Of a stretch of DNA of 64,000 nt, positions 1 to 64,000 are shown piece after piece. Position 1 is the stretch's first letter; each line of letters begins with the position of its first letter. Location: positions 30,010,001 to 30,074,000 of the forward strand of contig OX485804.1 in NCBI GenBank assembly GCA_950295325.1, given 5' to 3'. The notes under the pieces were generated by a model. That model saw only the letters and a list, made by a program, of their open reading frames with translations. It did no database searches and was not told the DNA's origin. Position numbers and translations under genes: made by a program. Source of the DNA: Polytrichum commune (lineage: Eukaryota; Streptophyta; Polytrichopsida; Polytrichales; Polytrichaceae).

Positions 1-1046
1 ATTTAAAGTTTTAAACAACTTTGACGTTGTTCTTTGATACCTTCAAAGTTCCAACTCATCGACATATAACCACTCAATAGGTGTAAGGCATTCACATTAG
101 ACATTGTAATCTCGATACGTTTTAGAACATAAGTCCTCCCCATGAGGTGTCCAGGATTGATGTGGGAAATGTAAACTTGAGAGACCTTTGGTAGTCCTCT
201 TGTATATATTTGTCCGTATCTTTTGTATAAAAACTTCAAATTGCACTTTGTTTTATTGGAGGTGGTACTATGTTTGATTGTCTATGATTTCTTAGTTTAA
301 CAAAAATCCAAATCGTTTTCCCCTTCTTAGCACAATCAAGCTCCGAAAATCTCTTCACAACACATTTTCTCTTCAAACCTCCTCACTTCTTGAAAATTCT
401 TGTTGGAATTCGTTCATATCTTTTGCACGAAATCCTCATACCACAAAGTTATTCTTGGAAGCAGTATTTTGTTTCATCTACCAACTTTTTCTAGTTGGAC
501 ACAATTCCAAATAAGTGCATCTTCTATGTGAAATTGAAGTCCGAAAATGTATCAAGGACATAGACCAAGTTCTTAGTACGTAGTCTTGTAATTTCATGTC
601 ACCCTATATTCTTTTGCAATGACTAAGGACAACTTGGAATATAATGCTAACCCCTCCTTATATAATAGCATACAATGGATTCCTAATACTAACATAAGCT
701 TGTGTAAAGTGAGGATTACAATACTCCTGCAAATTTATGTAAAATCAATTAAAATAATTACGACAAATTATGTGCAACAATTTTGAAAATAATCCGACAT
801 ATATTTGTAGAGGTATTTTGTGTTGGACTTGCTATCAACCTACAATATTGGAAAACATCTTACATAATTAGCGTTCGCAAATAAGAAAGATTGTCATTTC
901 AAGTTTTCATACTAGAGTAGAGATGCAAAACTCAACATAGCTCAAAGTGAGACATTCTCTTTCTCTTCAAATTCTCAATGGAAACATTGTCAAAATTACG
1001 AGCAACAAACTCCCAGAAAATGCAAGTTTGAGCTCTAGTGTAAAGT
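1..1046. other. AT-rich DNA, no gene recognised
   Basis: This stretch is AT-rich with short open frames only. A 78-codon frame on the minus strand (3-239) has protein-like composition but matches nothing I recognise, and it could be the end of a gene or transposon lying to the left. I see no RNA gene. Confidence 0.3.
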
Positions 1047-1055
1047 GTACAAATG

Positions 1056-1471
1056 CCCGGGGAGTGCACTTAAAGTTAAGATTAGGAATACACGTGAGTG
1101 CGTTTTAATGGCATACCCCCTACAATACTTGGCCTTAAAATAGTTTTTAAATTAAGAAATTTGAAGTGCCAAATCATTACGTATATATCTATCACTTGGT
1201 ATAAATTTCAAGACGAAAAGTTTTTAAAAATCATTTAAAAAAAATGATAGAAGTTTGAACTAAAATGCGTTGTTTTTTGCTTCAAAAATCAATTTAAAAA
1301 TATTTACAATTTTTTTTAAAATTTATACAACAAGAACTTTAGATTGTGTTTAACAACTTCATATTTTTTTTTTACAAATTTTAGATGATTTTTAGTACAT
1401 ACATAGGGGGGGGGGGGTCAAAAGTACGCACTCACGTGATTCCTAGTCTTAACTTTAAGTGCACTCCCCGA
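1056..1471. mobile_element. Mutator-like MITE (non-autonomous TIR element)
   Basis: The two ends are inverted copies of a sequence beginning CGGGGAGTGCACTTAAAG and continuing about 45 bp to the CACGTGAGTGCG motif. The element is flanked by a perfect 9-bp direct repeat, GTACAAATG, at 1047-1055 and 1472-1480. A 9-bp target duplication is typical of Mutator-like elements. The 416-bp interior is AT-rich with a poly-G run near 1410 and has no coding capacity. Superfamily assignment is by inference from the duplication length. Confidence 0.75.
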
Positions 1472-1480
1472 GTACAAATG

Positions 1481-2231
1481 TGACCTATTCATAACATATG
1501 ACTATATTCGTTAATTTGAGACTTTCTCTTGTCTCAAATTAATATATGGACCACAACAACATGGACTAATGTTTGGGTCGTCCTACCTTAACCACCTTGA
1601 TATGAGTTCTTAATTGGGTTCTTGATATGAATACTCGCTTCAAAGTATTTGCATCTTACAACATTCTCCAAAATCTGTGTGATTTTATCCATGCTCTTAT
1701 ATTTGTAACTGTCTCAAAATGCCGAAAAAATCCCAAATTAACGAATATAGTGATACATGCACAATTCCAATTGGAATATGTGCACATGTAGATTTTTTTA
1801 TTGGAAGGTTTTGAATTTGTATAAATGACATCCTACACTCATATACACACAACTTGCGATTTTATAATTTTCAATCCCTCTTTTCAATAAGTTGTGATAG
1901 GTTGGATTCAATATCATGAACCAATCAAAACATATTCCAAGGTTTCTTGGGGGTTCATACATATTGTTACATATCATGTATAAACACACCCCCCATGTAT
2001 TCAAGGACTAACATAAGGTATGAATGTGTTATTTGGTCAATTTTCTTAATGGGACACTTTTACTTGATTGGTGTGTGCTTAGGTGAGGATTAAAAAATAA
2101 ACACCATAAACCTACATGTTTAAAAGATATTGGACTATGCCTTAAAATTTCATTGACTACGCCACAATCAACAATGAACACAATTTCGAGGACCTATGTA
2201 TTCGATTAAGGAATTAACAAACATGCATTTC
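1481..2231. other. Intergenic, no feature recognised
   Basis: AT-rich sequence between two MITEs, with no convincing reading frame. Confidence 0.3.
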
Positions 2232-2476
2232 CACTAGAAGAAAACTTGTCCATTTTAACCATCCGTCATGACTTGGCCATTGTGACTGATGGCAAGGAAA
2301 TGCATAAATGATCATTTTGGGTTGTCAACTAGTGGTTTTTGGCTGCAATTTTGGACAATGGGTAACCAACCCCCCCCAAGTTGACTACCAAATTGATTAT
2401 TTATGCATTTTCTCACCATGAGTCACAGTGGCCAAGCCGCAATGGATGGTTGCCATGGACAAGTTTTCTTCTAGTG
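2232..2476. mobile_element. CACTA-like foldback MITE
   Basis: The ends read CACTAGAAGAAAACTTGTCC and its inverse, and the inverted similarity continues inward about 90 bp with interruptions. The terminal CACTA motif is the hallmark of the CACTA/EnSpm superfamily. The possible 3-bp target duplication (TTC/TTT) is imperfect. There is no coding capacity. Confidence 0.65.
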
Positions 2477-3540
2477 TTTCAATAATCACAAATAAATCAG
2501 TGGAAGTATGCCTTGTGTTGATGTTTTGTCTTGAATTTGCTAATACAATACAAGCTTCATTATATAAATTTAATCGGTAAAAGTTGGAGAACACAAAAAA
2601 CAAACCCAATAACTCCCATGTACTTGAAGGTGAACGTGCCTAATTCAGTTACATATCTTAATCAAACATAACCTTTTGAGTGGTGTGTGGTTTGGTGTGA
2701 CTTCAAGAACGGATACCCAAAAAACATGTGTTTAAAAGGGATTGGACCATATGCTCAAAATATCATAACCATTCTAAGCTTGATACTCAACATAATTGGG
2801 GGGGGGACAGAGGGGGGAGACCTTTATGACCATTTAATGAGCACAAGAATCTTCATCTAGATAATGCATTACATATTCATATGAACTCCGAAAATAAACA
2901 AAAGGAAAGTGGCTATGGCCTAAATTTGGATTGCTAATAGCATGCCTGCACTATGACTAGCAATTTGGCCTAGAGTAGTGGGAGGGTGTCCATCTTAATA
3001 AAAGTTTTTTGGTCTTGTATGCACTGAAACATACAGGTAAAAATTACAATACATTACATCTAGTGAAGACGTTGTGAGTAGAACAGAAGTTCCTTACTAA
3101 TAGCAAGTTATTCTAGCAAGAGATGAACTTCCCCTATCAAGAAGGACTCCTGATGCTGCCAAGGATCAACAACTGACCCTACCTATGTGGGCATGGCATT
3201 AAGCATAATTTTCTACCTCCAAATTTCTCTACATGCTTTTTTTGGGTGGATGTTCACCGGTGATCATCTAAGATAAATCTCAAACCGTGCTTCAAACATC
3301 CTTTAGTAGTTGGTTAAGATGACTGTGACAATCCTCCAACACGGTTGCGGGGAGTCTGTAAGTAGCTAGTCAAGTGCAACCTCTTTTAGTGGATACATGA
3401 GTGGTTAACACACGATTTTGGCTTTGGGACCCGAGAATGTGCGGCAATGCCCTAATAGCGTGTTCTATATCCTAGGCGAAGTGGGCTAATTGGGAAAATG
3501 GAAAAGAAAAAGAAAAAGGGTAACCATATAAGGGTTGCTA
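2477..3540. other. Intergenic, no feature recognised
   Basis: AT-rich sequence with homopolymer G and C runs and no credible gene. Confidence 0.3.
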
Positions 3541-3567
3541 CACACTATGGCCGTCCAAGTCAAGAGG
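3541..3567 (-). repeat. Inverted copy of part of the 81-bp repeat
   Basis: This 27-bp stretch is the reverse complement, with one mismatch, of the segment that ends each 81-bp unit of the array 100 bp downstream. It gives the array one inverted terminus. Confidence 0.6.
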
Positions 3568-3661
3568 CGGTGGGATGTGAATGGTCAAATGTCGTTGAGA
3601 GCCCAAGCAAATGGGTTGAAAATAGCCAACAAAATATAGGAATTGGGGCCTTCGGCCGGGG

Positions 3662-3940
3662 CATAGTGTGAAGCCTCCAAAGGCCAAGCCCAAAGTCCAA
3701 ACCTTTGGCCATGAACTCCCAGAGCCTCTCGACTTGGACGGCCATAGTGTGAAGCCTCCAAAGGCCAAGCCCAAAGTCCAAACCTTTGCCCATGAACTCC
3801 CAGAGCCTCTCGACTTGGACGGCCATAGTGTGAACCCCCCAAAGGCCAAGTCCAAAGTCCAAACCTTTGGTTTTGAACTCCCAGAGCCTCTCGACTTGGA
3901 CAGCCATAGTGTGAACCCCCCAAAGGCCAAGTCCAAAGGA
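3662..3940. repeat. 81-bp tandem repeat, about 3.5 copies
   Basis: Units begin at 3662, 3743, 3824 and 3905, each opening with CATAGTGTGAA. The period of exactly 81 bp (27 codons) keeps several frames open on both strands, so the repetitive proteins predicted here are probably artefacts. The array lies 0.67-0.95 kb upstream of the Lhcb6 start. Confidence 0.85.
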
Positions 3941-4295
3941 AGAAAGAGCATCTCACTGTATTCCACGCCCGAAACAACCCCTCTAATCTGACAGCCACGA
4001 TCTTGTCAGGTTTTGATTTCATGTATCGAAAAGTCTTGATGATCCCTCGACCGTAGTTTGGCCAAACTTCCTTTGAAAGTTTGTCGCCTTGGCCCAAAAG
4101 CGCTGCCATGTAGGCATTTGGGAGAGTGACGGCCTCTGGACTTTGGCCTCACACATGAAGGGTGGAGAGGCCAAATTCTGGGTTCCTTGCAATCCGATTG
4201 GTGGAAATCGATGGCCTCTCAACCTTAGGCCCGAATAAGGCCCAAACGAAAGAATTAGTGGTTGACGGGCCGCTGGACTAGCCCGGCGAGTGAGG

Positions 4296-4405
4296 GATAA
4301 AACCCCAACGCCAGGGGCCCATGGCCAGGTGGCAGCGTGCCAGTGGCCGGGAGGATTGGATAACCGGGCAGTCGACCAATGGGCGGACAGGGCACCGATA
4401 AGGAA
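4296..4405 (+). promoter_or_regulatory. Candidate Lhcb6 promoter elements
   Basis: A TATA-like GGATAAAA lies near 4297, and a GATAAGG I-box-like motif, common in light-regulated plant promoters, lies near 4398. GC content rises here relative to the flanks, as expected for promoter and 5' leader. No transcription start can be fixed from sequence alone. Confidence 0.35.
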
Positions 4406-4610
4406 GATGAGCCTGGAGACTAGCCTAGCCTCTCTCCGCCCGCAGCCTCGCTCGCAAACCACCGCGCAGCGCACCAGCACATAGCTCCGATCGCCGCCCC
4501 GCCATCGCCATTCTCTCGTTCGCGCACAACCCAACGCACTACTCAAGGGCTCCTTCACCGTCGGAAGGCCCTTGCATTGCTTTTTTGGGGTTTGAAGCAG
4601 GCAGGCAGCG

Positions 4611-6420
4611 ATGGCGTTGGCTTGCAGTGCATCGACGGTGTCGCAAATCACCGCGGTGTCGACCTCGTCGTTCGTGAGGTCCGCACGCAGCCTCAAGGCC
4701 TCCCCCGTGGTGTCGTTCGGCGTCAGCAATGGCTCCCGCGTCATGGCCATGGCCACCAAGAAGGTGTCCGCCAGGCCCTCAGCTGGAGGCAAGAAGTCGT
4801 GGTTGCCTGCTGTCAAGGGTGGAGGTGACTTGGTCGACCCCCAGTGGCTCGATGGCTCGTACGTCCTCCTCCTACTTCTTCCTCATTCCCTTCAGGCTTC
4901 CCTGATTGATTGATTGGCTGGTTGGTTTATTGATCGATTGATGTTGCGACCCTGTGTAGGACTGCAATGTAGGATAGGCTGGAAAATTATGAAGTTCTAG
5001 GAGGGAATTTTACAAATTTTGCGAGCTTGCATTGAGTCTATAGCCTGTGAAGAATTTGAGTATAATTTTGTACTTTAAGCACATATGGACTTTTTTTGGT
5101 TGCTTTGAAGACATAATCCACATCTGGATGATGTGGATGTTGTTGGACAGTGTGGTATGGGGGCCAACTGCGGGGAGTGGTTCGTGAAGAATGAGATGGT
5201 CTTTTTATCAGCGTGGGATTTGGGGGGGGGGGGGGGGTTATGGGTGTTCTGGTCTTAAGTTTTCTTCTCGATATGTGTAAGAGGATTTCCAGTAGGATTG
5301 GATGGTGTGGATAGTAGACAGTGTGTGTAACGGGGGTTAGGCACTGCAGAATACGTTCTGTTAAGCAGCAGCGGAATGGCTTCGAGGAGGAGAGAAGGGT
5401 AAGGGATTCGGAGGGTTATGTCTGTTCTGGTTCTCAAGTTTGCTTGACGTTTGTGATGTGTGTATGGATTTGTCGTAGGATAAAATATAGTGTTAAGACT
5501 TTTCTGGTAAGTGTACTTGTGTGCAATCTTTTCGTAAAGCAGGAGATGGTGTTTTGAGCAGGCTGGCTTACGTGCAAAGGACTAGGAGTATGGGAGCTAT
5601 GGCTGTTCCGGTTCTTTAGTTTGAAGCCTGGTGATGCATTTGGGGTTTTTTAGTAGTATGAGGAGATGGCAGAGTGCTTTGGTCGAGTAGGTGCACTTCG
5701 AAATGCAGAGGGCTAGGAGTATGGGAGCTATGGCTGTTCCGGTTCTTCAGCTTGAATCATGGTGATGTATGTGAGGTTCTTTAGGAGCATGATGAGATGG
5801 CAGAGTGGTATGGTCGAGTAGGTGACGCATCTTTCTGACGGAATTGTCGATTGTGCTTTGTGTTGTGAAGTCTTCCCGGTGACTACGGCTTCGACCCCCT
5901 AGGTCTTGGAAGGGACCCTGCTGCATTGAAGTGGTACAGAGAAGCCGAGATCATCCACGGCCGGTGGGCAATGGCAGCAGTTCTCGGTATCTTCGTAGGT
6001 CAAGCATGGAGCGGCATCCCCTGGTTCGAGGCTGGAGCCGACCCGGCTGCCATTGCACCATTCTCCTTCGGTTCTCTTTTGGGAACTCAGCTCCTCCTCA
6101 TGGGATGGGTGGAGACCAAGAGGTGGATCGACTTTTTGAACCCTGGCACACAGTCCGTGGAGTGGGCCACCCCCTGGTCAAGGACCGCGGAGAACTTCGC
6201 CAACACCACCGGTCTGCAAGGATACCCTGGTGGCAAGTTCTTCGACCCCTTGTCCTTGGCTGGGTCTGTCAGCTCTGGAAAGTACAACCCTGACTTCTCT
6301 AAGCTGGAGAGGTTGCAACTCGCCGAAATCAAGCATGCCCGTCTAGCTATGGTTGCCATGCTCATCTTCTACTTCGAGGCTGGACAGGGCTTAACCCCTC
6401 TCGGCGCCCTTGGACTGTAA
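4611..6420 (+). CDS. Lhcb6: Photosystem II minor antenna protein CP24 (Lhcb6), chloroplast precursor
   Basis: Encodes CP24, a chlorophyll a/b-binding protein that helps attach the trimeric LHCII antenna to the photosystem II core in thylakoids. Exons are 4611-4858 and 5871-6420, giving 265 residues. The donor is GTACGT, the codon TC|T is split, and the acceptor is AG. The first ~50 residues are Ser/Thr/Ala-rich, a typical transit peptide. The mature part opens [12 protein letters not shown], followed by DPQWLDGS. Helix B has EIIHGRWAM and helix A has EIKHARLAM, which carry chlorophyll ligands. The tract [15 protein letters not shown] and the C-terminal [10 protein letters not shown] are diagnostic of Lhcb6 rather than Lhca proteins or CP29. 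The protein looks intact. The 1,012-bp intron contains a repeat array and a long poly-G run. Confidence 0.96.
5222..5830 (+). repeat. Degenerate repeat array inside the Lhcb6 intron
   Basis: Four related blocks centred on a core like GCTATGGCTGTTCCGGTTCT begin near 5238, 5415, 5597 and 5727. The last two are clear tandem copies of about 130 bp, each ending in a GGTCGAGTAGGTG tract. A run of about 16 G precedes the first copy at 5222. Confidence 0.7.
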
Positions 6421-6429
6421 ATACCCCAA

Positions 6430-7180
6430 TTTTGCCAGTAACATGTACCATTCATACACACTTCTTGTCACCCTTCTAATCCGGATTCTGCTGCTTCACT
6501 TGTGAGATTTGTGAGATGTGGATAAACCAAGTGTTGGAATGCCGGGATATGGCGAGTGGTCATGGTGTATGATGGCTCTTAAATTTTCTCCATGCATTTA
6601 CAACTGCTGCCATCCTTTACTTTTGTGACCTCTGCGTCCGGTGAGAGCAATGTGGCCACTTCTGGTTACCGCAGTTGCTATCACCAGGATTTTGCTTTGT
6701 TCAATTTCGTTGAATTCTATGGGAAGGGGATAAGACGAATCTTGGAGGTTATGGAAGAGAAACTGTGTATGGTGCTTCACTAAATGCATCATTCACAGTC
6801 AGCTTTTGTCATTCTTGGCTTCTGAGGCTTGTCGACGCTGCTTGTCTGCTTCCGTTGAGAGAAATGTGGCAAGATTTTCTGGTTAAATCAGCCACGTCTA
6901 GTTGGATTTTCTTTTTCTGTCTATCCACTTGTGAGATTTTGTGAGATGTGAATGGGCCCGAGTGTTTGAATATCGGAGTTTAATGGTAAATGGGAAGAAT
7001 GTCGTGTATGGTGCTTCATAAAATGCACCATTCATAGACAGTTCTTGTCATTCTTCGCTGTTGCAGCTTGTCGGCTTTTGGTGACAACAATATGGCATAC
7101 CATTTTAAGATTTGTTTCTGCTCACTTGAAAAAGCACAAGTGGTTTGAATGTCGGGAGTGTGGTGAGATTGTCTAGATTG
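6430..7180 (+). repeat. Tandemly duplicated Lhcb6 3' flank
   Basis: Three degraded copies of one sequence follow the Lhcb6 stop. Cores resembling ACCATTCATACACA then CTTGTCAC occur near 6448, 6790 and 7026, each followed by a TGTGAGAT or GAATGTCGGGAG tract. I see no coding sequence, and they are probably duplicated 3' UTR and flank. Confidence 0.55.
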
Positions 7181-8060
7181 GATCTGGTATTTTAGTTGAT
7201 TTAACTGCCAGGAAAGGGATCAAAATGCCGGGCATGCGTGAGAGGAGTGCTGCGATTTGAAATGTAGAGTGAATGCCTCCACTATGATCGAAAATGAAGA
7301 ATGGAACTGATTGCCTGGGTCTTCTGATGTGTTTTACACAGTGAATGTTTGAAAAACCTCCCAAGGTGTTTAGCCTTCTTGTAAGCAGTTCCAACCCCGC
7401 AAGACAAAGTTTGAACATCGGATTGGATCGGATGGTGAATCATGTAGATTGTTATTCAATCTCCATTATTCGAGCATAGATGGAAACAATATAAGAGATC
7501 GAAGTAAACAATGTCTTTTTCTTCAAATGATCACGCAGACCGTCCCAATGGTGTTCACAATGGAACCTAGAATTTGTGTACAGTGTCAACATATAGTTCA
7601 ATTTCATTGCAACACGACTACAGATATAAGACGTTGCAGACTCGTACAAATCATGTAAGTAGGTTGTACAAAGAACCTCTTGCACCTGAAGAGTTAATAT
7701 TTGTTGAGTACATCGTTCAATATTGCCACGCGTGTACTTCTGGTGTCCATTGCGTCATACAATCTTTTTCTATGAAACATAGATTGACCACACAAGCCCA
7801 CATACTTCACCAAATATGTTCCGCTCAACGAACATTCCCTTCGAATCTGTTGAATACTTGCCTCCAACAAACCTGTGATCTCGAAATGCCCTAGAAATCC
7901 GGACATCATCATCGTTAGGCACCTACATACACCAATCTCTTTGACCTATTCAGGTCTCCAGTTTTACACTCATACATGTTCCACATTTTATTCAAAGATG
8001 TGATGGCAACACCACAATTCATAACATCAATGTCTGCTCCGACATTTCCGTGGGACCATC
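7181..8060. other. Intergenic, no gene recognised
   Basis: Short open frames on both strands, none matching a family I know. The next gene ends at 8061 on the minus strand, so its 3' UTR may extend into this region. Confidence 0.3.
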
Positions 8061-11000
8061 CTACGACAAATATCTAACGAATCGATGAGGGCATGTCTCG
8101 GGACCGCATCCGCCTTGGGACATGTCTTGAGAAGGCTCATCAGTGGGGTCGACCGTGAGGTCATCCGTGTACCGAACGTCCATGACTGGAATCAAGTGGT
8201 TAATTGCCATCCCGCAGCGTCCATAGTCCTCCGACTCATCCACCACCCAATTGCCGGTCAAGTTCTTCTCGAAATCCGCCTCTCGAAACATGGTCACCAA
8301 CTCATGGGTATCTGTTGCTAGAGCGAGAGAGATAGAGACGACGCCGGCCTTCACTTTGAGGGAAGCCACAACGTCATGTGTAGGGCCGATGTCTGTTGCT
8401 GGTGATCGGAGAGGAGCGAGAGAGATAGAGACGACGCCGGCCTTCACTTTGAGAGTAACCACAACTTCTTGTGCAGGCCCGAATGGTGAACGGAGATCGC
8501 ACGTCGGTGTATTACAATGAGTTTCCTTCTCCTTCTTCGATTCTGCTGCTGCTGCTTCTTCTTCTTCAAGGCTTTGTCGCAACACGTATCCCAAGTAGCT
8601 CCATGCATGCGCATTCATCTCCACATATCGCTCGAATATGCATTTCACCGATTCTTCGCCGGGCACCTGGCGGTAGGAGATTCAAATTCATTGTTTTGGA
8701 CATGGAATGTTTCCCATCATCATCTTCTTCTTCTCGTTGCTCAATTATGTTTGGACCACCTTCTTTTGTGATTTTGTAGATTGTGTGGAGATGTAGGCTT
8801 TACAATTCAATTGAAGTATGAAACCAAATACCAAAAAACATTCAGGTCATTGGACTCTCGTTTGATCAGATTCTCTGCATAGTTTTTTAGACATACTAGG
8901 GTGTTACACACACACATACACAAGGTTTAACAAGACTTCATGAATTTACAAAAGTGAGGGTTTTGTTGGCCTTCTTGAATCCTAAGTATTTCGTATGCTC
9001 ATCTTTCAACTTGATTGATCGTTTCCTACCAATTATGATTATACGTATACATTAAATACTTTCAATATGGATTTCTTTTGACATGATTGGCATGAATGTA
9101 TGTTTGCAACATTGAAGTTGTTTTGCGTCACTTGAAAACCCTAGACTATATACCTCTAGGATCTTCAACGATAAACGGTGTACACATTATAGAAACACAT
9201 CCCTTGCTCTTATTGGTAGAATAAATACTCAATTCCACCCTAATTAAACTACACTAAATATGGTATTTAGTGTCACCAATTCTGATTGTCTTCCTCAATA
9301 CTAATCGTAAACCGCGGTGCAGTGTCACCAACACTAAATATCAACCCACCATTATTTGTCATTCCTTGTAGAAAAATTTGGTGGATTATAGATTTACAGT
9401 GTTGCAATTACTGTAACTTACCAAGCGACTTTTCATCCAAACTTCAACCATCCATGACAAAATTTTCATCACAAGTTGCTGACAAGAGAAGGTAGGGTTT
9501 TGACCAATGGATGAACTCATCCATCATCCATCATGCATGACACTATTCGTCCCCTATTTCAGAAGAAGCTACCAAAGGGACCTTAAAATATCATATGACA
9601 CTAAACATCATATTTAGTGCAGTATTTCACACCCTTTGTATATCATCCAAACAAGTGCATATTTAGCCAACATATGAGCGGATGGGCCATCAATTAACAT
9701 TGTCTAGTTGTGGGCATGTGAGTCTTTAAAGCTAGGGAATTTGTGGGGCATGATTTGCACATGATTCCCATACTATGTTTAGTAACTCCAACAACGATTC
9801 TCGTGCCACCTATATATCCAAGCTCTTTACATCTTTGTATTATGAAGAGAACTCTCTCATTTTTAGAGTGAATAATGCTATGCATGCACGGCATTGATTG
9901 TTGTTGGTCTTACCTCCAAAAGGTCTACATGGCCGGTCAAGACATTCTTCATGCGCACGAAACGACTTCGCTTGCTAAGGTAGCCAACGATGTATTGAGG
10001 ATCTTGCCACCAAGGAACTTCGATGCTAGTGATATCAAAATTGTTGCACGGGTACATCGGTGGCACATGTATGAACCTTCCCTAGAAACCGATCTTCCAC
10101 CAACCGTTCAAATAGTGTTTGGTGAGTTCCTATGACAATCTTTTCGACCTCAAGGTCATTGGTGTGTTCCCTAGAAAGACCTCTTCCAGCATCTCAGCAA
10201 AGCAACAAAGTTCATGTTGGCAATGAAAGACGAATCGCAACAAAACCATGAAGGAGGTCTGATTGGAAAACCGACCTAAAATTAGTTGCAAAACGTGTAT
10301 GCACACCATCACAAGTGTGCAAATGTGGGCTTTGAGACATGTGACTTAGCAAATGTGAAACATGCATGAAGTTTCCAAGGATGTGAGGGGTTGAAATACA
10401 TCTAAATTTTTATATAATGCAATTAGAATCGCAGCAAACTATGACATTGAATCAATGCCTGCCAAACGTAGGGCTGCAATTCTAATTTTTTCATTTCATG
10501 TTGTATAGTTGCCATAATTGAATGCTGGATTATGGAATGAAACAAGTGAAACACGAGTTAAATGTTGCATGAGCAATGTTCAAAAATATAACCATGAAGG
10601 ATATGTGTCAACATCGACTCAACATTAAACATCGTCCACTTTGCACTTTGATTTGGAGGTAGTCGGGTAAATATATATACATGTGGTATGTGACATCTAA
10701 CGATGCCCATCAAGTTGTCGTAGATCATCACCAAGTCCAACTTTGTGTTGGTTGTCCGTGGTTCAAACCAATCACTTATATCCCTTCCAGCCATTTCGAT
10801 CAATGGCTGCTCCATGCGCACTTAGTTAATTTGCTTCAATTCTCATTAAAGCTATAATTCACATTACACCACCAATCTTGCCATTTATGTGTCAACATTG
10901 ATTCCACTATAGCATTGAGTCAAAGCCTACCACACATGGGTTTGCATTTTCAAATATGTTTCTTTATTTTATAATCGCAAAAACTCATAAAAATGAATTA

Positions 11001-11352
11001 CAATCGAAGCAATGTTGAATAAATCACTGGATGAATGTTGGGTTAGCACCAAAATATACATATATATACTAAATCTTGAAAGGTGTGTATCAACACTAAC
11101 TCGACTTCAAACATCGGCCACTTGCATTTTGAGATGTATATCCGTGACATTCTCTTGGGCACAAACAATGCTAGTTCACAACATTTCTTCAAGTGGGTTT
11201 GGGTGCTTAGCTACCCTTGCAAGTGCGATGTCGTGTTGTGTGATGAGTTCGGTGAGATCGAAAACTCGGCCCATCGCCGACACATACAAATCAAGTGCGG
11301 AATGATGCTTCTCGACATCCACATGAGTGAACCATGTAGTAGCTATTCCCAT
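8061..11352 (-). CDS. CYB5D1: Cytochrome b5 domain-containing protein 1-like (ciliary CYB5D1 family)
   Basis: Exons on the minus strand are 11352-11215, 10806-10681, 10081-9914 and 8666-8061. All junctions are phase 0, giving about 345 residues. In order they show the b5-like core (WFTHVDVEKHHSALDLYVS, GRVFDLTELI), then EMAGRDISDWFEPRT, then GRFIHVPPMYPC and VPWWQDPQYIVGYLSKRSR, then CIFERYVEMNAHAWSYLGY, and finally VDESEDYGRCGM with YTDDLTVD. This is the full order of the CYB5D1 family, known from motile cilia. The start at 11352 is the nearest in-frame Met; an upstream first exon is possible. The family is usually about 230 residues. The excess lies in the last exon, where about 100 residues containing two copies of a 31-residue unit sit between conserved blocks. 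That insert could instead be an unspliced intron, since a pyrimidine-rich tract ending in CTAG precedes the conserved tail. Confidence 0.82.
8321..8506. repeat. 93-bp tandem duplication in the CYB5D1-like last exon
   Basis: Two copies starting at 8321 and 8414 share GAGCGAGAGAGATAGAGACG and a following GACGCCGGCCTTCACTTTGA tract nearly exactly. The 93-bp period preserves the minus-strand reading frame and repeats the peptide LKVKAGVVSISLA. Confidence 0.85.
9252..9619 (+). mobile_element. CACTAAATAT-ended MITE, copy 1 (in CYB5D1-like intron)
   Basis: It begins CACTAAATATGGTATTTAGT and ends with an inverted, palindromic ATATTTAGTG tract. The interior matches the elements at 25385 and 54142 (for example GTGTCACCAACACTA and AAGTTGCTGACAAGAGAAGG) but is more diverged and about 370 bp long. 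It sits in the last intron of the CYB5D1-like gene. It is non-coding. Confidence 0.8.
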
Positions 11353-14300
11353 GTTGATGAGAATATTGAGCAATATTACACACTCGATTTGTGTTTGGGA
11401 GTATGTTTCCAATTGGCATCGATCACCCGTATTGAGTCGTGTCTTCTATGTGAGTGTCCGTGATTTGATGAATAAAAATTGAGTGGCGGGGAAGATTGAG
11501 CCATGGAGATGCACCCCCCGATATCCCTCCCTCCACATGCACTCTTGATGCCCTTCCGGAACGCCCTATCTCTCCTCCCAAAACTAGAAACTCCAAAATC
11601 TCCAACAAACATCCCTCGAATTTCATGGAGCAACCCTTCGATGCTTACAACTTCAAGGATGGCAATGCAACAAAACGATCGAGATCATGGACAAATGCCA
11701 AATTGTCTGGAGAAATATAGACTTAGAAAGTACCTAGGGTGATATAGCATTTGAGAAAACACATTGATCTACAAAGCCAAAAAAATTATGTTGACAATCG
11801 TTTTTTTCAAGAAAACTCTACATATTTTAGAAGACGGTGCAAGTAGTGTGCAAGTAGATATATTTAACACGTATCAATTATGTTAAATTGATGTCTTTTC
11901 TACAATTTTTGTAAAGGTGCCCTCAAGTTTATAATGAATTCAAGGATTATGACCAAAAAAAAATCCAACTTCAAAATATTCAAGGCCATGAAATCTACGT
12001 CCAAAATTGGATTTAGCCATTGCCTTTTGAGCGGTACTTTTAATGATAAGTTTTGAAAATCTCATCTTGATATTCTATATTTGAGTACCTAACACAACAA
12101 TGAAGTGCACCGTGAAAAGAAGAAGAAGAAAATATCCATTTTAAAGAACTATTTGCTACTACTTTTAGGCATTTCTTTCCATATACTTGACCATGCTTGC
12201 TCCCAGCAAAGAGGATTCGTGTTTTTATTTTATTTTATTTTTAAATAAAATAAAATTATGAAACCACCCCTAGCTAGCTAACCCATACAAACCACATAAC
12301 AATTCATAGACGTTCAATAATGTCATGGACACCAACAAACTTGCTGCAATATTTTTATATCTCATGTCCCTTGCCGAGTACATTGACTAATTTGCCTGGC
12401 CAATTTCTTCGACAAATATGAATTTTAGGTTCACATTGGCAACATATATCTCATTAGCCAAGTAGCCTCTTATTCACACTTGTGCAATCAAGTTCACTTT
12501 ACACTTGAGCTTTCAACATTGGAGCTTAAACCGCTACCGAGCTTACAAGCTCTTGGTCCAAATCCTGAGTTATTTTTTGAAGCCTTGGAGGTTGGACTCT
12601 TTGTTGGAAATCTAAATGGCATGTGTGGGTCACTATGAAATCAAACCTTTCTATATACGAGAAGTTCATAGAGAATAACAAATGTATACGTACCAATGAC
12701 ATGCTAGAAAATGGACTCGTGTATTTTCTAGGGCGTGCACCTTTCATTAATGTTTGTTTGTTTGTTTGTTCACAACATACTCATACCACATTTGTTTGCA
12801 ACTGACTCTAAAAACCCCTATATATAAGTTTTGTTTCTAGTACAATCAAGCAATACACGTACAATTTTAATGATACAAATTCAAGTGAAAATATGTGTGC
12901 CTAAAAATTCTACATTCATATATAGTCGTTTACATAAGTACATGCTTTTGAATAACAATCAACCCTTATCATATCAAAAATGCAAAATTCTAGCATTCTT
13001 TGTCAAGTTGTTGAATTTTTTTTCATCCCCCAGCATGTCCCCCAGATGTAGCTCATAAGCATCTAAATCTACAATAATGTCATAGAAGCTAATGCAATTA
13101 TTGTTTCAAAAGATCAATAAGATCATACGGAGGTTTTTCTTCAAATGATGAGTAAGTTCACTTGTTGTTGGCCTTTTTGATACCAACATAAGCCAATGTC
13201 CATGTTTGATGGATGGTCCATGAAGTCAATTGGATTCCTACACTCCACTCAATGATTACCAAATTTTCTACACATCTTATAAACCATCCCAACAAACAAG
13301 ACCTTAATTGGAGTTCATTTTTTTGGTCTACCACATTTTTGACACTTCTAGCTTCATGTGTGTTCTTGCTCGACTTTCCTTGCCTGCATCTTGTAGTTTT
13401 AATAGCAACCAAAACTCAAAGTATGTTGAACAAAACAAAAACAAGAAAAAAAACCCCACTTGATCCATTTCATTCCACTTGTTAATTAATCTCCACTATG
13501 CATGCTTTAATTCTAGCCACAAATTAATTCGGAGACAAGAAAAGCATTTTGCTCTCTATTCAAAACCCATAATTCAATTGGTGAATGAACTTATCTATAA
13601 ACAATTATTGTTACTTCCACAATCCAATACATAAAACTACTAATGTGACGAGCACCGAACAAGACATAGGGGTTATTTGAAACACACGAAACAAATGAGG
13701 AAAAGGAGGGATTTTGAGCACCTTTGCAACTTCAACAAAGTTTTTTGTTAGCCTTTGCAACAAGACCTAACTTCTACATCACCTAATGTCTACAATCAGT
13801 ACCTGCATTAACCATCTGTATCCCCTTTGATCAACCTCCACAATGAAGCGTGGCTCATTCCTCTTAAAACCCTAAGCTAGAAGTGGCTTTGTTCTCAACT
13901 CCATGACCCCTTCCAAAATCCTAATATTGCCTCTTTTCTACATGCATGGGATGGGATAAGAAAATGAGAACTTTATATATCTTAGCTTCATCCAATATCA
14001 AATACTTATCCCATGAATTATAGTGACACTACCATACAAGAACAACTATTGTATATTTTCTAGATCCTTCATACATTTACATAACTACAATCTACAATTT
14101 GTGTAGGATATGTATACGTAGTACGAAAAATTAATACCCCTTGTGTGCACTCATATATACTCATACGTGTGATGAAAGGTGCACCCCCCCCCCCGGGGTG
14201 TATTTATACTAGGATTTTCAATTTAATGTGATAAATGCCTCCACTACATATACATAATATAAATCATGATTTGAATAGGCCTTTATCACACATGAAATTC

Positions 14301-15650
14301 ACTTTCATTTTCCAATGAGAATGTCATTGAACGTTTTTCATCCAGAGCATGTAACTCAACAATTATATCAAACATACAAAGACAAGAGCACAATGACTTA
14401 GCCACCGTCCGGAGAGCAAAACTCAAGGAAGTCATTATTTTTTTTATTTTGCACAAATTGAAAATTCAATTGTAGAGAGAACCCAAAATACAACCAACCC
14501 GGCCGAAATAGTGCAGCCCGAGTGGAAATCAAGAAATATTGCTCATTTGAGGCCTATCCTTCCAAGTAACGACTAAGTTGCTCCAGGTCACAGTAAGACC
14601 TTTGGCCCCCCAAGTCAAATAAAATTAGTGAAGAATGTCATGGTAGGCCACGTCTGGGGCTTTAAAACTTGAGGAAGTCCATGAGCACTCCAAAGGCCTC
14701 TTGTTTGTGAAAGCCTAGAACCCCAAATGCAAACCCTAACAAGAACATACATGGTAATCATTAAGTACTATGACCATATGACAATAATGGATGAAAACAT
14801 GAATCGAATGAAACTAACATATCTATATCAAAGTTTTTCTCTAAACCTTAGGGCCCCCTTTTGTACATTTACCTTTACTTCAAGAAAATTAATAGTTTTT
14901 TTAGATGTATAAACTAGAGAAAAATAATAGGCCTCCTTTATGGATACTTTGTATGCTAATGCCTAACGTAATACCCCTTCATACACTCACGTTTGTTCGT
15001 ACGTGGTATATAGAGTCCACCCGCCAAGTCATGAAGGTCACTTAACCCTAAATGCTCAAGCCTTTACATTCCATTTTCATGCATTTCCAACATCATTGTT
15101 GAAAATATCTATTGTGCAACAAAACACAATTTGTTTTCTTGAAATCCAACTATATGAATGTGAATTTGACTACCATATATTCAATCGATTCACATTTGCT
15201 AGGTTATATGGACATTTGAACATGGCCTTCATGAAGTGGGCAACTAGAGAAAGATCTGATTTTTTGTTTCATGATCATTTGGGTCATGACACAAATTCTA
15301 TAAAGTTGGCAACTTGGCCATAGTATCTTATGTGGATGGAAAATGAGCTACTCCCAAAATTTGATTTTTTTAGAAAATTTAGACGAAGTCCATCACCCTC
15401 AAAGTTGGAGGGCCACATGAGTTCATTTTTGGGAGATTTCCCTTTTGTCATGGAACAAGCAGCACATGCACTAATTTATTTTTCTTTCAAATCTATCCAA
15501 TCAAGTTGTGCACAACCATCACCTTGTCCTAAAGGGGGAAACCCCCACCCAAATTGGGAATTATACGTGAATGATATCAACTCCTAAATTTGGCTTTTTT
15601 ATTTGGCTCCTACATTTAGGCAACTCATGGGACCGCCTCTCAAAACAAGC
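11353..15650. other. Long AT-rich intergenic region, no gene recognised
   Basis: Open frames are short and of low complexity. Around 11480-11740 the composition is more gene-like and could hold an upstream exon or promoter of the CYB5D1-like gene. A plus-strand frame at 15003-15587, interrupted by one TAG at 15321, has protein-like composition but matches no known family. Poly-C near 14185 is the only conspicuous simple repeat. Confidence 0.3.
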
Positions 15651-15662
15651 AATGCCAACCTA

Positions 15663-15882
15663 TGTCCGGGAAGAACAGGCGGTTAGTTGCAGATGAACCG
15701 GTTGAGTTCGAGAATAACCCGTTGAAGTTCAAGACTTCTGAAAATTTACCGATCATTTTAGAAGAATCTATAGAATAAACCTCAAATGAATAAAGCAAAA
15801 CCGGGAGGTGTCAACATGTAACAGGTTGGATTTAGAATCATTAGGATCTTGACCAACTATGCCCAAAAACTTCCCGGGCACT
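15663..15882 (-). mobile_element. AACCGGTT-rich short repeat element, copy A
   Basis: The element has short inverted ends (CCGGGAAG / CTTCCCGG) and is flanked by a 12-bp direct repeat AATGCCAACCTA at 15651-15662 and 15883-15894, consistent with a target duplication. The body is the reverse complement of the repeat at 19111-19335 and holds several CCGGTT motifs. It is non-coding. Confidence 0.7.
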
Positions 15883-16296
15883 AATGCCAACCTAACAAAA
15901 AATCCTACATGCTTGGAGTATGTGGTTGATATACATTATTTTGGCCCACATGGTAGTGGGCACCACCCTACACTAGCATATACCTTCCATCCATGTAAAT
16001 TGCCACCTAGTGGACTACAAACCCCATCAAAACAGTAAGTGGCAACCCGTTTTGGGTTGCATGGACGCTTAAGGGTTAAGAAATGTTGAGAGTTCCTAAC
16101 TCTCATGTTGTGATATCCAAACCAATGCACTTTCAAATTAAACTTTTTTGACTTGTCACGATTTTCTCCTTTGTTTAATACCATTCCCTTTGATATTTCT
16201 CACTTAAAATATGACCACATTACACTTAACCAAAGTATTGGAGACTTGTGAACTAATCAAACTCTCAATAATACGGTGTAAAGTGTCCCTTAGGAG

Positions 16297-16543
16297 GGCC
16301 GGGGATTCGTGGCACTCAAGTAAAATCATCCGTGTGGATGAAAAAAACATAGGAATCATCTAAATGGCTATTTTTGGGCAATTTGATTCTGGAAATAGAG
16401 TCAAAGGCCCTGAATTAGTCTAGTGACGTCACATTCGAATGAATCGGCCCTCAACCCCATAGGGGGGCTTTTTTTTATTGGAGCCACTTCATCCATGATA
16501 TCTTGGATGGATGATTTTACTTGAGTGCCACGAATCCCCAGCC
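16297..16543. mobile_element. Mutator-like MITE with 9-bp target duplication
   Basis: The ends read GGCCGGGGATTCGTGGCACT and, inverted, GGCTGGGGATTCGTGGCACT, with the inverted match continuing through CAAGTAAAATCATCC, about 39 bp in all. The flanks carry a perfect CCTTAGGAG direct repeat (16288-16296 and 16544-16552). The 247-bp element has no coding capacity. Confidence 0.85.
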
Positions 16544-16552
16544 CCTTAGGAG

Positions 16553-19110
16553 AGTGTAGATACCAACATCAAGGCTTAGAATTCATGGCACGCATGTTAG
16601 GGATACAACAAAAACCTACAACTCATAGGTTTATGACTTATGGACCCCAAATTTATCCTACTAGGGTAATTCAAGGTCTTTGAAACTAATTTGGATGCCA
16701 AATCACCTAAAAGTGGAACTTTTCAATCTAAAAGAGTTTCATAATGTTTACATCTTATAGAATTCGTGGCCCTCGAGTGAAAGTTCATACGGATGTGATA
16801 TTTAGCATGTAGTTTCCAGGTCTTTGTAGCTTCCAAAACTCATGCTACATTGAATTCAACAAAGCGAGGGAATCATTGTATATGAGTGTACCCTCTCATG
16901 CTCCCATCACACCAAAGTTTCCGTATGGGTTTCAAGTGTGAAATTGTTGGGGATTATGTTGAGAAATAGATGTTGGTCCATCAATTTTCACACTAGTAGA
17001 GCCAGAGATGTCGACAAATGATGCCAGAATTGGCTGGTGTGATCAAGCCCTCATACATCTAGCATAAAAATCATGAAATAGTTTGCAACCCGGAGGTTAC
17101 TTTTTGAGTTGATTTCATACTGGAATTAACTTCAAAGATCCAAAATTAGAGTACTCAAGTTCGTTTGAGATGAAATCAACAACAAATCTATAGGGCATCA
17201 AGTTTTTATGTTGGATGGATGAAAGGTGTGCCCTAGCCCTAACTTCCACACGACGACTCAATGTGCAACGTTTGTCTAAATTTAGTTTTTAATATAAATG
17301 TCACATAAGAGCGTCTCCAGTCCAAGTGATGTGATAGATCCACTTGGATTGTTGCAAATTGTGAATAAACCAAAAGGTAAGTACTGACCAACCCTTTTTG
17401 TCCCCGGTTACTAGTAGCCACTTTGCTACAGTGAAGTGAATTGATTTACACACGGATGTTAATTTAAAATAATTGGATTTTTTGCCTTGTAAGGTGCCAC
17501 CTCCAGTCTTTGTGGGTAACAAGTGGCGCCGACTAGTTTCACATGGGTGGAGTGAAGTCACCAAAAAATCGGGACCCGCCTTTAGGCTTCATTATCAGGA
17601 GTAGCCAGTGAGCTCCACTATAAGTTGTGGATGAAGCCCATCTTCCTATCCAAGGGCTCACGTCGCCTAGGGGTTACTTGGATGGGGTGAGTGGTGGTGC
17701 CACTTTCTCCTCAATTCTCTCAACTTGTACCTTGTAGCCTCTTTATTCATGTAGTGGCCATTAGTGATGCCACCTTTTAATTATAGCGGAGTTCAAGAAT
17801 TTTGGGTATCAAATTTCAAGTTTCAAAGTGGAACACACCTATGCTACTTGAAGACACCAACCACCCTCCCTACCTATCCGTACTTGTATGTGTGAATGTA
17901 AAGATGGTCTAAGTGCTATATACATATGTGCATGTTGATTCTCTTATACATTTGCAAACTAGTTGGACTTGGAAGCCTCTAGAGGTTTAAGGGGCTAGTG
18001 CACTTTTTTGTGGTGTAGCCAATTTAAATACGTAGCCAACTTCCCCGTTAGTTTGTGATGTGTGTGGCCACTCGTAGATTATGAATATAAATATGGGGCC
18101 ACTTATTATTTTATATGTGAGGCCATTGTTCACCTTATCAAACCATACATGTAGCCTTGGATTTCTCCCATGTACAACAAATTGCCCAATATTCCCTTTG
18201 ACTCATCTAAACATGGCCTCCTTAAACTCCACAAAATAATTTAAGCTCACCATCTTGACTACTTTTAAACTCAACATGTAGCCAAAACCTACTACTTTTC
18301 AAGAAACATATAATAAGGGCCAACGCTAACTATTTGTGCCTACAATTTTGGATCAAATGATGTAATTGGCTTTCAAGCCTCCTCATACATATTGTAGTTT
18401 TCCATTGCTACAAGCATATGAGTCCTAGGGAATTGTCCTGCATCATTGGAAACTTGTCTTAGATCACTACATAAACCAACAAATCTACGACAATTGTAGA
18501 CTTGCATTTCTCTTTGACAAATGCATGACAATTGCCTAGGACTCATAGGTTGGTAGTGCATCTCGATACCTACATTGAGGAAAATTAAGCTTGGTGCACT
18601 AATCAAAGATAATATTGTGGGGTCACATACAACATAACATCACTTATAAGTAATGTGGAGTTGTGTTCTTTCTCTAATTAGATACAACGTACTCATGTAG
18701 AGCTAAAATTTCTATTCTACATGGTTCTTCAATCCTTCCTCATTTCAATAGGATCCACACACATGTCATAAGTGCACACATGTGGTACAAACACTCACTC
18801 AAAGTCAAATTGAGTTTAGAGTGTGTCAAGCATACATGCAAGTGGTTCAGATAACACTAGGCCAAAAGTCCTTGACCCACAAAGCAAACTCACCCTTTAG
18901 AATGTCATTACTGAGTTAGAGCAAGTTCACCCAAGATGAAGTCCCACATGGCGTGCAATGGACATTATAACATGATTTACCGGACTTTATGTCAAACCCA
19001 CCTTAAAGAGGTGGGTCTAACACAAAACTTGGAGACCATGTCACTTCAAAATCTCATAACCTTTGATCGATTTTAATTTAGTAGAGTTATCCTTTAATTC
19101 AACAAGATTC
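16553..19110. other. Intergenic, no gene recognised
   Basis: AT-rich. Near 17310 there is a GAGCGTCTCCAGTCC tract of the kind seen at the ends of plant MITEs, with a partly inverted relative near 17670, but I could not define an element. Confidence 0.3.
18416..18546. repeat. Hairpin-forming inverted repeat
   Basis: Arms at 18416-18443 and 18521-18546 pair almost completely around ATGAGTCCTAGG and ATTGTC. The 77-base loop holds a second small palindrome around TCTACGACAATTGTAGA. It may be a degraded MITE or a stem-loop transcript. Confidence 0.55.
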
Positions 19111-19335
19111 AGTGACCGGGGAGATTTTTGGGCATACGGTAGTTGGTTGAGATCCTAGTGTTTGCAAGTCCAACCGGTTACATGTTGACATCCTCCGGTT
19201 TTCCTTTATTAAATTAGGGTATATTCTATAAATTCCTCTAAACTGATCGGTAATTTGCCTGCAGTCTTGAACTTCAACCGGTTATTTCTCAAACTCAACC
19301 GGTTCATTTGTAAGTAACTGCCGGTTCTCCCTGAT
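19111..19335 (+). mobile_element. AACCGGTT-rich short repeat element, copy B
   Basis: This is the inverted copy of the element at 15663-15882. Shared blocks include CCAACCGGTTACATGTTGAC, a tract from TATTCTATA to GATCGGTAA, and CAACCGGTTCATTTG. I saw no clear target duplication. Confidence 0.7.
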
Positions 19336-19865
19336 CATTGACAGAATTTTGGTCGGTAGTTGGACTTTTGCAAACAATACTTTCCATGTTCGGTAAGTTT
19401 TCAATGCAAGCTTGGAGTCAATATGGGGGTTTGAACAAAGCACATTCTATATTGGTTCATTAAGGGCCAAACTCAATTTGGCATGCCAAAAGGCCCAAAT
19501 ACAGACAGCATGTATACTGTAGTGATCTGCAGAAATGCACTTATTATTCAGCCAAAGTGTGATTCTATGCATGAATTTGATTACAGCAAATTTTCACCTG
19601 CATCTGTGATACTCCAATATCAAACACGTACCTAGGTATTTCTGTCAATCATCACAGGAATATGTGAACAACTTGCACTTTGCATGAAGTAGTAGCTCAA
19701 AGACTTTGCTGTTGACAATTTAGACAAGGAACCGGAATCGTAGTCATTGATGTTAAAGGAGAGAATCCACAAGGCTTACAAACGTAAATGGGGAGACATT
19801 GTGCTCTACTGGGTGTCAAAAATTTGCTTGATGTACATATAGAGCTACTCTTCAGATGCCTATGA

Positions 19866-22800
19866 TCAAGGGAAGAGAGCGTTGACAAATGCCTCAGCAT
19901 CAAAAGGTTGCAAGTCGTTCAGTCCTTCTCCAATGCCGACAAATTTAACGGGGATTGAGAGTTCATCCACAACACTGACCTGCGCCCACACACATAACAT
20001 ACAAACCAAATGAATATTGGCAACTCTCACTTCCTTTTTGCAAAGAATGAGATGATCTCTTCATCTTCAAACTCCTCGCTTCATCTCTACCAACCTGGAT
20101 TGGTTCTATGACATTTGATTTTGATCAAATTGATTTGCATAGACAAGACATGATTTAACATGCATGAAGCTTTGTATACTGTGGAACTAAATGCTGTCAA
20201 TAGACAAGATGGAAGAGCCACATACCACACACCCTCCTCGAGAAGTACCATCTAGCTTGGTTAGGATGAAGCCAGTTACACCAACCACCTGTATGAGAAA
20301 TTTCCAATTTAGTGCAAGTTTCATACAGTTGATATTAGTTCTAATAAAAAACTGTCATGTCCTGTTCTGATTCATTAGAAGATTGACTGGTTAAAAATCA
20401 CACCTGATTGAATTCCCTGGCTTGAGGAAGCATATTCAGACCTGTGGTTCCATCGAGGACTAGTAACACCTCCTGGACAACAAAATCAGGTACTTTTAGT
20501 TTCAACATGTCACTTGCTTCTTGCGCTTTCTCCACCAGTCTGCAGGAATTAGAGTGTCCTGTCAAAGTGGACCAATTGCATGGAATGTATCCTCAATACT
20601 GCAGGGAGGTTGGCAATTGTTGACTTGGAATATTGTCAGCCAAGCATGAAGATAGAATCCAAAAGTCTCAGAAACTGCTGCTTATCAACGGACATAAAAC
20701 TAATCATTACTGGTGGAATCCAACTTTTCAAAGTAACCTTAGGCAAAGAGATCACCACTCACGCATGGTCTTCTAACCAAGAATAGCTTCCCACACTAGG
20801 ACTGGAATATTGTTTGTGTATCTTCAAGTGGTACTTCCATGAGGTAACTCGAAATTACTAATGTTGTCGATTCCCCTATTGTTCAAGAGAAAGTTGAATC
20901 AACAAAATATAATTGTCAACAGAAATACTCTTGGAACATACCACAAGACACGTACATTTGGAGCACTTGGAAGAGCTTTGGTTACTGAACGCTTACACCC
21001 ACGCAATTCCTCCATCAGGTTATAATTTGTATGTAGCCCTGCATTTTCCCACTCCCAATATGTAAGTTTCTTACACTCTTCCAGTTCAGCTACAAGAGGC
21101 CGAGGAGGTAATCAGCAGAAATGCAGAGTGTAAATTACTTACTTCCAGAAGTATCACAGAGAACGAGGTCAAAATCCTCTTCAACGCCTCGACGAACAGC
21201 ATCAGACAAAACTGCAGAAAGAATGCCACAAAATCATAAGACTATTTTCTGCCAATGTACTATAATCTTCTTGGGGCCATCCAATGCATGACCGTGTACC
21301 CTACAATATACCATGTCTGAAAGTCATACCAGTGGCAGGCCTTGGCTTCGGGCCCTCCCCCATCACAATTTCTGAACCTGTCCTTTGAGCCCAGACTTCT
21401 AGCTGCTCACTAGCTGCAGCTCTGAAAGTGTCTCCTGCCGCCATTAGCACCTTCAACATGCCAGCAACAGGGAAAACATGTTACTCACTTATTAGGTCCT
21501 CTTGGTGCTCTTGCATACAGCACTCAGAACATTGCCTCCCACCTTAGACTGGACGAGGTGTTCTTTTGAGATGTGATTGTGCTTATGATATCTTTAGAGA
21601 TAAAGAATCTAGGCAGACATATTTCCTTCAAAGATACATCATGCTTCTTCTACAGATTATATCAGCATAAAAACCATGTTGCTTGCGAAGGCCTTGCTTA
21701 CCACATCTTACAGCAACACCCTTCTTAAATATCCCTTGTCCCTCAACTACATCTGCTCTAATCTATAAGTGTCTTCCATTTTATGTGAAGTCAAATTCAA
21801 ATCAACCGCCATACCCGAGATCACAAAAATCCAGAAAAATTACCTTGACATTCTCCTTCTTGAACCTATGAGCTAACTTCCCTGCAACACGAGTTTATAA
21901 TCTGTAAATAGGGAAATTTGAACTCCAAAGCAAGTCCAGTTTGCAGCTCTGACCTAAAAAAGTAGGTGCAGGAACTTGACACTTGATTCCTGCATCATAC
22001 ACATAAACCGCAAAACCAAGAGCACTGAAAAATAGGTTCAATATTTGCACTTACCAATTGTGGTTGTCTTTCCTCCTCCGTTCACACCAACGATCATAAG
22101 TACCGCAGGACGACTGCAAACATTGTACAGAACCCAAGCCATAAACAGAGACCCTGTCAATACAAAAGCTACTTTCAAACTAACCAATGTCATGGAACAG
22201 AATGTCACAGCATTACAATCACATTCGGCCTACTATGTCACATTGCAATGCTTCATAGAAAGATATGATTTACCTGGTGCCAAGCTGAAGCTCTGAGGTG
22301 CTCACCCTTTCAGTCAGCAATCTGATTATAGTTTTCTTCAGAGCTACCTTCAGATATCCACACAGCAGGTAGTGTCAAAAATATCAGCCAACGTTTATCA
22401 AAGTGATCTGCTTCAGCGACAAAGTGACTAAAACATAGTCTTGAAATACTATTGTTTTGTGGTGTATGGTATGGGATACATATTTAGCACAACCTATTAG
22501 AAAAAGTAAGTCATAATAAAGTCACGTCTGACAACGGTGATTGAATATACGTGGTATGTATTTGAGTCTAGGTCATATGTATGAGCTCAAATCTCCCTAT
22601 TATTCATTCTCCACATATGTATGGTCCGATTGGAATAATGCATATAATATGATAGTAAGGGTAATTTTTGTCATTTTTACATGAAAATATGAAGTAATCT
22701 TGAACCCCTTCATATGACATCTTGAGGCCCAGATTGGGCCTCACGGACCTTTAAGGGTTAAACCCTGAGACGCACATCAAGCTATGGAAGCATAGATAGT

Positions 22801-24015
22801 ACAGGTTCCGATCACTTGGGAAAAAAAAGAAAAAAGAAAAAACTGCAGGCACAGCCCTGTAATAACCTAAAGATCCCATTCAAGCAAGAAAAGCTGGCAA
22901 GAAATTTTTAGCAAGAGAAAAGCCCCTTATAAATCCTGGACAGAAAATTCTGAATTCTGAAGAGAGAGGGGACCGTACCTTAATTTCGGCACCGGACTTC
23001 AACTTGCCAGCAAGAATGTCCTTCCGAAGACTGTCTACAATCTTCAAAGCAGTTTTCGGGCCAAAGTCTGAAACGAGCAATGCCTGTACACCACCATACA
23101 AAAAATTGGTCAATTCTCATTCTCCTCTCCTCTCCTCTGGCAGAATTTTGTGTAAACTCTGCCACTAAGGTAGATGGTGCTAAACCCAATATCCCACCCA
23201 AAACCATCAACACAATAAGTAGATATTGATTATGAGAAAGTCCACCTCTTTAACGTCAGGCTCCCACCTTCGTTGGTTTAGGTCGTCTACCAATGAAACT
23301 TTAAACCCTTATAAAAGTTCTCATACGGAATTCAAGTAAGATATACTTTGTTGCGTTGGAGTCCCTTGTCAATTGCTAACGAGACGAGCGCCATTAGAAA
23401 AAGAAAATTAAATTGAACAATACTAATAATGATGATAATGATGATAATATTATCTATGCTCAGTGCAGCGCTTAAAGTGACGGTTTTAGCACCATCTTCC
23501 TTGGCACTTTCCAGTTTGCAACAAAGGCTACAAACAAGTTACAAAATTCTGGAATTGGATAAAATTCTAGAATACTAGTTGAATTAAAACAAGGAGGGAG
23601 TTTACAAGGAGGGAAAGAGAACTTCTTCCAAGTCGTCGAGAACGGATTCCGACTCCGACAAATTCCAGTACGTGAGGAGCTCGTCAACAACTGCAAGATT
23701 CTCCCGAGTTTTAGAGAATCCGGAGAACAGAAGCTCGATGTCGCTCTTGGCCTTTTCCTTGAAGACACGACCTAGCCTTCCAAGGAAGCCTACCTTGGCC
23801 CCCTCCCCTGCACAGCGTACAGTCAGCCCCCTCTTCTGGGATGATGCTGCATTCACATTGGCGCGCCTGCAAAATCCGTGTGCGAGCAAGCGCACATTCC
23901 AATTGAAACTGGCATTGGCAGCGCGTGAGCACAGCGCTTCTTCTTCTTGCTGCGCCCTGCCCAGGCTCCAAACCGCGCTGGTGGCGCCTGGCCTGAGGCC
24001 CGCCATGGTTGCCAT
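19866..24015 (-). CDS. CPFTSY: Chloroplast signal recognition particle receptor cpFtsY
   Basis: The SRP-type GTPase that receives the cpSRP-LHCP complex at the thylakoid and, with Alb3, supports insertion of light-harvesting proteins such as CP24. Eleven exons on the minus strand (24015-23623, 23083-22979, 22347-22274, 22113-22055, 21881-21844, 21450-21330, 21211-21143, 21038-20956, 20472-20404, 20288-20226, 19979-19866) sum to 1,188 nt, 395 residues, with all phases consistent. The first ~70 residues look like a transit peptide. An N domain follows ([20 protein letters not shown]). The G domain shows P-loop [25 protein letters not shown], the CDTSGR switch, [11 protein letters not shown] and the C-terminal [16 protein letters not shown]. 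The exon 1 donor (GTTCTC) is weak, but phase and homology require it. The start was chosen as the first Met compatible with a transit peptide; the frame runs further upstream into a foldback repeat. Confidence 0.95.
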
Positions 24016-24131
24016 CGCGCAGTGGCTATGGCGGATGAGGTTCTCTCCTCGTATGCGAGAGAGAGCGAGAGAGAGACGTTCCTGACCCGATCCAATAAAG
24101 TACCGTAATAAGAAATGTGTTGGGGGCAGTG

Positions 24132-24595
24132 CATTATGGGGAATAAGGACATCACGTGAGGCACTCGTAAAGACCCATGTCAAATTTCTCTTTGTAATGT
24201 GAGGTGCCTTTACTAAGCATAATGCGTCCTGCGTATTTCGGGAGTGCATTACGTTTTTGGACATGACATTATGTTTCTCCAACCAATCAAAGCCAATGAA
24301 ATTTGTCCTTAGGCCTTTGTGTTTGGGAACGCATGAGGGGGAGTTACATTATGGGGAACAATGACTCTTATGCTCGGCTACCGCCTTGCATGGTGTCCTT
24401 ATTCCCCATAATACACGCCCCTGAATGCACTACTAAGCGTAAAGGCCCAAGGATGGATTTTAGTAGCTGTGATTGGTTGGAGAAACGTAGTGTCGTGTCC
24501 AGAAACATAATCCACTCTGAAATACACGGGGTGCATTACGCTAAGTAAGGGCACCTCATATTACAAAGGGAAATTTGGCATGGGTCTTTACTAAC
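24132..24595. mobile_element. Foldback MITE(s) in the cpFtsY promoter
   Basis: Arms at about 24165-24293 and 24468-24595 are inverted copies over roughly 128 bp (for example GTAAAGACCCATG, GTGCATTACG, TTTCTCCAACCAATC). A second inverted pair, ATTATGGGGAATAAGGACA at 24132-24153 and its complement at 24393-24414, interleaves with the first, so two related insertions probably overlap. The structure starts only about 120 bp upstream of the cpFtsY start codon. Confidence 0.75.
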
Positions 24596-25372
24596 ATTGA
24601 TAAGTATAAAGTCTTGAAGGAGCTAGAAGACTTATGGGGCTAATGTAGATAAGTTCCAAATGGTTATATACTAGTCCACTTCACCTAGGATATGAAACAC
24701 ACGATTAGTACGAGGTGGTTAGAAAAATTTAATTGAAAATGGTTGTTTTTTCCAACTAGTCCACTTCTCCTAGGATATGAAATGTGTGATTAGTATGATG
24801 ATCAACAAATCCAAATTAAGGTTGTAGCCACTTTCCTCAAAATATTCATAGCTCGTATGAATATCTTATTCATTATCAAAGTAAAGATTCTCATGCTCAT
24901 TAAATGGTCGTAGGTCTTCCCAATTATGTTTGTTGTTGAGCCTAGAATGGTTATCATATTTTGAGCATGTAGATCAGTTTCTTTGAAATGTGTGTCTTTT
25001 TAGTATTTGTTCTTGAAGCCACACCCAATTGCATATCACTCAACATAGGTGTCCAATTAAGGAAAGTAATCAAATATGGGATGTCTACCTTAAGATAAGT
25101 GGGTGTTATTCGGTTTGTTTTGTGGTTTCCCAACTTCTACCCAATTAATCTTTACAACTTAAACATGGATAGATGTACAATACTAGTTTGGACCTATGTT
25201 GTTACAACCCCTTGCATCCGTGCATCTAGAGGTGGACACTTCAAATCATGTATGAACTAACGTGAGTGTAAGAAAGGGTATAATTTGAGGCATTAGCATA
25301 CATAATATACATAAGGGAGAGGTTTTATTTTTCTCTAGTGTGTACATTTATTTATAAATTAGTAAATTGTAA
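24596..25372. other. Intergenic, no feature recognised
   Basis: AT-rich. Two stretches near 24672 and 24758 repeat CTAGTCCACTTC with following ATATGAAA tracts, a small local duplication. Confidence 0.35.
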
Positions 25373-25809
25373 GGGCCCTTAGTACACTAAATATGATATT
25401 CAGTGTCACCAATTCTAATTGTCTTGCTCAATACTAATTGTAGGCCGCAGTATAGTGTCACCAACACTACATGTTCACCCAACATTATTTGTCATTCCAT
25501 GTAAATTCCTCTTGGGATGACAGATTTTCAGTGTTGCAATTATTGTCATTTACAAAGCAAATTCTCATCCAAATTTTGTTCATCCATGGCAATATTTCAT
25601 CACAAGTTGCTGACAACAGAAGGTAGGGTTTTGGCCAATGGACGAACTCATCCATCACCCATGGCAACATCTATAAACTTATTAATAAGAAGTGTCATCC
25701 GAGTGACACTAAATATCATATTTAGCGTTGTTATCAAAAAGGTTTAAATCTTGTATAACAAGGTACATGTTCAATTGGTGAATTGTTTTATTAAATAAGT
25801 AATTGCAAA
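25373..25809 (+). mobile_element. CACTAAATAT-ended MITE, copy 2
   Basis: The core runs from CACTAAATATGATATTCAGT at 25385 to the inverted CTAAATATCATATTTAGCG near 25725. The match to the copy split by the retrotransposon at 54.1/60.5 kb extends beyond both ends of the core, from about 25373 to 25809. I count five differences in roughly 430 bp of that comparison, so one copy is recent. It is non-coding. Confidence 0.85.
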
Positions 25810-26420
25810 TTAAGAAGGTCCAACAGCTAGTTATACATGGCCGGCGTTAGCTTTTTAGGGGTAGGTGGATAGGGGCCGGGGCTTGTGATTTGGCACTTTT
25901 GGGCAACCCCCACAAAAGAAATCTAAAAATATTCATATCCTAATCGAGAACCTCTACCTACTCTGAAAATCTAAAAATATTAATATCCCTATTGAGAATC
26001 GCTACCTGCTTAGCTGACCGACTTTGAAAAATAAAATTCCCCTTGCATTCTTGACGGCCGCTTGTGCATGTAACCCATATTGACTGCACTTCATTTTCAA
26101 GGTCCAAAATCCAATATATACGTTCGCTTCCATTGAGTAAATAAGCAATTGATGGGGATTTCATTCATTTTTGAAGTGAAACCGTCAATAAAGCATGTAA
26201 TTAACTCGGAAGTCAAAAATATTACAAAACCCTCATCAGCACTGAGGTTAAATTTTTTTTATGACTTACCATTGAAAGGGTCTTTGTCATCCTAAAATGG
26301 AACTAAAATTAGTGTTTTGTTTGAGAATGTCTAGCTCAAAATATTCTAGTTGATGCCTTCTATTTCCAAAAGTATTTACATACATTCAAACTAATAAAGT
26401 GTGATTGCATGCAATCAAGT
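25810..26420. other. Intergenic downstream of the WD40 exon chain
   Basis: AT-rich, with a short internal duplication around AAATCTAAAAATATTAATATCC (25920-25990). It presumably includes the 3' UTR of the minus-strand gene that ends at 26421. Confidence 0.3.
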
Positions 26421-29400
26421 CTAATTAGTCCAAATTTGTCTGCCAACTCCTTCATTGGCCTTGCAAACCCACTCTCCTCCCAACTCAGGTGATGGCTCGA
26501 TTACATATATGACATTATGATTGCCCAACAAATGAATTGCAAATTGATTGCGCTTTTGAGGATGCACTACAATCTTCCAACGGATCCTGCCATCGACAAC
26601 AAAAGTTGAATCAAAATTTCCGTCAAAACATCACAAACTCCATCTAATCACAAGCATGGCATTAAATTTATGAAGAGCTCCAACTGCTGCATCTACCGAT
26701 GATATCTGCAAACAGTAACGTAACCGGTTGGCCGCTTTGTTTCGCCAAGGTGGCACTACACGATTGGCTCTGAGCACACAGGTTTGTAGACGATAACCTC
26801 GACATCCCAGCCGGTTATGATCATCTAAATCGGTTATGGTGACAGGTGACCCACTGTTTAGGTCACCTGCGCGGCTCAACAAAGCGGCCAACCGGTTACG
26901 TCCGGTAATCGTTTTATTGGAACCAGTTATCGGTGCAGAACCGGTTCCAATAAAACGATTACCTAATACATCCACACCTACACATATTATGCTCCACAGC
27001 CACAAACAATGCATGTTCTACTGCAGCCTAGCAGAGAAGGAAAATCTGGATATGACTTCCGCATGGATTGGAGTATTAGTATATGTACATGGTCCACTTA
27101 TAATTATTTGGGCTGTATGCGGATGGTGCAATTCGACAACGTAGTTGTAAACCAGCAGTGGCATCAAATACGCCAATCGAACCGTCGTCAAAGCCGGCAT
27201 ACACAAGCTCGCCGTCACATGAGTACTTAGCACAACGTATATATCCATATTCGTTGTGGTCCCACTGCGTAGAACGAATTCCAAATGTCAACGAACGGGA
27301 GGTGGGAATTTCATTATGGGTTGAGTAGGGACACATAAGTATAATAGCTACCACATCAAGATACGACACCATATATTGGATGCACTTTCATGTGGTACTT
27401 TATGTCACTCTGGTAATTGTTCTCATGACACTTCTTGTGAGGAAGTTTACTACAGTGAGTACTTTCATCCCAAATTACTTTAGTCCATCCAAAAATTGCC
27501 ATTTATTGAAATAAAGTTTGGTATATTTTGCATCCTCACAATTCGTAATTGAAATATTATTGTCATGGATGATTCACATTTGGATGAAAAATCACTTCGT
27601 GAGTGACAATAATTGCAACATGGTAAATATGTAATGCAAAATCTATTTTACAAGGATTGACAAATAATGTTAAATTCATATTTAGTGCTGGTGACACTAC
27701 ATGGGTGGTTTATAATTAATATTGAGCAAAATGAATAGAATTGGTAACACAAAATGCACTATTATGTGTATCATGCATCACGATCACAACAAGGCATGAT
27801 TGCTCACAAAGTGCAATGGATGAATCAAGATCCCCAAATGAATTTGAATTTGAATAGAATTGGTGACACAAAAAACATTTTTAAGTGTACCATGCATCAT
27901 GATTGCAATAAGATGTGATTGCTAAAAAGTGCATGAATGAATGAAGGTCTTAAGAAGAATTTAATATTTACCTCGTGGAGTTCCTTTCGTTGCCGCAAAT
28001 CGCAAATGGCTAACGAGAAAGTATTTTTCACAAGGAGTTGAACTTGGTCATTGTGGAGGTCACAAGGATCGTGGTTGTCCAATCCATTTATTCTCTCCAT
28101 GTGCTCATCATTGAGTGTCCATGTAAATATACCCCCCTAATGACACCGCACACACGCATGTTAGAACATAACTAAGTGTTAATTTGCTTGAATCCAATAA
28201 TTTGGGATCGGAGTCATAGGATGTAAACTACACAAAAACGAACACGAGCTTTTATTCAATTGTATTTCAACATGATTCAATACACATCATCATAATCAAA
28301 AGGTGAAATGATAGCAAAGTTGTAGCTTTCTAAGGGGAGTTTGGCATGAACATAAATGGAAACTCAAGTGTATGAATGACTTTCATATATTATAAGAAAA
28401 ATTACCTTGCCTTCGACAGTACAATCAAACACCAACATATTTAGAGTGGTGGAAAAAATTAGGATTCCTATGTGATTCCCTCTGGGATTTTTCCCTAATT
28501 GAAGGGGATGCACTCTTCTAGTCAAATCCTGCAATCCAACATAATTTTTCCATGTATTAATCCATCTACGTTAGAATAGTCCAATGCGAACAATAGTTGT
28601 TTGGAGGGGTGCACTCTTCAACAAACTTAAAAGTAACGTGTTTGCTCCACCTTCAAATCCAAATGTAGATATTACACATAGCTTTAAATATATGTAGTAA
28701 CCCATAACATATGCACTTGTTCATGCCTATTATTGTGATTTTGCATTCATGTCCGAATCATGGGCCTATTGTGATTTTACATATTACAAACATCTTATTA
28801 ATCACCCAAATCATCCATACAAACTATACCTTCAACGATATCCCCTTATGTGCTCAATGTGCACATTTATCTAAATTAGAACCTTTGCTAAGCACCCCTG
28901 TGCAAGGTAGACTGCATGCATTGGACTTTGCTTGAGATGATTTACTTAATCGTCTTCAAATTATGTGTACATCAACTTTTCGTTGCAAATCATGCAATTG
29001 ATTCCCATTGTACACCTATTTTGGGTCATATTATTTGTAGCTAAAAGTCCACAACAAATTATTCAAGAGGAAGTTAAGACCATCACTTAGGTCTAACTCA
29101 TGTGCCATATTGACATTCTTTGGACTACAAAAGTGACTCTCGTAAATAAGATCATTTTTAGTTCTTCAATAGAATTATCATTTATCCACGCATATTTTCA
29201 TATTCCACGTGTATGACTTGGATAGTAATTTTGTACCTCATTCTGGTAATCATAGGCCCCAATAACACCATGCTTTGTAGCCCAAAATACAATGTTATGA
29301 TGTGGATGTAGTAGGACATGTAAAATTTCATCCTGCAAATAAAAAGTAATGCATTCACCTAAATATGAAGCACTTTGATACATTATGCCGTTGTTAATCT

Positions 29401-32400
29401 AGAATACTCCATTTCATTTATCATCAATTGACAATCATTTTCTCGCTGTAATTTATAGCTATACACATATAGTAATTTGTCGAGCTAGGAGGCTGAATAT
29501 TCAAGCATAATTTATGTTTTGACTTCAAGAGTCCTCACATGTTTCTTTAGAGAAAACCAACATGCTATTTAGATCTACCAAATATATGGACTTACTTGAT
29601 ATCACATTTCATGGAACTGTTAACAACATTCCACATATTGTGTGAACATGAAGATCAACACCGGCCTTTGTTTGGTACTCTAGGTTGAATATAAAATGAC
29701 CTTAGCTTATAACGATGTTTAATTACTTGTACATATTAAATAGAATCTATGGTATTAGTAAACATATCATATTTTTAGATTATATTTTGGTCAAAATGTT
29801 ACTTGTTGCGTTATTGCAAATAATAACCTTGCAAGACCATGAACCCATCACCGGGCCCTTCCAAGGCACAAAAGTTAATAGCATATTGACCCAAATGATT
29901 ATCGAGATGGCCATAGCTAAACCTGCCCAATGCATCCCACACAAATCTTCAAATGAAAAATGAAATGATCTTTTAAGGGATTCATGACAATGGAGAGTTT
30001 GTTTCCAATATGAACTCTTTTGGTTTGAACATTGAAATTTGGCGTAGAAGTACTATAAAATAAAGTTTATGTGACTATCAAACAATTATTTCTATAGTTG
30101 GGTTTAATTTTGATATCATAACTAAAATCATTGATATGTTAAATCCAAATGCCATAGTATGAAATCCTCCACATTCATGTTTCAACTAGAATAATGTACA
30201 AACAAGTTGATGTCATCTTAACACCAACTCCAAAAATGCTTAATATATAATCTACTAACATTTTAGACAACCCATCAATTCATATATTAGTTACACTGAA
30301 AAACAACATTCAAAGAATAAAAACACTTAACAATCCGTTTAATGAAGATATTTCTTTAATTTAAATTAATGTTTTATACGCAAATTTTATGATGGTGATG
30401 GAACATTAAACATATTTATTTGTACACATTCATAACACAACTACCAAAACCCAAGCCTTCATAGAGTGATACGATTTGGATTTTCTTATCGTAAAGATTC
30501 AAGTATCCAAAACAACTAAGTAGGTGATCTTCAAGAAACCTAAATGTGTCACGCACATGTTGTCCCAAAAGGCAAAAGGGTTTTCTTCAAGGAAGGGACA
30601 AAACCACACCCTAACGTGTTTTTACTTTTCTCTCTATCCGTTTTCTTTTCTTGCAAGTCGAATAGCAATAACCATTCTTTCATGAGATATTGGAGTGGTT
30701 GAGCCAACAACCAACACCTTCAAGGTGACGAAGATTTCTTCTACTCTTTGTATGTTTCATGTTCTAATGATGAATGTTTCATGCTTTAAATATGCACTTT
30801 AACCTTCATAAAGTAGATTTAATTTGAAATAGTCCACGATTATCATCACATTGACCACTACAATGGAATAAAACAATCAATCATTTGATTTTTTTTTGTG
30901 TGATAAAGACCCTACTATTAATTTTGTGCTCTAGATGGTATGTTTAATCCAACCCCTATGAGTATTGAAGCGAGCTTTTCCTTTGTATATGCCAAAATTG
31001 AAACTCATTTAAAAAATAATGTGGAAATAATATGAAATTTGACAATGGTTATCATATATATGTACTATGTATTTGAATATGGATCATTTATATTCGTGTA
31101 TGCATATGTACGGTACAATGGGAAGAATGCAATAAAATCTACAATTAAAGATAGTATAAAATTCATTTTCAAATTTAGACATCATGTAAACCAACACCTT
31201 GCAACACTTGATGCATTAATGTAAAATCCAATTTTAGTCAATTGCGCACCCATGATTTCACGCTCATATTATGTATTTGGTTCAAATAGTATGTATTTGT
31301 TATCTTTCACCATAATATTTTTTTGTGTTTGTGAGTAATCAATAGTCTGTGAATTAACAACTACTTCTACACCCACAAGTTTGATCAAATCTAAAATGTG
31401 TGAATTTGCTTATTGTACAACCTACAAATGTCATTATCCACGGAATAACTTATGAACATTTTATTGATTTTGAATCAATCTTAAGATCACCCCCTATGTA
31501 GTACTACATGAATTTCATGGTCCAATCTTTATTTGTTTATTTGTTTCTTGACACTATGTTTCAAACTCACATCATGGGTAAAAGCAAATGAAATGCAAAT
31601 ACCTCATCCACCTCTCCATTATTACACTTGATATTCCACAAAGGTGACCAATCCTTGTAGTGTGGGGGATATTCCTTTACATCCAATCCAAAGACATACA
31701 TTAATGGAGATGATCACCATGTTCTACCAAAAAGGTGTTTACATTGCATTGAAAAGGGCCATGACCTTCTAAACAAAGCACCTATGAGAAACATCATTAC
31801 AAAAATTATATGTAATAAAATAATGTGTAAAGAGAGAAAACGATTCATCCTCAAAGCTATGTATGACCCTTACCTTACTGTGAAAAAATCCATAAATACC
31901 AATGCTTGTTGATGTGGCCTCCACTACCCGTGTGCCATCCTTACCATCCTTAAAATCTAGATGGCCTTGCCCAATAGGAAAATCGACTACATCACAAAGC
32001 GGTCGCCATGAGGATGCGTGAATTAAGGTGTCCTGCACGAATAAACCACGATTTCATTTTCAACTTGGTATCTTTATCACATGAACAACACTCAACACTT
32101 TCCATATTCTAGAAATGTGAATGGCACATAAGTAAGAATTCATGTTTTTAGCTAGACCCATAACATTAAGTAGCAAGGCTAGGAGGGTAATCTTTGAGTA
32201 TGCACAACTTTACCTCAACTAGAAGGGAAAAGCTTGCAAAGCAAGGGTGAATGAATGGATAATTAATCAAACATAGAATCTTCAAAAAGGTATCAAAGAG
32301 GTTTGCAATGCGGGTGTCAAGAGAATTTTCCAAAATATGCAACTACCTTTTTGACCTCACCAATTTTCCCGATGCTTTATAGCTATTTGGTTTAGATCAT

Positions 32401-34455
32401 ATTAGAATCTTTACCACCACTTGGCATTAGTTTTGTCCTAGAAACGGACATATATAATTAATTCCAAGCATTGAAAGTGACTACCCAAATAAATAAAAAA
32501 TAGCCTAAGTAAACCTCAAACTTAGTGCTACCTTTGCTCTTGAAAGAGCATCAAATTGGCATGGGCCGATTTGAAGCTCTAGTGAGATGGCCAATCCGGG
32601 CTTGCTACTTAATGTTATGACCTTTTCAGAAGTCGCATCCTCCCAATCCTTGAGTATGTAGGGGAGTCTTCCACAGCATAGCTGCACCAATGAGTCTCCT
32701 TGATTGATATATTGCAGTGCTAGAACCTGTTGAAATTACAAAGTCAAATTGCTTGGTCAAAAACCATATATGTGTCAATTGTAGCTCTCTTCCTATTATG
32801 GGTAAATGGATTCAAAATTCATCTCTTCTTCATTTCAAAATGTATATTGTCGATGACAAACAAACATATAATTATCAAAATGGCTAGTGTCAATTGTTGC
32901 AACAAATCCAAATATATTTCAATATGTATCATAGCACTATAGTCTATAGGCTACTAAATAGTATCAACTACATTTGCTTATGGTACTTCGATAAGCTACG
33001 GTCTTGAGATAACTAAATGCAGTACTTAGCAAACCTATAAGTAATGAAGATATATAATGAAATGGTATAAGTAATCTAATATGAGGTATACTTAATGACT
33101 CCAATTTAAGTGTTTTAAGTGCTCAACTAACCAAACGAGATCTTGGACTTTCAAGAGGTAAGGATTGATGTCCACTTCTCTTCCCCACTTAACAAAATAC
33201 ATCAACATCAAAAAGGGAAATGAAGTCTACTCTCACGAAGCCCATAGGAGGTGTTTGAATTGTAGTTGTCCGGCACATTGCGGGATCCTCAATTAGCAAG
33301 CATGGCCTTTGAAGTAATGTATCAAGAAGGCCATGGGTGCATTCCATAGTTTGCAAATATTGTCCCATAGGTCCATCTTCTCCGTGATGTGTTTTTGAGG
33401 GGGGAGTTTCTCTTCCTGCAATGAAGAAAACTTCATTTTAAAGTTGGATTATAGCAACAAATCAATATTTCTACATGGAAAAATCCCTTAGATTTGGGAG
33501 CTTTGGGTTCCATCATACTTCCAATCACTAACCTGAACCAACAACCATCTTCGGCCATGTTAAGGCTAGTTGTGTATTTGGCAAGATCTCTTCTTGAAAA
33601 TCCCTTTGTTCTCTGCAATACTATGATTCACGTTAGTTTCCACATCTCTATGTTCCGCTTTATAAATTGGAAACACACAAACTCTAAACCGGGTCTTAAC
33701 CTACACTCAACCTTCGTCTCAACAAAGATAAATATGCATTTCCCCGCGGAGTTTGATGCTAATGTCCAGAAAATGCTAGAAAGGCAGTTCATTTTCAAGA
33801 GACTATTCTGATTCAGCTGGGTCTTTTTAATGTCCATTCGTTGTGTAAAATAGTAGAGTACCTTTGTCTACTGAGAAAATTATTTAATGTAGTGATAACA
33901 AAAATGCAGTGAAAGACCCCAAAACCCATGGAGTCAAGTCATTTAGAGAGATCGAAATGCTCCAACGAGGGGACTGTAGAAATAAGAGCTAAGGACTCCA
34001 CACCTCGTGAGTGGGTTACCGAACTGTGGCCCGCTTGTGACGATGCCAGAACCGCTTTTATGATGGTCATGTTCATAATCCCAAATTTCGTCAAGCCTTG
34101 ATCCCCATCCTTCATCCTCTCTCTCCTCCTCGAACACCACATCACATCTATTCCAAGATAACCAAATACATGAACAAGTTAATAAGTCAACCAATGTATA
34201 AACTGGTCGTTCAACTTTTGTAACTAAACCAGTGGAAAACACCTTAACGTGCAAGTAATGGGTCCTTCACTTGAAAGCACGAGGAAATGATAAATTTCAA
34301 TTGAAGTGATTGAATCTGATGCATCTCGTCCTCACATTGACAACGTAATATTTTTTTGAGGATAAAGTTATGAAAGTTTTTTACTTGAACCTGCCAATTT
34401 AGCGGCAAGCTTGCTACTCACATCAACCGACTGCAAGACCAACCACCAGGTAATC
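26421..34455 (-). CDS. TOPLESS-type second WD40 propeller (exon chain; probably fused to the upstream kinase)
   Basis: Minus-strand exons 34455-34391, 34223-34004, 33612-33533, 33415-33237, 32726-32532, 32032-31874, 31674-31603 (tentative), 29332-29237, 28528-28406, 28136-27972, 27264-27089 and 26586-26421 join in frame. From 33.4 kb on they follow the order of the C-terminal propeller of TOPLESS corepressors: LLIEDPAMCR, LQYINQGDSLVQL, HLDFKDGKDGTRVV, ILHVLLHPHHNIVFWATKHG, FSTTLNMLVF, HNDQVQLLVKNTFSLAICD, KYSCDGELVYAGFDDGSIGV with RCRIAPSAYS, and IVVHPQKRNQFAIHLLGNHN. No TOPLESS N-terminal LisH/CTLH region and no first propeller are visible. The first three exons (ITWWLVLQSVDVSSKLAAKL, then an acidic segment) are unrecognised and rest on splice logic. 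The family binds transcriptional repressors in the nucleus; this divergent copy may do something else. Confidence 0.68.
26719..26963. repeat. Two adjacent perfect hairpins in an intron, AACCGGTT-rich
   Basis: Arms 26719-26741 and 26878-26900 are perfect 23-bp inverted copies containing AACCGGTTGGCCGC. Arms 26904-26924 and 26943-26963 are perfect 21-bp inverted copies of GGTAATCGTTTTATTGGAAC plus one base. The structure lies in the last intron of the WD40 exon chain and looks like a nested foldback insertion. Confidence 0.85.
27400..27770 (-). mobile_element. CACTAAATAT-family MITE, diverged inverted copy
   Basis: Read on the minus strand it shows the family blocks in order: a relative of CAATTCTATTCATTTTGCTC, GTGTCACCAGCACTAAATAT, TCCAAATGTGAATCATCCATG. 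It lies in an intron of the WD40 exon chain. Ends are degraded and the boundaries are approximate. Confidence 0.6.
27732..27950. repeat. Degenerate tandem duplication, about 121-bp spacing
   Basis: Two copies of a block opening ATAGAATTGGT(A/G)ACACAAAA and containing CATGCATCA and TGTGATTGCT-like tracts begin near 27732 and 27853, within an intron. Confidence 0.65.
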
Positions 34456-34522
34456 CTGTAAACAAAAGTGAAAAGTCGATCATATGTCACAGTTCATGCA
34501 TAAGTCAGAAGAACAAACTTAC

Positions 34523-36204
34523 TTTTGGTCTAGGCCTGCATAGTGCAAATTGTGTGGTTGTTCAGTAGACTGCTTTCGCCGTTGGTGTTCATACTTCCTC
34601 AACATCTCCTCAATGTACTTGTAGCCTATGGGAACAATTTTCACTTCTTGCAAACCTCCATGCCCAACAGACGTGGAGCCCATCCAAAGATCATGTCTGA
34701 TCTCTTCGAGCCTTGTGCAAATGTCTATAAATCTAGGCCTTGAATGTGGGTCTCCGCTCCAACATTGTGTCAAAAGAGACACCAACTTTTCAGGACAATT
34801 GGAAGGAAGGTCGGGCCTTGCACCTCCCACTAATTCTCTATACATTTCGGATAATTGAACATCCTCAAATGGTGTCTTCAGAGATAGAATCTCTGCACAA
34901 GTCACACCAAAGCTATAAACATCGGCTTTGAACCAAAATGCCTTTGCATGCCCTTTATCTCCTTGTGTACGCTTTTGTGCCTTTGGATGTACCTCTGGAG
35001 CTCTGTATCTTGTAGTGCCGACACCAGGTTTAGATATTGTATTTGACTTGGAGCTCTCCACTTTCGTCTTTGACATGCCAAAGTCGACTAATTTCACACA
35101 GAAATTGTCGTCGAGATGTGGGGTGATCAGTCTATTTACAACCACATTTAACGGTTTGAGGTCTCGATGTGCAATCCCCAAGTCGTGCAGATAGCACATT
35201 CCCCGGCCGATTTGCACGATAATATCAAGTGCCACAGACTCTGGGAATGGTTTTCGCCCTTTTTCTGCTTGATCCTGGATCAAATCAGAAAGGCTCATTT
35301 CCATAAGCTCCATCCCTATAAAGCATTGTCCCTTCTCCGGGCCATTGCTGCAACAGAAAAAATTCACAATGTTTGGATGGCTGAGACGACATAAGATTCC
35401 CGCTTCTCGAACGAAAATAGCCATCTCCACTGCCGTGTGAAACTCCTTCTTGGCGCACGGAATGTCAAGCCATTTTGCTTTCAAAACACCACCGGCGCCG
35501 GACCCACTTCCAAGAAGGCCGTCACATTTCCATGTGCCTGGAGGTTCTGTTTCCTTCACCCACAAAATTGCCCTGGTAGAGATGCCCAACTCATTGGCCT
35601 GGCCATGTTGAGGTGGGCAGTCGAATCTTCTCAGCAAGTATTCTGCGAGGCATTTCTCCCAAGGGTTTGAGGAGCGTTTTGTGCCGGCCAAGCGCACAAG
35701 TACCTCTTGCAAAGATTCTCGATCTTTACGGACCTTCTCTTTACTTGTAGGTGAAAATGTTGAAGACTCGCGAAGATCCTTTATCTGAGGATCACCTTTT
35801 CCACGCATTCCCTTGGCTTGCTCACAAATGACATTGTAACATAAACCCATCTCCAACAGAATCTCCTGAAATGCCTCATCATTTTGTAGCTGAAATATTA
35901 GTGATGCTTCACTCCAGTTCTCATTGGAACAGTTACAAACAAGCCGCTTCGCCTTCTCTGAGATCTTATATAAGTTGCGTATAGCCAGTGTAAAGGGGGT
36001 GGAAGATTCCCCACAGTTTGAGATGAGTGCTGTGACATTCTCAATGGTTTCCACAAGTTTTGATGACAAATCTCCACACTGAGATTCATTCAGGAGGGCG
36101 TTGGAGTTTCTTACGCGGTCGCCTATCTCTTCCACACAGGCTTGGGAGAGCCTTAAGAAATCGACAGGCATAACCCAGTCTCTAAAGGCACGGAACGCCT
36201 GCAT
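34523..36204 (-). CDS. Serine/threonine protein kinase with N-terminal helical domain
   Basis: A 561-codon open frame. Residues 1-135 form a helix-rich Cys-containing domain I do not recognise. The kinase domain spans about 228-505: glycine loop GSGSGAGGV, Lys in AKKEF (252/253), helix C Glu in VREAG (267), catalytic HRDLKPLN (346-353), DFGMSK (374-379), RAPEV and a C-lobe Arg in HSRPRF. All residues needed for catalysis are present. HRD Lys and the general character indicate a Ser/Thr or TKL-like kinase. The frame would stop at 34519, but CAAAA|GTAAGT is a near-ideal splice donor that removes that stop, and the downstream exons at 34455 and beyond continue in phase. I therefore favour a kinase fused to the TOPLESS-like propeller (total about 1,125 residues), though unspliced transcripts would give a stand-alone kinase. 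Confidence 0.9.
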
Positions 36205-37735
36205 CTTGAGGTTCTTCGTGACTTTGTGTGCCTCATGCTCAACGAAGCATCAGGCAGGATAGCTTGTCCTTCATTTGCTACATAAAGAGCAGATGAATGA
36301 CATCAAAACGAACTAAGACCTACTTCATCCGAACGTTTCCAAGCTGGGTTGACAAGAGACAATAGCGCATGAAACTGCTGAAATTGGATCGTAATCAAGA
36401 TCACCAGGTGGAAAAGTGAGTCTCCACCTCCCACCGCAAGCAATGTTCCGGTCAGCCGATGTGAGCGTACGAACTGTGCTTGCGAGTTTTTGAACAGGAA
36501 TTTGAGCCGCATCTCCCGACTATGCTACGCTGCACAGAGCAATATTTAGGGCACACAAATGAGCAAGCTGCAAGGTGATCTCCTACTAAAAAGACTAGGC
36601 CACCGTTTGAGACAGAGTCGCGAGGAAAATGAAAGTGAGATTACTCGTACATCAACAGCCGTGACATATATTCAGAAGGCGGTACGGCAGAGAGAGAATT
36701 TAAAAGTGCAGATTTAGACTCCTGGGTTGCCCCTATCAGCCGCCAACATACACCGATCGACAAGCTGAAGAAGCAGGAACGTGACGCTCCTCCTTACGAT
36801 TCGCTTGTCATCTTGTCAGATGTTACAGGATCGGTGTAGCCAACAAGTTGTCTTTCGATCCTGCGCACCCGATACCGATCGATCGATTGATGGAGGTCAT
36901 TTTCATGTGCTCTAGCAGATTCAATCGGTGCATGAAATTTCATGTGCTGGGAAGCACGAGAAAGGCTGAAGCAAAGCGACACCTGGTTACAACCTATCGA
37001 TCTGCAGCCTCTAACCAAGAGAGTGGGAGGAAATTACATACGTGAGGCTCCACCAAGTGTTTGAACCTGGAGAAGGCTTGCGTGAAATAAAAGCTTGTGA
37101 TGATCCTGCGAAGGGGGCGATCAAAGCTCATGGTGTGCACAAACAGTCTGTACCCTACCCCCAGTCGGCGAGTTCACTAAACGTTCTCCTTTCATTGAAG
37201 TCAGGAATAAGAATCTGGCCTCGTGTGAACCGGCCCGAATCACACACGAGCCAAGAGCTGTGTCCTGGAAATTGTGAGAGCCCAAAATGAAAGTGTCCAA
37301 AGGCCGTCCCAAGTCACCTCCAAACCTATGTAGTGTGGTCACGGATCCTCAAGTGTAGGGTGAAGTCATATGTGATCGGACCTTTAAGCAAATGCTATTT
37401 CAAATACTTTCTATTTCATGCGGGTCCTCACACATGATAAAATAGAATAAACAAATGGTTGGGAGCGTTTGGAGTGTCATGATCTCCTTGTTTTGTGTTA
37501 GGCATACCTCCAAGAGGTGGTTTTCGAAAATAATCCAAGTGATCATGAACCATGATCCATTCGTTGCCATGTAGGAATCCATGTAGACTGTACATTCATC
37601 TTGGATTCACATACTCTTTTGGTCCCTCCAGCATATTGTGAAGTGAACTTGGACTTGCTCTGCCTTCTCCACCAATGAGAGTGCTTAAATTTTAATAGTC
37701 ACAGACTCTCAGTCTCATATGTGAAGCGGCCCTTA
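36205..37735. other. Kinase 5' flank and intergenic DNA
   Basis: Immediately upstream of the minus-strand kinase the GC content is raised (36230-37300), as expected for promoter and 5' UTR. A minus-strand frame at 36303-36512 could be a leader exon, but nothing supports it. No second gene is recognised. Confidence 0.3.
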
Positions 37736-38556
37736 GTACTCTCTAACAACCAATTATTCTCCACGTAAGTTGGATCTTGATTTTTTTAACAAAAACATTC
37801 ATGGGACTTGGGTTGAGAGTTCCAACAATACGGTTCAATAAGGACATACAAACCCTGGGCCTACAGTGAAACATTCTGCAACAGTAGCTGGATCTATAGC
37901 CCTTCCTTGGACCCCAAACCCTCGATGCATGTTGTCTGTATGCCTCCGATGCTTGGGGAGAATTGATGAAATGTGTTGCAGCCGCTTCACTTTCTTTCGA
38001 ACTCACTTTCGAGATTAGCATGACGAAATAAAGTGAGCAAATCTACAGCTATGTATACATGACACTACTCAAATCCTACACAAACTGCTCCCAGTGCAGT
38101 ATCTTGTCCATCGCCATCATCCAATCCTGAGAGAAGTCTTAGTGCTCCCTAACAGCCTATTGTTCTCAATGTAAGTTAGGGCCTGTCCACACGGGTCCCA
38201 AGTCCCAACATGGAGGCAGAGTCCCAACTTGTGAGCCTTGAGTAACCACTAAAATATGATTAATTATCATTGAAGTCGGATCGGGGGACTTGGGTTGAGA
38301 GTTGGGTCTAGCTTTTTGCTCGACCCAACTCGCAACGCAAGTCCCGCGCCTCACCTCCAAAAGTTGTTGTCATTTAGGCATTCATATCATAGTTGGGACT
38401 TACGACTTGGGACCACATGTGAAGTGGTAAGTCCCAACTTCCATGCTCTTAACAGTTGAGATTGCACGGATTGACCTCAAGTGATTTGGGACTTGTGATC
38501 CCACGTGAACCGGCCGTAAGTACTCACTAACAACCTATTGTTCTCCATGTAAGTTA
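37736..38556. repeat. Three direct repeats enclosing a foldback element
   Basis: A 37-bp block like CTAACAACCTATTGTTCTCC followed by GTAAGTT occurs at 37736, 38141 and 38519, spaced about 400 and 380 bp. Between the last two, 38179-38516 has inverted ends (GGCC-GT-CAC-GGG and then AAGTCCCAA). GGGACTTGGGTTGAGAGTT also recurs at 37802 and 38285. This is probably a partly duplicated MITE-bearing segment. Confidence 0.6.
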
Positions 38557-39744
38557 CTCTCTCCTTCCATACCTTTTACATGTGGCCATCGCAAAAGCAT
38601 CATCCAGTTAAACAATGAGTGAAGCACCTTGTATAGTTGTTTTTGTTTTTGTTTGCTTGCTTGCTTTAATCAACTCATGGCAGCATTTTCCATTGAAGAA
38701 TCAAAAAGAACAAACTCACAAGGTGGCAAATCACTAAATGAGGTCATGCCGTTTGAGTAAATGACGGGAGTAATAACGTAACCTGGTAGAGGGTGCTATT
38801 ATCTATACTTAACCAACGCCCCACCCGAAAGCAACACCTATGCACACCTCCTGATCACACCTCCTGATCCCATACCCGGAATACACCTTAACCCTCATTA
38901 TCCCCAAGGTTTTGTGTGTGTTTCAAGATTGGGTATTAAAGTGAGATTTGCAAGCTTGCTTTATGAAACACCGATGAAGCACAATTGTTGACACAAAGTC
39001 AAAGACCACAATGTACAATCGGACCCTCTCTATAAGGTCATAAGCTTCATGTAAGCATTATTAAAGCAAAAAAAAGGAATTAATTACTGTATAAATTGAA
39101 GATGACATTGGTTTGCATGGATATTCTATACATGTGCTCATCTTATGACACTTATGACATAGTTTAAAACGCATTTTAGAAAATGATTGTGTGTGTATAA
39201 TGTGAACAACATTTGTTAATGAAATTGACAACTTGTCATTGGGCTCATCAAAAATAATGTTTTGTTTCTAACTTAATTATTGTGCACACGTAATCATCTT
39301 GATAATACACATACAATTTTTGAAATTTAACGATGTCATCGTCATTTCTTATGAACTGTTTAAGTTTAGTTCAATGAAATTTACTATTTTGATAATTTGA
39401 ACTTTGTATCATATTGAATAGAGAAAAATATTCCCAAGAACTCTTCTTTGGAGATTAACACAATTTGAAGACTAAAAGTCAATACTTTTCATGCATATAC
39501 GATTCTGTTGGAAAACACGTTCACCAATTGGGAGGTTGGCTATGAGCTCACTAAAGAACCAAAGCTAGACTTATGGTAATCCCAAACCCGCTTTCCAAAC
39601 CTTGCACAATTCTTAAAAGTGTATTTTCTTTTCAAAAAAGGGCCTCCAAGGGTGTGCCACCATTTGTAATATCCTCAAGATCGAGACCACAATTTCGTCT
39701 CAAATAACATTAGGGTTAAACCATCCCAATGCCTCTGGGCCTAA
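38557..39744. other. Intergenic, no gene recognised
   Basis: AT-rich DNA without a credible reading frame. Confidence 0.3.
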
Positions 39745-40331
39745 GGGGATGTTTACATTATGGACCATGAAGTTGCCCATTGCTTCTCTAAACTATGTGA
39801 TTGGCCATTGAGCTCGTCCCAGGACAACTTCGGTTCACATCAATTTAATAATGTAAGATTGACCATGGAACTTGAGGTCCGCAAAGGCCTATTTTAAGGC
39901 CGACATTACCCATTGTCATGGTCCAATAAATTTTGTGGTGGGAGAGACAAAAGAGGTTCTCTTGTTGCAAATGTTAGGGGACTATTTAAAAGAAACGCCG
40001 TTTTCATATATTTATAATCATTTTTATTTATTTTGGCCAAACCTCTATATAGTTACCCGGAGAGAATAGAAGAACAATGGGAGAAGGTTAAACATGAAGA
40101 AAATTCCCAAAATTGTCCTCTTTGGACATATATAAAAAAAATCAACACATCCACATTTGGTGCATATTCACTTCTCTTGTTCCACATTCGGTTTACACCT
40201 AGTCAAGGGCCCAAAGGCTTTAAAAATACATTTTTTATAAATCAGACCATGATGTGTGACCATGACGTGTGACCATGGAAATATGCCCACTGACATGCCG
40301 CAACTTCATGGTCCATGATGTAAGCAACCCC
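39745..40331 (+). mobile_element. Harbinger/Tourist-like MITE
   Basis: The ends are inverted over about 33 bp: GGGGATGTTTACATTATGGA with CCATGAAGTTGC, and their complement. The element is flanked by TAA on both sides (39742-39744 and 40332-40334). A 3-bp TAA duplication and G-rich ends followed by TGTTT are features of PIF/Harbinger (Tourist) MITEs. The 587-bp interior is non-coding and related to the halves found at 50.3 and 53.7-54.05 kb. Confidence 0.82.
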
Positions 40332-40334
40332 TAA

Positions 40335-41204
40335 CTTAGACATGCATGCCCATTATCGGTGACCAATTTTGATGAATACATGTCGGAGCCCTTCAGGCAA
40401 TATGCCTCGCATGAATTCTTATAACCCCTAACTTGAGTTTTGGTTCATTTTTACCCCTCTTTGAGTTGGGTCCCCACCATCGCCACCATTGTAAATGGAG
40501 TCTAGTAAAACTATGATCCCCATATAGTAGTAAAATCATGATCCCCATAAATGGGTCCATCTACACTAATATGGGGTCTTTGACATAAATTATAGGGTTA
40601 AGTAATCTAAACAAAAAAACTACATGCTATAGTATTGTTCACTATGTTTTTGCCTTGGGTAATGGTGATGGGGCCCAACTCAAAGAGATGGCATCTAGCT
40701 ATGGCCCTATTTGGCAACCCACTTCAGCTCATCAAGGTTGGCCCCAAACATTGGCATGTGACAATAAGTAATTATAGACTTAATTGTATTTTATTCATAC
40801 ATTTGGCAAGTTTGGATACGTAGAGTATTCATATTGATATGCCAGTCCTCTCATTGAATTAGCAATTTCAATTGGATTCAAAAGCCATCATAGCACTCAA
40901 AATATCTTAAAAGTATTTCTAATTCTTATGGAATTTTGAAGGCAAATATTTCCATGGCTGGTTGCGGTCACATAGGGACATCCATCCGTGTTACCCCTTG
41001 CCATTGCCACCTCCCCTAGGTTTCCCCCACCATACCCACTTGTTCACTTCTAGTCTCCCTATCTTTCCCAATTTGTTTCCTCATTGCTTTGTTGCATTTT
41101 GGTATTTGAGAAGAATATTTCTTTAGAAAGTTTTTTGTTTTTTAGGCAAAAACAATACATGACGGTGAGACGATGGCCACACCACCACCACGAATTCCGT
41201 TGCA
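40335..41204. other. Intergenic, no gene recognised
   Basis: AT-rich with a short GATCCCCATA(A/T)A duplication near 40515. No coding feature is seen. Confidence 0.3.
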
Positions 41205-41206
41205 TG

Positions 41207-41400
41207 TACATTATGTAACATTGGCATACACCTCATCACATTATTGAACCTACTCATACCAGTACATTAACAAAACATTGAAGGCCAAGTGTCATGTGGT
41301 GACAACTAGTGATGAAGTTGTCGATTATTATTGTAACCTAGCATACGCCCCAAAATAGGGTAAGTGGCATTATCATGCATGTGACACAAACGGTGTAGTA
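41207..41400 (+). repeat. Left copy of a ~190-bp inverted repeat flanking the transposase region
   Basis: This stretch matches the reverse complement of about 47835-48025. Shared blocks are TGTAACAT-GGCAT, CATTATTGAAC, GCCAAGTGTCAT, GTGAAGTTGTT-like, TGTAACCTAGCATA and AAAATAGGG(T/C)AAG, ending in GCATGTGACAC. The pair could be long terminal inverted repeats of one 6.8-kb transposon, or two independent MITEs. Confidence 0.7.
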
Positions 41401-44355
41401 GAGTAGACGATTCATCGTTATTCATTGAATATAGGAACACAAAGTAGCGTATCTATTTCTCCTTGCAGGCATTGTTTTTCTAGAACATTGTTGTTGCCAG
41501 GGTTTAATGTACTCAAGAACGGACCTTGTAGGCATAACGAGGCATGTTCCATGGTGTAAAAGAGAGGCGAGGCTCATCTGGTGTATACATAAATTGGTGC
41601 ACTTGTTTTGGTTTCAACTCTTTGACACAATGTTTTCATGGTTCCTCAATTTCTGTGTATTGCATCCTCATGAGGGCAGTCTCAATGTTGTGCGAATTTC
41701 ACATGGTGCTTCCAGAAGCTCAGTGAATTCCTAGACCTATGGGTGATGCGTACCATGTAACAGAGAAATGTTTTTTCTTCAAACCTACTATCGTCAGCCA
41801 TACTAAGTGGCCCTTCTTGCTAATTTGAACCTTCGTCCAAAAGACCCAAGGCTCGGCCCCAACACCATATTCCAGCTTATTTTCGTGTTAGGAGCATTTA
41901 TGCGTTTCCTGATGATGAAATTGAAGCACGTGTTAAAACCCTGCTGCGCTGCCCTTCAGCCTCAACAAGTAAGTTGAATATTTTACTTATGCGCCAAGGT
42001 TGAAACTACTTGCGCGGCCTGAGTTATTTAACCTTCACCTCAACTCCTTGTGGAGTATATCTCACATCCAACAATCTAACCAGGGAACGAGATACAGTAA
42101 CCTCCCACTTAAGTATGCACTTTGAACTAGAGTTGTTGGTGTGCACTTAGTTGGTGGGTGTGTACTTTACTCATATGGCTATCTAGATCCTCCAATTCGA
42201 TGAATTGCAACGGGAAACGGATTAAATCTAAGGCAATATGCTTGACCAAAGCCCAACGATGTGAAATCATTGTTGAATCTAAAAGTGCTACCGACTTCAA
42301 AGGCATTGAAGCATAATTTTCAATATTAACTTGAAGTTTACATAATACTACACAATAGATAAGTTACCAATACGATGATAAATATTTGACAAGTGTGAAA
42401 CACATATATGGCGAGCATGTCCATTGCTTGGCATCAAGCCTTCCATTGAGGTTGAGAATGGTGAAGTGAGATATATTATCTCCAAATATTGATGATACAA
42501 ATACTTGGACTTGGCAAGTTGCAATTAAATGAGAGTAAGATAATCAATCTCTAGGCATCTTCTCTAAGTACGAGTCCCCATAGCCGTCCATACCTTTCTT
42601 CTCCGCCATAGTCACCACCCTTTTTGCTTATTTGCTTGCTTGATTTATGTTGATATGAAAATATGGTTCATCGACCATAGACTTCTTTGGTACCCCTCAA
42701 CATGTATGCATGTATTAACTTGAAAAAGCTACCCAATTCATTGGGAAGATTTGTATTTTTTGGGTGACCATCAATTGTGTGAACTTGGAGGAGACACCAA
42801 AGGCTTTGAATGCACTGTCTTCTTTGGCATTTTTGGTCATAGGTTGATGTTGCAAGTTGAAGGACGTGCCTCGAAGATGTGTGAAGTTGTTCAATGTTGA
42901 GATAATCCCAGACGAGGTGCACAAAAGTTTATGAAAAGAGCATGATTTGATAAAATGCATGCATTTGCAAGGGCACGTGGGACAAATTAACTCAATCTTC
43001 ACAAGCACAACAAACAATGTCTTAAAAGGGGAAGGAAAATCAATGGAGATCATTGTATGTGAACTCGATGAGGTGGACAATAGTAGTGATTTGTTTTTCA
43101 TATTTTCAAGCTAACCGTATCGGCTACAATCATTGGAGTGATGAAGCCACATATGGATGACAATATACCTTTGCATCCAAAATTGTTCAATGAAATGCTA
43201 AGCTTGAGATTGGTCAAGTCGTTAAGCCAAAGACATTGTACATAAAGGGCAAAGAAAGGGAATCTATCATGGAGGTGGATTTGCATTGTTCTTTCCTTGA
43301 TGTGGGACGATTGCATAGGACTCGCATGCTAGCACACTAAATATATATGATACTTAGTGTGATATGGTATTTTAGGTCACTATGGTAACTTTTCACTCCA
43401 AAAATTTACTCATGTTGATGAATGGAATCGTATTGACCATTAATGCGCGTGACACTTTGAAACCTCTAGGTAGCCTCTAGGCATCTAGTTTAAGCCCTTC
43501 ACAAATAGTGCATGTGGCATTAAGTACCCTAAACGGTGTAATAATCTATTCTGTGTGGTGATGTACCAGTGGCTTGAAGTGTGGAAAAATGGAACATGCT
43601 ACGAAAGTCATGGGAGACTCATTCAGTCGGAGGGACCAATGCCCAATATTCCGTGTCCCACTTGGACTTGGCAAGTTGCAACCCAAGAGTAAACTAAACA
43701 ATCCCCGGGCCGCTCCTGTAATAAGTGCATACATTGGGTCAAAATCAGATCACAAAAACTTATTATTAGCTTACTTTATTCATCCACGGCAAAAAAGAAA
43801 CCAACAACAATATATGTAATATTGTTCCTGTGATATTGAATGTGGAATATCGACAAATTAGCGCAGGGCAACTTGATTGTTTATATTATGGTAGAATGTT
43901 CAATAATGGCTCAATGCCGATAGTGGAGCTCTAGAAGCAGCGTAGGGTGTTCAAAAACCACAGAGTAAATATGCATAAAGTGACGGCTTGCAACCGTGGA
44001 TGAAAATCGCGTGATTTTTGAATGAAAGTGTACAGCTTTTGGATGACAAGAAGCAATTTTAGGAAACTAGTGAGCAAGTTTTAGGATGGTGGGTGGGTTA
44101 ATTATGATAAAAATGTGTTTGCTTTATTACTTGGTGCTGAAGAGATTATTCCCTAGATTTAGTTGGTTAATAGTGGCGGCATGCTCATAAACCAATGCGC
44201 GGCAAGCACATTAATTTGAAATCTGGTGCACGATTTGCAATCTGATTGCATCCTACTTCGATTTCTCATTGTTCTCAAATTGTTGTAAGGTGTTTTGTTT
44301 TATGGAGTTAGAGTGCTTCAGTTGGAGCTTGAGATTGTAAACACACCTCTCACGC
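41401..44355. other. Non-coding or decayed interior of the inverted-repeat-bounded region
   Basis: AT-rich with scattered short frames. A CTTGGACTTGGCAAGTTGCA block is duplicated near 42506 and 43663. A partial relative of the 190-bp repeat end (GCATGTGGCATTAAGTACC, then AAACGGTGTA) occurs near 43512, and a CACTAAATAT-type palindrome lies near 43334. This suggests several nested, decayed insertions. Confidence 0.4.
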
Positions 44356-44715
44356 ATGGTTACACAAATGGAGGAAGATGTCGATGTTGATTTTGATGAG
44401 ATGATGTTACAAAGGGCAAGGCAAAGTAGACATAGAAGGAGAGGTCGAATTCCTTCACTACGACTGCATACTAGAGAGGAAGATGTGGCTACACAAGAGA
44501 ATACACCTACAAGCGAGGAGATTGAATCTTTAGAGTATCCATCCATGTGTGGACAACGGCGAATTGAACGTACTCCCCTATTTGAGAGCGATGAAGGTGA
44601 CTATCTTGAAGGTGGACATACATGACAAGTAGGTGTGGATGGACCTCATGACCAACCTGGTGGACTTCAATCAGCTACTACACAGTCTGATCCTACACCA
44701 TCATCACATGAGTAG
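44356..44715 (+). pseudogene. Acidic/basic ORF preceding the transposase, one in-frame TGA
   Basis: A frame starting MVTQMEEDVDVDFDEMM runs 89 codons to TGA at 44623, then continues open (QVGVDGPHDQPGG) to TAG at 44713. It has strongly protein-like, charged composition and no family I recognise. A GTAAAC donor-like site follows at 44716, and an acceptor-like ATGCAG lies just before the transposase start, so it may be a 5' exon of the same transcript or a second transposon protein. Confidence 0.4.
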
Positions 44716-45041
44716 GTAAACTCTTTTTTACCTCCTGTGTGTACTTAGTGAAGATACGTCGTGAGAGAATCTTTGGATACTCAAGTTTTTATTTGGGTCA
44801 ATATCATTCTTTGCATGCCATAGACACAAATCATAGCAAAATCAAAAATGGAATTACATACTCATGCCGCACTTGTTTCAAAATATGAGACATCCTCATC
44901 ATAGGAACCCAAATGGAGTTAAAAAAAAATGATTGTTGAAAACTTAATAATGAATCCAGTCATGAAACTACAGTCATTGAACCCACATCGGTGAAACCTT
45001 CGAGCTGAGAAGTGAGCATATTGGCATGTAATTTATGCAGA

Positions 45042-47264
45042 ATGGGAGGCAGAGACCCAAGGCAACCTCCGCAGCAAACTAGCGGCAGACTACCTACAGC
45101 AGCAAGCAACCGGAGGGTACAGCGCAAGAAAAATAGTAATTGGACAAATGCACAACTAGAGCAAGCATTATCGGCAATTACAGACGATGGGCTGAAAATA
45201 CGGAAGGCATCATGGGTTTACAACATACCAGCCACATCGCTCCGCAACCACTTGTGGGGGACGACAAGTGGGCGACACAGAGGTATATGCCCAACCTTGA
45301 AACATGATGAAGAACTCAAATTAGTGGACTTCATATTCAAAATGCAAGAAATTGGGTATCCATTAACACCCACAGATTTGAGAGTTAAAGTCGCTCAAGC
45401 TACTCAAGCCCGACAAACCCCGTGGAGCGCAACTGGCCTCCCTGGCAGCGGATGGTTGCGTAGCTTTCGAAGGAGGCATCCTGAAATTTCCCTAAGGAGG
45501 CATCATGATTAAGAACTAGCGGTTGCCCGTGCTCGTAATATGTGTCTTGCAACTGTAGCAAGTTTTTATGCCAATTTGGAATACCTCTACTCAACTTACA
45601 ATTATCCAGAGTCCCATATCTGGAACTGCGACGAATCTGGTGTCCAAGCGGCGAAGAACGGCGGAGCAACAGTTTTGGCGAAGAAGGGTAGCAAGGTGGT
45701 GAATTCCATTACGCCGGATCACAGGGAGCACATTTTAGTGTTGTCATGCATCAACGCAGCATGTGGGAAAATTCCCAATTTTTACATTGTAAAAGGCAAG
45801 TACTTTACATCCAACCACATAAGAGGTTGCGAACCTGGGGCAGTCATGGGTGTCCAACACAACGCCTGGATGACGAAATTCCTCTTCGAGAGCTGGATCG
45901 CGCACTTCCTCAGGAACTTGAATAAAGGTCCTGGGGTTTCCCAACAGAACATGCACCTGCTCATAGTTGATGGACACACATCCCATGTTACAATTGAAGT
46001 GACAAAAACTTGCATGAACAACGGGATTGACATTGTGACTCTACCGTCACATACATCCCATGCATTGCAACCTCTAGACAGAACCTGCTTTGCACCTTTT
46101 AAAGCAGCTTTCCGAAGGATCCGAGACGACTGGATCAGACATCATAAAAACAAAAAGGTAGAGAAATCCATGCTCTGCGAGTGGACCTCTAAAGCTCTTG
46201 GCCAAGCTCTAACACCCTCCAACATCAAGGCAGGGTTTAGGCGGACAGGAATTTGGCCTCTAGACACGACAACTACCGCTGCAGATATGGGACCAGCGCA
46301 AGGGTTTCAGTCTGTGAACAACGTCGCGGGCTGCAGAGATGATGAAGATGGTGAAGATGGTGAAGGCACAACGGCAGCAAGTTTCAGATCGCCCTCTGTA
46401 GACCACACACAACTATTGTCGCCAAAGGGAGGTGTACATGAGCAAGACCCGGAACCATTTTACTACGTTAATGTTCCTGATGCAGACGAAAGCACTCACG
46501 AAGTACAAGACATGCCTGTAAACATTGATCCAGGTTTTCAGTCTTCCCTACAAGAGCAACAACAAGAACAAAATTTCAACTCATTCCTTGGCCTCCCGGA
46601 GGTCATTCCAGCTCGTAAAAGGAAGCCTCAACAACCATTACTGGATTTCACAAAATCCAAAATCTTGACATCAGAGGAGTACATTAATGCATGTGAACAA
46701 CTTCTAGCAAAACGACAAGAGAATGAGCCAGCTGCAAAACGCACAGGTGCAGAGAGAGCTGCAAACAAAGAATCACAACGGAGAGAAAAATAAGAGCGAG
46801 TTGCAGGTATTAACGAGAGGAAGGCTCAACAACAAGCCAAACGTCTCGAGAAAGAGCGCCTACAGGCGGAGAAGAGGGCAGGAGGGGGTCGACGAGGAAG
46901 GCGGCAGCCTCCGGCCAGCAGGAGCGACTTGGATTCGCCAGAAGGCGGAGCGACCATTCCTGAAATTCACCATGGAGAGGGCATGGCGATCCACGGCATC
47001 GCATCGAGGGAGCAGGGCGATTCACAGCCAGCATTCACGACTCCGCCCTCGGCAGAGCAGGGCCCCCGACATAGCTTCAACCCGTTCTTCAACCCGCAGC
47101 TGCAGCTGCAGCTGCCATCTTCATCGACCGCATTCCAACGACCCAATACCAGTTTGTGGCCGTCTCCACCGCCAATGTTTTACAATCCGATGCTGATGAC
47201 TTCTTTCTTTCCTCCTACAACGGCAAGTTTCAATGCATCTAAATGCAACGGTAATGCGGGGTAG
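45042..47264 (+). pseudogene. pogo/Jerky-type (DDE_1) transposase with two in-frame stops
   Basis: One frame is open from Met at 45042 to 47264 except for TAA at 45510-45512 and TAA at 46791-46793. The N-terminal part (NWTNAQLEQALSAITDD, then RKASWVYNIPATSLRNHLWG) is a psq-type helix-turn-helix, followed by a second DNA-binding helical region. The catalytic domain shows IWNCDESGV, LLIVDGHTSH and HTSHALQPLD, so all three catalytic Asp are kept. A charged Gln/Arg-rich tail and a proline-rich end follow the second stop. The first stop sits in a normally continuous stretch and is one C-to-T change from a Gln codon. Start choice: Met directly after an acceptor-like TTATGCAG; an in-frame Met at 45012 also exists. 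The family cuts and pastes DNA at terminal inverted repeats; this copy is probably inactive. Confidence 0.88.
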
Positions 47265-47834
47265 AACCAACACCGAGGGCGCGCCAGTGGTGGTTGGCAG
47301 GAGGTTCATTCAAGAATTTTTGTTGCATGATGATAGTCACCACATCGTGCTGGTCAATACGGTACCCTAAACCACATGGGAACAAAGCGGAGTTGTAATA
47401 GGACAGAGCTGTTATCTACGTGGGAACTACATGCTTACCCTAAAGTCTCCTTATTAGCACAACAATAACTCGTTTGTCCTTTTCCAGGGAGTCATTTGCT
47501 CCATTTTGGAGCTGCTTTTGTCATTTACTACGATTATCGGTTGTCCCTTACGCATGGGCCCTAGGCGCCAGATTGGGGTGTCTAGTAGCTCTCTTTCTTT
47601 TAAGTGTAGATAATTCTTCGTTTGCTATAAAATTATAATTTTTGAACCACTTGGCTCCTTCATGCCTTGCTCATCAACGAAAATTGCTCACACCCCTAAA
47701 ATTGCTTTAGATTCTCCATGCTGAATTTTGCACCATTATTGAACGTTCTACCATAGTATTGAACCCACGCAAACTCTTGCATTGAGAATTAATGTTGATG
47801 AAGTCATCCTTCAACCCACATCAAAGCTCTAGAT

Positions 47835-48025
47835 TACTTAACGGTATTTAGTGTCACATGCGTAATAGTGTCGCTTGCCCTATTTTGAGGCATATGCTAG
47901 GTTACACCCATGATTAACAACTTCACCATATGTGTCATCTTATGACACTTGGCATTCAAGCGTGCATACTAATATCTTGGCATGAGGATGTTCAATAATG
48001 TTGTGAGGTGGATGCCTATGTTACA
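47835..48025 (-). repeat. Right copy of the ~190-bp inverted repeat
   Basis: Inverted partner of 41207-41400. Just outside it, at 48060-48175, a further degenerate pair of about 60 bp (TGACACTTGTCATAAGTATGC and a variant) repeats in tandem. Confidence 0.7.
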
Positions 48026-48175
48026 CGATGGTCTACAAGTTGACTAAAGTATACACAAATGACACTTGTCATAAGTATGCTTGAGAATATCTTCCTTTTG
48101 TATACTAAAATATAAAGACATGACGCTTGCCATGAGTACGCTCAAATGTATTTTCTCCTTGCATATTAAAATAGA

Positions 48176-49007
48176 TACTGTACATTACAATTTCAACTGT
48201 GATTACTATTCTCAATTTGGAAAAGATGTTTACCACATTTTTTTTCTTCTATATATATTTTTAGTTCAAGTTCAATTGTTTTAGTGTTAATTATTTTATT
48301 TAGACTTTTTACTATGAGGATAAGAGCATTTTTTTTCTTGTTTTTTCATTCTTGGTGAGTATATCTCTTAATGTGAATTTAGCATAAAAACTTTCATTGT
48401 AAAGTGATAAATTATAAATGTTTGTTTTTTTGCTTGTTTTGGTGATGTTGCTTCTATCCATGCAAAATCCATTTCTTTCTTCTTTTGGACATTAGAGATC
48501 TCATAGTCATATGCATGGTTGAAATCTTCGTTTACTACCTCTTCAAAAATGTTGTACCATTCTTTGCCAATTAGTGTGTCGTTTGAAATTTTGACTGAAA
48601 GTAGGTTGTTGAATGCTAATACATCATAGGATTTGCAAGTTTTCTCCTCTCTAAGGTTTTTTACATCAACTAGTAGATTTTTAAGGTGAATTTTAATCGT
48701 ATCACTTCATGAGGTAGGTTTATGAAACCACATGATCGCGATAGGTTGAACAATCAACTCACCAAGTTCTATTTTCATTGTGGACATTCTCTTTTTAACC
48801 TTGTACATGACTATATCTCGTTCCCATTTTTGTTTACAAAGTTCAAAGTGAACTAATATTTGGTAGTAAAGAAGAATCCATTCTCATCAACTTCCACATC
48901 GAAGGGAAGTTGGGTGAGATTGTAGTGTAATCGTCTATTATATCTTTTCTTTTGGAGGGTCACTCTATCTGAGGGACATGTGAAAAAGAAAGTTTGGCAT
49001 TTTGCAT
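48176..49007. other. Intergenic, no gene recognised
   Basis: AT-rich, T-rich sequence between the transposon region and the protease fragment. It presumably carries the 3' flank of the latter. Confidence 0.3.
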
Positions 49008-49800
49008 TTAGTTTGCTTCATCAATATCTATCATCTTCTTCATTAACTCTCTTGTTGTTTCCACACTTTCCTTTGGCAATTCTTTTGGTTTGTTGAAAAG
49101 GTTTAAGGCTTGGAATCCTAGTCAAAAGTTGGTTTTGGATGCACATATGAGTGGAAATATAATAGATGGGTCTCCATACTTACAAAGTTTGGTTCCAAAT
49201 TACGAATTCTTTTCAAGCTGAACCTAGTAGGTGCTACTTTTAGGAAAAGCTCCACATAGTGCAACAGAAAGATGCCACAATCATAGTCGTTGCCTTGCTG
49301 AGGGACCTTCGCACTAATAAACTGTGTTTCATCAAAATATCCTCCAGGATCTGCATCTGGATTTTGCTCTTTCCATTCCTCCGAAAGATAGCTGCAAAAT
49401 TCAGATTAGACAAGCAACCTGAGAAATAGTTGTGGTTTTGAGGAAGGAAATCAAGCAAACAAAATAGAAATCAATGGACATGAGGATGTATGCATACTAT
49501 TTGATGCAGTCTTCCAAGCCAATATGGTAAGTTCCTTCATACGGGTCTAAATGCGAAATGCAAGGATCCCCGACAGGGACACCAGATGGAGTTGCATCCA
49601 AAACAACTTGGCTCAGCGATTCTTTACCCTCAGAAAGCAATCATACTGGCACACAAGGGGAAGGTATAACACATGTATTGATACCTTGGTGAAAAGAACT
49701 GTTCAACCTCGAATTTATTGCAAAATGATTGGACCGATCCTTACCATCAGCGTCGCACATGTGTCCCGGGTGACAAATGATGATGAGACTCCAGTGTGAC
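49008..49800 (-). pseudogene. 5'-truncated Ulp1-type SUMO protease (C48 family)
   Basis: Four minus-strand exons, 49800-49745, 49606-49498, 49391-49204 and 49117-49008, join in consistent phase. They encode SHWSLIIICHPGHMCDAD (catalytic His), PCISHLDPYEGTYHIGLEDC (catalytic Asp), then YLSEEWKEQN and VPQQGNDYDCGIFLLHYVEL (oxyanion Gln and catalytic Cys), ending near KELPKESVETTRELMKKM. This is the C-terminal half of the Ulp1/ESD4-like fold that removes SUMO from proteins. The N-terminal half of the catalytic domain, normally just upstream, is not visible in the window. The first exon needs two bases from a missing upstream exon. One acceptor (CCAAG) is not ideal. It may be a gene fragment, or a gene whose 5' exons were displaced beyond the window or decayed. 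Confidence 0.85.
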
Positions 49801-49887
49801 CTGCAAGAAATCTTGTTTCAATACAAACTTTTGTAAATTCAAGGATGTTGTCATTTTCAAGTGGAAGGCGAGATCAAGTTGTGTCTC

Positions 49888-49950
49888 TCATTTAAGGGTT
49901 TAGGGTTTAAAAAAAACGATGGAATAACACTCGCATGTATTTATAGAGGC
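49888..49950 (-). promoter_or_regulatory. Promoter-like TATA box and telo-box
   Basis: On the minus strand CTATAAATA lies near 49948, followed about 45 bp downstream by AAACCCTAAACCC, a telo-box-like motif found in plant promoters. They lie just upstream of the truncated protease exons, but no in-phase coding start follows. Confidence 0.35.
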
Positions 49951-50320
49951 CCTTGACAACAGTCAAAACAACAAAATCATGTCATTCCACAATCATTTGG
50001 GTGACATAAAACCTCCCATTTCCTACTAGTGTGGTCAAGGGAAGGTTGAGAAATTATGTGGGAGCCCACATGCCATATGAGAAGAATCCAAACGGTCGAG
50101 GAATCGCTTGTAGAAATAAGTTATTTTTATGACAACCACACATGACACAAACTACATTTGAGTTAAAACTCTTGACAACGTTGGCTTTGGATGCTTTGGT
50201 TGACAAAAAATTTGATTGTGTTGAAAATTCACCATCATTTGTGCTTTGGTAACTAAGTAATGTGGCACGGAACGTGGTGGCGAGGCTTGGCGATTGGTAA
50301 TGAATTGTTAGTGAAGTTCA
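49951..50320. other. Intergenic, no feature recognised
   Basis: AT-rich, between the protease fragment and a MITE half. No coding feature is seen. Confidence 0.3.
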
Positions 50321-50590
50321 AGGCCGGTTTACACTATGGACCATGATGTCGGACTAGAATATTGTAAGAGCGTTGATTGGCTGCTAAACTCGTCCCAAGA
50401 CCACTTGGGTTTACACCAAGGTAAAAATGGCAGAGGGACCATGGAGGTTGAGGACCCCAAAATACAATTTTCAAAGCCTAATAAATGCATTGACATGGTT
50501 CAACGGGTTTGCGGTGAGAGAGGTGGTCTATTAGGAAAATTCAAGGGCCCATGAAAGAGAAATGCTACTAAAATATTTTTTTAGTGAAAT
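50321..50590 (+). mobile_element. Left half of a Harbinger-like MITE
   Basis: It begins GGCCGGTTTACACTATGGAC and matches the first half of the 39745 element (for example GATTGGC and CTCGTCCCA tracts, then a GGACCATGGA(A/G) block). The matching right half, with the inverted end, is at 53.7-54.05 kb. Confidence 0.65.
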
Positions 50591-51071
50591 TATTTTTGGG
50601 GCTTAAATATACAAATCTTCCACTATGCAAGGCTCACAAGTCACACTTTTCAACATCTATAAAATGTAATGAATCTTGAGAAGCAAGTCCACCCTCTGTG
50701 TGCCTAGGTCATATCATAGCCCATGAGACACACCGCATCTTTCATGCCCTACCCCTTGAACTTGCTCCAACATGTTTCATCAAACAATGTGGGACATCTA
50801 GAACTGAAGACTTTGAGTGCATATTTGCTATTTTGGTCTACCAAACTAAAATGTTTGTAATTTGGCGGCTTGTAATATAACGTTGGAATGGTCTTGAAAA
50901 TATCTTTCCAAGGGTATATTACACATCCCATAAAGTTTTGAAATTACAGTTGCAAAATGAAATAATAAAATTATGTAGTCGTTTAGCGACTGTAGATTAG
51001 GGTAGTTAAAAGAACTGCAATGGAAAAAAAAATTGTGGTTATTTTTTTAATGGTTTCTACTACACTACATA

Positions 51072-53565
51072 TGTCGCAACCCTTGCTAGCCCCCCTTGAC
51101 AATCTTGCCAATTTTCAATTCTAGCAAAGGTTACGAGCGCTAACCATTCGCATTCCGCCATGCTAATGGTTAGCTCCTCCTACCCCGGACCTTATAGTTC
51201 ATAGGAGGGAACCAACCCTCCTACTTTGCTTTCGGGACTCACCCCTTAATCGGTAACTCATTTCTTGGATGTGGACTTCCATCCATGGAAGTCCAATCCT
51301 ATGTTGATCATCGCGTTGCCGGAGCAACACTACAACAACCCGAACCATACTAGGCAACTATGGCCTCACAATGGGCCAATGCCCATGGAGGCCGTGCCGT
51401 TCGGCCTTGGGTGGGTGAGGCCACACCACCTCACCCATATAAGCCTCTAGGACTTCACGCGGGGCCCCTACCCCACCGTCAACCAACCTCTTGTCTCTCT
51501 ACCAAGAGTTGGGGCCAAGTGGACATTTTCCTTTAGCTGCTGGGCCTAGAACCCACTAGCAGCTTCAGACCATCATAACTTCCTTGTATGATGTCTGATC
51601 ATAACAACCAACCACTCCATCTTCATCTACGCTTCACGTAGATGCCGATGGACTCCTCACTTGCCCCATTCGGACAAGTATTGAGGACGTTATGCCTGTT
51701 TGAACCTTGGCAGTCCCGGGAATCACTCCCAGGCACTGCTGTACCAGGGCGCTGTCCCGGGACAGCGCCCCACTCAAATGGCCATAACTCCTAGCTCACA
51801 CCTCGGATTGAGGTGTTCTTGAGCATTCTAGAATCACCACGCCATGCGCTACGCATAGCTCATGGCCTTACCCTTGTGCCTCCTAGTCTCCGTGGGTGGG
51901 AGGCGTTCCCAACGCCCGGGGCCCTCACCCACACTAGGATCACTTGGGCCCTCTCACCAACGGCGCCACAAGTCCCGGGTGTCACTCCGGGGTCCCCCTT
52001 GTGCCCATGGTGTTTCGGGCACTCCTCATGGAGAGGTGCGCGACAACATATGATATTTGGTGTTTCATACTTTAAATAAAAAAACACATGCACTAAATAT
52101 CAATTACCCTATGAAAGTAAGTAACTTTATATGTAAATGTCAGCCCTAAATCTCTACCCTTATGCGTCGTAGTCTGGGTGGAAACCCCAGGCTCACATGT
52201 GATTTCTTTTCCAATCTTAGTTCAATGTCTCAGGATGGAAATGTCACTTCAATCTTACTTTATTAAATATCATAAGGTCAAGAGTGTTTAGAAACACTCC
52301 TACCCTAACAGTTATTGCGATACACAATCATTCAACTCCCAATCGTGCCCAATCACCAATCTCTCTCCCTTTCCCAATTAGGACATAAGTCATTTTGCAC
52401 ACATCAAGTGAATGCAAGCACAATAATCAAACCCACCCCTATGAAATACCCTTGTCTTAACATTCCCTGCTTACTAGCCTCCCCTCTCCACATAACTCCT
52501 TCCTAAATATATTAACTACTCCCTAACCTAACAATTCCTTCCTTCCACCCATCTAACTCAATCCACCTAATGAGCCAGCACAACGTCCCCTAGCTGGTCC
52601 TCTGCCTTGGCTATTCCCTAACCGCCCAGCTGGGTTTAGTCCGTTCTGGTTGCCCAGTGCGCACCTCCAGCAGCTACTCAGTTGGTACAGGTCAGTTAGT
52701 CCCCCCTTCGACGCCCTCTGCCAATGTAGGTGTTGCTGGATCTCTGCAGTCGTCCGCAGCCACTGCCCCTGCCCTCGCAATCATCCCAGTCACCTTGCAC
52801 CCAAGTCCAGGGTCGCGGCGTCCAACTCCTTCCGAATCCAGGTGCGACCTTGCTCACCCAACCTATTGATTTGAATCTATGTTGCAGCTGCGAACTGGGT
52901 TGCACATTGGGTGCCTGACCTCACATGTTAACTGACATTGAACTTCCAGCCTAACCCAACATCAATTCAGGCTTGAGTTCCCACGGTTACTACTCCGCTA
53001 GTTGCAACGTACCTCGTATGTGTCGGAGTCTACAATGCCACCTGAATTTTGGAATTGACTCCCCAGTTACCCGACAGAACTCGTGGTTTAATCCTCCTTG
53101 CTTCAGACCCAACATTTAGAAATCACTCCCGAGCTCTTCAGCACGGATTCAGGCCATAGGTCAACATGACCAGCTCAATGTAGATTACTCCTCTGCCCCA
53201 GAGCATCCCCTCACAACTCTCTCCACTTTGGCTGGCTCACAACCTGCCCTGCCCTCGGTTGGCTGGCAGTCTTTCCCTCCTTACTGCCTCGTATCCTCAT
53301 TTTTCAGCCAACCCCCAAGAGAGAAACCCTCTGTTGCTCCCACACTGTGCAAATATTCGCCGCAGCAGCCGAGTGCGGCCACCCCTGAACCGAAGACGAG
53401 AGAGATAGAGCAGCGGCTTATCCCGAACAGAACAGGGGAATGTTTCCCTGATCCGGGAAACCATCCGCACCCAATCCGTTGGTAACGACTTACCTTTTAA
53501 TTGAACGCAACCAAAGCCTAAAACGAACACTCACCTTGCCTAGGCAAGTCAATAAAATTCTAGCA
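51072..53565 (+). repeat. LTR-like, GC-richer non-coding segment
   Basis: The segment begins TGTCGCAACCC and ends TAGCA. It is followed after three bases by TGGTATCAAC (53569-53578), which matches the first 8 bases of the initiator-Met tRNA primer site used by plant retrotransposons. It is GC-richer than its surroundings, contains a TATA-like CCATATAAGCC at 51435, and has no conserved protein. It could be a long 5' LTR of a truncated element lying between the two MITE halves. No second LTR is seen. Confidence 0.35.
51747..51770. repeat. Perfect 24-bp palindrome
   Basis: GGGCGCTGTCCC followed directly by its exact complement GGGACAGCGCCC. Related GTCCCGGG tracts occur at about 51711 and 51971, each followed by TCACTCC. 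Confidence 0.9.
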
Positions 53566-53649
53566 CGGTGGTATCAACATTAAATATAATCAAACACTAA
53601 ATATCCTATTTAGTGTAGTGACAACACAAGGCACATGTTACATGTAAAT

Positions 53650-54053
53650 TACATTGAACATATACAAATTAAATCACTCGTTCTTTTTCTTTTTCTTTTT
53701 TTTGTTTTATGGTAAAAGTTGTTGTGAGAAGAGTTGCAAGCCACATCTCCAACACATTTAACAAAAAGTGAAGACAAGTGTAGCCTAAGAGAAGACAAGA
53801 GAATGGTCAAACTTGAATTTTTTTCAGAACTACCCTTTTTGAACATGTATTATAGAAAATCAACACATTCACTTCTTGGTGCATGGTCATTCGTCTTGGT
53901 TCACATTTGGTTTACAATTAGTGAGGGGCACAAGGCTTTTAAAACTAATTTTTTAAGAAGTTAGACCATGGAAGTTGGACCATGAACTCAAACCATTGAA
54001 AAGGGCCGTCTTCCGTGGTCCGACTTCATGGTCCATAGTGTAAACTGGCTCTC
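53650..54053 (+). mobile_element. Right half of a Harbinger-like MITE
   Basis: It matches the second half of the 39745 element (ATCAACACAT, TTGGTGCAT-TTC, CAAGGCTTTTAAAA-like tracts) and ends in the inverted TCATGGTCCATAGTGTAAAC followed by TGGC. Together with 50321-50590 it looks like one element opened by a roughly 3-kb insertion. Confidence 0.65.
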
Positions 54054-54130
54054 ACTGTCTACTTGGTAAGGTTTGGTGGCTAGTAGGTAACTAATAAATG
54101 AGGTTCAACAACTACTTGCAAGGTTGGGTA

Positions 54131-54192
54131 GCCCCTTAGTACACTAAATATGATATTCAGTGTCACCAATTCTAATTGTCTTGCTCAATACT
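54131..54192 (+). mobile_element. CACTAAATAT-ended MITE, copy 3, left part
   Basis: Near-identical to the start of copy 2 at 25373. It is interrupted at 54192 by the LTR retrotransposon and resumes at 60548. Confidence 0.9.
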
Positions 54193-54540
54193 TGTAACGT
54201 TCTCAAATATTATGAGATTCAAGAGGCATGTTCCTCCCAACCTTAGAGCTTATATACTAGATACTACTATGAGTTGAGGCCACCTCCAACTAGTAGTTAA
54301 GTATATGCTAGCAAGCTCTCCCTCCATGCCTTTAGGATAATTCTAAGTGCATTTAACAAATGGTCGTTACTTACGAGGTAGAACCAAGTGTAAAACCATA
54401 GCTTCAACTAGTTAACTCCCTTTACCTTTAGGACTGCTAGAGCACTCAGGGTAGCGCCTCTAGTCTTCTAGTAAAGGAGTCCTAGTTGAATGAGAGGTTG
54501 TAAATAAACAATAAACAATAAATATGTAATACACGTTCCA
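54193..54540 (-). repeat. 3' LTR of the chromovirus
   Basis: 348 bp, running TGTAACG to CGTTCCA on the plus strand. It is the same length as the other LTR with six substitutions and no gaps by eye; its outer coding-side end reads TGG instead of TGT. Confidence 0.95.
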
Positions 54541-54750
54541 CACCTCCCCACTTAGGAATGAACATCCGCGTTCATGAATGATCCCAAATCGTAGTGCATC
54601 AAGACAAATATAGTCAAGACCACCACTAATTTAAGCGAGCCATGGGATCTGTATTTGTACCATGCTCCATGCCAATTGGCAGGGTGAAACAAGTTAATAA
54701 TAACACCCCGTTTACAGGATCTTATGCAAGCCTGAAAGAACAGAAGGCGC

Positions 54751-57700
54751 CTACCCCGAAGATACCTTCCGCCTCAAACGTTTTTGCACAGCTGGGGCTT
54801 CGCCGTCACGCTTAACACCATGGCGTGTAAGTCTGTCCTCAGACTTTGCTACCGCATCCCAGTACTCCTTGAGGACTTCTACACTCAAGTTGCATTCGGG
54901 CTCCCATGAATTATGTTCAAGTGCATATCCGAGCCATTTGATAAGATAGAATTTCTTGGGGCGAGAACGAGACCCTTTATCTTCGTGTGAAAGCACGCGT
55001 TCTACTTCATAAGATGCATCTTCCTCAAACACTGGCGGAGGGGGAGGCTGTACCCTGCCATCGGCCACATAAGGCCTAAGAAGTGACACATGAAAGACAT
55101 CGTGGATCTTAAATGTATCTGGCAGTTGCACGCGGTATGCTACCACCCCTATCCTTTGCACCACCCGAAATGGGCCAATCCACCTTGGTAAAAGCTTTCG
55201 AGCTCCTGGGACCTTCAACTTAATGTTGGCAGTACTTATTAGCACTTGCTGGTCCACTTCGAACGAGACCTCTCGTCGGTTCTTGTCACCATAGAACTTT
55301 TGTCGTTGTTGCGCAGCAATGAGATGTTTCTTGGCCTCGCCAATCACATGTGTCATGTGCTCGACAAAATTCTGCGCAGCAGGGACTTGACACCTGCTGT
55401 TCCCACTAATTGGTGTCCGGGACTGCTGACCATAGTTCAGGACAAACGGAGTATTCCGTACAGACTCTTGCCAAGAGCTATTATATGCAAATTCAACTAC
55501 TGCAAGGAATTCATCCCAATCATCTTGCACTGGGTTGACATAATGCCGCAACATATCCTCCAAGATACGGTTTACCCGTTCCGTCTGCCCATCAGTTTGA
55601 GGATGGAATGCGGTGGACATGGCCAACCTTGTCCCCAAAAGACCATGCAACGCATCCCAAAACCTACTTGTGAATCTAGCGTCCCTGTCGCTTAGGATTA
55701 CCCTGGGTAGACCATGCAACTTATATACATGATCACGAAAAAACCTTGCCGTACCTTCAGCAGTAACGTGTGTGGTGGTTGGCATAAAGTGGGCCATCTT
55801 GGACAACTTATCCACGCACACAAAGATGGCATCATAACCATTAGCAGATGGAGTCAATCCAGAGATAAAATCCATGCTCACTACTTCCCAATTTCTATCA
55901 AGAATCTCCAATGGTTGTAAAAGGCTTGCTCGTTTAAGAGTAGGGGCCTTACTCCTTTGGCAAATTTCACAAAATTTTATATAGCTTCTGATGGACCCTT
56001 GCATCTCAGGCCACCAAAAGTTTACTCGCACCCTCTTATACGTCTTAGTTACCCCTACATGACCGCTATACATTGCATCATGATACTCACGGAGTAAAAA
56101 TTACCTGATATTCGATTCTTGGAATGACACATCTGGAACCACAACCGCCTTTTCATACCACCAGATGTGATTCTCATAAACAAAATGTTTCAGATTGTAC
56201 GGGTTCGAGAACCAAGGATCAAGAGCATACCTGGCAATAATAGTTTGATATAACTTCTGATCACTGACGAACTCCGGGTACCCCTTCGGATTGTTGTCTT
56301 GCTCAACAGGATCACCTCGCCTAGCGTCTGCAGCCACCATTTGAAGGACCGAATTACTTGGAGCAGACCGCGGTGCCATCAAGGCTGGCTAGTCACCCGG
56401 GTCTAGTGGATTCCGACTCAGAGGATCTGCCATATTAATCCTTCCTAGTCTATACACCCATCTATAGACAAAATTTTGCTCCAAGAATTCCAACCACCGA
56501 GCTTGACACCTTGATAACGTCTGTTGTGTTTTTAAATACACCAGAGGGTTATGATCTGTGACGATCCTGCAATCTGCACCCTCTAGGTAACACCGCCAGG
56601 TTCGCATGGCGTGCATAACTGCTGCAAGTTCTTGTTCACCAGTAGTGTAATTTCTCTTAGCGGGAGAAAATTTCTTACTCTCAAAAGCAATGGGCTTACC
56701 TCCCTGAAGTAAGACGGCCCCTGCTCCGAGTAAAGAAGCGTCACTAACGACCTCAAATGGTTCCTCTAACTTGGGTAAGGTCAGAACTGGTGCATGTGTT
56801 AAAGCATACTTAACATTTTCAAAAGCGCGTTCATACTCGTCAGTCCAAATGTACTTGACTTTGCTTCGCGTCAGAGAAGTCAAAGGCGCAACCAGAGTGG
56901 AATATCCATGTATGAATCTGCGGAAGTAATTGCAAAGCCCCAAGAAAGATCGTAATTGTCCGACTTCAAGAGGTCTATGCCACTTGGCCACAGTCTCAAT
57001 TTTCTTAGGATCCACCTTGATGCCCTCTTTGCCAACAACATGTCCTAAATAATGCAATTCACTCTTTCCGAAATGACACTTAGACATCTTTGCATAAAAC
57101 TGATTTTCTCGTAAAATTTGAAGTACTTGTGCCAAATGACTGACATGTTCCTCCTCGTTCTTTGAAAAAATTAAGATGTCATCCAGATATACCAAAACAA
57201 ACTTTCCAATGAACTTGTAAAAAATACGATTCATTATTCCTTGAAAAGTTGCTGGTGCATTGGTCAATCCAAAACTTAATACTTTGAATTGGTAATAACC
57301 AAACGGTGTTCTAAACGCCGTCTTAGGAGCATCCTCCTCGGATATCCTAATCTGGTGATAACCTTGTGCCAAATCAAGAGATGAAAATACTATAGAGCCG
57401 GCTAACTGGTCAAAAAGATCATCAATACGAGGCAACGGATGACGATTCTTTACCGTTTGCTTATTAAGTGCCCGATAATCCACTACCATTCGCAACGCTC
57501 CATCATTTTTCTTGACGAACAAGATGGGAGACCCATAAGGCGATGAACTAGGTTCTATCCATCCCTTTCCGAAATACTCCTTGATTTGTTTCTTGGCCTC
57601 CTGCAGCTCGAGAGGACTCAACCTATAGATCGGCCTAAATGGCGGCTTGCCATCTGGCTCTAAAGGAATAGTATGGGCCATTTCCCGCTCTGGAGGTAAC

Positions 57701-58722
57701 CCTGTAGGTATGGGCTGAAAAACATCAGCATATTCCTCCAACACTGTGGCATAAGGTGTTGCCACTATGTCCTCTACGTCGTCTCCAACCGCGGTCAACT
57801 GAATTAAAAACGACGTTGCTTCCTTCCGAATTGACCGTTTGAACTGCATGGCGGTGAGTCTATGAGGATTTGGACTCTGACATTGCATTTGGTTCACATG
57901 CAGTGTCATTTTACGGCGGCCCTTATACAACACGCAACATTCAGATGCAAAATCCAAGCGTGCCTTGTGCTGCACTAGCCAATCATTGTCCAATATCAAA
58001 TCAATGCCTTCACTTAACTTTGCCACCAAGCAAGTAATTTGGCTTTGATATTGCTGTATTCTAACATGAACTTTAATATTGCCGTCCGTTTGGACTTCAT
58101 CACTATTGCCTAATACTAGTGTGTTACTGCTATTTTTCACTTTTAACCCGAAGGTCTTAGCAAAACCAGAACTCACAAAGCAATGTGATGCGGCAATATC
58201 CATTAATACAGATGCATCCTGATGAGCTACTTGTCCTCAGAAACTCATCATCAGTTCAGAAGACAGAGTGAGCTGATTCAACACACGTGGCCTAGGTTCA
58301 TCCAAATAAACATGCCACTGTACTGAGTTTGATTCAAATTGATGGATTAACTTAAATCTTGGTAGAGTTCTCTTAAGATTTTTTGCTTTACGTTTGTCAA
58401 CAATAAAACAAACACCGGTCTCATATGGCGCTCCCTCTTTACCGTGTAAATAAGATCTCAAGAAACTTTGCAAATTATCCACTGATGGTATAATCAATGA
58501 GAACGCTCCATAAATTTTGGAATTCACATCTAACACATCACTGAGTGGGAGTAACGGAGTTGGCAAAATAATGTCTTTATTCAAAATATCAGGCACGATT
58601 ACATTAAATTGCTTATTGACTAAGCCCTGAATCACTTCCAAAGCATCACTAGGCAAATAAAAAACACCCTCCGAAACTTGAACAGGTCCTGACACTAGCC
58701 CACTGCCTAAGTGTCGGACTTG
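54751..58722 (-). pseudogene. Chromovirus pol with three in-frame stops
   Basis: One reading frame, -1 relative to gag, is open to 54751 except for TGA (58237-58239), TAG (56389-56391) and TAA (56101-56103). In order it contains an unrecognised ~150-residue linker; a protease region whose active-site motif reads MDIAASHCF instead of the usual D-S/T-G; reverse transcriptase with VYLDDILIFS; RNase H (VVSDASLLGAG, GEQELAAV); integrase with an HHCC zinc region (CEICQRS), catalytic MDFISGL, LSDRDARF and GQTERVNR; a GPF/Y-type segment (RWIGPFRVV); and a C-terminal chromodomain (YEVERVLSHED, YLIKWLGYALEHNSWEPE). Each stop is one C-to-T change from a sense codon. The chromodomain is known to target related elements to particular chromatin. 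Confidence 0.93.
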
Positions 58723-59837
58723 TGAAAAGGCTTCTTGCCTTTCTTTGCAGGTTGCTGCTCAGCACTCTTCTTGCTATCAGGACAATCTCTAGCCAAGTGT
58801 CCTTCCTTGTGACATTGAAAATAAAGACCATCATTTTTGTCAGTGCTTCTTGCCGAAGGGGCCTCCCCTTTACCCTGCTTACTCTTCTTGTAAAAGGCAG
58901 AAGAGCGGCCTTCAGAGCGGCGAGACTTGTTGCCTCTAATCGGCCCTGTGTGGCCATTGGTCTTGACAACCGGTGCATCAAAATGAGACTTATCATTGTC
59001 CCGTCCTTTTGCATCTTGTGTGTACATAGCGTCTATAGTCACTGCATAATTGATGAAACGCTTGATGTCCTCCCATGGCCCACCATCGCCCTTAGGATCC
59101 ACCAAGACCTTCTTGCGAATATCCTCCTTGAGCCCTGATATGAATCTCTCAATCTTATCTCCCCGGGAGACAGGATTTTTAGTAATGTGTGAGCATAACT
59201 GTTGAAACTCATTTGCATAGTCCTCAACAGAACCTTTTTGTTTAAGAACACGAAGCTTGTTCCGGGCTACCAACTCCTGATTGACACTGCCATAAGCAGT
59301 GAGTAATGTATCATAGAAGTTATCCCAGAGCTGCGGATCTTTCTTATCCGCTGCCAGCTCCAATGCAAGCATATCCCAATGTTGTGACACATTGGTTTCC
59401 AGATATGTGGACGCAATTGTGACCCATTCCTCAGGAGCAATCTGGCGTGCAACCAAGAATTTTTTCATCTGGTTGAGCCAAGCCAGAATGGTAATTTTGG
59501 ACTTATCCTTGAACCGTTCTAGCTTGCCAACAACTGTGGTGGACTTAGAACGGTCCCCCTCATTATACTTCTTCAAGAGTTGGACCTGACATTCCAATGC
59601 TTCCAAGCGATTGGAATGCGTGTTGACAATCGAGAAGGTTATTTCACCTTGCTGCTCTACACGCTGAAATTGACTTAAGTCATCAATCAATTTCCCATTG
59701 CAGTAATCCTGAATAGCTTGGACCACCAAACTACGGATATTTGCATCACTCGGTGAAAAGGATGTGCCAATCGGGAAAACCTGGGGAGGACTATCCTCCC
59801 TTGACGGTCCAGAAGTGTCCATATCCTCGATGGCCAT
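58707..59837 (-). CDS. Chromovirus Gag
   Basis: A 376-residue Gag from Met at 59837 (MAIEDMDTSG); an upstream in-frame Met at 59951 exists. It has a capsid-like helical region (ILAWLNQMKKFL, SVEDYANEFQQLC, FISGLKEDIRKKVL) and a basic nucleocapsid tail. The zinc knuckle reads YFQCHKEGHLARDC: the first Cys of the CCHC set is Tyr, a single-base change that probably impairs RNA binding. Gag ends HKSDT and overlaps the pol frame, so Pol would be made by -1 frameshifting. Confidence 0.92.
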   Translation of the reverse strand: MAIEDMDTSGPSREDSPPQVFPIGTSFSPSDANIRSLVVQAIQDYCNGKLIDDLSQFQRVEQQGEITFSIVNTHSNRLEALECQVQLLKKYNEGDRSKSTTVVGKLERFKDKSKITILAWLNQMKKFLVARQIAPEEWVTIASTYLETNVSQHWDMLALELAADKKDPQLWDNFYDTLLTAYGSVNQELVARNKLRVLKQKGSVEDYANEFQQLCSHITKNPVSRGDKIERFISGLKEDIRKKVLVDPKGDGGPWEDIKRFINYAVTIDAMYTQDAKGRDNDKSHFDAPVVKTNGHTGPIRGNKSRRSEGRSSAFYKKSKQGKGEAPSARSTDKNDGLYFQCHKEGHLARDCPDSKKSAEQQPAKKGKKPFHKSDT

Positions 59838-60186
59838 AACATAAACATACAAAATACAATTCCAAAAATTTGCGAGACTTCTCACGCGGTCCTGTACAAT
59901 AAAAACCAAAACAGGAGACAAAACAATTCTACCCCCAGTAGCTTTCTCCAACAGAAAAAATTAACCTCGTGTTTGAGAGCCACAGGAGACGACGTAACTC
60001 TCCTGTGCGACGCTCACTGCCCAGGCAGTAGGCTGCCTCCCTCTGCTAGGCCGGAAGGAGACGAGACAAGACGAGGCGAGACGCAACCCCCCAGGATCGC
60101 AACACCCTCTAGAAAAATTACCAGCATAACAATTACACAGCGGAAGTTAATAAAAACCCAAATGAAAACAAGGTACAAGAGCGCCG

Positions 60187-60199
60187 ACTCTGATACCAA
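60187..60199 (-). other. Primer binding site, initiator-Met tRNA
   Basis: Directly inside the 5' LTR the minus strand reads TTGGTATCAGAGTC, matching the classic plant retrotransposon primer site TGGTATCAGAGC over its first 11 bases. Confidence 0.9.
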
Positions 60200-60547
60200 T
60201 GTAACGTTCTCAAATATTATGAGATTCAAGAGGCATGTTCTTCCCAACCTTAGAGCTTATATACTAGATACTACTATGAGTTGAGGCCACCTCCAACTAG
60301 TAGTTAAGTATATGCTAGCAAGCTCTCTCTCCATGCCTTTAGGATAATTCTAAGTGCACTTAACTAATGGTCGTTACTTACGAGGTAGAACCAAGTATAA
60401 AACCATAGCTTCAACTAGTTAACTCCCTTTACCTTTAGGACTGCTAGAGCACTCAGGGTAGCGCCTCTAGTCTTCTAGTAAAGGAGTCCTAGTTGAATGA
60501 GAGGTTGTAAATAAACAATAAACAATAAATATGTAATACACGTTACA
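60200..60547 (-). repeat. 5' LTR of the chromovirus
   Basis: 348 bp with TGTAACG / CGTTACA ends that form a 7-bp inverted repeat, adjacent to the primer binding site. Confidence 0.95.
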
Positions 60548-60927
60548 ATACTAATTGTAGGCTGCAGTATAGTGTCACCAACACTACATGTTCACCCAAC
60601 ATTATTTGTCATTCCGTGTAAATTCCTCTTGGGATGACAAATTTTCAGTGTTGCAATTATTGTCATTTACAAAGCAAATTCTCATCCAAATTTTGTTCAT
60701 CCATGGCAATATTTCATCACAAGTTGCTGACAAGAGAAGGTAGGGTTTTGGCCAATGGATGAACTCATCCATCACCCATGGCAACATCTATAAACTTATT
60801 AATAAGAAGTGTCATCCGAGTGACACTAAATATCATATTTAGCGTTGTTATCAAAAAGGTTTAAATCTTGTATAACAAGGTACATGTTCAATTGGTGAAT
60901 TGTTTTATTAAATAAGTAATTGCAAAA
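60548..60927 (+). mobile_element. CACTAAATAT-ended MITE, copy 3, right part
   Basis: It resumes at the duplicated ATACT and continues the sequence of copy 2 to the same outer boundary (AAGTAATTGCAAA), with five differences noted over the comparison. Confidence 0.9.
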
Positions 60928-62349
60928 TTACTTATTTATAAATAATCTAGGGTAGAGTGATGGCCTCACCAACACCAACACCACTACATTGTCCATTGTA
61001 TAATAAGTTATCAAGCGATTAAGTAAATATTACAAAATAACAAATGAGTGGGTGAATTTAAAATATTGTTAAGTAAATTTTCCATATCATGAAGTAATGG
61101 ATAAATTTAAAAATATTATGAAGTAATTAAGTAAATTATAATCAATAATAATTAGATGGAATTTTTTAGATGTTAATAAGTAATTAAATAAACATGATGT
61201 ATTAGCAAGTAAATTGGGTCCAAATTAAAGGTTAACATCAGTATTAGCCTCACAAAAATGGCTTGGGTGTTAGGAAGAATTATTGAAGGTTGTAATGTAA
61301 ACTAGCTACTCCTGCTCCTATTTTTGTTTTTTTAATTATACATTATTACTATATTAAAAATAGAAGTGACAGCTTTTATATTAGAATAAAGTTAAACCTT
61401 GAATATAATACAGTACTTCAAGTGAGACACTCTATTGAGCTAATTTAAACTTCCATTAAAATAGATTTGCATGTACTTTCTAGTATACAAGCCACCACAA
61501 TGAAAGCTAACACCACCTTCTTTTTATTGTTCTTTGAATAGTTGTTTGAGGTTGACAATTCTATTGACTCTGTCTGTAGGACAGAGACTATGCATCAACT
61601 CTCTGTTTCAAGAGCAAATTTCCTAACCACTTTGCGTTCACATTTGGACGTTACTTGTTCTTACTATTTTTGGTCCAATTTATTTAATGTGGATGTTAAC
61701 TATATATATATATATATATATTAACTATATATATATATATAAATTAACTATACTTGTTCCCTAAAATGTAGTGAAAGAAATCTAGATACCTATAGTTATT
61801 TTGGCAATTGTTAATTATTTATTTTAAAATTTTTGGATGATAAATGAGTAGCTTCAGTCCTTAACCCGCATTTGAGAAGAAGGTGCACAAAATCCAAGAA
61901 AGATTTGATATAGTAAATAGCCATGGACTAACATGAACAAAGTAGACAACTACAGTTGTAGTCTTTCATAGTAAAGGACAGAGCCTCACAGTTCTACCAT
62001 TTTCTTGTTTCATTTTCAAATATTTGCTATAGTTTGAAGATTTAGAATTAAGGATTTGTTAGATTAAGTCTTGTGCAAGTTTGAAGGTGACAAGGATTCC
62101 TAGTTTTACTGTCAAGTTTCAAAACCTACTGTCAAAGTTCATGCAAAAAGATTGGCCTTTAATTTGTTTGGGGAAAACCATGACATGTGTTGTTGCAGAA
62201 AGATACAATTGTCGGGGAGAGTCATCATCGACATTAATTGTCCTAGACTCATCCGATCCAAGGAAGACCAACGCTTTCAATGACTTGCGGAAGAACTTTG
62301 ACATAAACATTACCAAGTTGGAGAACACGGTAGTAGCATTCGAAAAGAT
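60928..62349. other. AT-rich intergenic DNA with TA microsatellite
   Basis: Very AT-rich, with TA dinucleotide runs at 61700-61741. No gene is recognised. A plus-strand frame at 62081-62419 overlaps the inverted repeat that follows. Confidence 0.4.
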
Positions 62350-62705
62350 GAGCCGAATCTGTTCTACAGAATTCTCTATATTTCTCCATTTGTCCTTCAA
62401 GTCGGCAGTCAAGCGTTAGCGAAATACATCTTGATATTTGTGTGAGATTCTCATTAAACTCCTTCCAACTCTTCAACTCCCCCACTCAAACATGCAACTT
62501 CCTTATCACTAAACATCATCTTCTTATGATGATTCTATGTCGAGCTTGAGCCGGTTGGGAGAGTAGATTTGGTCTCCAAACCCTTATGGAGTTGCATGAA
62601 AATCTTACACAACTGTCGAGATGTGTTGTGCTAACGCTCAGACGTCGGCGTGAAGGACAAATGCAGAAATATAGAAAATTCTGTAGAATTAAACTTAGTC
62701 TCAGT
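62350..62705. repeat. Inverted repeat with coding-like arms
   Basis: Arms at 62350-62472 and 62583-62705 are imperfect inverted copies of about 122 bp. Read outward-in, both encode related peptides: ENLTQISRCISLTLDCRLEG on the minus strand and ENLTQLSRCVVLTLRRRREG on the plus strand, followed by GQMEKYREFC and GQMQKYRKFC. The protein similarity suggests duplication of an exon fragment rather than a simple MITE. The family is unknown to me. Confidence 0.65.
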
Positions 62706-63770
62706 TTAGGGTGTATGATAAAGTGTGACGGGGTGTTGATCTGTAAGCGTTTTGTTGCCGCCATAACGACATGTAAGTGAACTGTTTCACCATGACGACA
62801 AGTTTTGAGATTTTTTGAGAGTATGCAATTTTTAAGATATTGAGATGATCGTCGTTGTAAGGAGAGATAGAGCAAATACAAGTAGAGTCTAGAAGAAGTC
62901 GGTGAGTGGTAGAAAGGGAGAAGGCAGTTGTCGAGGGATCAATTTGTCTGTGAGGGTGAGATTCGGTCGAGTGACGAAATTGCAGGTATCTCCAGAGTGG
63001 AAATCAGGCTGACTTTTGTTTAATCTTGTCAAACTTCACACCTCCAAGCTTCGCCTGCATCTGATGAGGGAAATGTAGCAGGGATGTATAAGTACTATAC
63101 GGCGCTATCGATTGTATGTTTGTTTACTTCCTTTCTTTAATGTTCATCGATCCTGCACGAGATTCACTTGGTCTGCCATAACCTGTGACCGGCATATAAG
63201 TGGACTTTCGTCTTTAACATAAGGATAACCGCATGTAAAAAACTGGCCCACCAATTTAGAGAAATCACAAGGTCTGGAGAATCATACAGAAAAAAACCTT
63301 GAGGGTAAATTTCCAGACTTCCGTTAGATTGTGATAGAAGCTCGCAGTGAGATCCAAAAGACTGTTTGTTTTCCACCAAACATATCATAGGTAGATCATG
63401 TGTAATTTCAAAGTCAGAAGAACGTGTCCAGTTGGTGAGCGTGCAGTGGACCCAATTGTTGCAGACGATCGATAACATGCATGGAGACCCTGCACTGAAG
63501 CGTCACCTACACAAATCTTGCTTTCCCTTTCTTAATTATAACACATTGAGGCTGTTATGAGCTCTAGATTGGCAGTGGTGTTACAACAAAAACTGGCTGA
63601 GATTAATGCCCGGAATTGCCCACACCAATCTGCAATTGGCAATAGGATGGGTGAAGAATCACTTACCTTACATTCTCAACCCAATCAGGAAGTTAAGACT
63701 TTCATAACCATCCGAATCTTGTGTATTTACTGCATAGTACTTGAAGATTTGCCACAACATAACACTACGC
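62706..63770. other. Region with possible but unproven minus-strand exons
   Basis: The minus strand at 63164-63478 has protein-like composition (for example NKQSFGSHCELLSQSNGSLE) but I cannot assign a family or join it to neighbours. Confidence 0.25.
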
Positions 63771-63892
63771 TGCCGATGAGCTGTGTTCATGGGCCCTGCT
63801 ACTGATTCGAGAATAAAGCCTCTGGATGACTGCTTCGATCAGACTGAATCTAAAGTCAGGGCACTTGAACACAGCTCATCAGTACTTAGAGT
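63770..63892. repeat. Short inverted repeat
   Basis: GATGAGCTGTGTTCA near 63775 and TGAACACAGCTCATC near 63874 are perfect inverted 15-mers separated by about 85 bp. Confidence 0.7.
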
Positions 63893-63931
63893 GATCGATG
63901 TTATGAAATCGAGAACTAAGCTTATACGTAC

Positions 63932-64000
63932 TTGAAACCATCAATAGTTATTGCAGTATCCACGCGTTCAGCATGACCAAATGCAAGAGTGGCTATTCAC
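63932..64000 (-). CDS. Possible partial exon at the right edge
   Basis: The minus strand from the window edge is open (IATLAFGHAERVDTAITIDG, then FK) and stops at a strong GTACGT donor. Composition is protein-like but the family is not recognised. The rest of the gene would lie to the right, with later exons possibly at 63.2-63.5 kb. Confidence 0.35.

Follow-up and report, generated by a model that had tools for sequence, protein, structure and literature searches.

A candidate moss gene joining an MLKL-type kinase to the second WD40 propeller of TOPLESS

Does a moss protein kinase read on, through splicing, into the second WD40 propeller of a TOPLESS-type corepressor, and what could such a protein do? 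The question is raised by a locus of Polytrichum commune lying in the window analysed here, i.e. the whole stretch of 64,000 nucleotides taken from contig OX485804.1. The 13-exon model of the original prediction, running from 36204 to 26421 on the minus strand, was reproduced exactly, with its end point, the four junctions quoted and a coding total of 3,378 nt; it carries no internal stop and GT/AG borders at all introns. The observation of an open kinase-to-propeller exon path is confirmed. The favoured explanation, with a probability of about 0.55, is that one spliced moss gene codes for a HeLo bundle followed by an MLKL-type kinase, a linker and a highly diverged TOPLESS WD40-2 that would act as a decoy for pathogens. 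Its best-supported element is the presence of the kinase and of propeller 2 on one predicted reading path, which is what stands of the fusion as first proposed; a sensor role of the N-terminus is less likely, and exons 2-4 and 8 lack homology support. The first exon and its borders are as follows:

34523..36204, minus strand: exon 1, from ATG to donor, 560 codons plus 2 nt, with HeLo bundle, brace-like helix and kinase
35668..36165, minus strand: four-helix bundle of HeLo / MLKL-N type (residues 14-179 of the model)
34708..35514, minus strand: protein kinase domain, residues 231-499, with K253, E267, HRD (346-348), N353 and DFG (374-376)
34517..34522, minus strand: splice donor GTAAGT of intron 1, containing the TAA that ends the open kinase frame; top 0.5% of GT sites

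The kinase domain matches Pfam PK_Tyr_Ser-Thr (E 2.4e-40), and in an alignment of 49 rows K253 is nearly invariant and E267, H346, D348, N353 and D374 are invariant. The best matches to exon 1 over both domains are the structures of the plant proteins AtMLKL2 (6lba) and AtMLKL3 (6ka4), with E values of 4.9e-76 (profile positions 39-508) and 4.2e-66 (34-550), respectively, for a 47-row profile of exon 1; an EGFR entry ranks between them (E 5.9e-69) through its kinase part, and the other rows, 48 of the 50 entries among those listed, are kinases aligned over the kinase part. The N-terminus searched alone also matches AtMLKL3 and AtMLKL2. Both marks of plant MLKLs, an N-terminal HeLo / MLKL-N four-helix bundle and, C-terminal to it, a kinase-like domain of the same family by sequence, are present, and this arrangement, shared with wheat Pm13, takes up nearly all of exon 1. 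The AtMLKLs are described as pseudokinases (PMC10951266), whereas K253, E267, HRD, N353 and DFG are all kept in the window kinase, which falls outside that subtype; the resistance protein Pm13 is presented in the same source as an MLKL type with intact catalytic residues, as found here. Judged by its sequence, exon 1 is of MLKL-type fold and family and is a complete MLKL-type protein, comprising a HeLo bundle and a kinase with intact catalytic residues that is apparently active. The N-terminus had been taken for a helical sensor; it is rather an MLKL-type HeLo bundle, to which an executioner function is ascribed in known relatives (PMC10951266), and by analogy it is more likely to be an executioner domain than a sensor.

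The remaining exons of the model are:

34391..34455, minus strand: exon 2 (tentative), with a very strong acceptor and a 3' end at either 34391 or 34422
34004..34223, minus strand: exon 3, linker, no homology support
33533..33612, minus strand: exon 4, linker, no homology support, donor in the top 0.3%
33237..33415, minus strand: exon 5 (tentative), its end resembling the TOPLESS linker directly before propeller 2, IEDPAMCRTTTI
32532..32726, minus strand: exon 6, putative start of propeller 2, VLALQYINQGDSLVQL, start recovered unguided
31874..32032, minus strand: exon 7, putative propeller 2, splice sites in the top 0.3% and 0.1%
31603..31674, minus strand: exon 8, doubtful, acceptor weak (top 25%)
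29237..29332, minus strand: exon 9, putative propeller 2, HVLLHPHHNIVF, borders recovered unguided
28406..28528, minus strand: exon 10, propeller 2, equalled by 0/400 shuffles, borders recovered unguided
27972..28136, minus strand: exon 11, propeller 2, 0/400 shuffles, borders recovered unguided
27089..27264, minus strand: exon 12, best-conserved part, KYSCDGELVYAGFDDGSIGVFDA...RCRIAPSAYS, 0/400 shuffles
26421..26586, minus strand: exon 13, propeller end and stop, 0/400 shuffles, start recovered unguided

As a whole, the propeller part matches a TOPLESS-related protein (E 1.9e-15); Pfam gives nothing over its curated cut-offs for it, and solved structures compared by sequence give weak WD40 matches only. 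The stretch 34600-26300 was also aligned, with splicing and without guidance, to a profile built from 121 TOPLESS C-terminal regions. The score of 138.5 exceeds the maxima reached by 40 shuffles (47.1) and by 12 other stretches of the window (49.7). At the middle setting this unguided spliced alignment returns the model's borders for intron 1 and exons 7 and 9-12, together with the points where exons 6 and 13 begin, and adds four small pieces foreign to the model (33867-33862, 33179-33132, 31765-31743 and 30676-30673); under the strict setting nothing remains but exons 12-13 and a portion of exon 11, and the loosest drops exon 7 in favour of other pieces. The last intron carries an inverted-repeat insertion.

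Exon by exon, shuffle tests were confined to the expected part of the TOPLESS profile (n=400) and repeated against the whole profile (n=200). The homology of exons 10-13 appears solid: they keep 0/200 shuffles against the whole profile, and the consensus residue is found at 31 of the 57 aligned positions of exon 12 (single-ORF HMM E 1.5e-19) and 16 of the 48 of exon 13. It is moderate for exons 6, 7 and 9. Exon 6 is equalled by 7/400 and 15/200 shuffles, and the stretch holding exons 6-7 by 0/200 in the spliced test; exon 7 alone is weak (44/400, and 73/200 with its best place elsewhere), its two borders being recovered at the middle setting and lost at the loosest. Exon 9 taken alone is equalled by 50/400 shuffles, and on the whole profile it fits best at another place; joined to exon 10 it reaches 21.6, while the highest of 200 shuffles gives 20.9. 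Exon 5 is a tentative homologue (11/400; 39/200), with a weak donor (top 41%); its tail, chosen after the match had been seen, scores 17.6 together with exon 6, against a maximum of 13.5 in 60 shuffles.

TOPLESS homology was not found for exons 2, 3, 4 and 8 in the shuffle and spliced tests against the TOPLESS profile: shuffles do as well in 39/400 and, against the whole profile, 165/200 cases for exon 2, in 110/400 for exon 3 (72 open codons, GC 0.43, acceptor in the top 24%), in 386/400 for exon 4 and in 296/400 for exon 8, and neither the stretch with exons 2-5 (16/200) nor the region of exon 8 (174/200) rises above shuffles. Two candidates fell with these tests. The segment KITWWLVLQSVD of exon 2, good by eye as a TOPLESS linker and picked at the middle setting, is equalled by the same 39/400 shuffles and outdone by the better linker match of exon 5; TKVERPVYT of exon 3, set against TOPLESS KV.RLLYT, is equalled by its 110/400. 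This leaves the linker and some of the propeller uncertain, exons 2-4 and 8 being unsupported by homology and exon 5 tentatively supported.

The exons from 33.4 kb on had been said to follow the order of TOPLESS propeller 2. This holds for exons 6, 7 and 9-13, tentatively for exon 5, and is unsupported for exon 8; exons 7 and 9 are phase-compatible when exon 8 is left out, and the second WD40 propeller is present, in order and in frame, with exons 2, 3, 4 and 8 excluded. The in-phase joining of the exons was likewise advanced as evidence: the phases do agree, but agreement alone is weak evidence because splice sites were free to choose. Since the unguided alignment recovers most of these borders, chance agreement can be dismissed for exons 6, 7 and 9-13 taken together; it may account for exons 2, 3, 4 and 8, and perhaps for exon 5. 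A codon-usage score is uninformative as an exon test, the homologous exons 9 and 10 falling below zero.

TOPLESS and TOPLESS-RELATED proteins (TPRs) share the second propeller with the window gene, in order, but also have a LisH-CTLH region and a first propeller. As originally noted, neither the LisH/CTLH/CRA N-terminus nor the first WD40 propeller was found in the window by tblastn of three TPRs, a search that would detect well-kept parts only, because it also misses the diverged exons 5-11; its matches are 27267-26469 and a chance-level 42965-43111 (E 0.5).

How firmly exon 1 is tied to these exons depends on intron 1. The kinase-frame TAA (34521-34519) does sit within a donor, CCAAAA|GTAAGT, which ranks in the top 0.5% of the 3,808 GT sites of this strand in the whole window; the acceptor, 67 nt on, is in the top 0.1% of 3,740 AG sites. 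Splice signals and phases agree along the predicted path that would put a kinase and an added domain in one transcript. Further on, the choices widen: the donor after 34391 ranks in the top 22% and that after 34422 in the top 4%, this alternative at 34421 giving a different exon 2 with a phase 0 end; exon 2 can also read on to a stop at 34370-34368 and so close a kinase gene; and a donor at 33230 would end exon 5 differently. Exon 12 has weak signals on both sides, and exons 2 and 5 have them at their 3' ends.

It is in this setting that two genes on the same strand may be considered, the MLKL-type kinase ending in exon 2 (34370-34368) or at the TAA 34521-34519 and a separate gene or remnant holding a 5'-truncated TOPLESS propeller. 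The lack of TOPLESS homology in exons 2-4 and the annotated arrays of propeller-only TOPLESS copies of Ipomoea speak for this arrangement, as do three kinase-only records (P0004, P0005 and P0006), although the donor would end these in any case; they share the same terminal K, lie on contigs of 2.1-3.2 kb and look like uninterrupted ORF calls. The strong donor over the stop with its strong acceptor, the TOPLESS N-terminus not found within the sensitivity of the tblastn search, and the frequency of fusions between kinase and module in this kinase family make it rather unlikely. Indeed, annotated moss kinase relatives continue into C1, response-regulator, AP2 (below the Pfam cut-off in the one scanned) or NB-ARC parts, and include kinase-NB-ARC-LRR proteins. 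Furthermore, 18 of the 51 short ORFs of the family end in E|V[IS] (shuffle mean 2.9, maximum 9), a pattern chosen after inspection of the tails and expected from reading into a donor; counting against the fusion, the donor of intron 1 is in phase 2, whereas the kinase-family pattern and the introns of the moss PNL receptors (PMC3352924) are in phase 0.

Proteins combining a kinase with a C-terminal TOPLESS part, which the original prediction proposed to look for, number 0 among the 120 kinase relatives listed, and the kinase is absent from the 120 propeller matches listed (query of 839 aa, model residues 287-1125; scored region, residues 853-1093). The joining of exon 1 and the propeller exons in a single transcript is a prediction from splice signals and homology. 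By sequence comparison, the lone propeller does recur in other plants. In Paspalum it follows an NLR (P0003) and in Vaccinium it follows LRRs (P0125, P0126 and P0196), likewise with the second propeller region only and a start near the same linker, in two or three separate recruitments according to a quick tree. These differ from the window gene by their NLR or LRR host and by propellers that group with angiosperm TPRs. A literature search by titles and abstract openings made no TOPLESS-propeller fusion evident, which does not preclude its existence elsewhere, and the word topless is absent from the main text of PMC4759884.

In the decoy explanation, the propeller would mimic the surface by which TOPLESS binds DLNxxP-type peptides, a target of at least one pathogen effector, the Ustilago effector Jsi1, which binds WD40-2 (PMC8126959). 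Its binding or modification would relieve an autoinhibition of the kinase/HeLo part, which, once freed, could set off defence or cell death by membrane damage; the binding of an effector, the autoinhibition and the link to cell death are steps that we infer. Effectors also target other parts of TOPLESS, SIX8 binding WD40-1 (PMC10754003), which counts against a decoy. A fused protein without decoy function, whose propeller would draw the kinase to DLNxxP-type regulators or rival TOPLESS for them in transcriptional signalling, would suit the peptide-binding surface known for propeller 2 (PMC8126959) and the best conservation being in exons 12 and 13; it is improbable given the executioner type of the HeLo N-terminus, the kinase-NB-ARC-LRR relatives and a propeller whose divergence far exceeds that of the TPRs in the tree.

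This divergence is considerable: the end branch of the window propeller measures 4.48 changes per column, so that its placement within the TOPLESS tree is not possible, and could reflect relaxed constraint. In the longer alignments the homologous exons share about 30-36% identity with TPRs, yet they are stop-free, whereas neutral decay simulated to 36% or 31% identity brought at least one stop in 500/500 runs each, with about 10 stops expected; the argument that decay should break the frame or bring stops is borne out by this simulation, which disfavours a decayed TOPLESS copy. That the propeller exons give no functional product, as a decaying copy or an assembly artefact, agrees with the low identity, the very long branch, the weak splice signals and the insertion in the last intron, but is very improbable against stop-free exons (compatible with a very recent loss) and GT/AG at every border.

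If the fusion is real, the moss would possess a one-chain sensor-executioner, in which a death-domain kinase is combined with a module mimicking the corepressor surface bound by Jsi1 (PMC8126959). With the Paspalum and Vaccinium proteins, TOPLESS propeller 2 would be a repeatedly used bait, and effectors that target it could be sought directly; its independent capture by angiosperm NLR/LRR proteins and by a moss HeLo-kinase, in the latter case without an NB-ARC switch, is a possible but doubtful generalization. Among known systems, plant MLKLs and Pm13 lack the C-terminal TOPLESS propeller added here. The kinase fusions Lr9/WTK6-vWA and Sr43 likewise associate a kinase with a non-kinase domain, proposed by the Lr9 authors to be a decoy (PMC10260399), but belong to another kinase subfamily and carry another added domain, and no HeLo part is described for them in the available text of that source.

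A further comparison is with the moss PNL (Pkn-NLR) receptors, whose HeLo-kinase N-terminal part is homologous to that of the window gene (P0108, 33% identity over residues 42-509). Their genes have a conserved phase 0 intron between the kinase and NBS parts (PMC3352924); the window gene shares an intron after the kinase, but in phase 2. NB-ARC-LRR stands there in place of the TOPLESS propeller, and tblastn of P0108 against the window found the kinase part and no NB-ARC and LRR after it. This likeness points to a HeLo-kinase unit of MLKL type in the "protein kinase" N-terminus of moss PNL receptors; such a unit could enable them to carry out cell death. The same search gave an extra LRR-like stretch of 22 aa at 42681-42746 (E 0.12-0.26).

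The 13-exon reading path claimed in the original prediction was reproduced exactly on the minus strand (36204 to 26421): 3,378 nt, GT-AG at all introns and no internal stop. As had also been noted, the open kinase frame closes with a stop codon that falls within a near-perfect donor, CCAAAA|GTAAGT. Scored with our own simple plant splice matrix, this intron 1 donor is among the best 0.5% of GT sites, and the exon 2 acceptor among the best 0.1% of AG sites, on the minus strand of the window; the intron between exons 1 and 2 is 67 nt long. These splice signals are observed directly, as are the domains and homologies, and we give a single gene fusing kinase and propeller a probability of about two in three.

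The part that follows exon 1 matches a TOPLESS-related protein (E 1.9e-15), with 3 proteins at E <0.01. A second search, with a denser region as query, brought 194 proteins at E ≤1, of which 120 were listed. The profile included 121 of the 123 proteins of both searches, those aligning over more than 330 positions with the C-terminus of TOPLESS-RELATED (TPR) corepressors, and spliced alignment to it was run blind to the predicted exons. Strict settings returned exons 12-13 and part of exon 11. Middle settings recovered intron 1, both ends of exons 7 and 9-12 and the 5' ends of exons 6 and 13, and added 4 small pieces outside the model; the loosest settings dropped exon 7. At middle settings the whole region scored 138.5; the highest score was 47.1 among 40 shuffles and 49.7 among 12 other stretches. 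Taken part by part, no shuffle was as good for exons 6-7 or exons 9-10 (0/200 each); the score was chance-like for exons 2-5 (16/200) and for the exon 8 region (174/200).

Single exons compared with the expected part of the profile (shuffles as good after shuffling residues 400 times; all minus strand)
Exons 10-13, within 26421..28528: 0/400
Exon 6, 32532..32726: 7/400
Exon 5, 33237..33415: 11/400
Exon 2: 39/400
Exon 7: 44/400
Exon 9: 50/400
Exon 3: 110/400
Exon 8, 31603..31674: 296/400
Exon 4: 386/400

With the whole profile as target, only exons 10-13 stayed at 0/200, and their homology to propeller 2 is practically certain. The exon 5 tail, picked after the match had been seen, scored 17.6 together with exon 6 (shuffle maximum 13.5 in 60); without it, exons 6-7 were equalled by 1 of 60 shuffles. 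Exons 2-3 and 3-4 were at chance against the TOPLESS profile (30/60 and 32/60). From these shuffle tests by exon and exon pair, the predicted TOPLESS homology spans exon 6 to the protein end, and perhaps starts already in the linker with which exon 5 ends. The propeller 2 order proposed from 33.4 kb onwards stands for this span but not for exon 8, which may not be real; exons 2-4 are an uncharacterised linker. The TOPLESS N-terminus and first propeller, said to be lacking, were indeed not found in the window by a search that fails to pick up exons 5-11 as well.

In the longer BLAST alignments, the propeller shares about 30-36% identity with TPRs (up to 53% over 81 residues), and its end branch measures 4.48 on a quick tree built from 48 propellers. 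The argument that decay would introduce stops was upheld by simulation: a TPR segment mutated neutrally down to 36% or 31% identity acquired 9.5 or 10.1 stops on average, and 0/500 runs were stop-free at either level. The window exons have no stop; their limits were drawn to be open, but for exons 10-13 homology sets them. The propeller has evolved fast, most likely under coding constraint, a very recent loss being less probable. The last intron, whose GC of 0.45 is higher than that of the other introns, carries at window 26718-26963 two inverted repeats, one with 29-nt arms (93%) separated by 126 nt and one with 25-nt arms (96%) separated by 10 nt; they probably mark the insertion of a small transposon-like element.

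That exon 1 is of MLKL type is hardly in doubt. It has 261 relatives with E of 1e-10 or below, and family counts were taken from the 120 listed; the closest named species among the matches listed is the moss Ceratodon purpureus, which makes a moss the most likely source of the window. Three relatives (P0004, P0005 and P0006; 86, 83 and 76% identity) all end at the same lysine, and look like uninterrupted ORF calls, unable to separate a stop from a donor. At least 700 residues are found in 54 of the 120, and precomputed Pfam lists give C1-type domains in 20, NB-ARC in 5, AP2 in 2 and a response regulator in 1. On rescan, P0024 (C1), P0019 (response regulator) and P0108 (NB-ARC, LRR) passed the Pfam cut-offs, the AP2 domain of P0089 falling just under. 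Kinase plus TOPLESS-C proteins, which the original prediction proposed to look for elsewhere, did not turn up: among the 120 listed kinase relatives, none shows similarity to the propeller or to the C-terminus of TPRs. The N-terminal part of five moss kinase-NB-ARC proteins (P0107, P0108, P0110, P0111 and P0116) is homologous to exon 1, which suggests that the kinase module of moss kinase-NBS-LRR receptors (PNL) is a HeLo-kinase unit. In P0007, P0009 and P0010 the whole HeLo-kinase unit is duplicated in tandem, a layout comparable to cereal tandem kinase resistance proteins.

Among 64 relatives under 650 aa, 51 have a recognisable kinase end. The pattern [ED]V[IS], picked after the tails had been seen, occurs in the last 45 residues of 18 of these 51 (shuffles: mean 2.9, maximum 9), as when the frame reads through GAG|GTAAGT or GAG|GTAATT; it is missing in 33, including P0004-P0006. 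Moss PNL genes are described as having a conserved intron in phase 0 that separates the kinase from the NBS part (PMC3352924). Because of these tails and this intron, it is probably a family habit to have a splice donor behind the kinase, although the window donor is in phase 2.

Lone second propellers are also found in database gene models of other plants. P0003 of Paspalum notatum combines Rx_N, NB-ARC, winged helix and LRR, then a TOPLESS propeller 2; in Vaccinium darrowii, RPS2-like LRRs are joined to two such propellers (P0125, P0126) or to one (P0196). Four Ipomoea batatas models (P0124, P0127, P0128 and P0129), recorded as TPR1-like or topless-related 3-like, are propeller 2 arrays without the TOPLESS N-terminus or first propeller. 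On the quick tree, the Paspalum propeller adjoins a monocot TPR (Typha, support 87) within a well-supported TPR2-type group, and those of Ipomoea and Vaccinium lie in a separate well-supported group with TPR3s, requiring three label changes at best, two of them forced by starred branches.

Jsi1 of Ustilago maydis is reported to bind TOPLESS WD40-2 via a DLNxxP motif (PMC8126959), and propeller 2 is therefore a known effector contact; the effector SIX8 is described as contacting WD40-1, not WD40-2 (PMC10754003). In wheat, proteins in which a kinase is fused to an additional domain give resistance; the second kinase and vWA part of Lr9 was proposed as a decoy by its authors, with Sr43 named as second example (PMC10260399). 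NLR integrated domains are reported as expanded in Ceratodon and Sphagnum, and a Physcomitrium kinase N-terminus as eliciting, in Nicotiana, a response that was modest and variable (PMC11218826). Given the fusion, an immune decoy function is quite probable. In the simplest working model, a propeller bait would control the HeLo-kinase output; we infer one transcript, binding, autoinhibition and cell death.

The window also contains the following features:
3538-4005: short tandem repeat of LDLAFGGFTLWPSKSRGSGSS-like units, with several frames open
5869-6420, plus strand: chlorophyll a/b-binding protein reading frame (Pfam E 1.7e-39), as fits a plant genome
45009-46793, plus strand: Tc5/pogo-type transposase in two adjacent ORFs with HTH_Tnp_Tc5, HTH_psq and DDE_1
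54751-59960, minus strand: Ty3-type retrotransposon parts in several ORFs (gag, protease, RT, RNase H, integrase, chromodomain)
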